From the NCBI GenBank assembly GCA_029945375.1, contig CM057061.1, positions 1,860,001 to 1,924,000 on the forward strand: a stretch of DNA of 64,000 nucleotides, given 5' to 3'. Below are positions 1 through 64,000 of the stretch, piece after piece (within the stretch, counting starts at the first letter, position 1; each line of letters opens with the position of its first letter). This DNA is from Agaricus subrufescens (taxonomy: Eukaryota > Basidiomycota > Agaricomycetes > Agaricales > Agaricaceae). The position numbers and the translations under genes were made by a program. The notes under the pieces are model-generated. The model worked only from the letters and a program-made list of their open reading frames with translations, searched no databases and was not told where the DNA came from.

Positions 1-1491
1 ACTCCGGCCAAGGGCAAGGCCCCCGCCACTCCATCCACCCCCTCAACTCCCAATCCCTACGCGCCCTCGGCGGTGCCAGGGAAGAAGAACCGTCTTGCAT
101 CGATGTTGGCCACTGCGTCCGACATGCTCAAATCCACTTCCCCAGACGGTGACTTTGTGGCTTACGCCTCAGAGTTGCTGATTCTGATCTTCAACATCCT
201 CAACTCGCCTGCCTTCAAGCAGGTCGAGTTCCTGAACATGGCTGGTACTGTTTCATTCGAGACGGCACTGGCCATTATCATCGCGCAGACTGGCCCGCCC
301 CCTCCATCCCCAGTCAAACCCCCTGCCCCAATCCCTTCGACTCCGAGTGCTACTGAATCTCGACCCCGGTCCCCGATGGCCGAGGTTGAGCATGAGGCTG
401 CGGCACCTCAGCCGAAGAAAGTCAGGATCCAATCACCAACCGGATCCACTCCTAAACCCGCCGCGACCCGGAAGCGTGCCCCGGCTGCACCCGCAGCTGT
501 TCGAGCACCTCCCAAGTCCGCACTCAAGGCCAAGCCGGCTCCCATCCCTTCCTCCCCAAAGGCCCCGGCTCCCTCTACTGCCCCTGCTGTGTCCAGGCGC
601 GCCCCAGCGCGCAAGGGCAAGCACACGACTCATGGCGCATCTCGCAAAGGCGTCCACATCACTCCCCCGGCCGGATCTAGTATCCGTGCTATTAATATCA
701 CTCCAGAAGTCTTACTGGAGTGCAATCGCCACCTTAAGGACGATCTCAAATCCGAGGTCGTTCTTGAAAGTTCCATCGATTCGGGAACCGGCATCTTTAT
801 AGCCGCTTCCCGGGTATTGTCCCATCCCGAGTCCGCGTGCGTGCTTAGGCACATACGCCGCCTCGTCGACCCCAACGGCCTCGTCCCGCTCCAGGCCGCC
901 ACCCCTACTTCCACATCGTATCTCAAGATTATCGATGTACCACTCATCCCGGCTCCCCCTGCCTCATGGATCGTCGCGCAGCGCACCGCCTTCGTCGCTG
1001 CTATGCAAAAATCTCCGATCGGGCAATCTCTCGCCCGTCAAGTCAAGCACGCAGTCCGATTCATGCGGACTTCAAAACATTCTGACACCTGCGTTGCGTG
1101 GGTGGACATTCAAGATTCCGTCTTGGGCCGTACGGCCCGCGACTTCATTGGTAAGCACGTCCTCATCGGAGGGCGTAACTGTCAAATCCGAGGCGCTGCA
1201 CCCCGGCCCGGCTCCATCCTCTGCACTCGCTGCCAGAGATGGGGTCATCACGCTGACGTATGCCGTTCAAAAGGTATACGCTGTCCACATTGCGCGGGTC
1301 CGCACACTGCCAACTCGCACGTCCAGGCCGCGATTGCTATGAAGCGCAATCCTGATGACCGTCATTGCGCCAACTGTTCCGCAAGCAAGAAGAAGAAGAT
1401 GGCACACTCCACAACAGACACTTCGTGTCCGTTCTGGACTAATTGGTTCGACCGGGACTGGCTCCGTCGCCAGTTCTCATCGACAAAGTAA
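1..1491 (+). CDS. LINE-type ORF1 (Gag-like) protein, 5'-partial
   Basis: This is a nucleic-acid-binding Gag-like protein that would coat element RNA. The frame is open from the first base, so the true start lies upstream; element C shows what the missing N-terminus looks like. A Pro/Ala/Lys-rich basic linker lies at about 300-650. A conserved core follows at about 690-1200, then three cysteine modules: CTRCQRWGHHADVC (C-x2-C-x4-H-x4-C zinc knuckle), CPHC..H..H and CANC...H...C. It ends with an aromatic/basic tail (FDRDWLRRQF). The same C-terminal order recurs in elements X, Y, C, D and E and, diverged, in ORF1 of LINEs H and F. No stop interrupts it, so it may be functional. The family assignment rests on zinc knuckles, poly(A) context and similarity to ORF1 of LINE F. 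Confidence 0.85.
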   Translation, partial: TPAKGKAPATPSTPSTPNPYAPSAVPGKKNRLASMLATASDMLKSTSPDGDFVAYASELLILIFNILNSPAFKQVEFLNMAGTVSFETALAIIIAQTGPPPPSPVKPPAPIPSTPSATESRPRSPMAEVEHEAAAPQPKKVRIQSPTGSTPKPAATRKRAPAAPAAVRAPPKSALKAKPAPIPSSPKAPAPSTAPAVSRRAPARKGKHTTHGASRKGVHITPPAGSSIRAINITPEVLLECNRHLKDDLKSEVVLESSIDSGTGIFIAASRVLSHPESACVLRHIRRLVDPNGLVPLQAATPTSTSYLKIIDVPLIPAPPASWIVAQRTAFVAAMQKSPIGQSLARQVKHAVRFMRTSKHSDTCVAWVDIQDSVLGRTARDFIGKHVLIGGRNCQIRGAAPRPGSILCTRCQRWGHHADVCRSKGIRCPHCAGPHTANSHVQAAIAMKRNPDDRHCANCSASKKKKMAHSTTDTSCPFWTNWFDRDWLRRQFSSTK

Positions 1492-1927
1492 TCGACTGTC
1501 ATGGCCGGTTTCGGAAGCTGCAGCATGCGTGTCCACAATTTCCATCCACTTTTATGCTATTTCGTTTGCGTTTGGAACCGTTGGTCGGAGGCTGATGTAT
1601 ACAGAGCTTGGTACTGCGGGGATGTTGGCTTGAGCATCGCTCGTCACGGTCTGTGGATTTCTATGCTTCATCATCTTTTTTCTTTTGTTATGTGTGTTTC
1701 TGGTTCGGGTTCTTATGCGCTTGACCTCGTCGCGCGGATACGTTTCTTTCCCTCCACATGTAAGTGTTCGATTTTGTAGCGGTCTGGGGGCCCGTACATG
1801 GCAACGCGTTATGGCAGCCGTATTAGACTAGTAAGCCCAGAGTATCTAACTGGATGTCGAATAGCTAGTTTAATAGAAGGTCCACCGAGAGGTGCCATTG
1901 ATTTTTAAAAAAAAAAAAAAAAAAAAA
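1..1927 (+). mobile_element. ORF1-only LINE-derived retroelement A (5' end outside window)
   Basis: The unit consists of a Gag-like ORF1, a 415 bp 3' UTR and a poly(A) run at 1907-1927. It contains no endonuclease or reverse transcriptase. The 3' UTR carries the block GACCTCGTCGCGCGGATACG (about 1723-1742), the block ACGCGTTATGGCA, and a terminal segment with the hairpin CACC-GAGA-GGTG just before CATTGAT-poly(A). These blocks recur in the other ORF1-only elements, and the first two also in the autonomous LINEs of this window. The poly(A) abuts copia sequence at 1928, so A inserted into a minus-strand copia copy. The other TSD would lie left of the window. Confidence 0.85.
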
Positions 1928-4083
1928 CTCGGACTGGGAGGCTGAAAGCGAGCAGGGACAGGGCTAATATCACCCCCTTCATCTAGGAGAGGTGGCACTC
2001 CGAAATGCGACATCGGTGGTGCAGGAGAAGGCTCAGAAGTAGTCTGAGGCTCAGGGGAGGGGGGAGGGCCAGCAAATGACGGAACAGCATCAAGTTGGGC
2101 TTTAGAAGTCCCAGGAAAGTACCTTTCATCGAAATCAGCTCTCTCCGAGATCACAGAACGCTTAGTGACTGGATTGTAGAACTTCCAGCCTTTGTAGCCT
2201 GCAGGATAGCCTATAAAGACGCATTTTTCGTAGTGAGGCTCTAGAGAAGTCCTCTTATCTCGCTGTACATGCACATAGGCAGTACACCCCCATACTCGGA
2301 GGTGGGAGACATCAGGTTTTTGCTTATAGAAAGCCTGGAAAGGTGTAGTCCCCGAGAGTGAAGCAGTAGGCAGCCTATTCCAGACATGGACCATAGAAGA
2401 GACACATTCTCCCCAGAAAGATGCAGGAAGTTGAGATTCCGAGAGCATAGCAGTGATTCTCTCACCCATAGTCCTATTAGCTCACTCCACAAGGCCATTT
2501 TGCTGAGGCCTGTTGCGAGTAGAGTGCCTCCTTTCGATCCCAGACTGCTCTGTGAACGTTAGGAAGGCCTTAGACATGTATTCACTGCCTTTATCGTCCT
2601 GTAGAGCCCGAATTTTGACTCCAAGTTGATTTTCGGCCCAAGACTTGTAGACTTTGAATGCTTCAAAGGCTTCTGACTTGCTCTTAAGCAAGTGTACAGC
2701 CTGGAATCGCGTTGCATGGTCTATAAACGTGATCCAGTACTTGTAGCCTGAGTGGGAAGCGACTGGGAGCAGTCCGTGAAGATCTGAGTACACCAGCTCA
2801 AGAGGAGATCGATTATGGCTAGAGGAGGGGGGAAATGGAGGTGAATGCATCTTTCCTGCAAGGCAGGGCTCACATATTGGGTCAGGAGGAGCATTAGAAT
2901 CGAGTTTAAAGCCTGTAACAAGGTCCTTACTCAACATAGACTTCACATCAGCATAATTGTGATGAATGAAGCAACAATGCCACAGGGAGAGGTCAGCTGG
3001 CAGTGTAGACACAGCAAAAGCGGCCTTGGAAGTGATTGTAGAGCCATCTAGCTCAGCAGAGTTGTTGGAGTGAATGGTGGCCGTAAAAAGCGTTGTTCCC
3101 TTGCACTGGAAAGCGATAGAGTGAGCAGTGATGATGATATTGAAGCCCTTGTGCTGAGCAAGGTATAAACAAGACAGCAGATTACTCCTGAGGTCAGGAA
3201 CATGTAGTACCCTTGAAAACTCGACCACTCTAGCCTCCTTTCCATTAACAACTGGTTTAAACACCACAGAACCTATCCCCGCAGAGTATACCACTGAATT
3301 ATCAGCTAATTGGATAGGAATGCGATTGGGGGAGTAGTTCTTGAACCAGTGACGATGTGGGGTCATATGAGAAGTGGCCCCAGTGTCTGCAAGCCAATGG
3401 AAGTCAGCATCGAGCTGTAGAGGTGTAGAAAGCGAAGGGAAAGGGGAGGGATGTGAGGCACTTGCATTTCCAGCAAATTCACGGACTCTCTGCGCTTTTT
3501 CGGGGCTAGAACTCGAAGAGGAGCTTGCTGCAGAGCCTGAGGCGTCGTTTGAAGCGTCCTGAGCCTTGTTAGCCTTATTTCCACGAGTTCTGGGCTTCTG
3601 GGCGTCCTCCTGGGCGCGTTTCTTCGCCTTTTTGAACGGCCAGCACTTCTCCACCTTGTGGCCAGTCCTCCCACAGAAATCGCAGGTGTCTGATGCGTTT
3701 TTGAAGCCAGAGCGAGCGGCTAGAGCCTGGGAGCCTCCTAAGGCGTCCCCAGCGCGTTTTTTGCGTTGAATATCCTCTGTGACAAAGGCCTGATGAATGG
3801 TGGTCTTGTCCAGCTTGTCCATAAGTAAAAGAGACGAGGAGAAGGCGGAATAGTCGTCAGGGAGGGCTCTGATGAGTGCCATTGATGCCAGCTCATCATC
3901 CAGCATGTCGAGAGTGAAGTCTGTGGGTCTAAGCTCCTTAATGCGTCGCTTGCAGCCTTCTACTCTGTTAATGAGTGATTGTAGGGACTCCTCCTCGAGT
4001 TTTCGGATGCTGAACAGCTCATCATAAGCATTAAATCTCATTCCAGCCTTCTTCTGCCTGTGTACAGCCTCCAGAGCTGTCAG
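1928..4083 (-). pseudogene. Ty1/copia gag-pol fragment (copia 3)
   Basis: Reading right to left, the piece starts inside gag (LEAVHRQKKAGMRF). A CCHC zinc knuckle follows (CDFCGRTGHKVEKC), then aspartic protease (LADTGATSHM) and integrase with its H-H-C-C zinc region. The DDE core shows SDLHG, DDKGSEYMSKAF and RPQQNGLVE. The downstream Pro-rich stretch is cut at 1928 by the poly(A) of element A. An in-frame TGA near 2480 breaks the integrase (NGLVE-stop-ANRTMGERI). Gag homology stops abruptly near 4083, so the LTR and gag N-terminus are missing. RT and RNase H would lie left of the window. Residue order matches copia 1 at 15,651-17,570, so it belongs to the same or a sister family. Confidence 0.85.
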
Positions 4084-4237
4084 GTGATGACAGGTCAAGT
4101 CATCTGACAGCTTTGGAGCTCTGAGTTCTCACGAGAAACTGCCTAGCGCCCCAGCCCCTGGAGTGGGCCTGCAGTAGTGAGTTCCAACTCTAGGCCTAGG
4201 GTACATATATATAATATCCTAGCTCCTATAATACCAA
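4084..4237. other. Unassigned DNA between copia 3 and the tRNA-like gene
   Basis: No coding potential or family similarity is visible. A short AT-rich stretch (catatatataatat) precedes the tRNA-like gene by about 25 bp. It may be host DNA or the body of a SINE-like element. Confidence 0.4.
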
Positions 4238-4310
4238 GACCATGTAGCTCAGTGGTTAGAGCTCCCTGGTGCAATTGGGGTGGTCCCAGGTTCAAACCCT
4301 GGTATGGTCA
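4238..4310 (+). tRNA. tRNA-Cys(GCA)-like gene
   Basis: The 73 nt fold as a complete cloverleaf. There is a 7 bp acceptor stem (GACCATG with TATGGTC, one G-T pair), a D arm with GCTC/GAGC, and an anticodon stem CCCTG/TGGGG with two wobble pairs. The anticodon loop reads GTGCAAT, giving GCA. The variable region is 5 nt and the T arm is perfect (CCAGG-TTCAAAC-CCTGG). Pol III A-box (TAGCTCAGTGG) and B-box (GGTTCAAACCC) are intact, and TTTT follows at 4312-4315. Against a functional tRNA-Cys: the discriminator base is A where eukaryotic tRNA-Cys normally has U, and loop position 32 is G. A tRNA-derived SINE head is therefore a real alternative. Confidence 0.6.
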
Positions 4311-4371
4311 CTTTTCCATCCTAACACCCACCGCTTCCAGAAGTTCTAGCTCGACTCCTGGTGCCGAAAAA

Positions 4372-4551
4372 TGTTAGACTGCCCCAGCAGTCTTGTGTTA
4401 GAGTGCCCCAACAGTCTTGTATATGGACTTAGAGATGGTACGACTTTCTGATCATGTGATATATTAGTAAGCACATGTTGAACTTGCCTGTGAACACTCT
4501 AGAAGCCTTTAGCTTCTTAGACTTGTTCACAGGTGAGTATAGAGTTCTGTA
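4372..4551 (+). repeat. 5' LTR of copia 1, first part
   Basis: It begins TGTTAGACTGCCCC, with the canonical TG terminus. The same sequence recurs at 27,367 and, inverted, ends at 30,804. The piece contains TAGCTTCTTAGACTTGTTCA, a motif repeated later in the LTR. It is interrupted at 4551 by LINE 1. The last 16 bp (4536-4551) are duplicated at 10441-10456 as the TSD. Confidence 0.9.
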
Positions 4552-5791
4552 CAATGACAAAACGATATCATCCAAAACCCATGCCGCTGGACACAGAGTC
4601 ACGAAGGAAACACTAGTAGGGTGGTCCGCATTCCTCGGCCTCCTCAAAGCATATCGCAAACTAGAGAAAGGACTCAACGTCAAACGAGTCATTCTTTACA
4701 CCACCTCGCCACCCACCGTTCGCGAACTTATGGTGGTTTCATCCAAGCCTTTTGGTAGTCAATTGTCGATTGCCGTCTCGCTCATGTTTGAGGCTCTAGT
4801 AACCAAATTCCCATTAGTGGATATTTGCGTGAAGGGCTTCAGAGAGAGTTGGGCAACTCGACCACCGGACAGCAATGTCGGCCTTCAGCCGGCGGCTTTC
4901 CAGGCTTATTGGAACGCCAGAAAAGAGCGAACCTTTACTTGGGCGGGGATACAGTTTCCTCAATCCGCGTCATACAAATGGGCCAGAAGCGAGACCACCA
5001 AATCTGCAATCGCATTATGGCACTGAGGGTTCGATGACCCAACAAACTGGCCCTGCTTCAAGGGACAGGGCTGGTACGACACAAAATCCTGCAAAGTGGA
5101 ATCTGAGAGGTTGAAGCATAGAGCTTCGTACCTGGATCACTTTTGGGTATCAAGCAGGGAATTGAGAGCGGGGCTAGCCACCTCCCCCTTTGCTCTGCAT
5201 GATGAATTTCACGACGGTAGTTTCAGGACTGGGATGTTGAGGCCGGACGCCTCCTACTCAGACTATCAACTCCGTCCAGGGAAGCAGAAATCTGGCCGGT
5301 TAAAACAGGGCGGTGCCGCTGTCTCAGATAATTCGGATCGGTTAAAACGGGGCGGTGCCGCTGATCACGAAAATAATTGTAAGTTCACGGTTGATAAACC
5401 AACTCACCTCAACTTAGGCTTATGGCTCCGCAACTACGGCGGGGTCTCGGTCACTCATAATTCCCCCTTGTGTGCTCATCTTGTGCGCACAATCACCAAT
5501 CATGCCCCCATCGGATCTTATCGTGCCCGATTCTTTCCGAACGAACCGTTCAAGACGTGTCCCTGCTCTCCCAACTCACCGGAGACGCATCAGCATATCC
5601 TCAATGTCTGCCCCCTATTTGTCAGAAGGGCGGAACACTATTCCATCAGTGGGATCGAATCTATCCAAGGACTTATCCTATTCCTGACCGACAATCCCAA
5701 AGCATTCGCGTTCGAAGATGACTCTGATCTTCCACGAGTGCCACGAATATGCGAACCGGACTGGCCTGCGTATTACAAGCAGGTTTACCAG
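4552..5791 (+). pseudogene. LINE 1 ORF2, C-terminal part (first piece)
   Basis: The frame is continuous from the LTR junction, with one in-frame TGA at 5024-5026. It covers the region after the RT thumb: a degenerate RNase H-like domain (VILYTTSPPTVREL, where active enzymes have Asp in place of the second Thr) and a C-terminal zinc-binding motif (CPCSPNSPETHQHILNVCP, C-x-C-x8-H-x3-C). A short in-frame duplication (RLKQGGAA, then RLKRGGAA, about 5297-5365) is present as one copy in LINE 2 and two in LINE F. The piece is cut at 5791 by LINE 2 and resumes at 9959. Confidence 0.85.
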
Positions 5792-8700
5792 AAGGAGATG
5801 GACATCAGATCACCGCCCTCTCCTCATCAAGATTCCTGTACTCGGGGCTGAACCGGAGAAGAGGGGAAAGATGAAAATCGAGGCGTATTCGGAGGAAGAG
5901 GAGGAATATGTCAAGATGATATGGAGAGAGCTGGGAGGCTTAGAGAGAAACGTTCTAGGGTCGGAAGGGGAACTAGAGACGACTATGGGCAGAGCGGCGG
6001 ACATCCTGGAGAGTGCGTGGCTAAAATTCGCGGAGGAAAGAAAACCGAGCCGTCACGGGAAGAAGTGGTGGAACGAGGAATGCAAAGAGGCGTACCAGAG
6101 GATGAGGAGAAATGGTGGCTCACGAAATCGGGTGGAACGCGGTAATCTCAAACGCACCATCCGTAAAGCAAAACGGGAACACTTCGACAAGAAAATCGAG
6201 GAAATGGCAACCGACAATCAAAGACCATGGGACCTTATGCCATGGACCCGCGAACGCAAACTTCCAGCGGTGGAAGCTATCCTAGATCATCAAGGAACAC
6301 CGTGCGACAGCCCTCAGAAGCTGTTCGACAACCTCCATCATACATACAACTCCGCCAATAACCGATCTATCAACCTCGAACGGTTCACGGAGAATATCGA
6401 CGAACTTGAAGAAAGAGAATGGCCACCGTTCTCCCTTCAAGAATTTCACGACGCCCTTAACAATTGCGCAAAGAACACCGCGCCTGGGCCGGACAACGTC
6501 ACCTGGAGGTTATGGAAACAGTTTGCCATTTCTAACGAAATATGTGAACTCGTAACGAACATCGCTAACGCTTGTATCGAAGTAGGGTACTGGCCCAAGC
6601 ATTTCAAAAACTCGGTCTCCGTCATCATACCAAAACTGGGTAAACCATCATACAGCATGGCCAAGTCTTTCCGGCCGATCGTACTGCTCAACACTATGGG
6701 GAAACTCATAGAGAAGATGATCGCACGGCGACTCCAATTCGAAGGAGTCGCGTCGGGAGCTATTCACCCATGCCAGACCGGTGGTATCATCCAACGGTCG
6801 GTCGACGATGCGGCTGTATCCCTCACTCATCACGTTCGTGCGGGATGGTCAAACAAAAAGGTCACTTCGGTTATTGCTTTCGATGTGGCTCAATTTTTTC
6901 CTTCTCTTAATCATCAGGCATTATCTAAAATTATCAAACATTTTGGTTTTGCGAGTAAAGTAGTTTCTTTCTTTTCTTCTTATTTAGTAGGTCGAAAAAC
7001 TCAATATTCTATTAACAATCAAACTTCTCCTTTATTCGATTCGGATGTAGGTGTAGGACAAGGTAGCGCTCTTTCTCCAATTCTTTCTGCATTGTATATT
7101 GCGCCTGTTTTTCATTTATTGGACTTATGGTTATCGGATGATGAGGCTCGTATTCATTTTCCTTTGACTGCTTTTCTTTCTTTTGTGGACGATGGACTTC
7201 TTGTTGCCACGGGGGATTGTAGGAACGACGTTATGGACTCTCTAAAAGAGGCGTACGCCCACATCACTTCCATTTTCAACGACTTCGGTCTTGTCATGGA
7301 ACATACAAAGACGGAACTATTCCATTTTGCGGATTCCGCCCGCAATTATCACTCGGCAAATCCTCCCCTCGACATTGGATTTACCCCATATGACGCATCA
7401 AACCCCCTCACTCCCAAAACAGTGTGGAGGTACCTCGGGATCATGTTCGACCGCAATCTCAACTTCAAAGAACATGTCAAGTTTTACGCTACAAAGTCGC
7501 TTTCTGCAGTCCGATGCATGAAAGTTCTAGGCAACTCGGCGCGCGGCCTCACAGCCAAGCAAAAGCGCATCTTATATGTCTCATGCGTACAACCAATAGC
7601 GACGTTCGGACTTCGCTGTTGGTACATCCCCGGTACCCGATGCTTCCGCACCAACCTCAAAATGGTGGAAGCTACACACAACCAAGGAGTGCGCTGGATC
7701 ACCGGAGTGTTTCGTACTACCCCCCTAGGTGGAATGAGTGCCGTGGCTGGCCTCATGCCCATCTCCATCACCATCCGAAAGCTTTTCAATCGGGCAGTCG
7801 CTCGACTCAACACCTTACACCCACACCATCCCGTTCTCTCACTCATAGAACGGCAGAAAGCCAAGGAGACCCCCCTCCATCCAAACGCTTTGGAATTCAA
7901 AACCGAAGCAATCCGCAAAAAGATGAAGTCACCACTTGACACCATCATTAATATCCCCTGCAAAGAGATATTCGACCCCCTCTCTGAGCACGTACAACCG
8001 GGACGGAGATTCATTGACACGTACCCGGATCGCATCAAGTTCGAGACGCCCCCCTTGAACTCAAAATTATCAAGAGATTATCACGACAACATTCAAGTTG
8101 CCAATCTCAACAACATCGACAACCTCCATATCATCACAGCAGGCGTCAAACACCCATATGACCCTCGGCATCGCCTCGAGGATCATTCACACTCTCACAT
8201 CGCTCTCTCAGTCATTCATCACAGGAGAACGATTTCGTCCAAAACCCGAGCTGCTGGTAGAAGAGTTACGGAAGAAACGCTTACGGGATGGTCTGCTTTC
8301 CTCGGCCTCCTCAAAGCCTATCGCAAACTAGAGAAAGGACTCGACGTCAAAAGAGTCATTCTCTATACCACTTCCCCCTCGACCATTCGCAATCTCATGG
8401 CGACCAATTCCAAGCCCATAGGCGGTCAATTATCCATTGCCGTCTCTCTCATGTTCGACGCTCTCGTAACCAAATTCCCAACTGTGGATATTATGGTGAA
8501 GGGCTTCCGAGAATCCTGGGCCACCAAGGAGCCAGACTATAACGAAGGTCTTCAACTAGCAGCCTTCCAGGCATATTACAATGCCAACAAAGCGTGGACG
8601 TTCAACACAGTGGGACGACAATTTCCACAATCCGCATCATACAGCTGGACGAGAAGCGAAACAGTCAAAGACGCTATCTCGGTTTGGCAGGAGGGTTTTG

Positions 8701-9909
8701 ACGATCCTAAAGACCGGCAGTGCTTCAAAGGGCACGGCTGGTACGACACTTTCTCCTGTATGGATCGATCTGAGAGGTTGAAGCACAGCGCTTCGTATCC
8801 GGATCACATATGGGTAGATAACCCCAAGCGGCAATTGAGAGCGGGGCTAGCCACCTCCCCCTTTGGTCGTATTGGAAGAAATTTGGACGTTGGTTTCAGG
8901 GATGGGATGTTGAGCCCGGACAGCTCCTCACCGGACCATCAACCACGTCAGCGGAAGAAATCTGGACAGTTAAAACAGGGCGGTGCCGCTGTCTCAGATA
9001 AGAACAAATATAAGGTAGACAAACCCACTCACCTTAATCTAGGATTGTGGCTCCGCAACCATCGTGGAGTCACCGTCGCCGACCATGCCCCCTTATGCGC
9101 CCGTCTCACCCGCATGATCACCAATCACGCCCCAATCGGATCGTATCGAGCACGATTCTTTCCGAACGAACCCTTCAAGGTCTGTCGTTGCAATCAAGAT
9201 TTGCCGGAGACCAGAAGCCATATCCTCAATGTGTGTCCGCTATACGTCAGAAGAGCGGAACACTATTCGATAAACGGAATCGAGTCCATCCAAGGGCTTA
9301 TCCTATTCCTTTACGACAACCCTAAAGCGTTTGCGTTCGAAGATGAAGAAGAACTCACTCGCGTACCGAGGATCGCTGAACCTGACTGGCAGAAATACTA
9401 CGACGATGTGTACCGCCAACGGGATGAAGAAAATAAAGAAAGGAAGAAGAAACGTCTTCCTTTGCTAACGGGCAAGATATTCTACCATGAGACGGTGAAT
9501 TCGCTTTACGAAAATGTCTGGGAGGTCAATGAATGGAGTGGAGTCTTCTTTGACAGTGTGATGAAAATGGAGCCGTGGACGTCACGGAACGTTAGGAGAA
9601 GGTGCAAGGAGTTTCTATTTTTTGTACTGGTATTTCGCCGTTTCCTTTTATCTGTTTCACTTCTCTATGTTGTGTACTTGTATTCGGTTTCGAAGGATTT
9701 GGACTATTCCCCCTTTTCTTTTTCTTTTTCTTTTTCTCTCTCTCAAATGGCGTTGACCTCGTCCGCCGGATACGTTTCTTTTGCTCCATTGTTGTCTGTT
9801 TCTCCATGTAATGTCTTGAGCCGACAGAGGTAGTGTACAGGTGATGTAAAGTACGGGGAACGCGTTATGGCACCCTTAAGGTCGATTTTGAAATAAATCC
9901 CATTGATTA

Positions 9910-9946
<37 letters not shown>
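5792..9946 (+). mobile_element. LINE 2 (5'-truncated LINE nested in LINE 1)
   Basis: A 12 bp TSD (CAGGTTTACCAG) lies at 5780-5791 and 9947-9958, and poly(A) runs 9910-9946. It starts within the last part of the endonuclease domain and is complete to the 3' end. This is the youngest layer in this part of the nest: its ORF has no stop and its poly(A) is long. Confidence 0.95.
5793..9833 (+). CDS. LINE 2 ORF2: endonuclease remnant, reverse transcriptase, degenerate RNase H-like and zinc domains
   Basis: The frame stays open for about 1,346 codons. It opens with the end of the APE-type endonuclease (TSDHRPLLIKIPVLG). RT follows with APGPDNVTWRLWK, FRPIVLLNTMGKLIEK, FDVAQFFPSLNH, GQGSALSPILSALY and the catalytic FVDD at 7182-7193. 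The thumb reads VWRYLGIMFDRNLNF. After RT come the degenerate RNase H-like domain (RVILYTTSPSTIRNL) and the C-x-C..H..C motif (CRCNQDLPETRSHILNVCP). The last 80 residues include a hydrophobic run starting FFVLVFRRFLL. An upstream in-frame ATG exists only because of fusion with LINE 1 sequence, so no native start is present. RT function would need an intact endonuclease from another copy. Codons turn T/A-rich in the RT palm (about 6880-7190), unlike the rest. Confidence 0.9.
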   Translation, partial: RRWTSDHRPLLIKIPVLGAEPEKRGKMKIEAYSEEEEEYVKMIWRELGGLERNVLGSEGELETTMGRAADILESAWLKFAEERKPSRHGKKWWNEECKEAYQRMRRNGGSRNRVERGNLKRTIRKAKREHFDKKIEEMATDNQRPWDLMPWTRERKLPAVEAILDHQGTPCDSPQKLFDNLHHTYNSANNRSINLERFTENIDELEEREWPPFSLQEFHDALNNCAKNTAPGPDNVTWRLWKQFAISNEICELVTNIANACIEVGYWPKHFKNSVSVIIPKLGKPSYSMAKSFRPIVLLNTMGKLIEKMIARRLQFEGVASGAIHPCQTGGIIQRSVDDAAVSLTHHVRAGWSNKKVTSVIAFDVAQFFPSLNHQALSKIIKHFGFASKVVSFFSSYLVGRKTQYSINNQTSPLFDSDVGVGQGSALSPILSALYIAPVFHLLDLWLSDDEARIHFPLTAFLSFVDDGLLVATGDCRNDVMDSLKEAYAHITSIFNDFGLVMEHTKTELFHFADSARNYHSANPPLDIGFTPYDASNPLTPKTVWRYLGIMFDRNLNFKEHVKFYATKSLSAVRCMKVLGNSARGLTAKQKRILYVSCVQPIATFGLRCWYIPGTRCFRTNLKMVEATHNQGVRWITGVFRTTPLGGMSAVAGLMPISITIRKLFNRAVARLNTLHPHHPVLSLIERQKAKETPLHPNALEFKTEAIRKKMKSPLDTIINIPCKEIFDPLSEHVQPGRRFIDTYPDRIKFETPPLNSKLSRDYHDNIQVANLNNIDNLHIITAGVKHPYDPRHRLEDHSHSHIALSVIHHRRTISSKTRAAGRRVTEETLTGWSAFLGLLKAYRKLEKGLDVKRVILYTTSPSTIRNLMATNSKPIGGQLSIAVSLMFDALVTKFPTVDIMVKGFRESWATKEPDYNEGLQLAAFQAYYNANKAWTFNTVGRQFPQSASYSWTRSETVKDAISVWQEGFDDPKDRQCFKGHGWYDTFSCMDRSERLKHSASYPDHIWVDNPKRQLRAGLATSPFGRIGRNLDVGFRDGMLSPDSSSPDHQPRQRKKSGQLKQGGAAVSDKNKYKVDKPTHLNLGLWLRNHRGVTVADHAPLCARLTRMITNHAPIGSYRARFFPNEPFKVCRCNQDLPETRSHILNVCPLYVRRAEHYSINGIESIQGLILFLYDNPKAFAFEDEEELTRVPRIAEPDWQKYYDDVYRQRDEENKERKKKRLPLLTGKIFYHETVNSLYENVWEVNEWSGVFFDSVMKMEPWTSRNVRRRCKEFLFFVLVFRRFLLSVSLLYVVYLYSVSKDLDYSPFSFSFSFSLSQMALTSSAGYVSFAPLLSVSPCNVLSRQR

Positions 9947-9947
<1 letters not shown>

Positions 9948-9958
9948 AGGTTTACCAG

Positions 9959-10345
9959 CAACGGAAGACGAGAACAAGGAGGAAGCGCAAGCGTCCTCTT
10001 CTTATGGGGCCAATCTTCTATCATGAGACGATTATGAGCCAATTTGAAACCGTGTTCGAGGCAGATGAATGGAGGGAGGTGTTTATGAACTCGGTAATGG
10101 AGATGAAGCCGTGGACTCGGCGGAATGTTTTCAAAAGGTGCAAGGAGTTTCTTTTCTTTGTGCTTGTACTTCAGCGTTTCCTTTTCCTTCAGTCCGGTAT
10201 TATTGTACTTGTATATGGATCACTCTATGTTTCTGCGTTTGATTTTTTCATTTCTCATATAGCGTTGACCAAGTCTGCTGGATACGTTTCTTTTGCGCAT
10301 TTGTTGTTCATTTTTTCATGTAATGTCTCGTGCCGACAGAGGTAG
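9959..10345 (+). pseudogene. LINE 1 ORF2, final piece
   Basis: After the LINE 2 insertion the LINE 1 reading resumes (QRKTRTRRKRKRPLLMGPIF, with a likely small indel) and then runs open to 10345. It matches the last 110 residues of LINE F ORF2 almost residue for residue, including FFVLVLQRFLFLQ and SAGYVSFAHLL. The 3' UTR (10346-10422) contains ACGCATTATGGCA and ends CCCATTGATTAC-poly(A). Confidence 0.8.
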
Positions 10346-10456
10346 TGTACAGGTGATGTAAAGTACGGGGAACGCATTATGGCACCCTTAAGGTCGATTT
10401 TGAAATAAATCCCATTGATTACAAAAAAAAAAAAAAAAAAAGTATAGAGTTCTGTA

Positions 10457-10574
10457 TCTTGATAGATAGCTTCTTAGACTTGTTCACAGGATTGCTAAAT
10501 CAATTCTTATCCGATTCACTCGTGACTACCACCGTTAGAACCGTCTCCGCACGCGCTACGTTCTACTTCCGACA
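10457..10574 (+). repeat. 5' LTR of copia 1, second part
   Basis: It continues the LTR after the LINE 1 TSD and ends in CTACTTCCGACA (CA terminus). Together with 4372-4551 the LTR is 298 bp, matching the intact 297 bp LTRs at 28334-28630 and 30508-30804. Confidence 0.9.
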
Positions 10575-10588
10575 GGTTATGGGCCCCG
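10575..10588 (+). promoter_or_regulatory. Copia primer binding site (half-tRNA-iMet type)
   Basis: GGTTATGGGCCC follows the LTR directly. It is complementary, with one G-U pair, to the anticodon stem-loop of eukaryotic initiator tRNA-Met (GGGCUCAUAACC). This is the copia-type priming by a cleaved 5' half of tRNA-iMet. The same box stands next to the minus-strand LTR at 30495-30507. Confidence 0.75.
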
Positions 10589-10698
10589 GCTTCTAACTAC
10601 TGGAAAAACGAGTTTTTCATTCACAACTTCATTCATTCTCCTCTCCTTCTCTACTTCCTCAAATCTATTTCACTTCCCCTGCTCTCAAATCAACTCCG

Positions 10699-11030
10699 AT
10701 GGCTTCCGGATCGCCCATGTTTGTGAAACTCACTGCGGAGAACTATACGACGTGGTCTGGAGAGATGGAGGTGTGGCTGCGAGCTTCTGTGCTATGGAGA
10801 ATCATCTCTGGCAAGCAGAAGTCCCCCAATGTGTCCTCCCCTGTTACCCAGGCTGAAGCGGACGCTCTGGACGCTTTTGAGGCTCGTTGTGACAAGGCTG
10901 CTGGCTGGCTATTCTTGATGGTTGAAGAGGAGCAGAGGGTGCACTTTAATGGCATCCAGGATGACCCTGTGAAGATGTGGGAGGCTCTGGAGGCTGTACA
11001 CAGGCAGAAGAAGGCTGGAATGCGTTTTAA
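10699..11030 (+). pseudogene. Copia 1 gag, N-terminal piece
   Basis: It starts MASGSPMFVKLTAENYTTW, the typical copia Gag (UBN2/DUF4219-like) N-terminus with L-x-x-x-N-Y-x-x-W. It runs to EAVHRQKKAGMRF and is then cut by ORF1-only element X. The leader of about 124 bp between PBS and ATG is the only regulatory room visible. The next gag residues (NAYDELFSIRKLEE) are found inverted at 13478-13678. Confidence 0.85.
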
Positions 11031-13477
11031 TTTTTTTTTTTTTTTTTTTGTAATCAATGGGATTTATTTCAAAATCGACCTCATACATGGGATGCCATAA
11101 CGCGTTTCCCCGCCTTTCAACCCTCGGCAGCGTACATTAAGCCCGAAACAACATGCACTTTCCTTTGTTCTCGTATCCATGGGACGAGGTCAACCGCTCG
11201 ACATAAATAAAGAAACTAATCATAAAGGCCATAGAAAATGAAAGAACGACTACGAATGGCCATCATAATGCTGAATAAAAGGAACTCCTACCCAGCCTCT
11301 AAACGCGAGGGAACTGACGATGAAGCCAGTCCCGGTCGAACCTATGTTTCCAAAACGGACACGAAGTGTCCGTTGCGGAATGATTTACCTTAGCGCGCTT
11401 GGAAGCAACGCAATTGACGCAGCGACGTTGATCAACTTGTTTAGGGTTGACCAACGTAGAATGATTATGTTCAGTGTGAGGACCGCCGCATAGAGCGCAG
11501 CGGACACCTTGTCGGCGACACTGATTAGCATGGTGGCCCCATCGATGACAACGTTGGCATCGGACGGAGCCGGAATGGGGACGAGCGCCCTGAATACGGC
11601 ACAAGGTTCCAGAGACAGGAACCTTCTGGCCAATAAATGTACGAGCGTTGATGCCCGTGGTGGTGTCAGAGATATCGATCCATGCGATGCACGAATCAGA
11701 ATGAGCAGAAGTCCGCATAATACGGACTTGATGTTGGATAAGTGTCCCTAATCGGGCATGAGGAGAAGCAGCAATAGCGTCGAGAAGACGCTTGCGTGTG
11801 AGATTGACCCAGTCATTTTTGGGCATAGACTGAGGAATGGGGACGTCGACGATCTTCAGGAACGAAGTCGAGGTGGCCGGTGTGGATTGGATTGGCTGAG
11901 GAAGGCCTGTAGGGAGGAGGCGGCGGACGTGTTTGAGCACGAAGGCCGACTCGGAGGAGGTCGGGACAGTGGTAGTGGCTAAAAATATCTTGCCGTTACT
12001 ACCCGGTTCAGCATGAGTAATCAGTATCTTGGAAGAACCAAGATCCGATCCGATAAGTTTGTTGATCTCTGCGATAAGAGATAGGGAGATGTCGGCTGCG
12101 GACTTGTTAGATCCGGCCGGTGGAGTGAGGATAATGCCACGACGCGAGGCACCATGGACAGTGTGGCGGGAATTGCGCTTCGACCTAGGTTTCGGCGCAA
12201 TGCGAGAGACGGGGGGAGCGACCTTAGGGGGAGGGCGTTTCTTGACTTCGGCAACCACTGGTTCTGCAACGACCTCCATTGCTGGAGGCGGAGCACTCGG
12301 TGGGGCCGGGGTAGTGGGTGGAGCGGGAGTAGCTGGGCCGGAGCGCGGCTTCTTCCTAGGGGGTGAGGCGTCGCCAGGAATGGACACCTTGGGTAGAGTA
12401 GGAGTAGGGGCGAACTTCTTGACAAGGAGCTCTAATCCCGCGGACATAGAATGACCGTTAGATAGAACAGTGAATTTGTGCTTGCCGGAGGAAACAGCGA
12501 CGAGGAGGGAATTGAGAGCCTCAAAGCCAAAGTGGCCCATGAAGACTCTGTCTTTGTAAATCTCTCTGTTCTGAGAGAGCCAGCGAAGAACATCAACTGC
12601 ACCAATGGTGGGTTGAGGCTCGGGGACCGGGGTAGGGGCCGGGACCGGGGTGGCAGAGCGCACTGACTGCTGCTCCATGCCAGATTCTTCGTCCCAATTC
12701 TCCGGGGGGCCAGAGGCAGAGGGGGAAGGGGAAGGGGAGGGTGGAGGGGCAGCGCTGGAAGATCCAGACGCTGTCGGCTGCACTGGGAGGGAAGGGAATG
12801 GCTGACGAACAGGGAATCCCATCGATTGAGCGATTGAGTGGGCATCAGCCCAGCTCTTGATGTCAACGAAGAGGTCGTCGGTGAGATACTCGGCGAACTC
12901 TGGATAGATCTTGAGGACGGACTCCTTCGGGAGGTGAGGAGAGGGTTTGGGCTTGGGTATGTGCTGGGGGACTTCCTTGCCATACTCGTGTGCAATAGTC
13001 GCAGGATTGGGCGAACCCTCGGGAAGTCGGGGGTTCTTGCCAGACAATGCTTCTTTCCAGGCACCTGGGAGGGCGAGTAGATCGAAGCGGCTCTTGAGGC
13101 GGTGGAGAGCGCTGGCGAATTGAGGAGATTCATCAGATGCTCGGGTGTCATTCCCCTGCCCTGGCGAGAGGACGAGGGGGTGGGGGTTACCGTGGTAGGG
13201 GAGTGGAGGGTGGAAGTCGCGAGCAATGGCCTTTCCGGTACGCATCTTCTCAGTGCGCGTCATTGGCTTGGGCAGGTGGTGGGCGTGTGGCCATTAAACA
13301 AGATGTGGACTCCTGAGCCGCTCGAGACGCGCTCGAAGTCGAATCAGAGGCGGCTTGGGGGCAGTGTCTTCAAACCAGTCTGAACGTGTCCATATCACTG
13401 CGTTTATTGCTACTCATAGCTCTTACACTGAGGCTTCCAAAAGAGGAAGGTAGTGGTTTAAGTTCAAGAAGCGATGG
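11031..13477 (-). mobile_element. ORF1-only retroelement X (complete, now flanked by an inversion)
   Basis: The 3' end is at the left: poly(T) 11031-11049, then GTAATCAATGGG and the reverse complement of the LINE-type tail (GGTCGATTTTGAAATAAATC). The 5' leader at the right holds CTACCTTCCTCTTTTGGAAG in reverse complement (13434-13453). The ORF is uninterrupted. The two flanks do not match each other; they match the flanks of element Y crosswise, which points to an inversion between X and Y. Confidence 0.9.
11299..13263 (-). CDS. LINE-type ORF1 (Gag-like) protein of element X, 654 aa, intact
   Basis: ATG at 13263-13261, about 210 nt inside the element's 5' end; stop just before the 3' UTR. 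The N-terminal 300 residues are Pro/Ser-rich and unlike the other copies (MTRTEKMRTGKAIARDFHPP). The basic linker ends RNSRHTVHGASRRG. The conserved core (SDSCIAWIDISDTTTGI, FIGQKVPVSGTLCRIQGA) leads into three zinc modules: CQRCHRWGHHANQC, CALCGGPHTEHNH and CVNC..KRAKVNH. The tail is FDRDWLHRQF. It presumably binds element RNA. No RT or endonuclease follows. The open frame in an otherwise decayed region suggests a recent insertion or selection on the protein. Confidence 0.88.
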   Translation of the reverse strand: MTRTEKMRTGKAIARDFHPPLPYHGNPHPLVLSPGQGNDTRASDESPQFASALHRLKSRFDLLALPGAWKEALSGKNPRLPEGSPNPATIAHEYGKEVPQHIPKPKPSPHLPKESVLKIYPEFAEYLTDDLFVDIKSWADAHSIAQSMGFPVRQPFPSLPVQPTASGSSSAAPPPSPSPSPSASGPPENWDEESGMEQQSVRSATPVPAPTPVPEPQPTIGAVDVLRWLSQNREIYKDRVFMGHFGFEALNSLLVAVSSGKHKFTVLSNGHSMSAGLELLVKKFAPTPTLPKVSIPGDASPPRKKPRSGPATPAPPTTPAPPSAPPPAMEVVAEPVVAEVKKRPPPKVAPPVSRIAPKPRSKRNSRHTVHGASRRGIILTPPAGSNKSAADISLSLIAEINKLIGSDLGSSKILITHAEPGSNGKIFLATTTVPTSSESAFVLKHVRRLLPTGLPQPIQSTPATSTSFLKIVDVPIPQSMPKNDWVNLTRKRLLDAIAASPHARLGTLIQHQVRIMRTSAHSDSCIAWIDISDTTTGINARTFIGQKVPVSGTLCRIQGARPHSGSVRCQRCHRWGHHANQCRRQGVRCALCGGPHTEHNHSTLVNPKQVDQRRCVNCVASKRAKVNHSATDTSCPFWKHRFDRDWLHRQFPRV

Positions 13478-13678
13478 GCGGAATAGTCATCTGGGAGCAC
13501 TCTAATGAGGGCCATAGATGCCAGCTCATCATCTAGCATCTCCAGAGTGAAGGAAGTGGGTCTGAGCTCTTTAATTCGGTGTTTGCAGCCTTCTACCCTG
13601 TTGATAAGTGATTGGAGAGACTCTTCCTCGAGTTTCCTGATGCTGAACAGCTCATCATAGGCATTAAAACGCATTCCA
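13478..13678 (-). pseudogene. Inverted copia 1 gag segment
   Basis: On the minus strand it reads AYDELFSIRKLEEE to LPDDYSA, exactly the gag stretch missing between 11030 and 15651. Its ends carry the TSDs of the two neighbouring elements in inverted form: TTAAAACGCATTCCA (13664-13678) is the reverse complement of 11016-11030, and GCGGAATAGTCA (13478-13489) is the reverse complement of 15651-15662. Confidence 0.9.
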
Positions 13679-15650
13679 CCGCGCTTCTTGACCTGTTACC
13701 ACTACCTTCCTCTTTTGGAAGTCTCAGTGGTCGTAGCATAGAAGTACTATTCATCGTCCGATATGCCTCCCAAGCAATCTAAACGACCGTCCAAGCCTCC
13801 TGGCATGCCCCAGTCCATCTGGGATGCTGCTGAGGAGATGATGCGTAGCCAGCATGCTGTCGACGGCCGCCGACATCGTGCAGACCACCTCCCCCGACGA
13901 GAATTTTGTTGGTTATGCTGGCGAACTCCTACGTCTTGTTTTCATTATCTTGCGAAGTAGCGCTCACAAGAATTTGGAATTTCAGAACATGGCGGGCCAC
14001 ACCTCCTTCGAGGTCGCACTCGCTATGCTTATCGCCCAGGCTGGACCGCCGCCCCCTTCCCCGGTCAAGCCCACCACCCCCCTCCCCCCTCCCCAGTCGG
14101 TTCCCTCAAGTCACCCTTGGTCTCCTATGGCCGAGGACAGGAGTATACTCTGTTACAAAAAAAGTCCGGACCAGTCACCTGGGTCCACCCCAAAAGGCTT
14201 CGCCCCTAAGAGCGTGCTCCGGCTGTACCACACCCACTGTTCGAGCACCTCCTAGGAGCAATCTCAAGGCAAAGCCGGCCCCCGTCCCCTCTCTTCCAAA
14301 GGCCCCGGCTCCCTCTTCTGCCCCCGCTGTGTCCCGCCGTGCTCCCGCACGCAAGGGCAAGCACACCAGCCACGGCGCTTCGCGCCACGGGGTTCTAATC
14401 CATCCACCGGCCGGATCTTCTATCCGTGCTATTAATATCACCCCCGATATCCTCCAGGAATGCAACCGTCACCTCAAGGACGACCTCAAGTCTGAGGTCG
14501 TTCTAGAATCTTCTATCGACTCGGCTTCCGGCATCTTCATAGCCGCCTCCCGAGTTCTTTCCAAACCCGAGTCTGCGTGTGTGCTTAGGCATGTACGCCA
14601 CCTTGTCAATCCCAACGGACTCATCCCCCTCCAGTCCGCCACTCCTACCTCCACGTCCTACCTCAAGGTACTGGACGTACCACTCATTCCGGCCCCCCCC
14701 TGCCACATGGCTCCAAGCGCAACGCGAGGCATTTACCGTCGCAATGCACGACTCTCCAGTGGGTAAACCTCTATCTGCTCACATCAAACACACCGTCCGC
14801 TTCATGCGGACATCACGTAAGTCGGACACTTGCATTGCTTGGATCGACATCGCAGACTCCGTCTCTGGCCGTACGGCCCAGGACTTCATTGGTAAGCACG
14901 TCTTCATTGGCGGGCGAAACTGTCAAATCCGCAGTGCTGCCCCGTGGCCCGGCTCTGCCCTGTGCACTCGCTGCCAGCAGTGGGGCCACCATGCTGATGT
15001 ATGCCGCTCCAAGGGCATACGCTGTCCTCACTGCGTGGGCCCACACTCGGCCGACTCGCATATCCAGGCGTCCATAGCGATGAAGAGGAATCCGGACGAC
15101 CACCACTGCACCAACTGCTCTGCAGCAAAGAAGAAGAATTCAGCGCACTCCAGCACGGACACTTTGTGTCCGTTCTGGAACAATCGTTTCGATCAGGATT
15201 GGCTGTGGCGCCAGTTCCCATCAAAGAAGTAGTAAGAGTCATTTCTTATTTCGGGAGCGCGCGCCGCCGGCACCCACCACTTTCCTTCGCTATTCCATCC
15301 GCGATCGCAAACCGGCTCGACAGAAAATCGGGGCTGTATCCAGGTCTGTATGTAGGTGATATGTGTTTGTTTGAGCCACGGCTCGCTTCGCTCGCCTTAT
15401 TATGTATGGACTTATCATTTCTTTTCCTTTATGATTTGTTTTTTCTTTTCTCTCCTCGAGGCGATGTCTTTTCCGCTGGATACGTATAATTTTTGTTGCT
15501 CGGGGCTTAATGTTTTTTCAACTTTGGATACGCGTCATGGCATCCTTATTCTTGTAGTATGCCCAGATTATCTACCTGGATGTCATATAGCTACTTGAAT
15601 AGAAGGTCCACCGAGAGGTGCCGTTGATACAAAAAAAAAAAAAAAAAAAA
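13679..15650 (+). mobile_element. ORF1-only retroelement Y (full length, decayed)
   Basis: The 5' leader contains CTACCTTCCTCTTTTGGAAG at 13702-13721. The 3' end has CACCGAGAGGTGCCGTTGAT and then poly(A) at 15631-15650. About 2 kb long, with only an ORF1. Confidence 0.9.
13763..15232 (+). pseudogene. LINE-type ORF1 of element Y, frameshifted
   Basis: ATG at 13763 (MPPKQSKRPSKPPG). The reading frame changes near 13850, again near 14150-14240, and a third time at a C-run near 14695 (CCGGCCCCCCCCTGCC). Joined by similarity, the frames give the usual ORF1 order: N-terminal domain (SFEVALAMLIAQAGPPPPSP), basic linker, core (SDTCIAWIDIADSVSGRTAQ), zinc modules CTRCQQWGHHADVC, CPHCVGPHSADSH and CTNC, then FDQDWLWRQF. 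It is closest to elements A and C. The C-run shift could be a sequencing error; the others look real. Confidence 0.85.
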
Positions 15651-18600
15651 TGACTATTCCGCTTTCTCCTCGTCTCTCCTGCCTATGGACAAGCTAGACA
15701 AGACTACAATTCACCAGGCCTTTGTCACAGAGGACATAAAATGCAAAAAATGCGCTGGGGACACTTTGGGAGGCTCCCAGGCCCTGGCCACTCACTCTGG
15801 CTTCAAAAGCATGTCAGGGACTTGCAAATTCTGTGGGAGGCTGGGTCACAAGGTGGAGATGTGTAGGACATTTGAAAACGTGAGGAAATGTGCTCAGGAG
15901 GATGCTCAGAAGCCTAGAACTTGCAGAAACAAGGCTAACAAGGCTCAGGATGCTTCAAATGATGCCTCAGGCTCTGCAGCAAGCTCCTCTTCGAGTTCTA
16001 GCCCCAAAGAAGCGCAGAGAGTCCGTGGATTTGCTGGAAATGCAAGTGCCACACATCCCTCCCCTTCCCCTTCGCTTTCTATGCCTCTACAGCTCGATGC
16101 TAACTTCTATTGGCTTGCAGACACTGGGGCCACTTCTCATATGACCCCACATTGTCATTGGTTCAAAAACTATGCCCCCAATTGCATTCCTATTCGATTA
16201 GCTGATAATTCAGTTGTCTACTCTGCTGGGATAGGGTCTGTGGTTTTTTGGCCACTTGTTAATGGAAAGGAGGCTAGAGCAGTTGAATTTTCGAGAGTAC
16301 TGCATGTTCCTGACCTCAGGAGTAATCTGCTGTCATGTCTATACCTTGCTCAGCACAAGGGCTTTAATATCACCATTTTGGCTTGCTCTATCGCTTTCCA
16401 GTGCAAGGGAACAACACTTTTCACAGCCACCATTCACTCCAACAACTCTGCTGAGCTAGATGGCTCTACAATCACTTCTGAGGCCACTTTTTCTGTTTCT
16501 ACACTGCCAGCTGACCTCTCCCTGTGGCATCGTCACTTCATTCATCACAATTATGCTGATGTGAAGTCTATGTTGAGTAAGGACCTTGTTACAGGCCTCA
16601 AACTCGATTCTAATGCTCTCCCTGACCCTATATGTGAGCCCTGCCTTGCTGGCAAGATGCATTCACTACCATTTCCTCCCTCCCTCAATCACAATCGATC
16701 CCCTCTTGAGCTAGTGCATTCAGACCTTCACGGACCGCTCCCAGTCACTTCCCACTCAGGCTACAAGTACTGGATCACGTTTATAGACGACGCAACGCGA
16801 TTCCGGGCTGTACATCTGCTTAAAAGCAAGTGAGAAGCCTTTGAAGCATTCAAAGTCTACAAATCTTGGGCCGAAAATCAACTTGGAGTCAAAATTCGGG
16901 CTCTACAGGATGATAAAGGCAGTGAATACATGTCTAAAGCCTTCATAACGTTCACGGAGCAGTCTGGGATCGAAAGGAGGTATTCTACTCGCAACAGGCC
17001 TCAGCAGAATGGCCTTGCGGAGAGAGCTAATAGGACTATGGGTGAAAGAATCACTGCTATGCTCTCAGAATCTCGACTTCCTGCCTCTTTCTGGGGAGAA
17101 TGTGTGTCTTCTATGGTCCATGTCTGGAATAGGCTGCCTACATCGTCGCTTTCTGGCACTACACCCTTTCAGGCCTTCTATAAGCAAAAGCCTGATGTCT
17201 CCCAACTCCGAGTATGGGGGTGCACTGCCTATGTGCATGTACAGCGAGATAAGAGGACTTCTCTGGAGCCTTACTACAAAAAATGCGTCTTTATAGGCTA
17301 TCCTGCAGGCTACAAAGGCTGGAAGTTCTACAATCCAGTCACTAAGTGTTCTGTGATCTCAGAGAGAGCTGATTTCAATGAAAGGTACTTTCCTGGGACT
17401 TCTAAAGCCCAACTCAATGCTGTTCCGTCATTTGCTGGCCCTCCCCCCTCCCTTGAGCCTCAGACTACTTCTGAGCCTTCTCCTGCACCACCAACATCGC
17501 ATTTTGGAGTGCCACCTCTCCTAGATGAAGGGGGTGATATTAGCCCTCTCCCTGCTCGCTTTCAGCCTCCCAGTCCGAGAACTCCTTCTGTTCCTCTCGA
17601 AGAGGAGACTCCTCTCCCTGCTCCTGCTCCTCCTAGCCCTGCCACTCCGCCTCCACAAGCTCCAATTCCGCTCCCTGTGACTCCTCCCACTGCTGGAGTG
17701 CCCCCTGAGCCTCCCAGAGTGCCATGTCACACTGGGCGCGTTCGGAAGCCCCCTGGTGACTGGTGGAAGGTCAGACAACCTAATCTGCCTGCTAGAGACC
17801 TAGAAGACGACGACGAGGCTGCTCTTTCAGCTGATACTGACTTCTATGAGGTCAAGTTTGCTGGGGCTGTTTCTACAGCTGATCCTCGCACCTACAGGCT
17901 TGCTATGCAGTCCCCTGACAGGGAACACTGGGTTGATGCTTGTAACACCGAGATCTTCAATCTCGAGGCTAACAGGACTTGGGAACTCACTGAGCTGCCT
18001 CCTGGTAAGAAGGTAGTCAACTCTGGCTGGGTCTTCAAGGTGAAAAGGCATGCCGATGGCTCCATTGAGCGCTATAGGGCTCGCCTTGTTGCTAAAGGCT
18101 TCTCCCAACATCCTGGCTTTGATTACACCGAGGTCTTTGCCCCTAGATTTTGTCCTGCCTCTCTGAGACTCATTATAGCTCTGGCTGCTAGAGAAGGCTA
18201 CAAAATGCGTTCCGTTGACATCTCCTCTGCCTTCACTTATGGAGAACTCGAGGAGGAGATCTACATGAGGCAACCAGAGGGCTACCACACTGGGGGCCCT
18301 AATATGGTCTTCAGGCTCTGTAAATCACTCTATGGCCTTAAGCAGGCTGCCAGACAGTGGAGTAAGAAGCTCCGAGGTGTTCCAGAGGGTATTGGCTACT
18401 CTAGACTTCGCTCCGACAACTCCATTTACATCTATTCCAAGGGAGACATCAAGGTCATTGTACCAGTCTTCATTGATGACATTACCCTAGTCTCTAAAAG
18501 CAATGCAGCCATGGCCTCTGCTGTCTCTGAGCTATCTCGGCACTTCAAACTGCGAGATCTTGGTTCTACCACACTTCTGCTGGGCATTCAGGTGAAGCAG

Positions 18601-18947
18601 GATCGCGTTAATCGTTCCATCTCCCTCTCCCAAGAGCACTACATCAAGGAGCTCCTAGAACGGTTCAATATGGACGATTATAACTCCCTTTCCACCCCTA
18701 TACCTCCTGGCTCTGAGCTCTCAGACATTATTCCCTCACTCAAGGAGCAGGCTGAGATGAAGTCTGTTCCCTATCTCTCTGCTGTAGGTGCCCTGCAGTA
18801 TCTGGCCACCATGACTCGTCCCGACATTGCCTATGCTGTCTCCTACCTTGGGAGATTCAATCACAATCCTGCTCCTGCCCATTGGCTTGCTGTCAAGCAT
18901 TTACTTCGCTATTTGAACTGTCATTTCAGCTTGTCTGCCGAGGTAGT
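15651..18947 (+). pseudogene. Copia 1 pol: zinc knuckle, protease, integrase, RT, RNase H (one stop)
   Basis: It resumes gag at DDYSAFSSS and keeps one frame for about 1,100 codons. Domains in order: knuckle CKFCGRLGHKVEMC, protease LADTGATSHM, integrase zinc region and catalytic SDLHGPL, DDKGSEYM and RPQQNGLAERAN, a Pro-rich linker, then RT (WVFKVKRHADGSIERYRARL, SVDISSAFTYGELEEEIYM, SLYGLKQAARQWSKK, FIDDITLVSK) and the RNase H start. The RT box reads FIDD rather than the more common YVDD. One TGA (16831-16833) replaces the Ser seen in copia 3 (LKSK-stop-EAFEAF). The coding region is cut at 18947 by LINE H. Otherwise it is well kept. Confidence 0.9.
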
Positions 18948-19321
18948 TTTTTTTTTTTTTTTTAAATCAGATTTTATTAAGCGCTGCCCGGTCGCGTAGC
19001 GCTCCTGGCCGGAGGCCAGGAAAAAAGTGTTTAAAACAAAGCCCAGAGCAACATGAGAGAAGAAGAATAAATGAAAACAGACACCTAGACAACAGAACTA
19101 TTCGAACACGGACAGGTGCCCCAAGGTGACAGATTGTGAGACATGAAACCGGAGCAGATAGAGTAAGAGACTTAGCGTATAAATACAAACCCGTATCATG
19201 AGACGCATGCTGATGGAGGAGAGAGAGAGGAAGACATGAAAAAGAAGATGAAGAGACAGGGAACGAACCGAAACCTGAGACATGTACGGAGTCTGAGCAA
19301 GCTCAGGGGGATCTAGGACGG

Positions 19322-22300
19322 TCAGGGACCGATTACCGTTACAGAACCCAGATAAGTGTGACACGGTCTAAAGACCGCCGAGTCAATAAGGACCTTCCTC
19401 GACCGCCTTATTCGCAACTCGGTAAAGTCTAGGCATGAGGGTTGCCGCCCTTTGCCTTTTGATAATTGTCGTATTCTCTGCTGCCGGGATGGGGGGCGAA
19501 TTCGAAGTGAGTGATGGTGTCTTATGAAGACGGGAACGTATAGTTGGGAGAGAGAGGGCCCTGGCTTTTCTCGGATGAAAATAGGGTCGGAGTGTGGTGT
19601 GGGGCCTAAACCAATAAGACTACGCCGGTAGTTTTGGAGGCGATGCATGTATTCACAGTGAGCATCCCACTCGTCTTCTTCCTTCCTGGGGCAGGAGGGG
19701 CCTTGGAAGGAAAAGCTTTGGGTTGTCAATGAGAAAGAGGATCACTGTCCTCACCCGCGTGTAGTCGTGGTCAATATGTCGGGCGTACCATGTGCATTGC
19801 ATTCGTTAAGGATATACGTCTTGTTTCAAGGGTGTTACTGCGGCAGGGGCATGTGATAGAGGGAGGTGGATCGGAGTTAGGGAAGAACCGTTGACGGTAA
19901 TCTCCGATGGGGGCGTGGTTGGTAGTGGCCCGACAGAAGCGGGCGTATAGTTGGGGGGATGAGGTGGCTGTCATGAAATTGTACGTTCCCATCCATGGGC
20001 CGTTACCATGACAGCTTGGAACAAGGGGGTCCTCCGAGTCCCCGTCGTTCATAGGAAGAAACCTTCGTCCTTTGAAGAATCCGGACTTGGGATTTACGAA
20101 GTCCGTTAGCCATTGGGTGTGAGCTTCGCTTTCGATGGCAGCGTGACGTTTTTGAAGGGTTTGGGAGGGGAAGGCTGTTTGTGTCGTATGTGGTGTGTCT
20201 GGCTGATGTGGCTGTGCGTTTGACGATGCACGACGTGCACTTACGATCGAAGGATTTGTGGGGGCATCTGGGCATGCTGGCGGCCCAGAAACCTATGATG
20301 GAAATGTGAATGTTCGGGGCGACTTTGACTAAGTCACATAGTGCTCCGGCAAGAGCGATATTGATGGAGCGGCCTTTGTGGGACGCACTGTTGAAGAGTT
20401 GTCCTCTCAGGACTGGGACGCATGGCGATAGGAGTTGAACATGTTTTACGTTGTGCTTGGGGTGTAGGCGTAAATGTTCTGTGATTTTGGAGATGGCCAT
20501 GATAGCGGCCCAGGTGTGGGCGTTGGCGATTGATGTGCGTCGACCCGCCGGTAAAGTTTTGGAGTAAATGAGGGATCCCTTGTGGGTGATGGAGTAGGTG
20601 GAGTGGAAGTGTAGGGGGAGGGATGGGTCGCCTGATTCCTCTTTCTGTTTTTTGCTGCTCATGACAGCGCATATGGAGTGATCTTCAGGAGAGGATATAA
20701 TTTTGCCCATGAGTTCATGATGTGCTTCGATGATCTCCTTGGGTGCCGTGAGGGATGGGGGGGGGAGGGTAAGTTTGTCATGGTGGACGTCCATGAAGCG
20801 CGATCCCGGGGTGGCTTTGGGGTGTGTTGGGTGGAACGTTTCAGCGATGAGATCTAGGTTGGTGACGTCAAGTGGGGACTTAGCGTTCTTTCTCCTCGTC
20901 TTAGACATCAGCTCGATACTCTCAGGATGGGGTTTGGTGCCTTGGGCCATGTGTCGATAGGTGAGCGCTAGGATGGGGTGTCCTTTGTGGAGCGTGGCTA
21001 AGCGAGCGACTGATTTGTTGTGCAGCTTTTTGAGAGTGATGTGCATGGGGACGAGGCCGGCCATAGCCATTGCGCCACCAGTGGGTGTGGTGCGGAATGA
21101 TCCAGTGATCCATAGCGACGCTGCTTGATGCATGGCGTTGAACGTTTTGGTGTTAGAAGTGAATCCACGAGTGCCCGGGCGGTACCAGCACCTTAAACCG
21201 TATGTGGCGATGGGGATGACGCAGGATGTGTAGAGGAGTTTCTTGTGGTGGGGGAGGAGTCCGCGCGCAGAATTGCCAAGGATTCTAAGACATTTGGCGG
21301 CGGAGAAAGATCGTGTCGCGTAGCGTTTGACGTGATCTTTAAATGTGAGTGAGCGATCGAAGAATATTCCTAGGTACCTCCAAACGGTTTTGGCGGTGAG
21401 AGGATGATCTCCTGTGAATGGTTCGACGCCCAGGTCAATGGGGGGGTTTGGGTCGCCGGGTTTTTTGGCGAAGTTGAAGAGCTTGGTTTTGGAGTGTTCC
21501 ATAACGAGCCCGAAATCTGTGAAGAGAGAAGTGATGTGAGTATATGCGCGGATGAGAGTTTCATGAGTGCTCGAGTAATCCGAGTCCGTAGCAACAAGGA
21601 GTCCGTCGTCTACATAAGAGAGAAAGGAAGAGATAGGTTTAATGAACGAGTCGTCGTGTACAATCCATTGATCCAACAAATGAAAAATAGGAGAAATATA
21701 GAGTGCGGACAGGATAGGCGAGAGTGCGCTTCCCTGTCCGACTCCTACGTCGCAGGCATATTTTTTTGACTTTTTGTTGTTAATATTATATGATGTGAAT
21801 CGATTGACTAGGTAATCCTGGAAGAATGAAATGATCTGTGGGGGATATCCGAAATGTGAGAGGACTTTGCACAGTATAGTATGATTAAGAGAGGGGAAAA
21901 ATTGAGCGATATCAAAAGCGAGAACGGATACTACTTGTTTGCGGCTCCACGCGTTTCTTACCATATGAGTGATGGCGACGGCCGCGTCTTCAGTTGATCT
22001 TTGTAAGATGCCGCCTGTTTGACAGGGGTGGATAATATTGTAGGTGATACCGTCATACTGTAAGCGGGTGGCGATGATTTTTTCGAATAGTTTTCCCGTG
22101 GTATTGAGGAGGACTATAGGGCGGAATGACTTGATTCTGTCATACGACGGTTTGTTCGGTTTTGGGATGATGACCGACGTTGATTCTTTGAAGTGTGAGG
22201 GCCACGTTCCATGAGTGACGCACGCATTACATAGGTAGGTGAGGGTGGCCGTGAATTCCGGGGACAATTTGATAAGACGTTTGAGCAGGTGCCACGAGAC

Positions 22301-23792
22301 GTGGTCAGGGCCAGGAGCCGAATTTTTGGAGCAGCTGCGTAAAGCGTCCGTGAGTTCTAATGGGGAAAAAGGGTTCCACTGCCTGGGGTTAAGAGGGGTG
22401 AGGTGATTGGTTACGTTGTCAAATGAGACCTTGCGGTCGTTAGCAGAATTAAAGGTAGTGTGGATGGCGTTGAATAAGGATTCGTCGTCATTGCACGGGT
22501 TACCTTTGGTGTCGAGAATGGCTTCGGTAGCCGGGAGTTTGCGTTCTCTGGTCCAATCTATAAGGTCCCATGGTCTTTTCTTGTCGACCGCCGTATATTT
22601 GATGGCTTTGCTGTAGTGAGCATTGCGTTTTGCTCTGGCTACCATTCTGAGGTTAGTGTATTTGACCGGGTCTCGCTTTTGACCCTGTTGGCGGTTAAGC
22701 CTCATGTCATTGAAAAGCGATTTGCATTCCTTATCCCACCACTTTTTGGAGTGGCGGGATGGTTTAGCCATGACGGCGTGATGATCCCACGCATTGGAGA
22801 GAATATGAGCCATACCTGTAGTGAAGCGTTCGATTTCTTCTTTGCTTTGTGGGAGGTTGAGATTAGTCCTAAGGGTGTTAGTTTCGGCAATGACTTCAGA
22901 GATGAAAGCGTCCTCTTCTTTAGAGTGTCGATCGAGGAACATTTTTCCTACCATATCTTCCTGGCCTTTATTCGGGATTTTGATGTGGATAGGATTGTGG
23001 TCGGAATTAAGTCTGCTTACGTCGTCGTCTTGGACCGCAATGGAGAATTTTGGGTCTTCGATCAGTGTCGGGGATGCGAAACATAGGTCGATGATGGAGG
23101 GTCGGACTCCTTTGCTTTGGTGAGGGATGTGAGTGGGGGCGTTAGGGTTAGAGGGAATGGCGCGAAGGGTGCCTAGAGAGCTGGTGGCTTCTATGAGTCT
23201 GGAGCTGAGGGCATTAGGACCGTGGTGCGATTTGGCTCTGCTGTCCCATTCAGAATCTTGTATGTTGAAGTCCCCTGCGCATATATCTATGTCTGGGAAA
23301 CGATTAGTGTGGTTTTCGAGTATACTGAGGCCGTTTAGTGAGCGGCTGTCGTTGTATACATTGATGATATTTGTGGTTTGGCAGAAATGGCCGGGGTGTT
23401 TCAGGGTGATGAGGGAAACGTCTTGATGTTTGATGATGTCGGACCGATATTGTGGGCTGAGAGATGTTAATCTTCTGTTGACGTAGGTGATGACGCGTGG
23501 TTGGAAGCCTTTAGGATTGGTGTTGTCGAAGGCGGGCATCATGGGTATCCATGATGGGTGGATGGGGGGGGCCATAGGCGTCGTCGCCTTCCTTATTGGT
23601 GGTAGAGGGCTGAGACCGGACTCATTTCCAGCCCGGTTCTTGGAACAGGATGATATCTATGAATGGGGCACATCTTTCGAGGGTGATCGATGTGTTGTCC
23701 CAGCTTTTGTTAGTGTTATAAGACCATAAGTTAAAAACAGGAGGGGCGAGTATTCGACACTCGTCTAGAATTGCGTTTGGTGTGCTAGACAT
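19322..23792 (-). pseudogene. LINE H ORF2: endonuclease, RT, degenerate RNase H-like region, zinc motif
   Basis: ATG at 23792-23790, one base after the ORF1 stop (TAATATG). The endonuclease shows LFQEPGW, NVYND, CAGDFNIQDSEWD and NSDHNPIHI. RT shows APGPDHVSWHLLK, FRPIVLLNTTGKLFEK, FDIAQFFPSLNH, GQGSALSPILSALY and YVDDGLLVAT. The later region has VQLLSPCVPVLRGQL in place of an active RNase H core. The zinc motif (CPCRSNTLETRR) lacks the His and Cys of the other copies because of a local change. Damage: a TGA after QEPGWK near 23618, a shift at a G8 run (23564-23571), and shifts near 20050 and 19750. The long middle frame (23575-20003) is intact. The homopolymer shifts may be assembly errors. 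Confidence 0.85.
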
Positions 23793-23793
23793 A

Positions 23794-26717
23794 TTAAGCG
23801 GTTACCTTGTTTTGTAGGGATTCGGCAATGGCCGCTCTGGAGTTTTCGAGTCTTTTGATTCTGTCTTCGATGGCCCAGGTGCGATGCCATTCCTTATTGT
23901 GTTGGTTCTGTTTATATACGCATGAAGCGTCGTTAGCTGAGTGGCTTTTGCCGCAATTTTTGCATGATGGGGGATGGGGGCATTCGACGGGGTTACCTGT
24001 CTCCTTGCGCTTTTCGGCGCAGCATTTGGCATGTATGTTATGATTCTCCGTGCGGTGGCCACCTCTACACTGGGCGCACCTGTCGTGGTTGATGCGGCAT
24101 GTCCTGGTACCGTGTGTCCAGGACCAACATTTCTGGCATTGGGGGACGAATTCCCTAGGTTGGGCATATTCGATTCTAATAAGCTTACCCGCGATGTGAT
24201 ACATCTTGTTGACGATGTTGCGAGTAACAATACCATTTTGGGAGTCCCATACGTCGACAAATGTGATGGCTGCATCGACAGATCCTTTCGACTTGACTAT
24301 TCTGGGGACGCGTACACAGGTTAGTCCATTGAGGCGCGAACACTTACTTAGATGGTCGATAACTTGTTCGCCAGTTATTTCGTCTTCTGGCCTAGTGCTG
24401 AATCTAGTGGTGTAAAGATCGAGCCCTTTGAGAATGAGATGGGCTTTGGATTGGGGGGCGAAGGGGAGAGGATAAACTTCGGGATCGCCCATGAGGTCTA
24501 GGGCGGATACTAAAGCACTTCGTAAAAGATGGAAGCCTCCCTGATTAGGTACTTCGTTCAGGAAGACATGGGCAGATTCGGTAGTGACTTTGATGATTTC
24601 GGCCCTCATGCTACTGTCGGTGTCAGTAAGGTATTTGTTTATGCCCTCCACGACGTCTGCGGGGCTGGCAAAATGGTGATCTAAGAGGTTACCGTCAAGT
24701 GGGAAGATAGCCGATTTCCGGCTTGGTCCTTTAGAAATGGCTACGGAGCGGGGGGTGGGGATGGTTTTCGGGTTTATTTTCTTGGGGGCGGGTTTGGGGG
24801 GAGGGGGGGAGGCGGGTGAGGCCTCCTCCTGTGATTTCCATGACGTGGTCCAGGGTCATGCCTTGTTCGAGGCACGCTTTAATAATGCCCATGGCCTCCG
24901 GGGTGAAGGCGCCTTGTGTAGGAGGGGGGGGTTTGGCGGCCTGGGCGTATGAAGCCTTTGGGGAGGGTTTGGGGGTGGGTTTGTTGGATTTGTTGCTCGA
25001 GGGTATGGGAAGGTTGGGTTTGCTTTCCCTGTATTTCTCTTTATGAATACGGAGGTGCTCTTGTATGGCCGCTTTCTCTTTCTCGTTTGCGGTGGTGCCG
25101 AATGCGATGTGTTGGTTTTTGCGGTTCTGAGCATATGCGACTTCGAGGGATGTGATAGTGCCGGTGACGCTTTTAGCGGCAAGTGCGGCGATCTCGGCTT
25201 TAGAGAGTGGTGAGGCGATAGCAATGGAGTGAGAGGATTGCTGGGTGGGAGGTTTGGAGGATTTAGAGGATGCCGCAATGGGGAGGGGGCGCGGGAGGCC
25301 CACTTTGAAGGGTTGAGGCGAGGGTTTCTTTGGGGCAGGTACAGGTTTGTTAACCGTTTTAGTGGGGGCGGGTAGGGGGGGAAAGTTGGGGTCTGTGATT
25401 GTCTTTGTGGGGGGATCAGCATATGATAGAGTAGGAGAGGGGGGGGAGCCCAGCGGGGCGTCATTGACGTGGGAGGGAGCGGGATCTTCGCTCGTATCCA
25501 TATTTACTGGTGGGGGGGGTCTCTGCGGGAGGGGGATTACCTTTGTACAGGTCTTTTGCGTTGCCGTGGCCGACTTTGACCATAGCCCATTTAGTCTTCT
25601 TGTATAGTTTGATGAACATGTACGCAGGCTCTGCCAACGCGTGAGTGTTCGTGATCCTATCCGGGTCGAAGTTGGCGTAGTACATGGCCAATTCGGCCCA
25701 TATTTCACATATGTGGGATAGCTCTTCAAACGAGAAGGTGTCTTTAGTGTTAGCTGGTGAAGGGGACGTCGGGCGAGTGAATTGTTGGTTTCTGATGTGA
25801 TCCGTTTGGACCTTGCTCATCATGATAGCTGCTTCGAAGTCATCTGCTGCTTGGGAGTTAGTAATAAGCATGGGGTTTACGTCTTTGTCGGTTTGTTTGA
25901 GGGCAGCGTAAGTAGCCTGGTCGACTGCTTGTACGGCGGGTGATCGGGGGGTTCTGTCTGTGTTGATAAGAATATGTTTGTTAGTAGGGGGGGTTTTGGG
26001 GGTAGGGAGGTTGGCGGGGGTGTTGTTGGCGTCCTCTCTAGCCTCCATGGCGTATTGGTTTTTGATCTGTTCTTCCGAAAGGTTACCTAAGTTGTCGTTT
26101 TCTTCCTGTTCCGCTCTGATTCTGAGTTGTTCCGCAGATTCGGACTGGGAAGGGGATTGGGTTTGAGGTCGGGGTGGCGGGGAGGGGGCGCAGGATCTGC
26201 GTGCCTGCCGTTCCAGGTGTGCCTGGATCTCATCTTCGTTCATTTGTTGGAATTTTTCTTCTTCTACTTGTTCGCGGAAGGTGCGGCGTATGTCTTCATC
26301 GGACATCTCGCCGTAGGTTTCGGGCATGCTGCGCCGGGCCTCGGCGATGTCTGAAGGGGTTAGTGACGCGACAGATGATTCTGAAACACTAGAGGGGGCA
26401 CGTGGGGGGATGATAACGGAGGTGGGTCTGGAACGACCTCGTGGGGACCCCGTGGGGTCCTCATGGGTGGCTTGGCTGTGAGCGAGGAGGTTATCCTCGG
26501 TTAGTTCGTTAGAATGCGTGGCTGGAGTGGGGATTCTCCTGGCGGGGATGGCAGACGATGAACGGACGCTACTCGCCTTGGACCTGCTCTTCTTTCCGAG
26601 CATGTCATTCTTTGGGTTGTATCCGTGTTCAGCCAGGTCCCGCATTTGGGCTCTGATGGCTTGTTTGGCAGCTTTGGCTGCCGCTCGTTCGGATCGGCGT
26701 GCTTGAATATCAGGCAT
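23794..26717 (-). pseudogene. LINE H ORF1 (Gag-like, zinc knuckles), frameshifted
   Basis: About 970 codons in three frames. The first (from ATG near 26717, MPDIQARRSERAAAKAAKQA) is rich in charged and helical stretches (PETYGEMSDEDIRRTFREQV). The second is Pro/Lys-rich (SPQPFKVGLPRPLP). The third (24651-23794) is the conserved core with ITFVDVWDSQNGIVTRN, CQKCWSWTHGTRTC, CAQCRGGHRTENH and CKNCGKSHSANDASC. The first switch lies at a G8 run (about 25512-25519) and the second near a G6 run at about 24750, so sequencing error is possible. The core aligns with LINE F ORF1 and more distantly with the ORF1-only proteins. The start is uncertain because the element's 5' boundary lies only about 135 bp upstream. 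Confidence 0.8.
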
Positions 26718-26867
26718 ATCGGGAGGGAGGGCTGGGAGTCTGGGACGAATGGGTCGCTCATACCGTGGCTTGTGGGCCAAAGAAACACAGTGTATTCCAA
26801 TAATGTGCTGCTTTTTTCACCAGGATGATGAAAGTAAGAGGCAAAAGAGGAATGTCTACCAAGGTAG

Positions 26868-27366
26868 TGACTCCGGAGAGCTGTTCACCACCTATTCTGA
26901 CGCTTCCCTGCAAGGCCACAGGTCGAGCTACAGGTGGTTATGTGACTCTAGTGTCTGGGGCTGCTGTAGGATGGTCCTCAAAGCATCAGCCCTTTGTGAC
27001 TCTCTCAAGTACTGAGGCTGAATTTGTTGCTGCTGTCGAAGCTGGAAAGGAGATCAAGTGGACTAGGAACATTCTGACTGAGTTTGGCTATCACCAGACA
27101 CTTCCCTCAACACTTTTCGTGGATAACAAGTCTGGGATCAGTGTAGCCAAGAATCCTGAGCACCACGGGCGCATGAAACACCTAGATCTTCGGTTCTATT
27201 GGCTCCGCGAGGCTGTAGAAGATGGAGTCATTGATCCTCTCTATGTATCCACTGACCAGCAAGTTGCAGACATCCTAACCAAGGCTGTATCAAAGAAAGT
27301 TGTTGACTTTGCTGTGCCGTTGTTAGGACTTGGAGCTTATTGTGGACTGGTTGGATCAAGGGGGTG
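26868..27366 (+). pseudogene. Copia 1 RNase H end
   Basis: After LINE H the RNase H sequence resumes with DSGELFTTYSDAS and, after a small deletion/frameshift near 26910, continues KATGRATGGYVTLVSGAAVG, TLSSTEAEFVAAVEAGKEIK, EHHGRMKHLDLRFYWLREAV and QQVADILTKAV. The expected stop after LGLE is lost and the frame reads on into the 3' LTR. A polypurine tract (AAGGGGGTG) precedes the LTR. Confidence 0.88.
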
Positions 27367-27519
27367 TGTTAGACTGCCCCAGCAGTCTTGTGTTAGAGTG
27401 CCCCAACAGTCTTGTATATGGACTTAGAGATGGTACAACTTTCTGATCATGTGATATATTAGTAAGCACATGTTGAACTTGCCTGTGAACGCTCTAGAAG
27501 CCTTTAGCTTCTTAGACTT
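27367..27519 (+). repeat. 3' LTR of copia 1, truncated
   Basis: It starts TGTTAGACTGCCCCAGCAG, identical to the 5' LTR start, and matches it to CTTCTTAGACTT. Then it joins the RNase H region of another copia (CATCAAGGAG) at 27520 without any LTR end. Confidence 0.9.
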
Positions 27520-28312
27520 CATCAAGGAGCTGCTAGAACGATTCCATATGGATGATTCCAACTCCCTTTCCACCCCACTTGTGCCTGGCTCTGAGCTCTC
27601 CGACATTGTGCCCTCTCTCGAGGAGCAAGCTGAGATGAAATCAGTTCCTTATCTCTCTGCTGTAGGTGCCCTGCAGTATCTGGCCACCATGACTCGTCCC
27701 GACATTGCCTATGCTGTCTCCTATCTCGGGAGATTCAATCATAACCCAGCTCCTGCCCACTGGCTTGCAGTGAAGCATTTACTTTGCTATTTGAAGGGCA
27801 CCCTGCACTACCAGCTTGTCTACAGAGGTGGTGACTCTGGGGAACTGTTTACCACCTATTCCAATGCCTCTCACGGCAGCTGCAAGGCCACCGGTCGAGC
27901 TACAGGTGGATATGTGACCATTGTCTCTGGTGCTGCTGTGGGCTGGTCCTCAAAGCATCAGCCCTTTGTGACTCTCTCGAGCACTGAGGCCGAGTTTGTG
28001 GCTGCTGTTGAGGCTGGAAAGGAGATCAAGTGGACCAGGAACATTCTCAGCGAGTTTGGCTACCCCCAGACACTTGCTTCGACTTTATTTGTTGATAACA
28101 AGTCTGGAATCAGTGTGGCAAAGAATCCTGAACACCACGGGCGCATGAAACACCTGGATCTTAGGTTCTACTGGCTCCGGGAGGCTGTAGAAGAAGGAAT
28201 CATTGATCCACTCTATGTTTCTACTGATCAGCAAGTGGCAGACATTCTGACCAAGGCTGTGGCACCAAAGGTGATTGATTTTGCTATCCCGCTATTGGGA
28301 CTTGAACACTAG
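27520..28312 (+). pseudogene. Copia 2 RT/RNase H C-terminal fragment
   Basis: It starts at IKELLERFHMDDSNSLSTP and is open to the stop at 28310-28312 (LLGLEH). It carries the copia RNase H hallmarks: TRPDIAYAVSYLGRF, VTLSSTEAEFVAAVEAGKEI, NPEHHGRMKHLDLRFYWLRE and DQQVADILTKAVAPKV. A polypurine tract (AAGGGGGTG) and LTR follow in normal order. Upstream parts are missing because of the illegitimate junction with the copia 1 LTR. Confidence 0.88.
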
Positions 28313-28333
28313 ACTGCTTGGATCAAGGGGGTG

Positions 28334-28630
28334 TGTTAGAATGCCCCAAGCATTCAGCTATTAGAGTGACTGGACAATTTGTTTTGTGTATATCTCGACT
28401 TAGAGTATAGCGGACGCTTCCGCTCACATGATAGATTAGTCAGCGCATGTTGAACTTGCCTGTGGACGACTTAGAAGTCTTTAGCTTCTTAGACTTGTCC
28501 ACAGGTGAGCAATCTCTTTGTATTGTTGTTTTAGCTTCTTAGACTTGTCCACAGCTCATTTCTTATCCAATCTGCTTGATACTAGCGTCGTTAGGATCGC
28601 CACTGCGAACTCTACGTTCTACTTCCAACA
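28334..28630 (+). repeat. 3' LTR of copia 2 (297 bp)
   Basis: TGTTAGAATGCCCCAAGC to CTACTTCCAACA, so TG...CA ends. It is a diverged relative of the copia 1 LTR, with TAGCTTCTTAGACTTGTCCA present twice. The right end abuts element G. Confidence 0.9.
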
Positions 28631-30061
28631 TGGGGTGCAGCGCCTCGGATCTGACAGTTATGCCCTCCAATGAGGACGTGCTTACCGATGAAGTCACAGA
28701 ATCTTGAATATCCACCCATGCGACGCAGGTGTCAGAGTGCTTGGAAGTCTGCATAAATCGGACTGCATGTTTGACATGTCGGGCCAAGGATTGCCCGATT
28801 GGAGACTTTTGCATCGCATCAACGAAGGCGGTGCACTGCGCGATGATCCATGAAGCTGGGGGAGCTGGGATGAGTGGAACATCTATCACTTTTAGATAAG
28901 ATGTGGAAGTGGGGGTGGCGGCCTGGAGAGGGATGAGGCTGTTGGGGTTGACAAGGTGGCAAATGTGTCTGAGCACACACGCAGACTCAGGATGGGACAA
29001 TACCTGGGACACGGCAATGAAGATACCGGTTCCCGAATTGATAGAACTTTCGAGAACGACCTCGGATTTGAGATCGTCCTTAAGGTGGCAATTACACTCC
29101 AGTAGGACTTCTGGAGTGATATTAATAGCTCAGATACTAGATCCGGCCAGGGGAGTGATGTGGACACCTTTGCAAGACGCGCCGTGAGTGGTGTGCTTGC
29201 CTTGCGCACTGGTGCATGCCTGGACACAGCAGGGGCAGTAGAGGGAGCCAGGGCCTTGGGGGAGGAGGGGATGGGAGCTGGCTTGGCCTTGAGAGCGGAC
29301 TTAGGAGGTGCTCGAACAGCTGCGGGTGCAGCCGGGGCACGCTTCCGAGTCGCGGCAGGTTTAGGAGTGGATCTGGTTGGCAATTGGATCCTGACCTTCT
29401 TCGGCTGAGGTGCCGCAGCCTCGTGCTCAACCTTGGCCATCAGGGACCAGGGTCGAGACTTGGGAGCACTCGGAGTCGAAGGTATGGGGGCGGAGGGTTT
29501 GACTGGGGATGGAGGGGGCGGGCCAGTCTGCGCGATGATGATGGCCAGTGCTTCCTCAAATGAGGTAGAGCCAGTCATGTTCTGGAACTCCATCTGTTTG
29601 TAGGCAGGGGAGTTGAGGAGATTGAAGATCAGAATCAAGAGCTCCGAGGCATACACTATGTAGTCCTTGTCTGGGGAAGTTTGGCGGACCATGTCGGACG
29701 CAGTGGCCAGCATGGAGGCGAGGCAGTTCTTCTTTCCTGGCACTGCAGAGGGCAAAAAGATCGAAGAGGCACAGGAGGGGGTAGCCGGGGGGTTACCAGG
29801 TGTGTGTGGGCTCCGAGATGCGTACAACAATGGGGTTGTCACCGACACTTGCGAAGGGCCAGCAGGGGTGGGGGTAGTGGCTTCAGCCCAAATGGCATCC
29901 ATGAGTTTGCCCTTGGACCTAAGATGAGACTTCATCTTCTCCAGACGAGTCGCCTTGGGGGTTTGCGGCATTTTGAGGACCGCGGCCTGTAACATCTCGG
30001 GGAGTGGCGCATCGTCATCCGTAGACCACCCTCTGTTGTTGAAATCCTCTCAAGTATCCAT
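28631..30061 (-). pseudogene. LINE-type ORF1 of element G
   Basis: ATG at 30061-30059, with codon 4 a TGA (MDT-stop-EDF). Element C has MDTREDF at the same place, so an Arg codon became TGA. It continues MLQAAVLKMPQTPKATRLEK, SAVPGKKNCLASMLATASDM, the basic linker, and then shifts frame near 29160. The core resumes at SQVLSHPESACVLRHICHLV and ends at DIQDSVTSSVSTSS. The knuckles are absent. It is closest to elements A and C. Confidence 0.85.
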
Positions 30062-30155
30062 TGCAAAAGCTGTGGACGCTGTATATTACTTCTCAAGCAC
30101 TTCCACTGAGACTTCCAAAACAGGAAGGTAGTGGTTGTGGTTCAAGAAGCGATTG
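28631..30155 (-). mobile_element. ORF1-only retroelement G (3' end missing)
   Basis: The 5' leader at the right holds the CTACCTTCC/TTTTGGAAG block in reverse complement with one change (about 30112-30131), followed by TTCAAGAAGCGATT at the 5' end. At the left the ORF1 is cut at 28631 by the copia 2 LTR end, just before the zinc-knuckle coding region. Confidence 0.85.
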
Positions 30156-30455
30156 CCTGAAGACCATATTAGGGCCTCCAGTGTGATAGCCCTCTGGTTG
30201 CCTCATGTAAATCTCCTCCTCGAGTTCCCCATAAGTGAAGGCAGAGGAGATGTCAACAGAGCGCATTTTGTAGCCCTCTCTAGCAGCCAGAGCTATAATG
30301 AGTCTCAGAGAAGCAGGACGAAATGTAGGGGCAAAGACCTCGGTGTAATCAAAGCCAGGACGTTGGGAGAAGCCTTTAGCAACAAGGCGAGCCCTATAGC
30401 ACTCAATGGAGCCATCAGCATGCCTTTTGACCTTGAAGACCCAGCCAGAGTGAAG
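30156..30455 (-). pseudogene. Copia RT fragment (inverted)
   Basis: The minus strand reads AGWVFKVKRHADGSIECYRA, FDYTEVFAPTFRPASLRLII, SVDISSAFTYGELEEEIYM and GGPNMVFR. It stops exactly where the plus-strand fragment at 30805 begins (RLRKSLYGLKQ). The right edge joins a copia leader (30456-30507) and the left edge joins the 5' end of element G. Confidence 0.85.
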
Positions 30456-30494
30456 TTGTGAATGGAAACTTGTTTTTCCAGTAGTTAGAAGCTG

Positions 30495-30507
30495 GGGCCC
30501 ATAACCT
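30495..30507 (-). promoter_or_regulatory. Copia primer binding site
   Basis: The minus strand reads GGTTATGGGCCCC directly after the LTR, the same box as at 10575. About 50 bp of leader follows (to 30456) before the RT fragment. Confidence 0.75.
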
Positions 30508-30804
30508 GTCGGAGGTAGAATGTAGCGCGTGCGGAGACGGTTCTAACGGTGGTAGTCACGAGTGAATCGGATAAGAATTGATTAAGCAATCCTGTGAACA
30601 AGTCTGAGAAGCTATCTATGAATATACAGAACTCTATACTCACCTGTGAACAAGTCTAAGAAGCTAAAGGCTTCTAGAGCGTTCACAGACAAGTTCAACA
30701 TGTGCTTACTAATATATCACATGATCAGAAAGTCGTACCATCTCTAAGTCCATATACAAGACTGTTGGGGCACTCTAACACAAGACTGCTGGGGCAGTCT
30801 AACA
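30508..30804 (-). repeat. Complete copia LTR (297 bp), minus orientation
   Basis: The minus strand reads TGTTAGACTGCCCCAGCAG to CTACCTCCGACA, nearly identical to the copia 1 LTR. It is a 5' LTR because the PBS and leader follow. TCAGG (30805-30809) at its outer side could be the 5 bp TSD. Confidence 0.9.
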
Positions 30805-31098
30805 TCAGGCTCCGAAAATCTCTCTATGGCCTTAAGCAAGCTGCCAGGCAATGGAGCAAGAAGCTCAGAAGTGTCCTAGAGGGTATTGGCTACTCCAGAC
30901 TTGGCTCTGACAACTCTATCTACATTTATTCCAAGGGAGACATCAAGGTCATAGTGCCTGTCTTCATTGATGATATAACTCTGGTGTCTAAAACCAATTC
31001 TGCTGTCTCTGCTGCTGTCTCTGAGCTGTCTAGCCACTTCAAACTGCGAGATCTTGGGTCTACCACTCTGCTACTGGGTATTCAGGTGAAGCAGGACC
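30805..31098 (+). pseudogene. Copia RT fragment
   Basis: Open frame: SLYGLKQAARQWSKKLRSVL, DNSIYIYSKGDIKVIVPVFI, FIDDITLVSK and STTLLLGIQVKQDH. Cut at about 31099 by the poly(T) of element E. It is the direct continuation of the inverted piece at 30156-30455. Confidence 0.87.
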
Positions 31099-31525
31099 AT
31101 TCTTTTTTTCTTTTTTTTTGTAATCAATGGGATATATTTCAATATCGACCTTAAGGGTGCCATAACGCGTTCCCCGTACTTTGACTACAACTTTGTCCTG
31201 TACTACTACCTCTCCCGACCCGGTAAGGGATTACATTGAAAAGCAAACAACATGATGGGCAAAAGAAATGTATCTGCACGATGAGGTCAAGCGCTCGAGG
31301 AGAAAAGAAAAATCATAATGAATCAAAATAATACAACACCATATTTACCATGGCCCAGGATGATACCAAACGGCCGGCTTCTGGATGCAATGAGTGGAGT
31401 GCAGTGTGGCCATGCAGAGTATGCATGTGATGATAGACAATGAAAGAATTCAAGTAGAAAACACATACGGAAATGGTGGGACGAGATATGCCAGATTCCC
31501 CAAAAGTACCGCTTTAGGCGAAAAC

Positions 31526-31697
31526 CTACTTCTTCGACGGGAACTGGCACTTGAGCCAGTCGTGGTCAAAGCAATTGTTCCAGAAGGAGTGCGCCGTAGA
31601 CTTCTGTTTCAAGGTGGAGCAGTTGACACAATGGTGCTTGGTGGCATCAGTACATTGAGTGACACAGGCGGGGACGTGGTTGTTGGCAGAGTGTGGC
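31526..31697 (-). pseudogene. ORF1 of element E, C-terminal piece
   Basis: The minus strand reads PHSANHVPACVTQC, then HHCVNCSTLKQKSTAHSFWN, and ends FDHDWLKCQFPSKK with TAG at 31528-31526. It contains the second and third zinc modules. The KDZ element sits between the second Cys pair (CPHCGG, at 50023) and this piece (PHSANH). Confidence 0.85.
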
Positions 31698-31711
31698 ACG
31701 TAGCTGATTTA

Positions 31712-31775
31712 TGCATACTGCACATAAGGCATACAGCCAGCTGTACAACCTACATACAGCCCCTTGTACATTTTT
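31712..31775 (+). repeat. Left terminal inverted repeat of the KDZ element
   Basis: It matches the reverse complement of 49944-50007 at 54 of 64 positions without gaps. It contains CATACAGCC twice and the near-palindrome TACAGCCAGCTGTA. Confidence 0.92.
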
Positions 31776-31819
31776 GGAGTGTTACATAAGACTCTGGCTA
31801 TCACAGCTATATATCCAAG

Positions 31820-34475
31820 AGTAGGATCCTACTATTGAGGCTGCACATTGTTATTAATAGAATCCTATTGACTTCCAGATATCAAGCCTAGTAAGATCCT
31901 ACTAACATGAGATCTAACTAAGGAACAGAATCCTACTGGTTCATGCAAGTGATGTGCAGTAGAAGTCTACTGCAGTGGGAATATTGTGAGTAATAGAATT
32001 CTACTGCACTGGGGTATATTGGGGGCAGTAGAATTCTACTGCACTGGGGTATAGTGTGGGTAGTAGAATTCTACTGCACTTAGACATATTGGGGGCAGTA
32101 GAATTCTACTGCAGTGGGGTATATTGTTTGCAGTAGAATTCTACTGCACTAGGGTATATTGTGCATAGTAGAATTCTACTACACTGGGGTATATTGTGCA
32201 TAGTAGAATTCTACTGCACTGGGGTATATTGTGGTTAGTAGAATTCTACTGCACTGGGGTATATTGTGCATAGTAGAATTCTACTGCACTGGGGTATATT
32301 GTGCATAGTAGAATTCTACTGCACATATTGGGAGCAGTGGGAATTCTACTGCAGTGGGGTATATTGTGCGCAGTAGAATTCTACTGCAGTGGGGTATATT
32401 GTGCACAGTAGAATTCTACTGCACTGGGGTATATTGTGCATAGTAGAATTCTACTGCACTGGGGTATATTGTGCATAGTAGAATTCTACTGCACTGGGGT
32501 ATATTGTGCATAGTAGAATTCTACTGTACTGGTGTATAGTGTGGGTAGTAGAATTCTACTGCACTGGGACATATTGGGCGCAGTAGAATTCTACTGCACT
32601 AGGGTATATTGTGCATAGTAGAATTCTACTGCACTAGGGTATATTGTGCATAGTAGAATTCTACTGCACTGGGGTATATTGTGCATAGTAGAATTCTACT
32701 GCACTGGGGTATATTATGGTTAGTAGAATTCTACTGCACTGGGACATATTGGGGGCAGTAGAATTCTACTGCAGTGGGGTATATTGTGCGCAGTAGAATT
32801 CTACTGCACTAGGGTATGTTGTGCATAGTAGAATTCTACTACACTGGGGTATATTGTGCATAGTAGAATTCTACTGCACTGGGGTATATTGTGGTTAGTA
32901 GAATTCTACTGCACTGGGACATATTGGGGGCAGTAGAATTCTACTGCAGTGGGGTATATTGTGCGCAGTAGAATTCTACTGCAGTGGGGTATATTGTGCA
33001 TAGTAGAATTCTACTGCACTGGGGTATATTGGGCGCAGTAGAATTCTACTGGGGTATATTGTGCATAGTAGAATTCTACTGCACTGGGGTATATTGTGCG
33101 CAGTAGAATTCTACTGCACGGGGACATATTGGGAGCAGTAGAATTCTACTGCAGTGGGGTATATTGTGCGCAGTAGAATTCTACTGCAGTGGGGTATATT
33201 GTGCACAGTAGAATTCTACTGCACTGATTATATTGTGCATAGTAGAATTCTACTGCACTGGGGTATATTGCATAGTAATTCTACTGCAATATAGTAGAAT
33301 TCTACTGTACTGGTGTATAGTGTGGGTAGTAGAATTCTACTGCACTGGGACATATTACGCAGTAGAATTCTACTGCACTAGTATATTGTTGCATAGTAGA
33401 ATTCTACTGCACTAGGGTATATTTGTGCATAGTAGAATTCTACTGCACTGGGGTATATTGTGCATAGTAGAATTCTACTGCACTGGGGTATATTATGGTT
33501 AGTAGAATTCTACTGCACTGGGACATATTGGGGGCAGTAGAATTCTACTGCAGTGGGGTATTGCACTAGGGTATATTGTGCATAGTAGAATTCTACTACA
33601 CTGGGGTATATTGTGGATAGTAGAATTCTACTGCACTGGGGTATATTGTGGTTAGTAGAATTCTACTGCACTGGGACATATTGGCGCAGTAGAATTCTAC
33701 TGCAGTGGGGTATATTGTGCATAGTAGAATTCTACTGCACTGGGGTATATTGGGCGCAGTAGAATTCTACTGCACTGGGGTATATTGTGCATAGTAGAAT
33801 TCTACTGCACTGGGGTATATTGTGCGCAGTAGAATTCTACTGCACGGGGTGCATTGGGAGCAGTAGAATTCTACTGCAGTGGGGTATATTGTGCGCAGTA
33901 GAATTCTACTGCAGTGGGGTATATTGTGCACAGTAGAATTCTACTGCACTGGGGTATATTGTGCATAGTAGAATTCTACTGCACTGGGGTATATTGTGCA
34001 TAGTAGAATTCTACTGCACTGGGGTATATTGTGCATAGTAGAATTCTACTGCACTGGGGTATATTGTGCATAGTAGAATTCTACTGTACTGGTGTATAGT
34101 GTGGGTAGTAGAATTCTACTGCACTGGGACATATTGGGGGCAGTAGAATTCTACTGCAGTGGGGTATATTGTGTGCAGTAGAATTCTACTGTACTAGGGT
34201 ATATTGTGCATAGTAGAATTCTACTGCACTGGGGTATATTGTGGGCAGTAGAATTTGACTGCACTGGGGTATATTGTGATTAGTAGAATTCTACTGCACT
34301 TGGGCCTATTGTGGGTAGTAGAATTCTACTGCACTCCAGTATATTGTGGGTAGTAGAATTCTACTGCACTCAGGAATATTGTGGGCAGTAAAATTCTACT
34401 CCACTGGAACATATTGTGAGTAATACAATTCTACTGCATTAGGGTATGTTCTGGGCAGTAGAATTCTACTGCTGT
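31820..34475. repeat. Left subterminal array of palindromic 35 bp units
   Basis: The unit is AGTAGAATTCTACTGCACTG plus GGGTATATTGTGCAT, about 35 bp; array length divided by unit length gives roughly 70 copies. The 14 bp core AGTAGAATTCTACT is a perfect palindrome and is kept far better than the spacer, which drifts (GTGCAT, GTGCGC, GTGGTT, GGGGGC). The outermost units (31820-31980) are degenerate (AGTAGGATCCTACTA, still a palindrome). Higher-order duplication is visible: blocks of ten or so units repeat (about 32,700-33,000 resembles 33,480-33,760). The short frames inside the array are not genes. Confidence 0.95.
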
Positions 34476-34635
34476 GGTCTTATATTCTGTTCCAGAACTT
34501 TCTGATCATTTCCAATGTTTCCATTTCTCAAACCAACAATCTTAAAAACAGTTAGATAGTTCAAGTATTTTTTATCCAGTATTTTTTATCTCAGAAAATC
34601 AAGTAATTATTTCAATCATTGTATCTTTATCTACT

Positions 34636-35938
34636 TTACTCTTTTCTTTGTGCTTGCAATTCCTCCATTTGTGCTTGTAATCTTTGTAGCAAGATACTTT
34701 GGGCCTCCAATTGTGTCTCTTGTGCTCTAATTCTTTCTTCTGCCTGCCTTGTTCTCTCTTGTGCTTCTTGTGCTTCTTTTTCAGCTATTTCTTTCTCTTT
34801 GATAGCAACCAATGCATCTTGTCTCCGAGATAACAATAATCTGTTCATCAAAGATTGATAGTTTTGAATAATTTCCAGCGTGTCTTGCTTAGCTTCTTTT
34901 CTGAGCCTAGGAGAGGTATAGTGCACAGCAGCTGAGGAGCCACTAGCTTGCTGACACACTAACATCATATAGACATCACACTGTACAGCCAACCGTTCAC
35001 ACTGTCAATAATATGAATAAAGTTAATCACAGATTCAAAAATAATAGTTTACTTGCCCTTGCAATAATGTCTGGTAGTTCTCTTCTATATCTAGAAGTTG
35101 ACTTTCCAAGCATATTGATTTTATCAGGAAGTTCTCGAGTTCTTGCAACATCTTATCTTTGTTAAAATTTGACAGAACAGCTTTTTTATAATATAAACAT
35201 ACCATAAACTGCACTTCCTTTCTTGACACCCTCTACCAAGCCATAAACTGGGTTTCTCACTGAAGGGACAGTTTTTGAATTTTTTTTAAGTGATAACTCT
35301 TGAACATCTTCAAAATGGTTATTTTCAGGATCTAGTTCCTGATTATCTTGATTGAGAAGTTGTGGATCAATCTATATATATTAGTTCTTATCTATTCCAT
35401 GTAAAATAGTAACTTACCATCAAATCAGATGGATTTGAGATCATATTGTTGATCTGAGAGTCATTCTAAAGTTTAAGTTAAATTAGTATTTTATGAGTAA
35501 AATTGAACTTACAAATTCTCTATTTGTTGAATTTTCTGGAATACTCAAGCTATCTGGAAAATTGAAGAGAGGTATTGGTGTAGATACAAAATTATTCCTG
35601 GGTGTAGGAGATGAATTTGGAAGTGACACTGTGGGTGAATCAATTTCAGGAGAAAATATATTTGTAGAAAAAGCCTGAGAAATTGCTGGAGTTGCAGAAG
35701 GATCTAAAAAAAAAGTACTGTAAGAAAAAAAATCTGTATATGTAGATAAAGTATTTGAAATACTTGAGCAAGAAGCTGTTTCTTGGTGCTTTTTCCTACA
35801 GCTACAAATAGCCTTAAGAGGGAAACCTGGGCAAATATGGCATTTAGCAGGCTGTCTTTTCTTCTTCTGGATAGCATTGCCACTATCCAAGAGTTTTTGA
35901 GTGGGGCGCCGAGCACGTGGAGTACGAGGAGAATGCAT
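34636..35938 (-). CDS. KDZ-element gene A: 370 aa coiled-coil protein with N-terminal Cys motif
   Basis: Five exons on the minus strand: 35938-35513, 35465-35418, 35371-35203, 35156-35053 and 35001-34636. All introns have GT-AG ends and join in frame to 370 codons. The N-terminus is basic (MHSPRTPRARRPTQKLLDSG) and has a C-x2-C...C-x-C motif (CHICPGFPLKAICSC, residues 33-47), followed by a Ser/Pro-rich stretch. The last 100 residues are a long charged coiled coil (EKEIAEKEAQEAQERTRQAE, LEAQSILLQRLQAQMEELQA). It is transcribed divergently from the transposase gene, with about 300 bp between the starts. I do not recognise the family; a DNA-binding or oligomerising accessory protein of the transposon is a guess. 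Confidence 0.75.
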
Positions 35939-36242
35939 AAGAGGATGGTTGAAATGCAGGAATGATTAAAATGCTTGTAATACTAGCTTCTTATATATTC
36001 TTGGATCAGAAATTTTAATATTGGGAAAACTGTTGACTATTGTTTATTTGATTCTAGAACTTTCCATGCAATTTATTTCTAATATTAGATTTAGACTCAG
36101 CAAATTTTGGGGCAACTATTTGTATTTGTTTATATTAATTAATAGAACTTGCTAAATATAGCAATCAATTTTCACTGTCTACATATATATTAAACTCTAA
36201 GTGACTATTGTTCCTCACTCCTCCCTTTATTCCTTCATCCCA
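35939..36242. promoter_or_regulatory. Divergent promoter region between gene A and the transposase
   Basis: The 304 bp are AT-rich and lie between two start codons facing away from each other. No TATA box can be assigned with confidence; TATATATA-like stretches occur near 36183-36192, about 50 bp upstream of the transposase ATG. No palindromic AGTAGAATTC copy is present here. Confidence 0.5.
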
Positions 36243-39200
36243 ATGTCTAAACAAGGCCAATCACAAAAACGTCACAACAAAAACCCTCCCAATCCTATTC
36301 AAATAACATTAGATACACCACCTAACTCTCCACCTACTTTAACTCTTGATAACTTTGATAAATCTCCAGATTTATCTATTTCTTTTACACCCCAAAAAAA
36401 ACAAAAAAAAGGACATTCAACAAGATCTAAACAGGCATTGTTTATCAAAGATCCTGTTCCAGCTATAAACTCTATCCCTTTTGAATTTTCTTCACCAGAT
36501 ACTTTTTTTTCTGATTCATTGAATAGTGGCCCTTCTCTAACTACTGCTGAAGGTGAAGGGTCCACTGAAATTTCAGAAGCCACTTCAAGTGGATTTTTGA
36601 ATCCATTTTTAGACCATTCTTCCATATCTTTGGCAACAGACTTTTATCATGAATTTGTTGAAGCTGTGCTTGTCAATGCAATGCCATTTTATCCTATAAG
36701 TAAGGATGTGTTTGTAATACAAGGATGGGATACAAAAAATGGATCATCTACAGTAAGATTTATACTGTAACTAATTTATAAAATCCAGTTTACTAATACA
36801 ATTAATGCAGGGCAAATGGCATCATTTACAAATTGATAGAGCATCATCAACTCTAGAACCTGTTTGTTACTGCACTGCAGCAACAACAAATTTCAAATGT
36901 GTTCATCAAAGGTTTTTAAAAGAATATGGTGAAGGCATATTTGAAAACAGCCCAGGTAAATGATAGTCTTATCAATGTTTTTATTATCTAACTATTTTAC
37001 TATAGGAAAGCTTGAACTTGTTTCAATTTTTTCTAAGGAATTGATTGATGCAGAGCACACAACATTGTTCTCTGTTGGATCTAGTCAACTTCCTTCACTG
37101 GTGAAAGCTAGAGCAGTAATCACATTAGTTGGCTCAGACATTCATTCTGGTTTGTGGCAATGTTCCAAAGATGGAACAAATAATCCTTTCTGCCCTCATA
37201 TCAAAACTGTCAAGAAATACCTGGGAGAATCTTCTGAAAACTTGGCACTAGATATAAATCATGGATCATCAGGTAAACATAATTATGTTATAAAAACTCA
37301 AAGCTAATCATACTTATAGTTTCAATTTCTATGCCTAATATCAAGATTATGCATTCTGTATCCTATATCTCAATACCTCCCCCAACCTGGGCAAGAATTT
37401 CTACAGATAAGATTTACAAGATTGTTCCACCAGTTCTAACCTTTGATGGACCACTATTATTATCTCCATCATCTCAGTGTTCTTGTGGACAGCAATTCCA
37501 GCCAAACCATGACATTTACACCAAACCTTGCATCATCCATACTCTTACCAAGTCAATCCACACCCAAATTCAACTGCAACATTGCACACATTGTCAATCG
37601 TCCTGGTACAAAGCCATTGGTCCTGACTGCAGTGATCTGGGAATATTCAATCTCAATAATCATGCCCTGTTCACCCATGATCTCTTAGAAGAGTACACTG
37701 CAGCATATGTGTCTTCTGAAACTCCATTTACTGCCTGGATCAAGACAGTATCAATCAGATATCAGAGATACCACTCTGATTCTTCTTTTGTGGATGAAAA
37801 AATTTTCAGAGCAGCCTGGTTCAGCTATGCTAGCCTACTTACTCTTGAAAATGACTTTCAATGTCCTGAATGTGGAATAGCTCCAGAAACAGTTATATGG
37901 GATGGTGTTACTGTGGGTTTCAACCAGAAACATTTACATTCATCACTCTACCCCCCAACTACTATCCACCAAAACTCTACCATCAGAAGCTGTTCTTACT
38001 ACCGCCATCAAACTGTTATTTCATCACCAGAAATCCGAAAACTAATGGCAAACATATTTTCTGGACCACTCAATAGTGGATCAGTCACTACTTCAAAAGG
38101 AAAATCAAAAGAATGGGAGGAAGAGTCTACAGATGATGAAGATATACAAGACCAAACCAAACAGACACAAGATATGATGGCTAGAATCAAGCAAATACCT
38201 CTATTACAAGAAATGCTTGAAATACAAGAACCAATTCTGCATTCCTTTTTTGAGAAATACTGCTCTCCATCAGCTTTATTACTCAAGAAAAAATGCCCCA
38301 CTGAAGTTATAGCATTTTTCAAACAAGTAAGTTGCATATTTAATTGTTTAATACTAGACTTAAAAATTTTAGATTAGTAGCTCAGATTCTATTCTTCAAG
38401 TGATCAACAGACCTGCACTACAACAACTCAAAGCATTTGTGGCATTTCCATCACCAACTACACTGAATTATCTTGCTTGCATTCCATGTCTATATTGGCT
38501 ATTGAAAATGGAACAACAAGCAACTGAACCTTTTTGGGATCTATCAACATTGGCACTTTGTACACAATTAATCAAGAAAACAGAAGATGTCACACAGCAA
38601 ATGGTTATATATGAAAGCCCTGCTCTTGACCCAACAGCACACAATGCTGATGGTGGGTGGAAAAAGGTAAATACCAAAAGAAATTTCAATAAATTAATAT
38701 ACTAAGACTATTTTTAGAGTGGCACAAAGTATAGTATGCCCCAGATCAGGCATAGGCCTACATATCCTGGACTCAGATATGAAAATATCAAGGAACCTAA
38801 AAAACGAGGAGGACAGTGTAACAAATACTACCATGAATATGGACAAAACCAACTCACAGGTGGGCTTATGTGTGCATGGTGTCCACATAGTATATGCTAT
38901 GGATATCATTGCATTCCTTCAAGTGAAGGAAGAAATGATGTTTTCTCAGCTATGGTCACCAGATGGCCTAAAGCTCCAAAATATGTCATTTATGATTTTG
39001 CTTGTCAACTTGGTCCATATTGTAGGACCAGAGAACCAGAGTTTTTCTCTGATACAGTTTTTCTTATTGATAATTTCCATTCACAAGGTCATAGCAATTG
39101 TAGCAAGGCCTTTTTCATGTCTACATATGCTGAAAGTCAGCCTTTATTAGCTAGGGTTAACTCTAGTGCAGCTGAATGTGGAAATGGTGGACTGGCAAAA

Positions 39201-39305
39201 ATTAGGAAGTCTATCAGATATATGGGACAGGAAAGGGCCATTTTATATACTAGTGTTTTTCTTTCATTATGGAACCGTAGCAAAATTCAAAAAATGGCAA
39301 AATAG
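36243..39305 (+). CDS. KDZ transposase, 936 aa, six exons, apparently intact
   Basis: Exons 36243-36752, 36811-36955, 37006-37272, 37320-38326, 38373-38666 and 38718-39305. The five introns are 46-58 nt with GT-AG ends, and all join in frame. A SWIM-type finger (C-x-C-x8-C-x-H, residues 189-202) precedes a Cys/His cluster starting CSCG (361). The catalytic part has CPECG...IWDG (489-503), a cysteine-rich block (C775, CAWC 793-796), GYHCIPSSEGRNDVF (804-818), YDFAC (833-837), DNFHSQGHSNC (859-869) and an AAEC glutamate (894). This order is that of KDZ transposases, an RNase H-fold DDE-like family. It would cut and join element ends in the nucleus. It converges with gene B, whose stop lies 82 bp downstream. 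No stop or frameshift is seen, so it may still be active. Confidence 0.92.
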
Positions 39306-39387
39306 TACTTTGATTTGCTTAGATGTATTATTTAATAGTATAAAAAACTTGAACACTTTATTAAGAGTGCTACAGAGTAGAAATTGG

Positions 39388-42030
39388 TTATATAACATTA
39401 TCAAAAGACAAATTAAAACTTTGATCTGTATCAGAAGACTCCATCCAATGTCCAACCCAATATCCCCAAACCCTGCCAGCAATAGTTTGAGGTGGAGCAT
39501 AACCATTTGTAACTAAAAAACAAGATGACTGATAATTCCAATGAAGTATCAAAGCACAGTCTGGATTTTTGCAATATAAAGACATTGGCTGTAAATCTGT
39601 AAAATAATTGAATACAGACATAGATGAGTGACAATATTGAATATACCTTTATGTACACCTGATATCTTTTCTGAGGGATTTTGATTAGGAAAAACTGGCT
39701 TGACAGACCAGGGTGAAAATGCTCCACAATTAAGACAACAAGTTGGAGCAGGAACACCACAAGGACTATAAAGGGCATTGACCCAACGTATAAAGCAAAA
39801 CCCATTATCACCTCTCCTAGACATCATAATTCCATCAATACTTGCACCTAATTCATATTGTGCTTGTAAAAGATTGGGAAAGACTGATGGCTTTTGGCTG
39901 ATGTAAATTGTAGTCACAAAATTCATCAAAAATGTGTGAACAGATGTTGGATGAAAGTCTTTTTTGACAAAGGCAGTTGTAAGCCAAAATTTGCTTGAAA
40001 ATGGAAGTTAGACAGGAGAATAACAAATTCAAAAATACTCACTCCTTTGTAAAATTATGAATATGTGCAAGAAGCTCCTTTTGTAGAAAAGGACCTTCAC
40101 AACACAAAAGAAAAAGGCTGGCTCTAAGATCTGTTTTTATAATTTCAATAAATCTCTTGGGAAAGAGAAAGGTGAAAAACTAGGACAATTTATTAGTATA
40201 TCAAGATTTTACTTCAAATCAGGTTATACTTCACATTTTCAATATCAAAAGCAGATCTATCTTCATCTTCATCTCGTCCTGTGCCTTTAACCTAAAGGTC
40301 ACCATCTGGTGTTGAATGAGTAGTTATGAAAATCAAAAAACGATCAAATCTAATTTGAATTAGGCATAGATTTATACTAGGGATAAATTTACTCACTGTT
40401 TGAAATCTGGAAGAAGTTTTTTCATATTTTTCCAATGAATTAAGCGACCCTTTGTATCTGTGGCATCATCAAATTCAATAATAAAATGCTGAATTTTGCT
40501 AGTAGGAGTATTGAGAAAGTAGTTTTTGAGATGAAGATAAACCAGAGATGCCACAGTAGACTCTGTATCAAAGCCTTTGAGTACAAAGCTTATCAAACAA
40601 AGAGTGCCAGGGCATATTTCTGGCAGTCAACTTCTACAAACTAGAGAAGACTTTAGAAATACTACTTGAGTTGAGTTTTTGAAAGGCTAAAATTATGGTT
40701 AGATCAATTTCAATGCAATAAGTCTGTGTACTAACAACATAGGGAGTTACTGATCCCATTCTTGTATCTTTCTCTTTCCAGCAATAAGGGCAGGTAAATT
40801 TGCCAAGATCAGGTTGTAGTGCAATGTCACCAAGGCACTTGTAGCAAACAGCACAGTGACATTTGCAGAGATATAGGTCTCCTCCATTGAGACAACATGA
40901 ACACCACTAAAAAATTATTAGATAGATAGAAATTTAACTTGAAAAATAAATCACAGAGCTGGCTTGAGAATCATCAACTTCCTAGCAAACAATCAGAAAA
41001 GAGCTCAGATATATTCAAGAGAATCACTCAGTTACATCATTCTCATGTTCAGAACTATCAATGTCCATCATATCATCATCCTCCCCCATACCAAGAGCAG
41101 CAAGGGAAGACTTGCTAGCCTCACCACCTGCCACATAACTGACACCAGCCCTATAATGCAGCCTACGCTTTGTAGCCCCATATGATTTCTTCAAAGCTCT
41201 GTCTCTAACCTCACCCTCTTTCCCTTTGACAGCTTCCTTCCACTCTTTCCTGACTGAAGCATTCCACTTGAACTGACCATGACGATTACGGAGTTTACGG
41301 GGAAGATTGGGAATAGCACCTTACAAAATTATAAGTATAGAAATATGTTTTATAGATTTGAGCTGACTAATTCTTCTTACACCAGGAACTTGACCACTAC
41401 CAGATGCTTATAAAAGTATAAGAAAGTGTTACACAAGAATAAAATTTTGACTTACCATCTTGAACCTGAGTACTCTCATCAACTTGACTGGTAGAACTGC
41501 TAGCAGGAACTTGACCATTATCAGATACTTATAACAGTATAAGAAAATAGTATACAATAATGGAAATTATACTTACTATCTTGAACTTGAGTAATAGTGG
41601 CACTAGTAGTACCAGCAGAAACTTGACTATTGAGAGGAGCTTATGACATTATAAGAAAATGATATACAACAAATTGGAAATTATACTTACTATCTTGAAC
41701 TTGAGTGGTAGTGGTACTAGTAGTACCAGCAGAAACTTGACCATTAACAGAGGCTTATAACATTATAAGAAAATGATATACAACAAATTGAAATTATACT
41801 TACTGTCTTGAACTTGAGTGGTAGTGGTACTAGTAGTACCAGCAGAAACTTGACCATTAACAGAGGCTTATGACATTATAAGAAAATGATATACAACAAA
41901 TAGAAATTATACTTACTGTCTTGAACTTGAGTGGTAGTGGTACTAGTAGTACCAGCAGAAACTTGACCATTAACAGAGGCTTATGACATTATAAGAAAAT
42001 GATATACAACAAATTGGAAATTATACTTAC
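39388..42030 (-). CDS. KDZ-element gene B: multi-exon protein with RING/PHD-like Cys cluster and tandem mini-exons (5' end uncertain)
   Basis: The minus strand gives a chain of short exons with GT-AG introns. The N-terminal part is a tandem array of mini-exons (41451-42030) encoding a Thr/Gln/Val-rich repeat. Next comes a basic exon (IPNLPRKLRNRHGQFKWNAS, about 41323-41045) ending in an acidic stretch. A Cys/His cluster (CCLNGGDLYLCKCHCAVCYK ... CPYC, from 40906) resembles a RING or PHD finger. Later exons read ICPGTLCLISFVLKGFDTES, GASIDGIMMSRRGDNGFCFI, CCLNCGAFSPWSVKPVFPNQ and LYCKNPDCALILHWNYQ. The stop is near 39388. I could not find the start codon, and exon ends beyond those named are approximate. 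The family is not recognised; chromatin or ubiquitin-related roles would be speculation. Confidence 0.6.
41451..42030 (-). repeat. Tandem array of exon-intron units in gene B
   Basis: The 5' splice-site block (CTTAC on the plus strand) recurs at 41451, 41572, 41686, 41799, 41912 and 42026. The core period is 113-114 bp. Each core unit is a 63 nt exon (21 codons, TSVNGQVSAGTTSTTTTQVQD) plus a 50 nt intron (GTAAGTATAATTTC...TTATAAG). Exon length is a multiple of three, so any number of units keeps the frame. Inner copies are almost identical; the downstream ones (72 nt exon) are diverged. Confidence 0.8.
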
Positions 42031-42299
42031 TATCTTGAACTTGAGTGGTTGTGGTACTAGCAGACTTACATGATGTCGAGTAACAAGGGATAAGGAATAT
42101 TGTGTGATTAAAATGTGAAGATCCTATAAAGCAGAGTCAGCAACAAAGTTTTTGAAAGCGAGAGATGTCATGGACCAAAACGGCAGATTCTCAATGAACA
42201 AAGAGGGCCCCGTGATGAAATGGACGAAAACGGACACTAAAAAGTTACAAATGAGTGAGACGAAGGCAAACAAGGCATGTGCGGGAAGATAAAAGAAAT

Positions 42300-42830
42300 G
42301 GCTTACAAATATTCCAACACAGAAGGGGGCGCGTGGTGAACAGACACAAAACAAGACAGAAGATACACTAAATCCAAAAATTAGCGAGGTAAATTCAAGC
42401 AGGGCATGCATGGGAATATAAACAGTAGCCTACCAAGGTCCCAACACAAAAGGGGGCGCATAGTGAATGGGCGAAAACAATCACATACACTAAAGTCACA
42501 TATAAGTAAGACTAATTCAAGCAGGGCGTGCGAGGGAAGACAAACAAAGGCCTACCAAAGTTCCAACACGGAAGGGGGCGCGTAGTGAATGGGCGAAAAC
42601 AAATACATACACTAAAATCACAGATAAGTGAGACCAATTCAAGCAGGGCGTGCGCGGGAAGATAAACAATGGCCTACCAAAGTCCCAACACAGAGGAGGG
42701 GTGTGCGACGGATGGACAAAACAGACACAAAGCATGCACTGAAACGTCACGAATGAGTGAGACAAATGCAAGCACGGCATGCGCGATAGAATAAACGATG
42801 GCCTACCAAGGTCCCAATGCCCTCCTTCAT
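42300..42830 (-). repeat. Tandem repeat, about 122 bp period
   Basis: GGGGGCGC blocks recur near 42325, 42452 and 42574 with a diverged copy near 42696, together with AAGCAGGGCGTGCG and GCCTACCAAAGTCCCAACAC. The open frames inside encode only repeated hydrophobic text. The array may be non-coding, or a decayed 5' extension of gene B. Confidence 0.75.
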
Positions 42831-43059
42831 GCAGCAATACTGGAGTGAGTGTGTGATAGTTCAGTGGCAAAGAATTCGATACCTGCGGAGGATCTACTGC
42901 AGGATAGACCGTGACAGAGCATTCCGAAAGAACATTTGAGGACGCGAGACAGAACCAGGGAAAGCACAAACAAGTGAAGCAAGAGACATTGAAAGGCTAC
43001 ATAGGAGTTAGATAGGTGTGGGATAGAATAAAGAATAGCGCACCAAGCTCCTAACAAAT

Positions 43060-44350
43060 TGACCTATCGCGATCCTGTGACAATGCAGAACTAATGCAGA
43101 AGTAGAGGCTCAAGCATTGTAAGCGCTTCAGCGGACTCCTCACGATCCCTCCACCAAAGTGAGAGGCATGGTCAGCGCATGTCGACGCAGCCCATGGTGA
43201 AGACATCCCCAAGCCCATACCACAGCTGACATGAAGAGTCAAGCGGGTCTATGAGTGATCGGAGAGGCTGAAGAATCTCAGCCAATAGGCCGAGGGTGTC
43301 CTGATCACACCCAATCTACGAAGTCGACATGCCTTTTCCAAGTCTTATTGCGGGGGCGCCTACCCACAACTTGACCATACTCAGTCAAAACAACAGCAAG
43401 ACGGGGGACAGAACGGCAAACAATCCGAGGGGAGGGGGGTGAAAGTCGAGGAAAAGGCCTACTCGACCATGCAGTATCCTTTTTATTGCGTGCATGCGGG
43501 CAGCGCCACTGATATCACAAGATTGATTCATTGCAGGTTCATTGCGCTGTGATCGTCGCGAAGTCGAGGCAGGGTCGTGCCAGGGTCCCATCGCAGCTGT
43601 CAGCGTCCCGAGTGCCAAGCCAGGCAAGTCAATGCAGTATAGACAACAAAAACATAAGGCTTACCTTGTTTGCAGCTTTCTCCACTCGCGAATCTTCATC
43701 AGCCTGGTAATCAAAGGCTCAAAACTACAAAGGTATCGACAGTCTACACACGCAATAGGTAAGCGCCTCGAATAGATACCAGCGGGACGCCTTCAACGCA
43801 AAAAGCTAGTCTTGTTCGGCAGCAGTTGCCTTGCTGGCAGACTATCCCGAGATCCATTATTAGACCAGGGTTGAGCCTGCGTGTGCTCACATGAAATCAT
43901 CACATGGGCAGGATGAATCTAATCTGAATTGAAGGCTACAATTATGAAAGACTAAAGCGGCAACAAACATATGAGCATCCCGCATGAATTCAAGTCTTCC
44001 TCAAAGAACAACTAGGACAGTTTATTAACAGTACGCATGAAGTTCATCTTATTTGAAAGAAGGAATAGAAGGCAACCACATGAATCAGGGTTGCGTCTGA
44101 TTTGTGTCATGGGTCGACGACGGAGTCTGTCTGCATCCGAGAAGCAGCCGAGAGGTGTTGATTTGCGGTGTGCATACTGCCCGAACCTACATACAACGTT
44201 GGGTAATATAATCGAGTTTTGCTAACATGAGGCCCCGAGCAACATGTATGACTCCATACAGACAAATGTTATAGAATACAATAGCCCCGAGCTGTTGAAC
44301 AAAGCTGGGAAACAACAACTTACCTCAATAGAGTATCAGTGTCACGGTGT
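43060..44350. other. Unassigned KDZ-element interior
   Basis: Only short frames below 80 codons are present. No motif, tRNA or repeat was recognised. Base composition is closer to 50% GC than the gene-bearing parts of the element. Confidence 0.5.
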
Positions 44351-44384
44351 TGTTGTCGACATCGTTACCTGATGTGACAATCAA

Positions 44385-46560
44385 TGATATCCCTGCTTAA
44401 CTTATACCAAAACCGTCGTTTGGTTGCCTACCCCCTGCTTGTGGCCTTTGCAACTCACGATGCCTCGGCATTGTCAAGCCTTCACTCTACCTGGTCCATG
44501 CACGGGTCAAATGCAAGATTGCGACCACACGCGGGCGAAAAAACACGGGGGACGATTGCGCACATACCATCATCACATCACACTATTCCTATGCTGTTGC
44601 TCAGGGCCATCGCGTTACATTGATACCGTTAAAGACAGGTCAAAGGAATCCCGCAATGAAATCATGTAATTGTATGTACTAATTTATTCATATTCTCGCC
44701 ATCTCAAAGCATGATACACGACTTTGTTGTGTTATGATCAGCGGGCATCCGCCCACGGTAAGACCACAGCCATTGTACCTCCACTGTACCTACCCCATGC
44801 ACAGGTCTAATGCAAGATCGTGACCACACGCGGGCGAAAAAACACGGGGGACGATCGTGCACATACCATCATCACATCACACTATTCCTATGCTGTTGCT
44901 CAGGGCCATCGCGTTACATTGATACCGTTAAAGACAGGTCAAAGGAATCCCGCAATGAAATCATGTAATTGTATGTACTAATTTATTCATATTCTTGCCA
45001 TCTCAAAGCATGATACACGACTTTGTCGTGTTATGATCAGTGGGCATCCGCCCACGGTAAGACCATGGCCATTGTACCTTCACTGTACCTACCCCATGCA
45101 CAGGTCTAATGCAAGATCGCGACCACACGCGGGCGAAAAAACACATGGGGGACGATCGCGCACATACCATCATCACATCACACTATTCCTATGCCGTTGC
45201 TCAGGGCCATTGCGTTACATCGACGCCGTCAAAGGCAGGTCAAAGGAAACCCGCAATGAAACAATGTAATTGTATTAATTATTCATTTTCTCACCATCTC
45301 AAAACATGATACACGACTTTGTCGTGTCTTGATCAGTGGGCATCCGACCACAGCAAGACAATGGCCATTGTACCTTCACTGTACATGGTCCATGCGCAGG
45401 TCTAATGCAAGATTGCGACCACGCGTAGGCGAAAAAACATCGGCGGGACCATCGCAATCATGTCATCATCACGCTAGAATTACAGCACTGATCAGGGCCA
45501 TCATGTTACATTGACACTGTCAAAGGACTGTCAAACAAATCCCGCAATGAAGTCATACAGTGTATTACATTGACACCGTCGAGCCAAAGGGATCCCGCAC
45601 TGAACTGTACGTACGTATTCATTTGTTAATTTTCGCGCCATCTCGAAACATGAGACACAACTTTGTCGTTGTAATCAGTGGGCATCCGAGACCACGGCCA
45701 TCGCACCTCGCGATGTCACAGCAACGTCGAGTCGTTGCTGTACTTATTCCATGAGGAGGGCAAATGCGAGATCATGGCTAAAATATATACTAACGACTAA
45801 TACGGCTGCCACGCCACTATTGTGGTATCCCTATGCCGTTCATCAGGGCCATCACACCCAGCTGCATTAGCGCCACAGAGCATTGAAGAAACGGTAATTG
45901 TAAATATTCATTTCTCTAGAATTGTGCACTTCACTGACACTCATCTTGACACACGACCCACAGTAAAGTTGTGCCGTGATCACAGCAATCCTATGGCCAT
46001 CTCACCTCGCTGTACTCAGTCCATGCGCAGGTCAAATGTAAGATCGTGACCATGTGCAGGCAAAAAAACACAGTTACGGACATCACAGCCACTATACGAT
46101 CATCGTGCTATCCCCATGCCATTGATCAGGGTCATCGCACCCTGTTACATTGACGCCACATACCATTGAATGAGTCACACAATGAAGGCCGTAATGGTAT
46201 GTATTGATTCGTCTTGATCTTTGCAGTCTGCTGACAATCTCTTTTAGACAATACACAACGAAGTTGCGCTGTGATCAGTGGACATCTGATCATGGCCATC
46301 ACACCTCACGATCATGCCATTGCTGTACTTGTGCAGACGAAATGCAAGATTAGCGAAAATATATGATTGTGGCCATTGCAGCAGCCATACCATCATCATC
46401 CCATTGCTATGGCACTGATCAGGGCCATCATACCCCGTTATCTTGACACTACAGAACATCAAGGAATTTGAAAGCCATGGTTGTACATATTTATTTGTTA
46501 TTTACTTTACTGACAGTCATCCTGATAGATAATGCACAAAGCTGTCCACATCTGATTACA
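44385..46560. repeat. Tandem repeat with about 300 bp period, seven or so copies
   Basis: The anchor GATCAGTGGGCATCCG (or variants) lies at 44736, 45035, 45330, about 45673, 45978 and 46273, giving spacings of 295-343 bp. Copies at 44.4-45.3 kb are nearly identical (GACCACACGCGGGCGAAAAA, TCAGGGCCATCGCGTTACAT), and divergence grows to the right. The short frames in it (for example 44424-44669 and 45109-45309) are repeated text, not genes. Confidence 0.9.
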
Positions 46561-47074
46561 GCAAGATCACAGCTATGTTATCATCCTGCCATTACCATAG
46601 TGTGATCAGCATGTAGGTAGAAGTAGACATGGATTTAATCATGACCATTGTATCTCACAATGGTGTATCAATGACATGCTATCCCAGGGCATAGCATATC
46701 CTCATAGTAACACCTTAAAAAAATCATAGAATACTTAACTATGATGTTTTTGTCATAGTGGAATCCCATAATGTTAATTTAAGCTGTGTAGTTTCTGTAG
46801 AATAGTTATGCTACTGTTACATCACTGTCCCTGCATGTCACAATTCATGCTGTCAGTCTTATAGACATGCTGTAATTCTATATACCAAATTCCCGGGACT
46901 GCTAGCTTGCTTCTCTGGCTAGATTAATTTTCCAAGAGCAACTACTGATGCCATCCCATAGTTCAGCTAGATAGGGTATAATGAAATTGCTTAAATACCC
47001 ATTGGTCAGTAGAATTCAACTAACTTCCCAGTGCCCTTTCACTTGTTCTTGGAAGAAAATCTTGTCTACTCAAT
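46561..47074 (+). promoter_or_regulatory. Upstream region of gene C with a lone palindrome-like site
   Basis: AT-rich, no gene. AGTAGAATTCAACT at 47008-47021 matches the array palindrome at 12 of 14 positions and lies about 55 bp upstream of the gene C start. It is the only such site I found away from the two arrays. Confidence 0.5.
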
Positions 47075-48682
47075 ATGTCTTCAGAGCTTGCTCACTACAG
47101 TCAGTATCAAATGATTATATCTAATCAAAATTACTGACAGTGATTGTTAGCCTTTCTACAACTGAAGCAAGAAGAAAAGACTTTGCTTGCAGTTATCAAA
47201 GACCAACAAAATCGTTTGGAACTTTTTCAGGCAAAGAAAAAAACTGCCAAACGTCAAAGTATGTTACTTTTGATAGTTATCTAGATATTTATTATAACAA
47301 TGAATATTTTCAGAGAACATAAAGTCTATAACTATGACTATTACAAATAAGAAAAAGTGCTTGGATAATGTTCAAGAACTACTCAATAGCCTGTATGAAG
47401 ATGAGGCTACAACTGATGCAGCCTCAGTATCTGCTGTAACTGATGAGGTCTCAACTTCAGCTTTTACCCAATCTCAGCATAATTCGCCTACTCCTCCAGT
47501 TGAAGAAGATATACTAGCCATTATTACATCACCCACCTCTAACACTGCTTCAACTTCTATGGCTCCTGTTCTGGCATCTGCTCAGTCTCCCCAATCTACC
47601 ACTCCTCTTAACACTCCACCTGGTCCAACTATTTCTGGTTATTTCTCTGGTGAAGATGATGATGACTATCAACCATATACTGGAACTGCCAAATATGTGG
47701 AGATTGATAGTCCTGATGAAACTATGAACCCTTTGACTCCTGAAAACAAAGAATCCTGTGAGTTTAAATTTCTCTAACAAACCTGACATTATTTTGATTA
47801 TTTCCAGCATTTAAAAATTTGAAAAGACAAGCTGATTATGACTCTTCAAGCTCAGAAGTGATTATACCAGGTAATCTTTTTGAAGCTCTATTGGTACTTT
47901 TTATTAATAGCATTGTAGATCTGAAAAAGGGAAAAGAAAAGGCAACACCCAAGAGGCCTAACAAGAAAGCCAAGTCTGAGCCAAAGCAGTACAGCCACAG
48001 TATGTATTCTATATTATTCAATATCTACTTATTAATCATATATGAAACAGCTGAAGGGATTGAAATTTTAACTGATTGGCTTACTGCTCAAGTCTTTGAA
48101 AAACCATATATTCCAACTTCTCTCAAGAACCAAGTCAGGAAAAATCCTGGATTTCTACCAGAGGCATACACTACTACCCAGGCCCTTACTTTGGAAATGC
48201 TTACCAATGAATCTGGTAATACTGTCTGCATCCACCATGACTTGAAAGACAGAGTTACATCACATGTTGATGGTTCTCAGTCTATGGCAGATATCCAGAT
48301 TCATGGTGTTCCAGTTCCTAGGATAATGAAGACTAGAAAAAATCCTAGGAAACAGGTTGAGGGGTATTTTTCTTGTGGTTGTGCTATTGAAACTGCTATT
48401 GTAGGGGCTGCTCTCTGGAAAAGCTGGGAGGTTTCTTCTTTCATTCAGGATAGTAAAGTAACTGAAGGGTTTGGTTCACAACCCCTCAATCCAAGGAACA
48501 CTCTTTTCATTATTCAAAATTTGGATAGAGTTTGGGGTATCAAAGGTGCAGATTTATTCAGTGGATCTATTGGGGACAAGGAAACAACTGAGAAGATGAT
48601 GATGAAGAAAGCTGTAGAACATATTAGCAATGCTTACTATGAGAAGTTTGGAGTCAGTCTAAATGTAGAGGAGTTGTTGTAG
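47075..48682 (+). CDS. KDZ-element gene C: 466 aa protein of unknown function
   Basis: Proposed exons 47075-47099, 47151-47258, 47314-47757, 47808-47999 and 48051-48682, all with GT-AG introns, total 466 codons. A short N-terminal coiled coil (FLQLKQEEKTLLAVIKDQQN) is followed by a Ser/Thr/Pro-rich low-complexity region, a basic nuclear-signal-like stretch (KRPNKKAKSE), and a folded C-terminal domain of about 205 residues. The last includes GYFSCGCAIETAIVGAALWK and NLDRVWGIKGADLFSGSIGD. The 51 nt intron at 48000-48050 is also free of stops, so retention is possible. The first exon is the least certain. I do not recognise the domain. It ends 75 bp before the right palindromic array. Confidence 0.7.
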
Positions 48683-48756
48683 ATAATACTGAATTCTGAT
48701 GTTGTGCACTATCATATAACAAAATATGAGGTTGCTCTTTGACAAATTTCCTATGT

Positions 48757-49905
48757 CAGTAGAATTCTACTGCACACAACTATGCTACATGAGTAGAATA
48801 CTACCATACATAATTATTCTCTATCAGTAGAATTCTACTGAAAACAGCTATTGTCCACAAGGAGAATTCTACTGCACACAGCTATTCTCCACCAGTAGAA
48901 TTCTACTACACACAGCTAATCTCAATGAGTAGAATTCTACTGCACACAGCTATTATCAATGAGTAGAATTCTACTACACACAGCTATTCTCCATGAGTGG
49001 AATTCTACTACACACAGCTATTCTCCATGAGTAGAGTTCTACTGTACACAGCTATTCTCCATGAGTAGAATTCTACTGCCCACAGCTATTTTCCATGAGT
49101 AGAATTCTACTCCCCACAGCAATTCCTATGTCAGTAGAATCCTACTGCACACAGCTATTCTCCATGAGTAGAATCCTACTGCTCACAGCTATTCTCCACC
49201 AGTAGAACTCTACTGCACACAGCTATTCTCCATGAGTAGAATTCTACTGCACACAGCTATTCTCCATGAGTAGAATTCTACTGCACACAGCCATTCTCCA
49301 CCAGTAGAATTCTACTGCCCACAGCAATTCCTAGGTCAGTAGAATCCTACTGCACACAACTATTCTCCATGAGTAGAATCCTACTGCACACAGCTATTCT
49401 CCATGAGTAGAATTCTACTGCACACAGCTATTCTCCATGAGTAGAATTCTACTGCACACAGCTATTCTCCATGAGTAGAATTCTACTGCACACAGCTATT
49501 CTCCACCAGTAGAATTCTACTCCCCACAGCAATTCCTATGTCAGTAGAATCTTACTGCACACAGCTATTATCAATGAGTAAAATTCTACTGAACACAGCT
49601 ATTCTCCACCAGTAGAAGTCTACTACACACAGCTATTCTCCATGAGTAGAATTCTACTACCCATAACCATTCTCCAGTGGTAGAAGTCTACTGCACACAG
49701 CTATTCTCCATGAGTAGAATTTAACTGCACACAGCTATTCTCCACAAGTAGAAATCTACTGCACACATTTATCATACAATAGTGGAATCCTACCACACAC
49801 AGTTTTTCTACACCAGTAGAATCCTATCATGCATGTTTGTCTCATCCCAGTAGGATTCTATTATATTTGATATCCCATGTTAGTAAAATCCTACTACCTA
49901 CAGGC
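48757..49905. repeat. Right subterminal array of palindromic 34 bp units
   Basis: The unit is AGTAGAATTCTACTGCACAC plus AGCTATTCTCCATG, 34 bp, about 30 copies from length. It has the same 14 bp palindrome as the left array but an unrelated spacer. Units toward the outer end (49740-49905) are degenerate, as at the left edge. Confidence 0.95.
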
Positions 49906-49943
49906 AAACTACTGTATGACTGCTGCTGTTATACAGGTTGCCT

Positions 49944-50007
49944 AAAATGTACTGGTGGCTGTATGTGGTTTGTACAGCCGGCTGTATGTGTTATGTACAG
50001 TATACAT
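49944..50007 (-). repeat. Right terminal inverted repeat of the KDZ element
   Basis: Reverse complement of the left TIR at 54 of 64 positions. It contains the perfect 14 bp palindrome TACAGCCGGCTGTA and two CATACAGCC copies (as reverse complement). Confidence 0.92.
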
Positions 50008-50029
50008 CAGTCCCCTGCCCCAAGTGCGG

Positions 50030-50291
50030 ACCACCGCAATGAGGGCATCGGATACCTTTTGATCAGCATACATTGGAGTGGTAGCCCCACTGCTGGCAGT
50101 GAGTGCACAGGGTGTAACCGGGACGAGGGGCAGCACCTCGGATTTGGCAGTTGTGGCCTCCAATAGAAACCTGCTTACCAATAAAGTTCCTAGCATTACT
50201 GCCAGAAACGGAGTCAGTGATGTCAATCCATGTGACACAAGTGTCAGCACGGCGGGATGTTCGCATGAAGCAGGGAGCATGGGCGATGTGG
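50030..50291 (-). pseudogene. ORF1 of element E, middle piece
   Basis: The minus strand reads HIAHAPCFMRTSRRADTCVT, WIDITDSVSGSNARNFIGKQ, GGHNCQIRGAAPRPG, CTHCQQWGYHSNVC, a stop at the position of the Arg in VCRSKG, then GIRCPHCGG. This is the core plus the first zinc knuckle. It is bounded by the KDZ element on the left and element C on the right. Confidence 0.87.
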
Positions 50292-50391
50292 TGGTCACTA
50301 ATTGCTTCTTGAACCAGAACCACCACCTTCCTCTTTTGGAAGTCTCAGTGTTTCTGCTTGAGGGGCAATACATAGCATCCACATCGTCTTT

Positions 50392-51899
50392 ATGGATACG
50401 CGCGAGGATTTCGACAACGGGAACTGGACGTCGGACGACGACGATCAGCTTCCCCCACAGCTGGAGGCAGCGGTGCTCAAAACACCGATGACTCCAAAGG
50501 CGACTCGTCTTGAAAAGATGAAGTCACATTTACGGTCCAAAGGCAAGCTTACTGATGCCGTTTGGGCCACCGCCACCACCCCCACTCCTGCGGGCCCTTT
50601 GCAAGCATCGGCGACACCATTGTTGTATGCGACTCAGAGCCTGCACACTCCCAAGCCGACTGGAGCTCCAGCTGCTTCCCCTTCCCCCTCCAGGGCCTCT
50701 TCGATCTTCTCACCGTCCGCAGTGCCAGGAAAAAAGAACCGTCTCGCCTCATCGATTGCCACGGCGGCCAACCTTGTCAACCACATGCCCCCGGATGCGG
50801 ACTTTGCAGCTTACGCTGCTGAAGTCCTGCATCTGATCTATCAGATTCTCAACTCGCCTGCCCACAAGCAGGTTGAGTTCATGAACATGACAGGTTTGTC
50901 TTCATTCGAGGTCGCTCTTGCCATGATAATTGCGCAGACTGGCCTGCCCCCTCCATCCCCAGTCAAGCCCACCACCCCCCTTCCCCCTCCAGCTCTGACC
51001 ACTCCCTCTAGACCCCGGTCCCCGATGGCCGAGGTTGAACATGAGGCTGCTGCGCCGCAGCCAAAGAAAGTCCGGGTCCAATCACCTCCTGGCCCCACTC
51101 CTAAATCTGCCGCTTCTCGGAAGCATGCCCCGGCTGCTCCCGCAGCTGTCCGAGCACCTCCGAAGAGCATTCTCAAGGCGAAGCCAGCCTCCATTCCCTC
51201 CTCCCCCAAGGCCCCTTCCCCAGCCACCGCTCCTGCTGTGTCCAAGCATGCCCCAGCACGCAAGGGCAAGCACACAACTCATGGTGTCTCAAGGCGAGGC
51301 GTCCACATCACTCCCCCGGCCGGATCTAGTATCCATGCTATTAATATCATGCCTGAGGTTCTTCGGGAATGCAATCGCCACCTAAAGGACGACCTCAAGG
51401 CTGAGGTCGTTCTAGAATCTTCTTCTGACACGGCAACCGGTATCTTCATAGCCGCGTCCCGAGTCCTATCCCACCCCGAGTCTGCGTGCGTCCTTAGGCA
51501 CGTCCGCCGCCTCGTCGATCCCAATGGCCTTGTCCCGCTCCAGGCCACCACCCCTTCTTCCACATTGTACTTGAAGATAATTGATGTACCACTCATTCCG
51601 GCCCCTCCCGCCACCTGGATCACCGTGCAGCGTGACGCCTTCACTGTCGCCATGCACAGTTCCCCTGTAGGTCACGCCCTGTCACGTCACCTCAAGCACA
51701 CCGTCCGCTTCATGAGGATGTCATGCCATGCGGACACTTGTGTCACTTGGCTGGATATCTCTGACTCTGTCTCGGGCCGTACGGCCCATGACTACATTGG
51801 TAAGCATGTCCTCATAGGCGGGCAGAACTGTCAAATCTGGGGCGCTGCACCCTGGCCCGGCTCTGCGCTGTGCACTCGCTGCCAGCGATGGGGCCACCA
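50392..51899 (+). CDS. LINE-type ORF1 of element C, main part
   Basis: ATG at 50392 (MDTREDFDNGNWTSDDDDQL). It covers the acidic N-terminus, a basic helix (PKATRLEKMKSHLRSKGKL), the domain around SAVPGKKNRLASSIATAANL and SFEVALAMIIAQTG, the basic linker, and the core up to CTRCQRWGHH. The frame continues at 53982 once element D and one TSD copy are set aside, for 582 codons in total with no stop. The protein was therefore intact until D landed in the codons of the first zinc knuckle. Confidence 0.88.
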
Positions 51900-53966
51900 A
51901 TTCCTTCCTTGACCTCTTACCACTACCTTCCTCTTTTGGAAGCCTCTGTGGTTTAGTTGCACTAGTAAGGAATACATCTCAATGCCTCCTAAGCGCAAGG
52001 GCAATCTTGCCCGTAAACAGTCTCAACAACCTCCGCCTGAGGGTACGCCTGTGGTGGAATCGCGTATTGACGATGACTCGGACTGGGACGCCCCAGGCCA
52101 GCCTTGTGCCTCCCTCGAGCCCGCTTTCTTTGTAGGCTCAATTATGAACCCCGCCAGCAAATACGTTGGCCACACTCCTGCTCAAGCGTCCGGGTCCTCA
52201 GCCTCTCAGCCTGGTACCCTCCTCCCTCCTGCTGAAATCAAGTCAGTGCTCCAAACCCCCCCTCCTGCTTCAGGGCTTCTCCTGCAGCAACTTTTAGGTA
52301 AACGACCTGAACGGCCGTCTCCCACTCCTTCTGCCATGCTCACGAGCGAATCGCCTGCTTGTATTCCTGTTCCTGCGCCTGAGCCTCAAGCTCCCGAGCG
52401 CTCTCTTACCCCCCCAACTGCATCTCAAACAGATGCATTTTTTGCTGCTCTGGAAATGTATACTTCCGAGCTAAACGCGTCTCATGCCGATGCCCCTCGC
52501 TTTATCGGCATGATTCTCACTTCCTTGCAGGTCATGCTCCGTGACCCCGCGACTCTCGCTTTAGAAGTCCATGGCAGATTCACCGTCAAGGACCTGCTTG
52601 ATAGTCTGCTGCGCTCAGGTGCGGCCTTTGCTCCTTTACCCCCCGGCACTTTGGGTACTGGCCCTAGGCCAGTTCCCAAGCCACAAGTCAAGAGGATGCG
52701 CACTGCTCCTCCCACTCCTACTCCTGCGAAGCCGAGTGCTCCAGCGAAAGCCGATAGTGCACCGCCTCGTCTCTCTAAGCAGCTGCCTCCCTTGGAGGCT
52801 CCTGCCGTTTTGGTTTCCGCTCCAAAGCCCAAGCATCGTCAACACCAGGGCAAACACACTATCCATGGCCCATCTCACCGTGGTATCATCATCAAACCAA
52901 GCGGCAAAATGACCCTCTCTGCTGATCGTTTCCACAATAAGCGTATCAATGCTTACAACAACAAGATCGTATCCGATCTCAAGGTCACTGACCTTGCGAT
53001 CACATCTGCCGAGGACCACGGGCCTGGAGTCTATCTCCATACTACCCAGGTCCCCACTCAAGCCGAATGCGACTTCGTGCTGAAACATGTGCGAAGGGAC
53101 TTCGATTCCCCAGTCGGTTATCCCATGACCACCATCACCCCCCACTCCACGTCTTATCTCAAGATAGTGGATATTCCAATTACTGATCCTAAGTCCAAGG
53201 ATTGGGTTATTCCGACCGGTGGTGTTATCCATGACGCCATCTCTTCTTCACCGGTAGGGGCTTCCCTTGCCGAAATCATCACCAACATCTGCATTATGCG
53301 GACATCCCCTCATTCCGATTCATGCATCGCATGGATCGACATCAAAGACTCACTGGCTGGTACCGTTGCAAAACGGTTTATTGGTCAACTTATTTGCATA
53401 TCCGGTGTCAACTGCAGAATTGCCAGTGCCCGTCCTCACTCTGGCTCCGTCCTGTGCACTCGTTGCTACAGGTGGGGTCATCATCACTCTCAGTGCTGTT
53501 GCGAAGGCGTGTGCTGTCCTCTTTGCGGGGGGCCTCATCGCGAGGCCAACCACTCTACTATGGTCACTCCGACTTCAGTCGAGAAGCGACACTGCGTGAA
53601 TTGTACCGCTTCCAAGCGGGAAAAGCGCGATCATTTGGCAACCGATCGGAAGGCATGTCCCTTCTGGTCCCATCGTTTCGACAGGGACTGGCTCAAATGG
53701 CAATTCCCTGTGTGTAAGATTTAATCTCCGTGGGTATGTGTATTTTTAGCTATCTGCTCTTTTCATTTTCGTGTATCGACGGACTTTGGCTTTTGCGTGT
53801 CCGCCTTTTCTTTGATTCATAGTCCATTTCTATTGGCGTTCGTCCTTAAATTAGTTATGTACTTGTAGGTAGCTCCCAGGTGTACGTAAAGGGGGGGGTA
53901 TGCGTCATGGCACCCCATGTATGAGGTCGATGTTGAAATACATCCCATTGATACAAAAAAAAAAAA
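51900..53966 (+). mobile_element. ORF1-only retroelement D (complete)
   Basis: A 15 bp TSD GCGATGGGGCCACCA lies at 51885-51899 and 53967-53981. The leader block CTACCTTCCTCTTTTGGAAG is at 51923-51942. The tail is GGTCGATGTTGAAATACATC then CCATTGATAC and 12 A. About 2.07 kb, all accounted for by leader, ORF1 and 3' UTR. Confidence 0.95.
51982..53724 (+). CDS. LINE-type ORF1 (Gag-like) protein of element D, 580 aa, intact
   Basis: ATG at 51982 (MPPKRKGNLARKQSQQPPPE), 82 bp after the 5' end. A Pro-rich N-terminus is followed by a helical domain (DAPRFIGMILTSLQVMLRDP), a basic linker (KHRQHQGKHTIHGPSHRG), the core (SDSCIAWIDIKDSLAGTVAK) and the knuckles CTRCYRWGHHHSQC, CPLCGGPHREANH and CVNC..KREKRDH, with the tail FDRDWLKWQF. 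It groups with X more than with A, C and Y by the core and knuckles. No RT follows; the 3' UTR is only 230 bp. Together with X it is the best candidate for a working protein of the ORF1-only elements. Confidence 0.9.
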   Translation: MPPKRKGNLARKQSQQPPPEGTPVVESRIDDDSDWDAPGQPCASLEPAFFVGSIMNPASKYVGHTPAQASGSSASQPGTLLPPAEIKSVLQTPPPASGLLLQQLLGKRPERPSPTPSAMLTSESPACIPVPAPEPQAPERSLTPPTASQTDAFFAALEMYTSELNASHADAPRFIGMILTSLQVMLRDPATLALEVHGRFTVKDLLDSLLRSGAAFAPLPPGTLGTGPRPVPKPQVKRMRTAPPTPTPAKPSAPAKADSAPPRLSKQLPPLEAPAVLVSAPKPKHRQHQGKHTIHGPSHRGIIIKPSGKMTLSADRFHNKRINAYNNKIVSDLKVTDLAITSAEDHGPGVYLHTTQVPTQAECDFVLKHVRRDFDSPVGYPMTTITPHSTSYLKIVDIPITDPKSKDWVIPTGGVIHDAISSSPVGASLAEIITNICIMRTSPHSDSCIAWIDIKDSLAGTVAKRFIGQLICISGVNCRIASARPHSGSVLCTRCYRWGHHHSQCCCEGVCCPLCGGPHREANHSTMVTPTSVEKRHCVNCTASKREKRDHLATDRKACPFWSHRFDRDWLKWQFPVCKI

Positions 53967-53981
53967 GCGATGGGGCCACCA

Positions 53982-54222
53982 CGCTGATGTGTGCCGATCT
54001 AAAGGTATACGATGCCCCCACTGCGTGGGACCGCACTCTGCGGAGTCCCATATTCAGGCCGCAATTGTGATGAAGAAGAATCCCGATGACCACCACTGCG
54101 TGAACTGTTCCGCTGCCAAGAAGAGCAAGACCGCACACTCCACAACGGACAAGTCCTGTCCGTTCTGGGACAACCGCTTCGACCGGGACTGGATCCGACG
54201 CCAGTTCCCATCGAAGAAGTAG
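53982..54222 (+). CDS. LINE-type ORF1 of element C, C-terminal part
   Basis: It continues from 51899: ADVCRSKGIRCPHCVGPHSA, HHCVNCSAAKKSKTAHSTTD, and ends FDRDWIRRQFPSKK. The 3' UTR (54223-54623) contains TGCTTGACCTCATCGCGCGG and GGATACGG (about 54437-54461). Confidence 0.87.
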
Positions 54223-54638
54223 TCGACTGTCATGGTTGGCTTCAGGAGCTGCAGCATGCGCGCCCACCATCTTTCCTTCGCTTTATCGTTCGCTTTGGAG
54301 GCCGCTGGTCGGAGGCCGGTGTATACGGGGTGGAGACCCCTCGGGATGTTGGCTTGAGCTAAGGCTCGTCACGGCTTGGGGTAGGATTCACTTCATCATT
54401 TTCTTTTATATGTTTTATTTTTCATTCTCTCATATGTGCTTGACCTCATCGCGCGGATACGGTTTCTCCCCTGCCCATGTATAGTTTGACTCCATGTATG
54501 TGTTTAGCGGCCGCACTCGGATATGCGTTAAGGCATCCTTATTAGTGTTGTAAGCCCGGAGTATCTAACCGGATGTCGTATAGCAGCATTAATAGAAGGT
54601 CCACCGAGAGGTGCCATTGATTACAAAAAAAAAAAAAA

Positions 54639-55670
54639 ATGGGCGATGTGGCGAGCGAGTTGCGAGCCGACAGGTGATGCAGCAAGTGCCTCTTGGAAGG
54701 CGGCACGTTGGGTGGTTATCCAGGTATGGGACTTGGATGGAATCGATCATAAGATATCAATATAATCGGGGCGGTGGTGATAGGGATTAATCCCGGAGTC
54801 ATGATAAGGTGGTGAATGTGTTTGAGGACACAATTCCCCTCCAGTGCAGACAGAACTTGGTTTCCGGCTAAGAAAATGCTGGTTTTGATATCCATGGCGT
54901 GTTCCACAATGAAAGTCGATTGGAGATCGGCCTTAAGGTGGGTATTGACTTCGCTAATAATAGCGGGGGTGATGCTGTCAGCGTGGACAGAAGATCCGGC
55001 CAGAGGAATGATGTTGACACCACAGCAGCTAAGGCCATGGTTGGTGTGTTTGCCTTTGGCCTTACGCCTGTTAGGATGCTTGACCGAGACAGCTGGGGCA
55101 GAGGAGGGGGGTGGCGCTGCTGGGGAGGAGGGGAGGGCAAACGTCACAGATTTCTTCACTTTCGGAGGTGCTTGGACAGCTGCGGGTGCAGCCAGGGCAT
55201 GACTCCGATTAGCAGCGGGTTTAGGAGGTGGGGCCGGGTGAGTTACCTTGGGCCACTTAGTAATCTTGGCCACGTCAGCCTCAGCCTCGGCCATAGGAGA
55301 CTGGGGGCGTGGAGTAGGCATGGCCGATGGGGGAGGGGGCGTAGCTAGACGAGGAGGGGGGGGAGAATCTCCGGTTGAGGGCCAGCAGATGCTATGACTT
55401 GAGTGAGCTGAATATCAAAGGCCGCGAAGCCTCCAATACCCATGAATTCGCATTGAGAAAGGTTGTTGGACTGTAGAATAGTCCAAATAGCTCAGAGAAG
55501 TTTGTCAGCAATACCGTCAAACCTCTCGTTGGGACCAGTGGCCTTGGCTGTGCGGATGGCTTCACCGAGGGCGTTGGCTAGAGAGTTTTGAGCCCTAGTA
55601 GCAGACCTAGGACCCAAAGGGGTAGGGAGGGGGGAAGAGGTTGGGGGATGCGGAGGTCCGAACGGAGGAT
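54639..55670 (-). pseudogene. ORF1 of element E, N-terminal piece
   Basis: The minus strand has ARAQNSLANALGEAIRTAKA, an in-frame stop near 55495 (KLL-stop-AIWTILQ), FDIQLTQVIASAGPQ, the basic linker (KAKGKHTNHGLSCCG), NTHLKADLQSTFIVEHA and HIHHLIMTPGLIPI. A frameshift near 54740 precedes the stretch that joins the piece at 50291. The 5' end is removed by LINE F. Confidence 0.82.
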
Positions 55671-55794
55671 TCCTTCTTGATCTCTTACCATCACCTTCCT
55701 ATTTAGGATTTTGGTGTTGGACATGCATTTAGTTGGAATATATTCTGTTCTACAGGGATAATGCTTGATATCTCGTGACCCCCTGCGCCCTAGT

Positions 55795-58046
55795 ATGTCT
55801 GGAAAGCGACCCCAGCTGTACGAACGTCCATCGCAACCACCGTCGCCCTCAGGGAGCATACACTCTGTTGCTTCCCACGCTCCCAAGTCCTCCAAGGTCA
55901 CCAAGAGGATCCAAGGAGCCTTCAAAGCCATAGTCCCGAAGAAGAAGAGGTCTATGGCTAGAGAACTTAAGGGGATGTTAGCACCTAGTGCCTTCAGAAC
56001 CTTAGATATGGAGGAAGTTATTCCGACCTCCCAAGAGTCACAAGATGGACCCGCTCCCAAGGATCCGTCAACGGATAAGGAGATCGAACCTCAAGAGGAG
56101 GTAGAGGAGAGTGAGAGTGAGGAGGAGAGCGAACCAGAGGACGATCTGAAGATATTGGAGAGAGTTGAGAGAGAAAGAATAGAGAGGTTGCGCCGGGAGG
56201 AAGAGGAGGAAGCCCGGGCCACTAACCAGACCTCCAGTGATTGGGGTATCCCTATGCCCACCAGAGACAAACTCAGGCACCCTGCCCTCGCTGCTTGCCA
56301 CAGCAAGACACCACTTTTGTACAAGACTGTCACTCCAGGCGACGTCTTTTCCACCCCCGACTCTGCACTTTTGGACCATGAGGCTCTAAAGGCCACGTCA
56401 GCCCCCCGCAGCCAATCGGAGAGTTACGGCTTTCTGACACCCAACCTGGCCCTTCTTAGTCATCTGGCTTTGAAGGTAACCAGTGCTACCCCAGCCAACC
56501 CACCCGACAGCCTTGCCACATCCGCGCCACCATCCGGCATAATCAGCCCGGCTCTTAAGACCCAGCAAATCACTCCTCCTACTCGAGGCCCGATCCCGGA
56601 CCTTGATAAGACCCCGACGTTGCCAAGAATAGTCAAAACAACTGAGGCGCAACTCCGTGCCCTTCAAGCTCAAGAAGCAGAACGAGCGTCTTCACTTGAC
56701 CGAGTCATTGGCAGTAACAATATGACCGCCACCCAGTTTATGGAAAATATCGAGGCCGCCAAGGAGTGCGTCGATGAAATCCCAGAGATGGAGGAACGCC
56801 CCTCCTCACCCGCATTTATCAGTGATGATGGAAGGAAGATCCCCTTCTTCCTGGACAAACTCGCTGATCTGGAGAAAAGGCTGTTGAATGTTTTCGGACC
56901 CTTTCTCAGAATGGCTCCCAACAACTGCTCCAACCCTAGGGACATAGCAGAACTTCTTTGCAATGCCTTTGGAGCAATCCTAGGCACGGACTGGGCCCAC
57001 GTTCAGGTACCAGGAAAAGGTTTGCTCAACCATCGGTTGAGCAAATATATTCACCAAATGGATGATGAAACAAAGAAAGTGTTCCTCCCCATGCACATCA
57101 CCCCCATTCAGCTGCTCCCCGCTCAGGAAGTTCGGGCCCCGGCTCCAAATAATGCCGCCCCAATGGAAATCGATTCTGCGCCGGCACCATCCCCAGCTCG
57201 CATCCCAGCCGCTGCCAAAGGTAAGGGCAAGGCACCCCCTCCCCCTCCCACCCCATCCCAGCCCCCCCTGGCTCCCATACCCATCACTATCGCGGCCTTA
57301 CCAAAGGCCAACAAATTTGTCCAGATGGCTGCAAAGAAAGCGGCCCCTTCCAAAGGTAAGTCCCAGCCCACTGCTGGACCCTCTAAACCCTGCAAGCTCT
57401 ACATCCAACTGGAAGAGCCACTCCAAGGCCAAGCTGTTCCCCCTCCCATCCCTCTCCACTCCAAGCCGGCCGCCGTCGCTGCCCATAAGCAAAATGCTGC
57501 TCAATGGATTGTGAACCAGTCACATGCTCCCCCTCCCCCTGCACCCAAACCGACCTCTTACGCCTCGGCCCTCAAAAAGCCGACTGTCACTGCCCCCAAT
57601 ATTGCCTCGAACATGCCTTCCCAGGCCATCCAGTGGGCTGTCAAACTCAAGAAATCCTTCCCGGAAATGAGCATCCAGGAAGCGATGGCAATTTGCGCTC
57701 CATTGGTGTACACACCAACAAACTCTACGGCTTCAGCTGGATCATCTGAGTCGGTGTCTAAAGGACACAAGCCAACCCTGGCCCAACAGGCCGCACACGG
57801 TATCTCGGGTGGACTCAATAGGAAGTCCGCCCAATTTGGCTTCACCCATATCGTTCAGCCAGAGCGATTCAAAGATATGGGACTCATCGTTGATAAGATG
57901 AACAGGTATCTTATCTCTATCTCTTCTCAACTTTGCATTCAAAATGGCCGGCTATTCAAGTCAGTCATCCACTTCTACTTAAACCTTGTTCCTTCTAAAC
58001 AGGGTTTCACCAATGTCAAGGAGGCCCTTCATCAGCAAGTGTGCAA
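55795..58046 (+). pseudogene. LINE F ORF1, N-terminal 750 codons
   Basis: ATG at 55795 (MSGKRPQLYERPSQPPSPSG). Regions in order: a basic patch (VTKRIQGAFKAIVPKKKRSM), a long acidic and charged stretch (VEESESEEESEPEDDLKILE), a helical domain (LADLEKRLLNVFGPFLRMAP), a Pro/Lys-rich linker, then IQWAVKLKKSFPEMSIQEAM. The frame is open for 750 codons and is then interrupted by a MITE-like insert at 58047. The frame of the core resumes at about 58355. Confidence 0.85.
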
Positions 58047-58354
58047 TTAGCTTTTCAGCTTTTTGCGCTTTTTAGACTTTTTTATGTTCACGACAAGCGC
58101 AAAAGCTGAAAAGCTGAAAAGCTACCTATGTCACCAATTCAATACTAATAATTGGTCTCATTTTAAAGACATTTACTAGTAATAATGGTCACAAGAGTAT
58201 CCACGTTTTATAGCTTTTCAGCTTTTCAGCTTTTTTGGTTCCCTCACAGGCTAGCTTTTTTAAAAATCTGGGCCCAAAATATGACTTCAGCTTTTTAGTC
58301 ACTTTTTAGAGCTTTTAGAGCTTTTTAGAGCTTGCACAAGCTCAAAAAAGCTAA
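58047..58354. mobile_element. MITE-like insert, about 308 bp
   Basis: The ends are inverted (TTAGCTTTT at the left, AAAAGCTAAA at the right). Inside are a motif AAAAGCTGAAAAGCTGAAAA (about 58101-58120) and its reverse complement (about 58208-58233). AT-rich, no ORF. It interrupts LINE F ORF1, so it is younger than the LINE. The target duplication is short (possibly TA) and cannot be fixed by eye. Confidence 0.7.
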
Positions 58355-59126
58355 ATGCCAAAGTTCTGATGTTTACAAGGCCCTTGGCCAAGATCTCACC
58401 CCCGAGGCGCCAGATCCCCAGGCTCCTCAGTCCGTAGCCCATCTCATCATGACGGGCTTTGACTACTGGACCAACGTGCACAACAGGAGACCGGAGGACG
58501 TACTAACCAGTGCACAGGTACTCGAAGGCATGAAGTCAGTGACTCAATTCAACAACCTCAAAGCCAAAGCTCCACCTGCTGTCGTCAAATGCAAAGGCTC
58601 GAATGACAAAGTGGTAGTATTTTTAGATGTCTGGGATTCCAAATCGGGCATCATGACAAAGCACCTCGTCAATAAGGTATACCATATACAAGGGAGACTG
58701 ATCAAATTAGTGTACGCTTGCCAGCGTGAATTCATCCCACAGTGTCAAAACTGTTGGGGATGGAATCACGGTACATCCTGATGCCACATCAACCACAAGA
58801 AATGTGCCAGGTGTTACCAACCACACAACACCAAAAACCACGACATCTTCGCACCATGCTGCGGAGAACTTAGGAAGAAGCCAGAGTGGACAGGTACGTG
58901 TACCCATGCTCTGAAATGTATCAATTGTGGTGGTGCCCACCCCACCTATCATTCCAACTGTGTCTATAAACGACACCAAAACAATGAATCCTGGCATGCC
59001 CAGCGCCAGATTGCTGATAATGACAAAGAGAACGCCAAGCGCAATAGGCGCAAATCTAATATCACACAGGCTATGAGGGCACCGCCCTCACAGATCATCA
59101 AAGTCCCATCGTCATCTTCTGAATGA
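58355..59126 (+). pseudogene. LINE F ORF1, C-terminal core with zinc knuckles
   Basis: DVYKALGQDLTPEAPDPQAP, VVVFLDVWDSKSGIMTKHLV, CQNCWGWNHGTS, then TGA at 58779-58781 where LINE H has Arg, CHINHKKCARCYQPHNTKNH and CINCGGAHPTYHSNC. It ends VPSSSSE with TGA at 59124-59126. The stop overlaps the ORF2 start as ATGA. Confidence 0.85.
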
Positions 59127-62100
59127 ATAACAACGACCACTCTCCTTCTAGCGGAAATTGAAAACCTGCACCACACTCATTAAGTAATCTCACTATCATT
59201 TCTTTTAATGCACATAAAAGTTGGGAAACCACTTCTACGGTGCTTGATAAATGGGCTGGGTATGTGGACATCATTATGTTCCAGGAACCCGGGTGGAAAG
59301 GTGTGTGTAGGCAGCCATCCACTAAAAACAAGATTGGGGATATGGCCTTCGGCCCCCCCATCCACCCCTCTTGGATGCCTTTCACTGAAGTGTTCGATAA
59401 TACTAATGAGTTGAGACCTGAACGAAGGGTCTTGACCTACATCAATAAAAGACTTAACATTTTCAGACCACAACTGCGATCTGACGTCATCAAACATCGT
59501 GACATATCTCTAGTCACACTCCACCTTGATCAACCTCGCAACGGCATTCCTCACGAGTTCAACATCCTCAATGTGTACAACGACGGTCAATCACATGCCG
59601 CCGTACATCAACTAGCTGCAGTAAGTGATAATATTCCCAAAATATCACTTTGTGCCGGGGATTTTAATATCCAAGACCAGGAATGGGACGATGGAGCAGT
59701 GTCACAAGTATGGCCCTCCTCCCCATATATGTGCCTCAAAGATTTGTGCACTAATCTTGAAATCCAATATGTATTCCCCTCTAATGGAGGGGAACCAACT
59801 CATATCCCTGATGACCCCAACTCAAGGGCATCTGTTATCGATTTGGTGTTTGCCTCGGCGGACATCATTAATTCACAGGGATTCTATTATGAAATCAAGA
59901 CCAATGATGCAGAATGGTGGGGCTCTGATCACCGACCCCTACAAATCGAAGTACCCATTCTAGGTGAAGAACCGGAACTCAGGGGGAAATTCAAGATTGA
60001 GGCTTTTTCTGAGGAGGAAAAGGACTACGTCAACATGATTGCTATGGAGTTGGGAAACTTAGGGCGCAGAGAAGCACCGGGAACTGTTGAGGAACTGGAT
60101 GCGGTAATGGAGCAGACAGAGGCGATGCTAGAGAGTGCGTGGTTGAAATTTGCGGAGGAGAGGAAGCCGAGTTGACACGGGAAGAAGTGGTGGAACTCGG
60201 AGTGTAAGGAGGCCTATCAGAAGATGATGAAAAATGGAGGGACTTGTAACCGAATCGAACAGAGCAATCTCAAATGCACCATTCGAAAAGCCAAATGCAA
60301 ACACTTCAATAAGAAAATCAAAGAGATGGCGACCAACAACAAGTGGCCTTGGGACCTCATGCCATGGACCCGCAAACGGAAACTACTGGCTGTTGAAGCC
60401 ATCCTTGACAATGAAGGAACATCGTGTAACTCCCCCAAAAAGTTATTCAACACCCTACATTCCACCTACAATTCTGCCAGTAATCACCCTATCAACCTAG
60501 AGAGATTTACAGCAAATGTAGACAAGCTGCTGGAAAGAGAATGGCCTCAGTTCTCTATCCAGGAATTTCATGACGGTCTCAAAGGGTGTGCTAAGAACAT
60601 GGCCCCGGGCTCAGATCATGTCTCATGGAGGATATGGAAACTGCTCGCATGCAGTGACGTTCTAGGCGAGTTTGTCACCAAAATAGCTAATGCCTGTATC
60701 GATCTAGGGCATTGGCCAAAGTTCTTCAAAACCTCGACCTCGGTCATCATCCCAAAGCCAGGTAAACCCTCATACGACAGAGCCAAATCCTTCCGGCCTA
60801 TCGTCTTACTTAACACAATGGGGAAACTCATTGAAAAGATGATCGCACAATGACTCCAGTTCAAAGGAGTTGAAAGCGGAGCCATACATCCATGCCAAAC
60901 TGGAGGCATCATCCAAAGGTCGGTAGAAGACACAGCCACAGCCCTCACTCATCACATCAGGGTGGGGTGGTCTAACAAAAAGGTAACGTCTGTCATTGCG
61001 TTCGATGTTGCCCAATTTTTCCCTTCTCTTAATCACATCACTCTTTCTATAATTATCAAACATTTTGGTTTTGCGAACAAAGTTGTTTCTTTCTTCTCTA
61101 ATTATCTCATTGGTCGAAAAACACAATATTCTATTAACAGTTTAACCTCTCCTTTCTTCGAGTCTGACATAGGTGTAGGACAAGGTAGTGCACTTTCTCC
61201 AATTCTTTCTGCATTGTATTTAGCTCCTGTTTTCCATCTTTTGGACTTATGGTTATTGGACAAGGATTCTCATATTCATTTTCCTTTAACCGCTTTTCTT
61301 TCTTTTGTTGACGATGGACTTCTTGTTGCAACTGGGGATTGTAGATCGGACGTTTTCGAATCTCTAAAAGAGGCATATGCCCAAATCACTTCCATACTCA
61401 ACGACTTTGGTCTGGTTATGGAACACTCAAAGACGGAACTCTTCAACTTTGTGGATTCCGCCCGCAACTATCACTTGGCCAACCCCTCCCTCCCCCTTGG
61501 GTTCGCCCCCTTCACTTCGACCAACCCCCTTACTCCCAAGACAATCTGGAGGTACCTCAGAATAATGTTTGACCACAACCTCACATTCAAGGATCATGTC
61601 AAATTCTACGCCATGAAATCTATTTCGGCAGTCCGCTGCATGAAATCCCTTGGCAACTCGGCGCGTGGACTTACCATCAAGCAAAAATGTACGCTCTACA
61701 TTTTGTGCGTACAACCAATAGCGACCTTTGGGCTTTGGTGTTGGTACATTCCGGGTACTAGATGTTTTAGGACCAATGTCAAAATGGTCGAACTTACCCA
61801 TTCTCAAGGAGCTCGCTGGATCACAGGCGTGTTCTGAACAACTCCCATAGGTGGGATGAGTGCCGTGGCTGGCCTCATGATAATCTCCATCACCCTCAAA
61901 AAGCTGTATGAGCGCTCTACAATTTGCCTCAACACACTCCACCCCAACCACCCCGTTCTTACACTAATAGAACGGTGGAAAGCCAAGGGCTCAACCCTAC
62001 ACCACAACTCCTTGGAATTCAAAACCGAGGCAATCCAACAGAAGATGAAGTCCCCCCTCGACTCCATCATCAATATTCCTTGCAAGGAGATCTTCCACCC

Positions 62101-63977
62101 CCTCTCTGAGCACATTAAACCTGGGTATCAGCTCATTGACCAATGTCCGGACCACATCAAATTCATCCAACCCCCCGCGGACAAGGATGACTCTTTTCTT
62201 TATCACCTCAACATTCATGGGGTGAACATTCATAACACCAGTGATCTTCATGTTATCACAGCTGGTGTTCTCAACCCAATCAATCCCTCCCACCCCCTGG
62301 AGAATCAGAGCCACTCCCACATTGCTTTGTCCACCGTCTTCAACGACAAAACGATTTCGTCCAAAACCCGTGCCGCTGGACGCAGAGTCACGAAGGAAAC
62401 ACTTGTAGGATGGTCTGCATTCCTTGGCCTCCTCAAAGCATACCATAAAATAGAGAAAGGACTTGATGTCAAACGAGTCATTCTCTACACCACCTTGCCA
62501 TCCACGGTTTGCGAACTTATGGCAGTTTCATCCAAGCCTTTTGGTAGTCAATTGTCGATTGCCGTCTTGCTCATGTTTGAGGCTCTTGTAACCAAATTCC
62601 CCTTAGTGGATATTTGCGTGAAGGGCTTCTGAGAGAGTTGGGCAACTCAACCACCGGATAGTAATGTCGGCCTTCAGCCGGCAGCTTTCCAGGCTTATTG
62701 GAACGCTAGAAAAGAGCGGACCTTCACTTGGGCAGGGATTCAGTTTCCTCAATCCGTATCATACAGATGGGCCAGAAGTGGAACCACCAAATCCGCGATT
62801 GCACTATGGCACCAGGGGTTCAAGGACCCAATGAACCGGGCTTGCTTCAAGGGGCAGGGCTGGTATGACACAAAATCCTGTAAAGTTGAATCTGAGAGGT
62901 TGAAGCATAACACTTCGTATCCGGATCACTTTTGGGTATCAAGCAGGGAATTGAGAGCGGGGCTAGCCACCTCCCCCTTTGCTCTGCATGATGAATTTCA
63001 TGACGGTAGTTTCAGGACTGGGATGTTGAGGCCGGACGCCTCCTACTCAGACTATCAACTCCGTCCGGGGAAGAAAAAGTCTAGTCGGTTAAAACACGGT
63101 GGTGCTGCTGGCTTAGATAATTTGGATCAGTTAAAACAGGGCGGTGCTGCTGATCACAAAAATAATTGTAAGTTCACAGTTGACAAACCAACTCACCTCA
63201 ACCTAGGCTTATGGCTCCGCAACTACAGTGGGGCCTCTGTCACTCATACGTAACTCCCCCTTGTGTGCTTGACTTGTGCGCACAATTACCAACCACGCCC
63301 CCATCGGATCTTATCGCGCTCGATTCTTTCCAAACAAACCTTTCAAGACATGTCCTTGCTCTCCCAACTCACTGGAGACGCGTCAACATATTCTTAATGT
63401 CTGCCCACTATTCGTCAGAAGGGCGGAACACTATTCTATCGGCGGGATCAAATCCATCCAAGGTCTTATCCTATTCCTGACTGACAATCCTAAAGCATTT
63501 GCATTTGAAGACAACTCTGATCTTCCGCGAGTGCCAAGAATATGTGAACCCAACTGGCCTGCGTATTACAAGCAGGTATACCAGCAATGGAAAGATGAGA
63601 ACAAGAAGAGGAGGAAGCACAAGCGTCCTCTTCTTATGGGGCCAATTTTCTACCATGAGACGATTATGAGCCAGTTCAAAACTGTGTTCGAGGCAGATGA
63701 ATGGAGAGAGGTGTTTATGAACTCGGTAATGGAGATGAGGCCGTGGACTCGGCGGAATGTACACAAAAGGTGCAAGGAGTTTCTTTTCTTTGTGCTTATT
63801 TTTCAGCGTTTCCTTTTCCTTCAGTCTGGTATTATTGTACTTGTATTCGGATCGCTCTATGCTCGTTTGTTTGTTTTTTCTCTCTCTCATATAGCGTTGA
63901 CCAAGTCCGCTGGATACGTTTCTTTTGCTCATCTGTTGTTCGTTTCTCAATGTAATGTCTTGAGCCGACAGAGGTAG
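59123..63977 (+). pseudogene. LINE F ORF2: endonuclease, RT, degenerate RNase H-like, zinc motif (several TGA stops)
   Basis: ATG at 59123 overlaps the ORF1 stop. The endonuclease has FNAHKSWETTS, MFQEPGWK, NVYNDG, CAGDFNIQDQEWD and GSDHRPLQI. RT has APGSDHVSWRIWK, FRPIVLLNTMGKLIEK, FDVAQFFPSLNH, GQGSALSPILSALY and FVDD (codon 728, 61304-61315). VILYTTLPSTVCEL marks the degenerate RNase H-like part and CPCSPNSLETRQHILNVCP the zinc motif. One frame runs from 59123 to about 63250, with TGA stops at 59159, 60173, 60851, 61835 and 62630, then a short indel near 63245 shifts to the final frame. Full length would be about 1,618 codons. Domain order is that of APE-type LINEs of the Tad/I-like group; the clade assignment is inference. 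Confidence 0.88.
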
Positions 63978-64000
63978 TGTACAGGCGATGTAAAGTACGG

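What the first reader, a model, noticed from the sequence alone, without database searches (positions are those of the whole stretch)
31698..50022. Giant KDZ transposon with intact transposase, companion genes and massive palindromic subterminal arrays
The boundaries come from 64 bp TIRs (54/64), an imperfect 7 bp TSD, and restoration of the interrupted ORF1. The cargo is more than a transposase: three further spliced genes of unknown function plus about 10 kb of repeats. KDZ elements are known from mushroom genomes, but I know of no description of one bounded by roughly 100 palindromic sites. The intact 936 aa transposase suggests recent activity.
Basis: partly seen in the sequence, partly recalled or inferred. 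Interest (0 to 1): 0.93.

Follow-up and report, generated by a model that had tools for sequence, protein, structure and literature searches.

The report
Giant fungal transposon with palindrome arrays
This is a real 18-kb jumping gene of a fungus, present in many copies, whose two ends carry dozens of short mirror-image DNA sites; distantly related jumping genes in the same genome keep the same mirror-image half-sites and spacing while the bases around them have changed, which points to a protein-docking platform that the element needs.

Summary
The finding holds up and is larger than reported. The window carries an 18,325-bp DNA transposon (31697-50021) with an intact 936-aa CxC4/KDZ-type transposase. 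Six further full copies were read; their ends fix the boundaries and show 8-bp target duplications (4 of 7 perfect, window 6/8, 2 unmatched). Within a subfamily the gene blocks are 99.7-100% identical, so the family moved recently. Joined flanks match uninterrupted retroelement relatives.

New here: 26 distant relatives of the transposase (41-51% identity) lie in the same genome. All 26 have homologues of gene A (head-to-head) and gene C nearby; gene B was found only in the window's family. The distant arrays that I could see (one fetched locus, listings on one contig) use other inner and linker bases, but keep AGTA-N6-TACT, mostly at 34-bp pitch: 1760 paired sites in the genome against 1 for a reversed control. 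Two gene-less derivatives keep ends and arrays. A lone near-match site sits 66-67 bp before gene C in 7 of 7 copies.

Best reading: an array-bound, probably element-encoded protein needed for end recognition or regulation, working like CACTA TNPA or VANDAL VANC but in another transposase superfamily. The binding protein is not identified.

The parts
31697..50021 (+). whole element, 18,325 bp; starts CACGTAGCTGAT, ends CCCCTGCCCC
   Evidence: ends aligned with six other full copies
31689..31696 (.). left target-site copy GAGTGTGG
   Evidence: identical to the uninterrupted retroelement relative inside the window
50022..50029 (.). right target-site copy AAGTGCGG (6/8, two transitions)
   Evidence: 8-bp length from 4 of 7 copies with perfect TSD
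31711..31770 (+). left inverted repeat
   Evidence: 83% over 60 bp with 49948-50007
49948..50007 (-). right inverted repeat
31821..34469 (.). left array: 72 sites GTAGAATTCTAC (<=2 mismatches), mostly 35-bp pitch; AGTA-N6-TACT 70 times at gap 6
48759..49894 (.). right array: 34 sites, 34-bp pitch, different linker from the left array; AGTA-N6-TACT 26 times at gap 6
34636..35938 (-). gene A, about 354 aa, exons 35938-35513, 35465-35418, 35371-35203, 35151-35053, 34958-34636 (inner exon bounds tentative); basic Cys-containing N-terminus, coiled-coil-like C-terminus (read from the sequence)
   Evidence: joint model open in three subfamilies; dN/dS 0.07-0.16 in last exon, 0.29-0.57 in first exon; homologue beside all 26 distant transposases
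36243..39305 (+). transposase, 936 aa, exons 36243-36752, 36811-36955, 37006-37272, 37320-38326, 38373-38666, 38718-39305
   Evidence: dN/dS 0.13-0.20
37451..37828 (+). CxC4 cysteine cluster (residues 352-477)
   Evidence: PF18717 E 7.8e-42; coordinates
38718..39305 (+). C-terminal exon with the conserved YDFACQLGPYC / FHxxGHxxC / NSSAAECGNG motifs, taken as the KDZ catalytic end (motif reading is inference)
   Evidence: alignment with mushroom homologues; P0001 hits PF18758 here at E 1.8e-5, just under cut-off
39388..42123 (-). gene B, exon structure uncertain; exon 39926-39647 conserved; Cys-rich segment (PHD-like only at E 0.32); tandem exon+intron repeats 41502-42060
   Evidence: C-terminal part found only in this family
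42061..46710 (.). variable middle: tandem repeats 42241-42817 and 44479-45455, only partly shared between subfamilies, no gene recognised
47008..47021 (.). single internal near-match site AGTAGAATTCAACT, 67 bp before the gene C start codon
   Evidence: present unchanged in 7 of 7 copies, 66-67 bp before ATG
47075..48682 (+). gene C: start 47075-47099, 47151-47258, then 47314/47334-47757, 47808-47870, 47919-47999, 48051-48682; conserved 209-aa last exon
   Evidence: dN/dS 0.15-0.22 in last exon, 0.55-0.65 in exon 47334-47757; 13 close copies and a homologue beside all 26 distant transposases

Best explanation
It is an autonomous-looking cut-and-paste DNA transposon of a CxC4-bearing KDZ-type lineage. 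Its conserved core is gene A and the transposase in head-to-head orientation plus gene C, between two subterminal arrays of spaced palindromes. Shown: ends, 8-bp TSD, many copies, the three co-travelling genes, and conservation of the half-sites AGTA-N6-TACT across families whose inner and linker sequences differ. Inferred: each palindrome binds a protein dimer, and an array of up to about 90 sites builds a multivalent complex that marks element ends for the transposase and also touches element promoters (a lone near-match site before gene C; a site 66 bp before a distant transposase). The binder is most likely element-encoded. Gene A is my first candidate (basic Cys-containing N-terminus plus coiled-coil-like tail, present beside every relative found); the Cys-rich modules of the transposase or the gene C product are alternatives. 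Gene-less derivatives that keep only ends and arrays are presumably moved in trans.
For: Ends, copies, TSD. Intact transposase in 6 of 6 copies aligned and purifying selection. Near-identity within subfamilies (0-7 differences in 7,295 columns, 0-6 in 2,107). GTAGAATTCTAC 786 exact in the genome against 0 for the reversed word. AGTA-N6-TACT pairs 1760 against 1; GAGTA version 491/505 against 0. Gap scan: AGTA/TACT pairs at gap 6 are 70, 26 and 20 in the window left, window right and L059 arrays, against 7, 1 and 2 summed over the 15 other gap values, and 0 at gap 6 (4 at all other gaps) in the rest of the window. In L059, half-sites stay at about 90% identity while inner and linker bases fall to 45% and 41% (half-site figure inflated by site selection). 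26 of 26 distant transposases have gene C nearby on the opposite strand and gene A nearby. End 12-mer GGGGCAGGGGAC: 26 of 33 occurrences lie within 6 kb of focal or distant element genes, all 26 pointing inward. Two short derivatives with ends and arrays and no hit to any element protein. Lone near-match site before gene C in 7 of 7 copies, and 2 sites in 8,570 bp of distant interior against 0.11 expected.
Against: No binding or transposition was measured. The binder is not identified: gene A has no Pfam hit and no database homologue at E<=0.001, gene C had one database homologue, and both structure models are too poor to use (pLDDT 36.8 and 49.7). The candidate DNA-binding start of gene A and the middle of gene C evolve faster (dN/dS 0.29-0.57 and 0.55-0.65) than the parts that I call conserved. 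Distant arrays were read in one fetched locus and in capped match listings from the first 1.8 Mb of one contig. One distant array (L059) mixes 33-bp and 23-24-bp steps, so the 34-bp pitch is common, not universal. Seven of 33 gene C homologues have no transposase hit within 25 kb. No single distant element showed the end 12-mer at both ends without mismatch. Copies with near-identical gene blocks differ up to two-fold in site number, so no exact number is needed, and assembly errors in arrays are possible.
Confidence: 0.6

Rival explanations
1. The arrays are docking sites for a sequence-specific anti-silencing protein (the job that VANC does in Arabidopsis VANDAL elements): the protein coats the non-coding ends and keeps host methylation or heterochromatin off, so the whole element stays expressed. 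Gene C or A would be that protein.
For: Similar anatomy to VANDAL21: short motif, high density, tandem repeats in non-coding parts, fast turnover, element-encoded extra gene (PMC5735166, passages; PMC10398659, abstract and outline). Site numbers differ up to two-fold between copies with near-identical gene blocks. The only database homologue of gene C found (P0015, Agaricus bisporus) is annotated as one protein with a weak Tet_JBP-like N-terminal part, E 0.0098, under cut-off.
Against: Arrays sit at both ends beside the TIRs and keep their palindromic half-site across families, whereas VANC21 motifs stand in one orientation and VANC targets vary considerably between related elements. No Tet_JBP hit lies near these elements: the 3 hits in this genome are about 72 kb from the nearest CxC4 transposase. 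No methylation data.
Confidence: 0.2
2. A host transcription factor or chromatin protein, not an element protein, reads AGTA-N6-TACT, and the element exploits it.
For: A lone near-match site lies before gene C in 7 of 7 copies.
Against: In the listed part (contig C1 up to 1.77 Mb, about 100 of 996 rows) paired sites form 7 clusters, of which 6 flank 3 elements; an independent host use was not seen there. A conserved binder is equally well supplied by gene A or the transposase, which are present in every element found.
Confidence: 0.12
3. The palindromes work as DNA hairpins or cruciforms rather than as protein sites.
For: Most sites of the window's family are perfect palindromes of 12-14 bp, 29 of them of 16 bp.
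Against: In L059 the inner 6 bases are self-complementary in 0 of 46 scanned sites, leaving a 4-bp stem, yet half-sites and gap are kept.
Confidence: 0.04
4. Passive minisatellite growth at the element ends with no function.
For: Site numbers and linkers change quickly.
Against: Arrays with unrelated linkers share the same half-sites, the same gap and mostly the same pitch; two short gene-less copies keep them.
Confidence: 0.04

Closest known systems
KDZ (Kyakuja-Dileera-Zisupton) DNA transposons of fungi
   Same: CxC-type cysteine cluster before a transposase core; 8-bp TSD as reported for Zisupton and for a Dileera family (PMC12730594, passages); Cryptococcus KDZ1-3 are 9.2-11 kb with 139-241-bp TIRs and 4-8-bp TSDs (PMC12810828, passages)
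   Different: 18 kb; CxC4 rather than the CxC1 of Cryptococcus or the CxC2 of Pleurotus KDZ elements (PMC7641404, passages); two conserved accessory genes without Pfam hits; large arrays of spaced palindromes; no TET/JBP hit in the element. Kyakuja as described (7-bp TSD, CA..TG ends, no TIRs) does not fit
CACTA / En-Spm elements with TNPA-type proteins (for example the 20.5-kb soybean Tgmt*)
   Same: size, two-component logic, repeated subterminal motifs taken as cis-determinants bound by an element-encoded protein, motif diversification between families (PMC2613891, passages)
   Different: unrelated transposase; CACTA ends and 3-bp TSD there against 8-bp TSD here; 4 and 24 repeats in Tgmt* against 72 and 34 here; here half-sites and gap stay constant across the arrays seen
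VANDAL elements with VANC anti-silencing proteins
   Same: dense arrays of a short motif (YAGTATTAY for VANC21) in non-coding parts, fast tandem-repeat turnover, element-encoded extra proteins (PMC5735166, passages)
   Different: motifs in one orientation rather than palindromic; different transposase superfamily; anti-silencing not tested here
Galileo (P superfamily) of Drosophila
   Same: internally repetitive long ends with many short transposase-binding sites; proposed to supply specificity by number (PMC3688188, abstract and outline only)
   Different: sites inside the long TIRs themselves; THAP-domain transposase

Membership tests
KDZ transposons | KDZ transposase core (PF18758) | tested here: inconclusive
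   window protein: no hit at E<=1; homologue P0001 (47% identity, aligned through the C-terminal exon): 1.8e-5, 25.0 bits against cut-off 26.6, and its database record lists PF18758; 3 of 12 aligned members hit at E<=0.01
KDZ transposons | associated CxC cysteine cluster | tested here: met
   CxC4 PF18717, E 7.8e-42, 142.6 bits against cut-off 26.9; 12 of 12 aligned members
KDZ transposons | 8-bp TSD (as for Zisupton and Dileera) | tested here: met
   4 of 7 full copies 8/8, window 6/8, 2 unmatched; 2 short copies 8/8 and 7/8
KDZ transposons | terminal inverted repeats | tested here: met
   83% over 60 bp, inset by 14 bp
KDZ transposons: which subgroup (Kyakuja, Dileera, Zisupton) | placement in the transposase tree | not tested
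   no tree built; Kyakuja as described has 7-bp TSD and no TIRs, which this element does not match
CACTA / En-Spm | CACTA-type ends, 2-3-bp TSD, CACTA transposase | tested here: not met
   ends CACGTAG / ...GCCCC and 8-bp TSD; the only Pfam hit of the transposase at E<=1 is CxC4
VANDAL / MULE | MULE transposase | tested here: not met
   no MULE domain in the Pfam scan of the transposase at E<=1
VANC-like anti-silencing system (function, not descent) | element protein binds the motif array and removes silencing marks | not testable with these tools
   needs binding and methylation data

The most novel reading that the evidence does not exclude
A further, independently evolved array-reading system of transposons: KDZ-CxC4 elements carry a three-part core (gene A, transposase, gene C) and write a fixed code, AGTA-N6-TACT at about 34-bp pitch, at both ends, while the other bases of the array drift. 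One lineage-specific protein reads the code as a long multivalent filament that lets the transposase tell element ends from chance sites, sets the element's own gene expression through lone promoter sites, and possibly strips silencing.
Probability: 0.35. Interest if true: 0.85.

Novelty: new variant of a known kind. Interest (0 to 1): 0.76.

Why it matters
KDZ elements are a notable part of the DNA transposons in mushroom genomes (with Plavaka about half of the DNA elements, which are 6% of the Marasmius oreades genome; PMC8290104, passages), yet how their transposase recognises element ends is, as far as I saw, little described. Here one genome holds at least four array types seen in letters (the window's family; C1:1029-1031 kb; C1:1498-1499 kb; L059) with unlike linkers but the same half-sites: a natural experiment that gives the likely binding code and makes it directly testable. 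If an accessory protein reads the arrays, CACTA, VANDAL and KDZ elements, with unrelated transposases, have arrived at the same solution: many sites read by an extra protein. Two conserved accessory gene families (A and C) without Pfam hits are defined as parts of the machine. On novelty: in the titles and abstract openings listed (capped listings, 91 rows in all with overlaps) I saw no description of palindromic subterminal arrays in KDZ elements. This is not proof of absence: the original KDZ paper is not held, and the supplement of PMC8290104, which describes KDZ ends, was not seen.

Tried and rejected
Gene C domain structure from two sequences: mean pLDDT 36.8, dropped. Transposase homologue P0001 with 8 sequences: mean pLDDT 49.7, catalytic part mostly under 50, so no fold search was run. 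PDB sequence search with the transposase profile: 0 matches at E<=1. Database search with gene A: no homologue at E<=0.001. First gene models for A, B and C made from the window alone broke in the other subfamilies, so models open in three subfamilies were used. That joint run gave an 8-exon transposase with weaker splice sites, which I rejected for the 6-exon model that is open without indels in 6 of 6 copies. Gene B's second C-terminal exon gives dN/dS 0.76-1.66, so it may be misread. TET/JBP cargo was considered: the 3 hits in the genome are not near these elements. A hairpin function was set aside because distant sites are not self-complementary inside. I first hoped that the lone site in L059 marks the gene C start; the predicted start lies about 0.64 kb further on, so I do not claim that. 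Helical-phase readings of the 24/34/56-bp steps were not pursued. The first pairwise comparison of copies was spoiled by a culling option and redone. The organism was not identified.

Rows left out of counts: for gene C, 4 of 37 distant rows that are second pieces of the same loci (33 used); for gene A, only the 26 distant last-exon rows were used, distant N-terminal rows set aside; copy C1_992 was left out of the frame and identity counts because it is interrupted and lacks part of the transposase; copies known only by their ends (C4, C36, C38, C8:1403/1414, C10:623, C5:3141, C6:729, C6:3161) were not read through. The clusters in the listing were counted by eye, on about 100 of 996 rows, all on contig C1. 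Genome searches score only the best candidates, so their counts are lower bounds.
Full report
OBSERVATION. A search with the left end gave 17 places, and a search with the right end gave 28 rows including cross-matches to left ends. Six further complete copies were fetched. Aligned with the window, they fix the element at 31697-50021, 18,325 bp. Ends are CACGTAGCTGAT... and ...CCCCTGCCCC; the inverted repeat is 83% over 60 bp and inset by 14 bp. Four of 7 copies have perfect 8-bp TSDs, the window 6/8, and two do not match. The joined flanks match two retroelement relatives over all 400 bp at 83% and 82%; a relative at window 14841-15055 (minus) has the same length across the junction and carries GAGTGTGG.

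GENES. The transposase is 936 aa in six exons; it has no stop and no exon indel in the window and 5 other copies. It carries CxC4, the cysteine cluster associated with KDZ transposases (E 7.8e-42). Its 14 database homologues are from mushroom species as named by their sources (that these are Agaricales is recalled). The best, P0001 from Agaricus bisporus, has the KDZ domain at 1.8e-5, just below the curated score. Models for A and C that are open in three subfamilies give about 354 aa and 399 aa (C without its first exons). dN/dS between subfamilies is 0.13-0.20 (transposase), 0.07-0.16 (last exon of A), 0.29-0.57 (first exon of A), 0.15-0.22 (last exon of C), 0.55-0.65 (C exon 47334-47757), 0.09-0.37 for one B exon and 0.76-1.66 for another. 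Genome-wide, 11 of 13 close copies of the CxC4 exon have no stop, and 13 of 13 close copies of the last gene C exon have none.

AGE. Gene blocks are nearly identical within subfamilies: 7 and 2 differences in 7,295 columns and 0 and 0 in 2,107 for C10_686 against C3_3494 and C10_1422; 0 and 6 for C8_2330 against C6_27. The window is 8-11% away from both groups. The family jumped recently; the window copy itself looks older.

ARRAYS. The window has 107 sites within 2 mismatches of GTAGAATTCTAC, 81 exact. The seven copies hold 71 to 126 such sites and together 457 exact ones; the whole genome has 786 against 0 for the reversed word. Left and right arrays share the palindrome but not the linker. 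The middle of the element differs strongly between subfamilies, while palindromes persist.

RELATIVES. The CxC4 exon search also found 26 distant exons at 41-51% identity. Each of the 26 has a gene C homologue 5.2-23.0 kb away on the opposite strand, and each has a gene A homologue on the opposite strand, 2.5-3.0 kb away in 25 cases and 14.3 kb in one; none of the 26 gene A rows lies elsewhere. Seven of 33 gene C homologues have no transposase within 25 kb. The C-terminal part of gene B was found only in the focal family, at 12 places. So A, transposase and C form a shared core; B is a local addition as far as this search sees.

THE CODE. A fetched distant end (L059) begins with GGGGCAGGGGAC, the reverse complement of the window's right end, and carries an array of different words. 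A gap scan there shows AGTA/TACT pairs 20 times at gap 6 and 2 times at the other 15 gaps; the window arrays show 70 and 26 at gap 6 and 7 and 1 at others; the rest of the window shows 0 at gap 6 and 4 at all others. In L059 inner and linker bases are near random (45% and 41%) while half-sites stay near 90%, a figure inflated by how sites were picked. Genome-wide, two sites 10-40 bp apart occur 1760 times against 1 for the reversed control, and a GAGTA version 491/505 times against 0. In the part of the listing that is shown (contig C1 up to 1.77 Mb), 6 of 7 clusters flank three distant elements on both sides, mostly in 34-bp steps where several sites follow each other, with linkers unlike those of the window where letters are printed (by eye; elements). 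L059 mixes 33 and 23-24 bp. The end word GGGGCAGGGGAC occurs 33 times; 26 lie within 6 kb of focal (11) or distant (15) element genes, all pointing inward, 7 elsewhere, reversed control 8. Among distant elements it is nearest a transposase in 8 and nearest gene C in 7, so it probably tips both ends, though no single distant element showed it at both ends without mismatch; the focal family has it only at its right end.

CIS REQUIREMENT AND PROMOTER SITES. Two short elements (about 3.4 and 3.9 kb, C10:313816-317255 and C6:3094773-3098626) have the same ends, TSDs of 7/8 and 8/8 and the same palindromes. The parts held (1.5 kb from each end) give no tblastn hit to A, transposase, B or C at E<=0.01, and none of the four gene searches reported a hit there. 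A lone site AGTAGAATTCAACT lies 66-67 bp before the gene C start in 7 of 7 copies. In distant interior sequence there are 2 sites in 8,570 bp against 0.11 expected (P about 0.004): one 66 bp before the predicted transposase start in L060, one about 0.64 kb before the predicted gene C start in L059.

MECHANISM. Shown: mobility, co-travelling genes, and constraint on half-site, gap and commonly pitch. Inferred: dimer binding per palindrome, multivalent complex, role in end recognition and regulation. Candidate readers: gene A (basic Cys-containing start, coiled-coil-like tail; read from the sequence, no domain hit), transposase modules, gene C. Rivals are anti-silencing (VANC-like), a host reader, hairpins and neutral minisatellites.

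KNOWN KINDS. It belongs with KDZ elements by CxC4, homologues, TIR and 8-bp TSD (PMC12730594 passages; PMC12810828 passages), with the KDZ core itself only indirectly shown. It works like CACTA/TNPA (PMC2613891 passages), Galileo (PMC3688188 abstract and outline) and VANDAL/VANC (PMC5735166 passages; PMC10398659 abstract and outline) without belonging to them. Iyer et al. 2014, the founding KDZ paper, is not held and I rely on what other papers say of it.

Noticed in passing
C4:45225 and 63947, C10:686189-704599, C10:1422249-1440334, C8:1403357 and 1414819, C36:185655 and C6:3161735 (genome G000): Crossed target duplications: C4 left = C10_686 right (ttgaatct), C4 right = C10_1422 left (tgaacaga), C8:1403 left = C8:1414 right (tcctgacc, inverted arrangement), C36 left = C6:3161 right (attacctc, both near contig ends). 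Either ectopic recombination between 18-kb copies or assembly joins inside them (by eye).
   Followed up: partly
window 41502-42060: Gene B contains about five tandem 113-bp units; in the window model four successive 63-bp exons, each with its intron: exon multiplication inside a transposon gene.
   Followed up: no
C2:3846077-3917925, C7:2163099-2235142, C14:91632-163711 (genome G000): Three places have a TET/JBP hit and a CxC4 transposase exon at the same spacing of about 72 kb with the same scores, suggesting a three-fold duplication of more than 70 kb or large shared mobile segments.
   Followed up: no
P0015 (Agaricus bisporus var. burnettii): The gene C homologue is annotated as one 636-aa protein with a weak Tet_JBP-like part at its start (E 0.0098, under cut-off); perhaps a merged gene model of neighbouring element genes.
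   Followed up: partly
C1:992848-1019025 (L040-L043): 26-kb copy with perfect TSD, about 7.3 kb of extra sequence in the gene B region and a gap over window 38485-38870 of the transposase.
   Followed up: no
window 31497-31696 and 50030-50229: The element sits in a retroelement ORF with many relatives in the genome (51 rows), one of them inside the window at 14841-15232.
   Followed up: partly
C1:1055299-1055349 (genome G000): A pair of spaced palindromes identical to that at C1:1028882 but in the opposite orientation and about 22 kb from the nearest CxC4 transposase; perhaps the other end of a larger or rearranged element.
   Followed up: no
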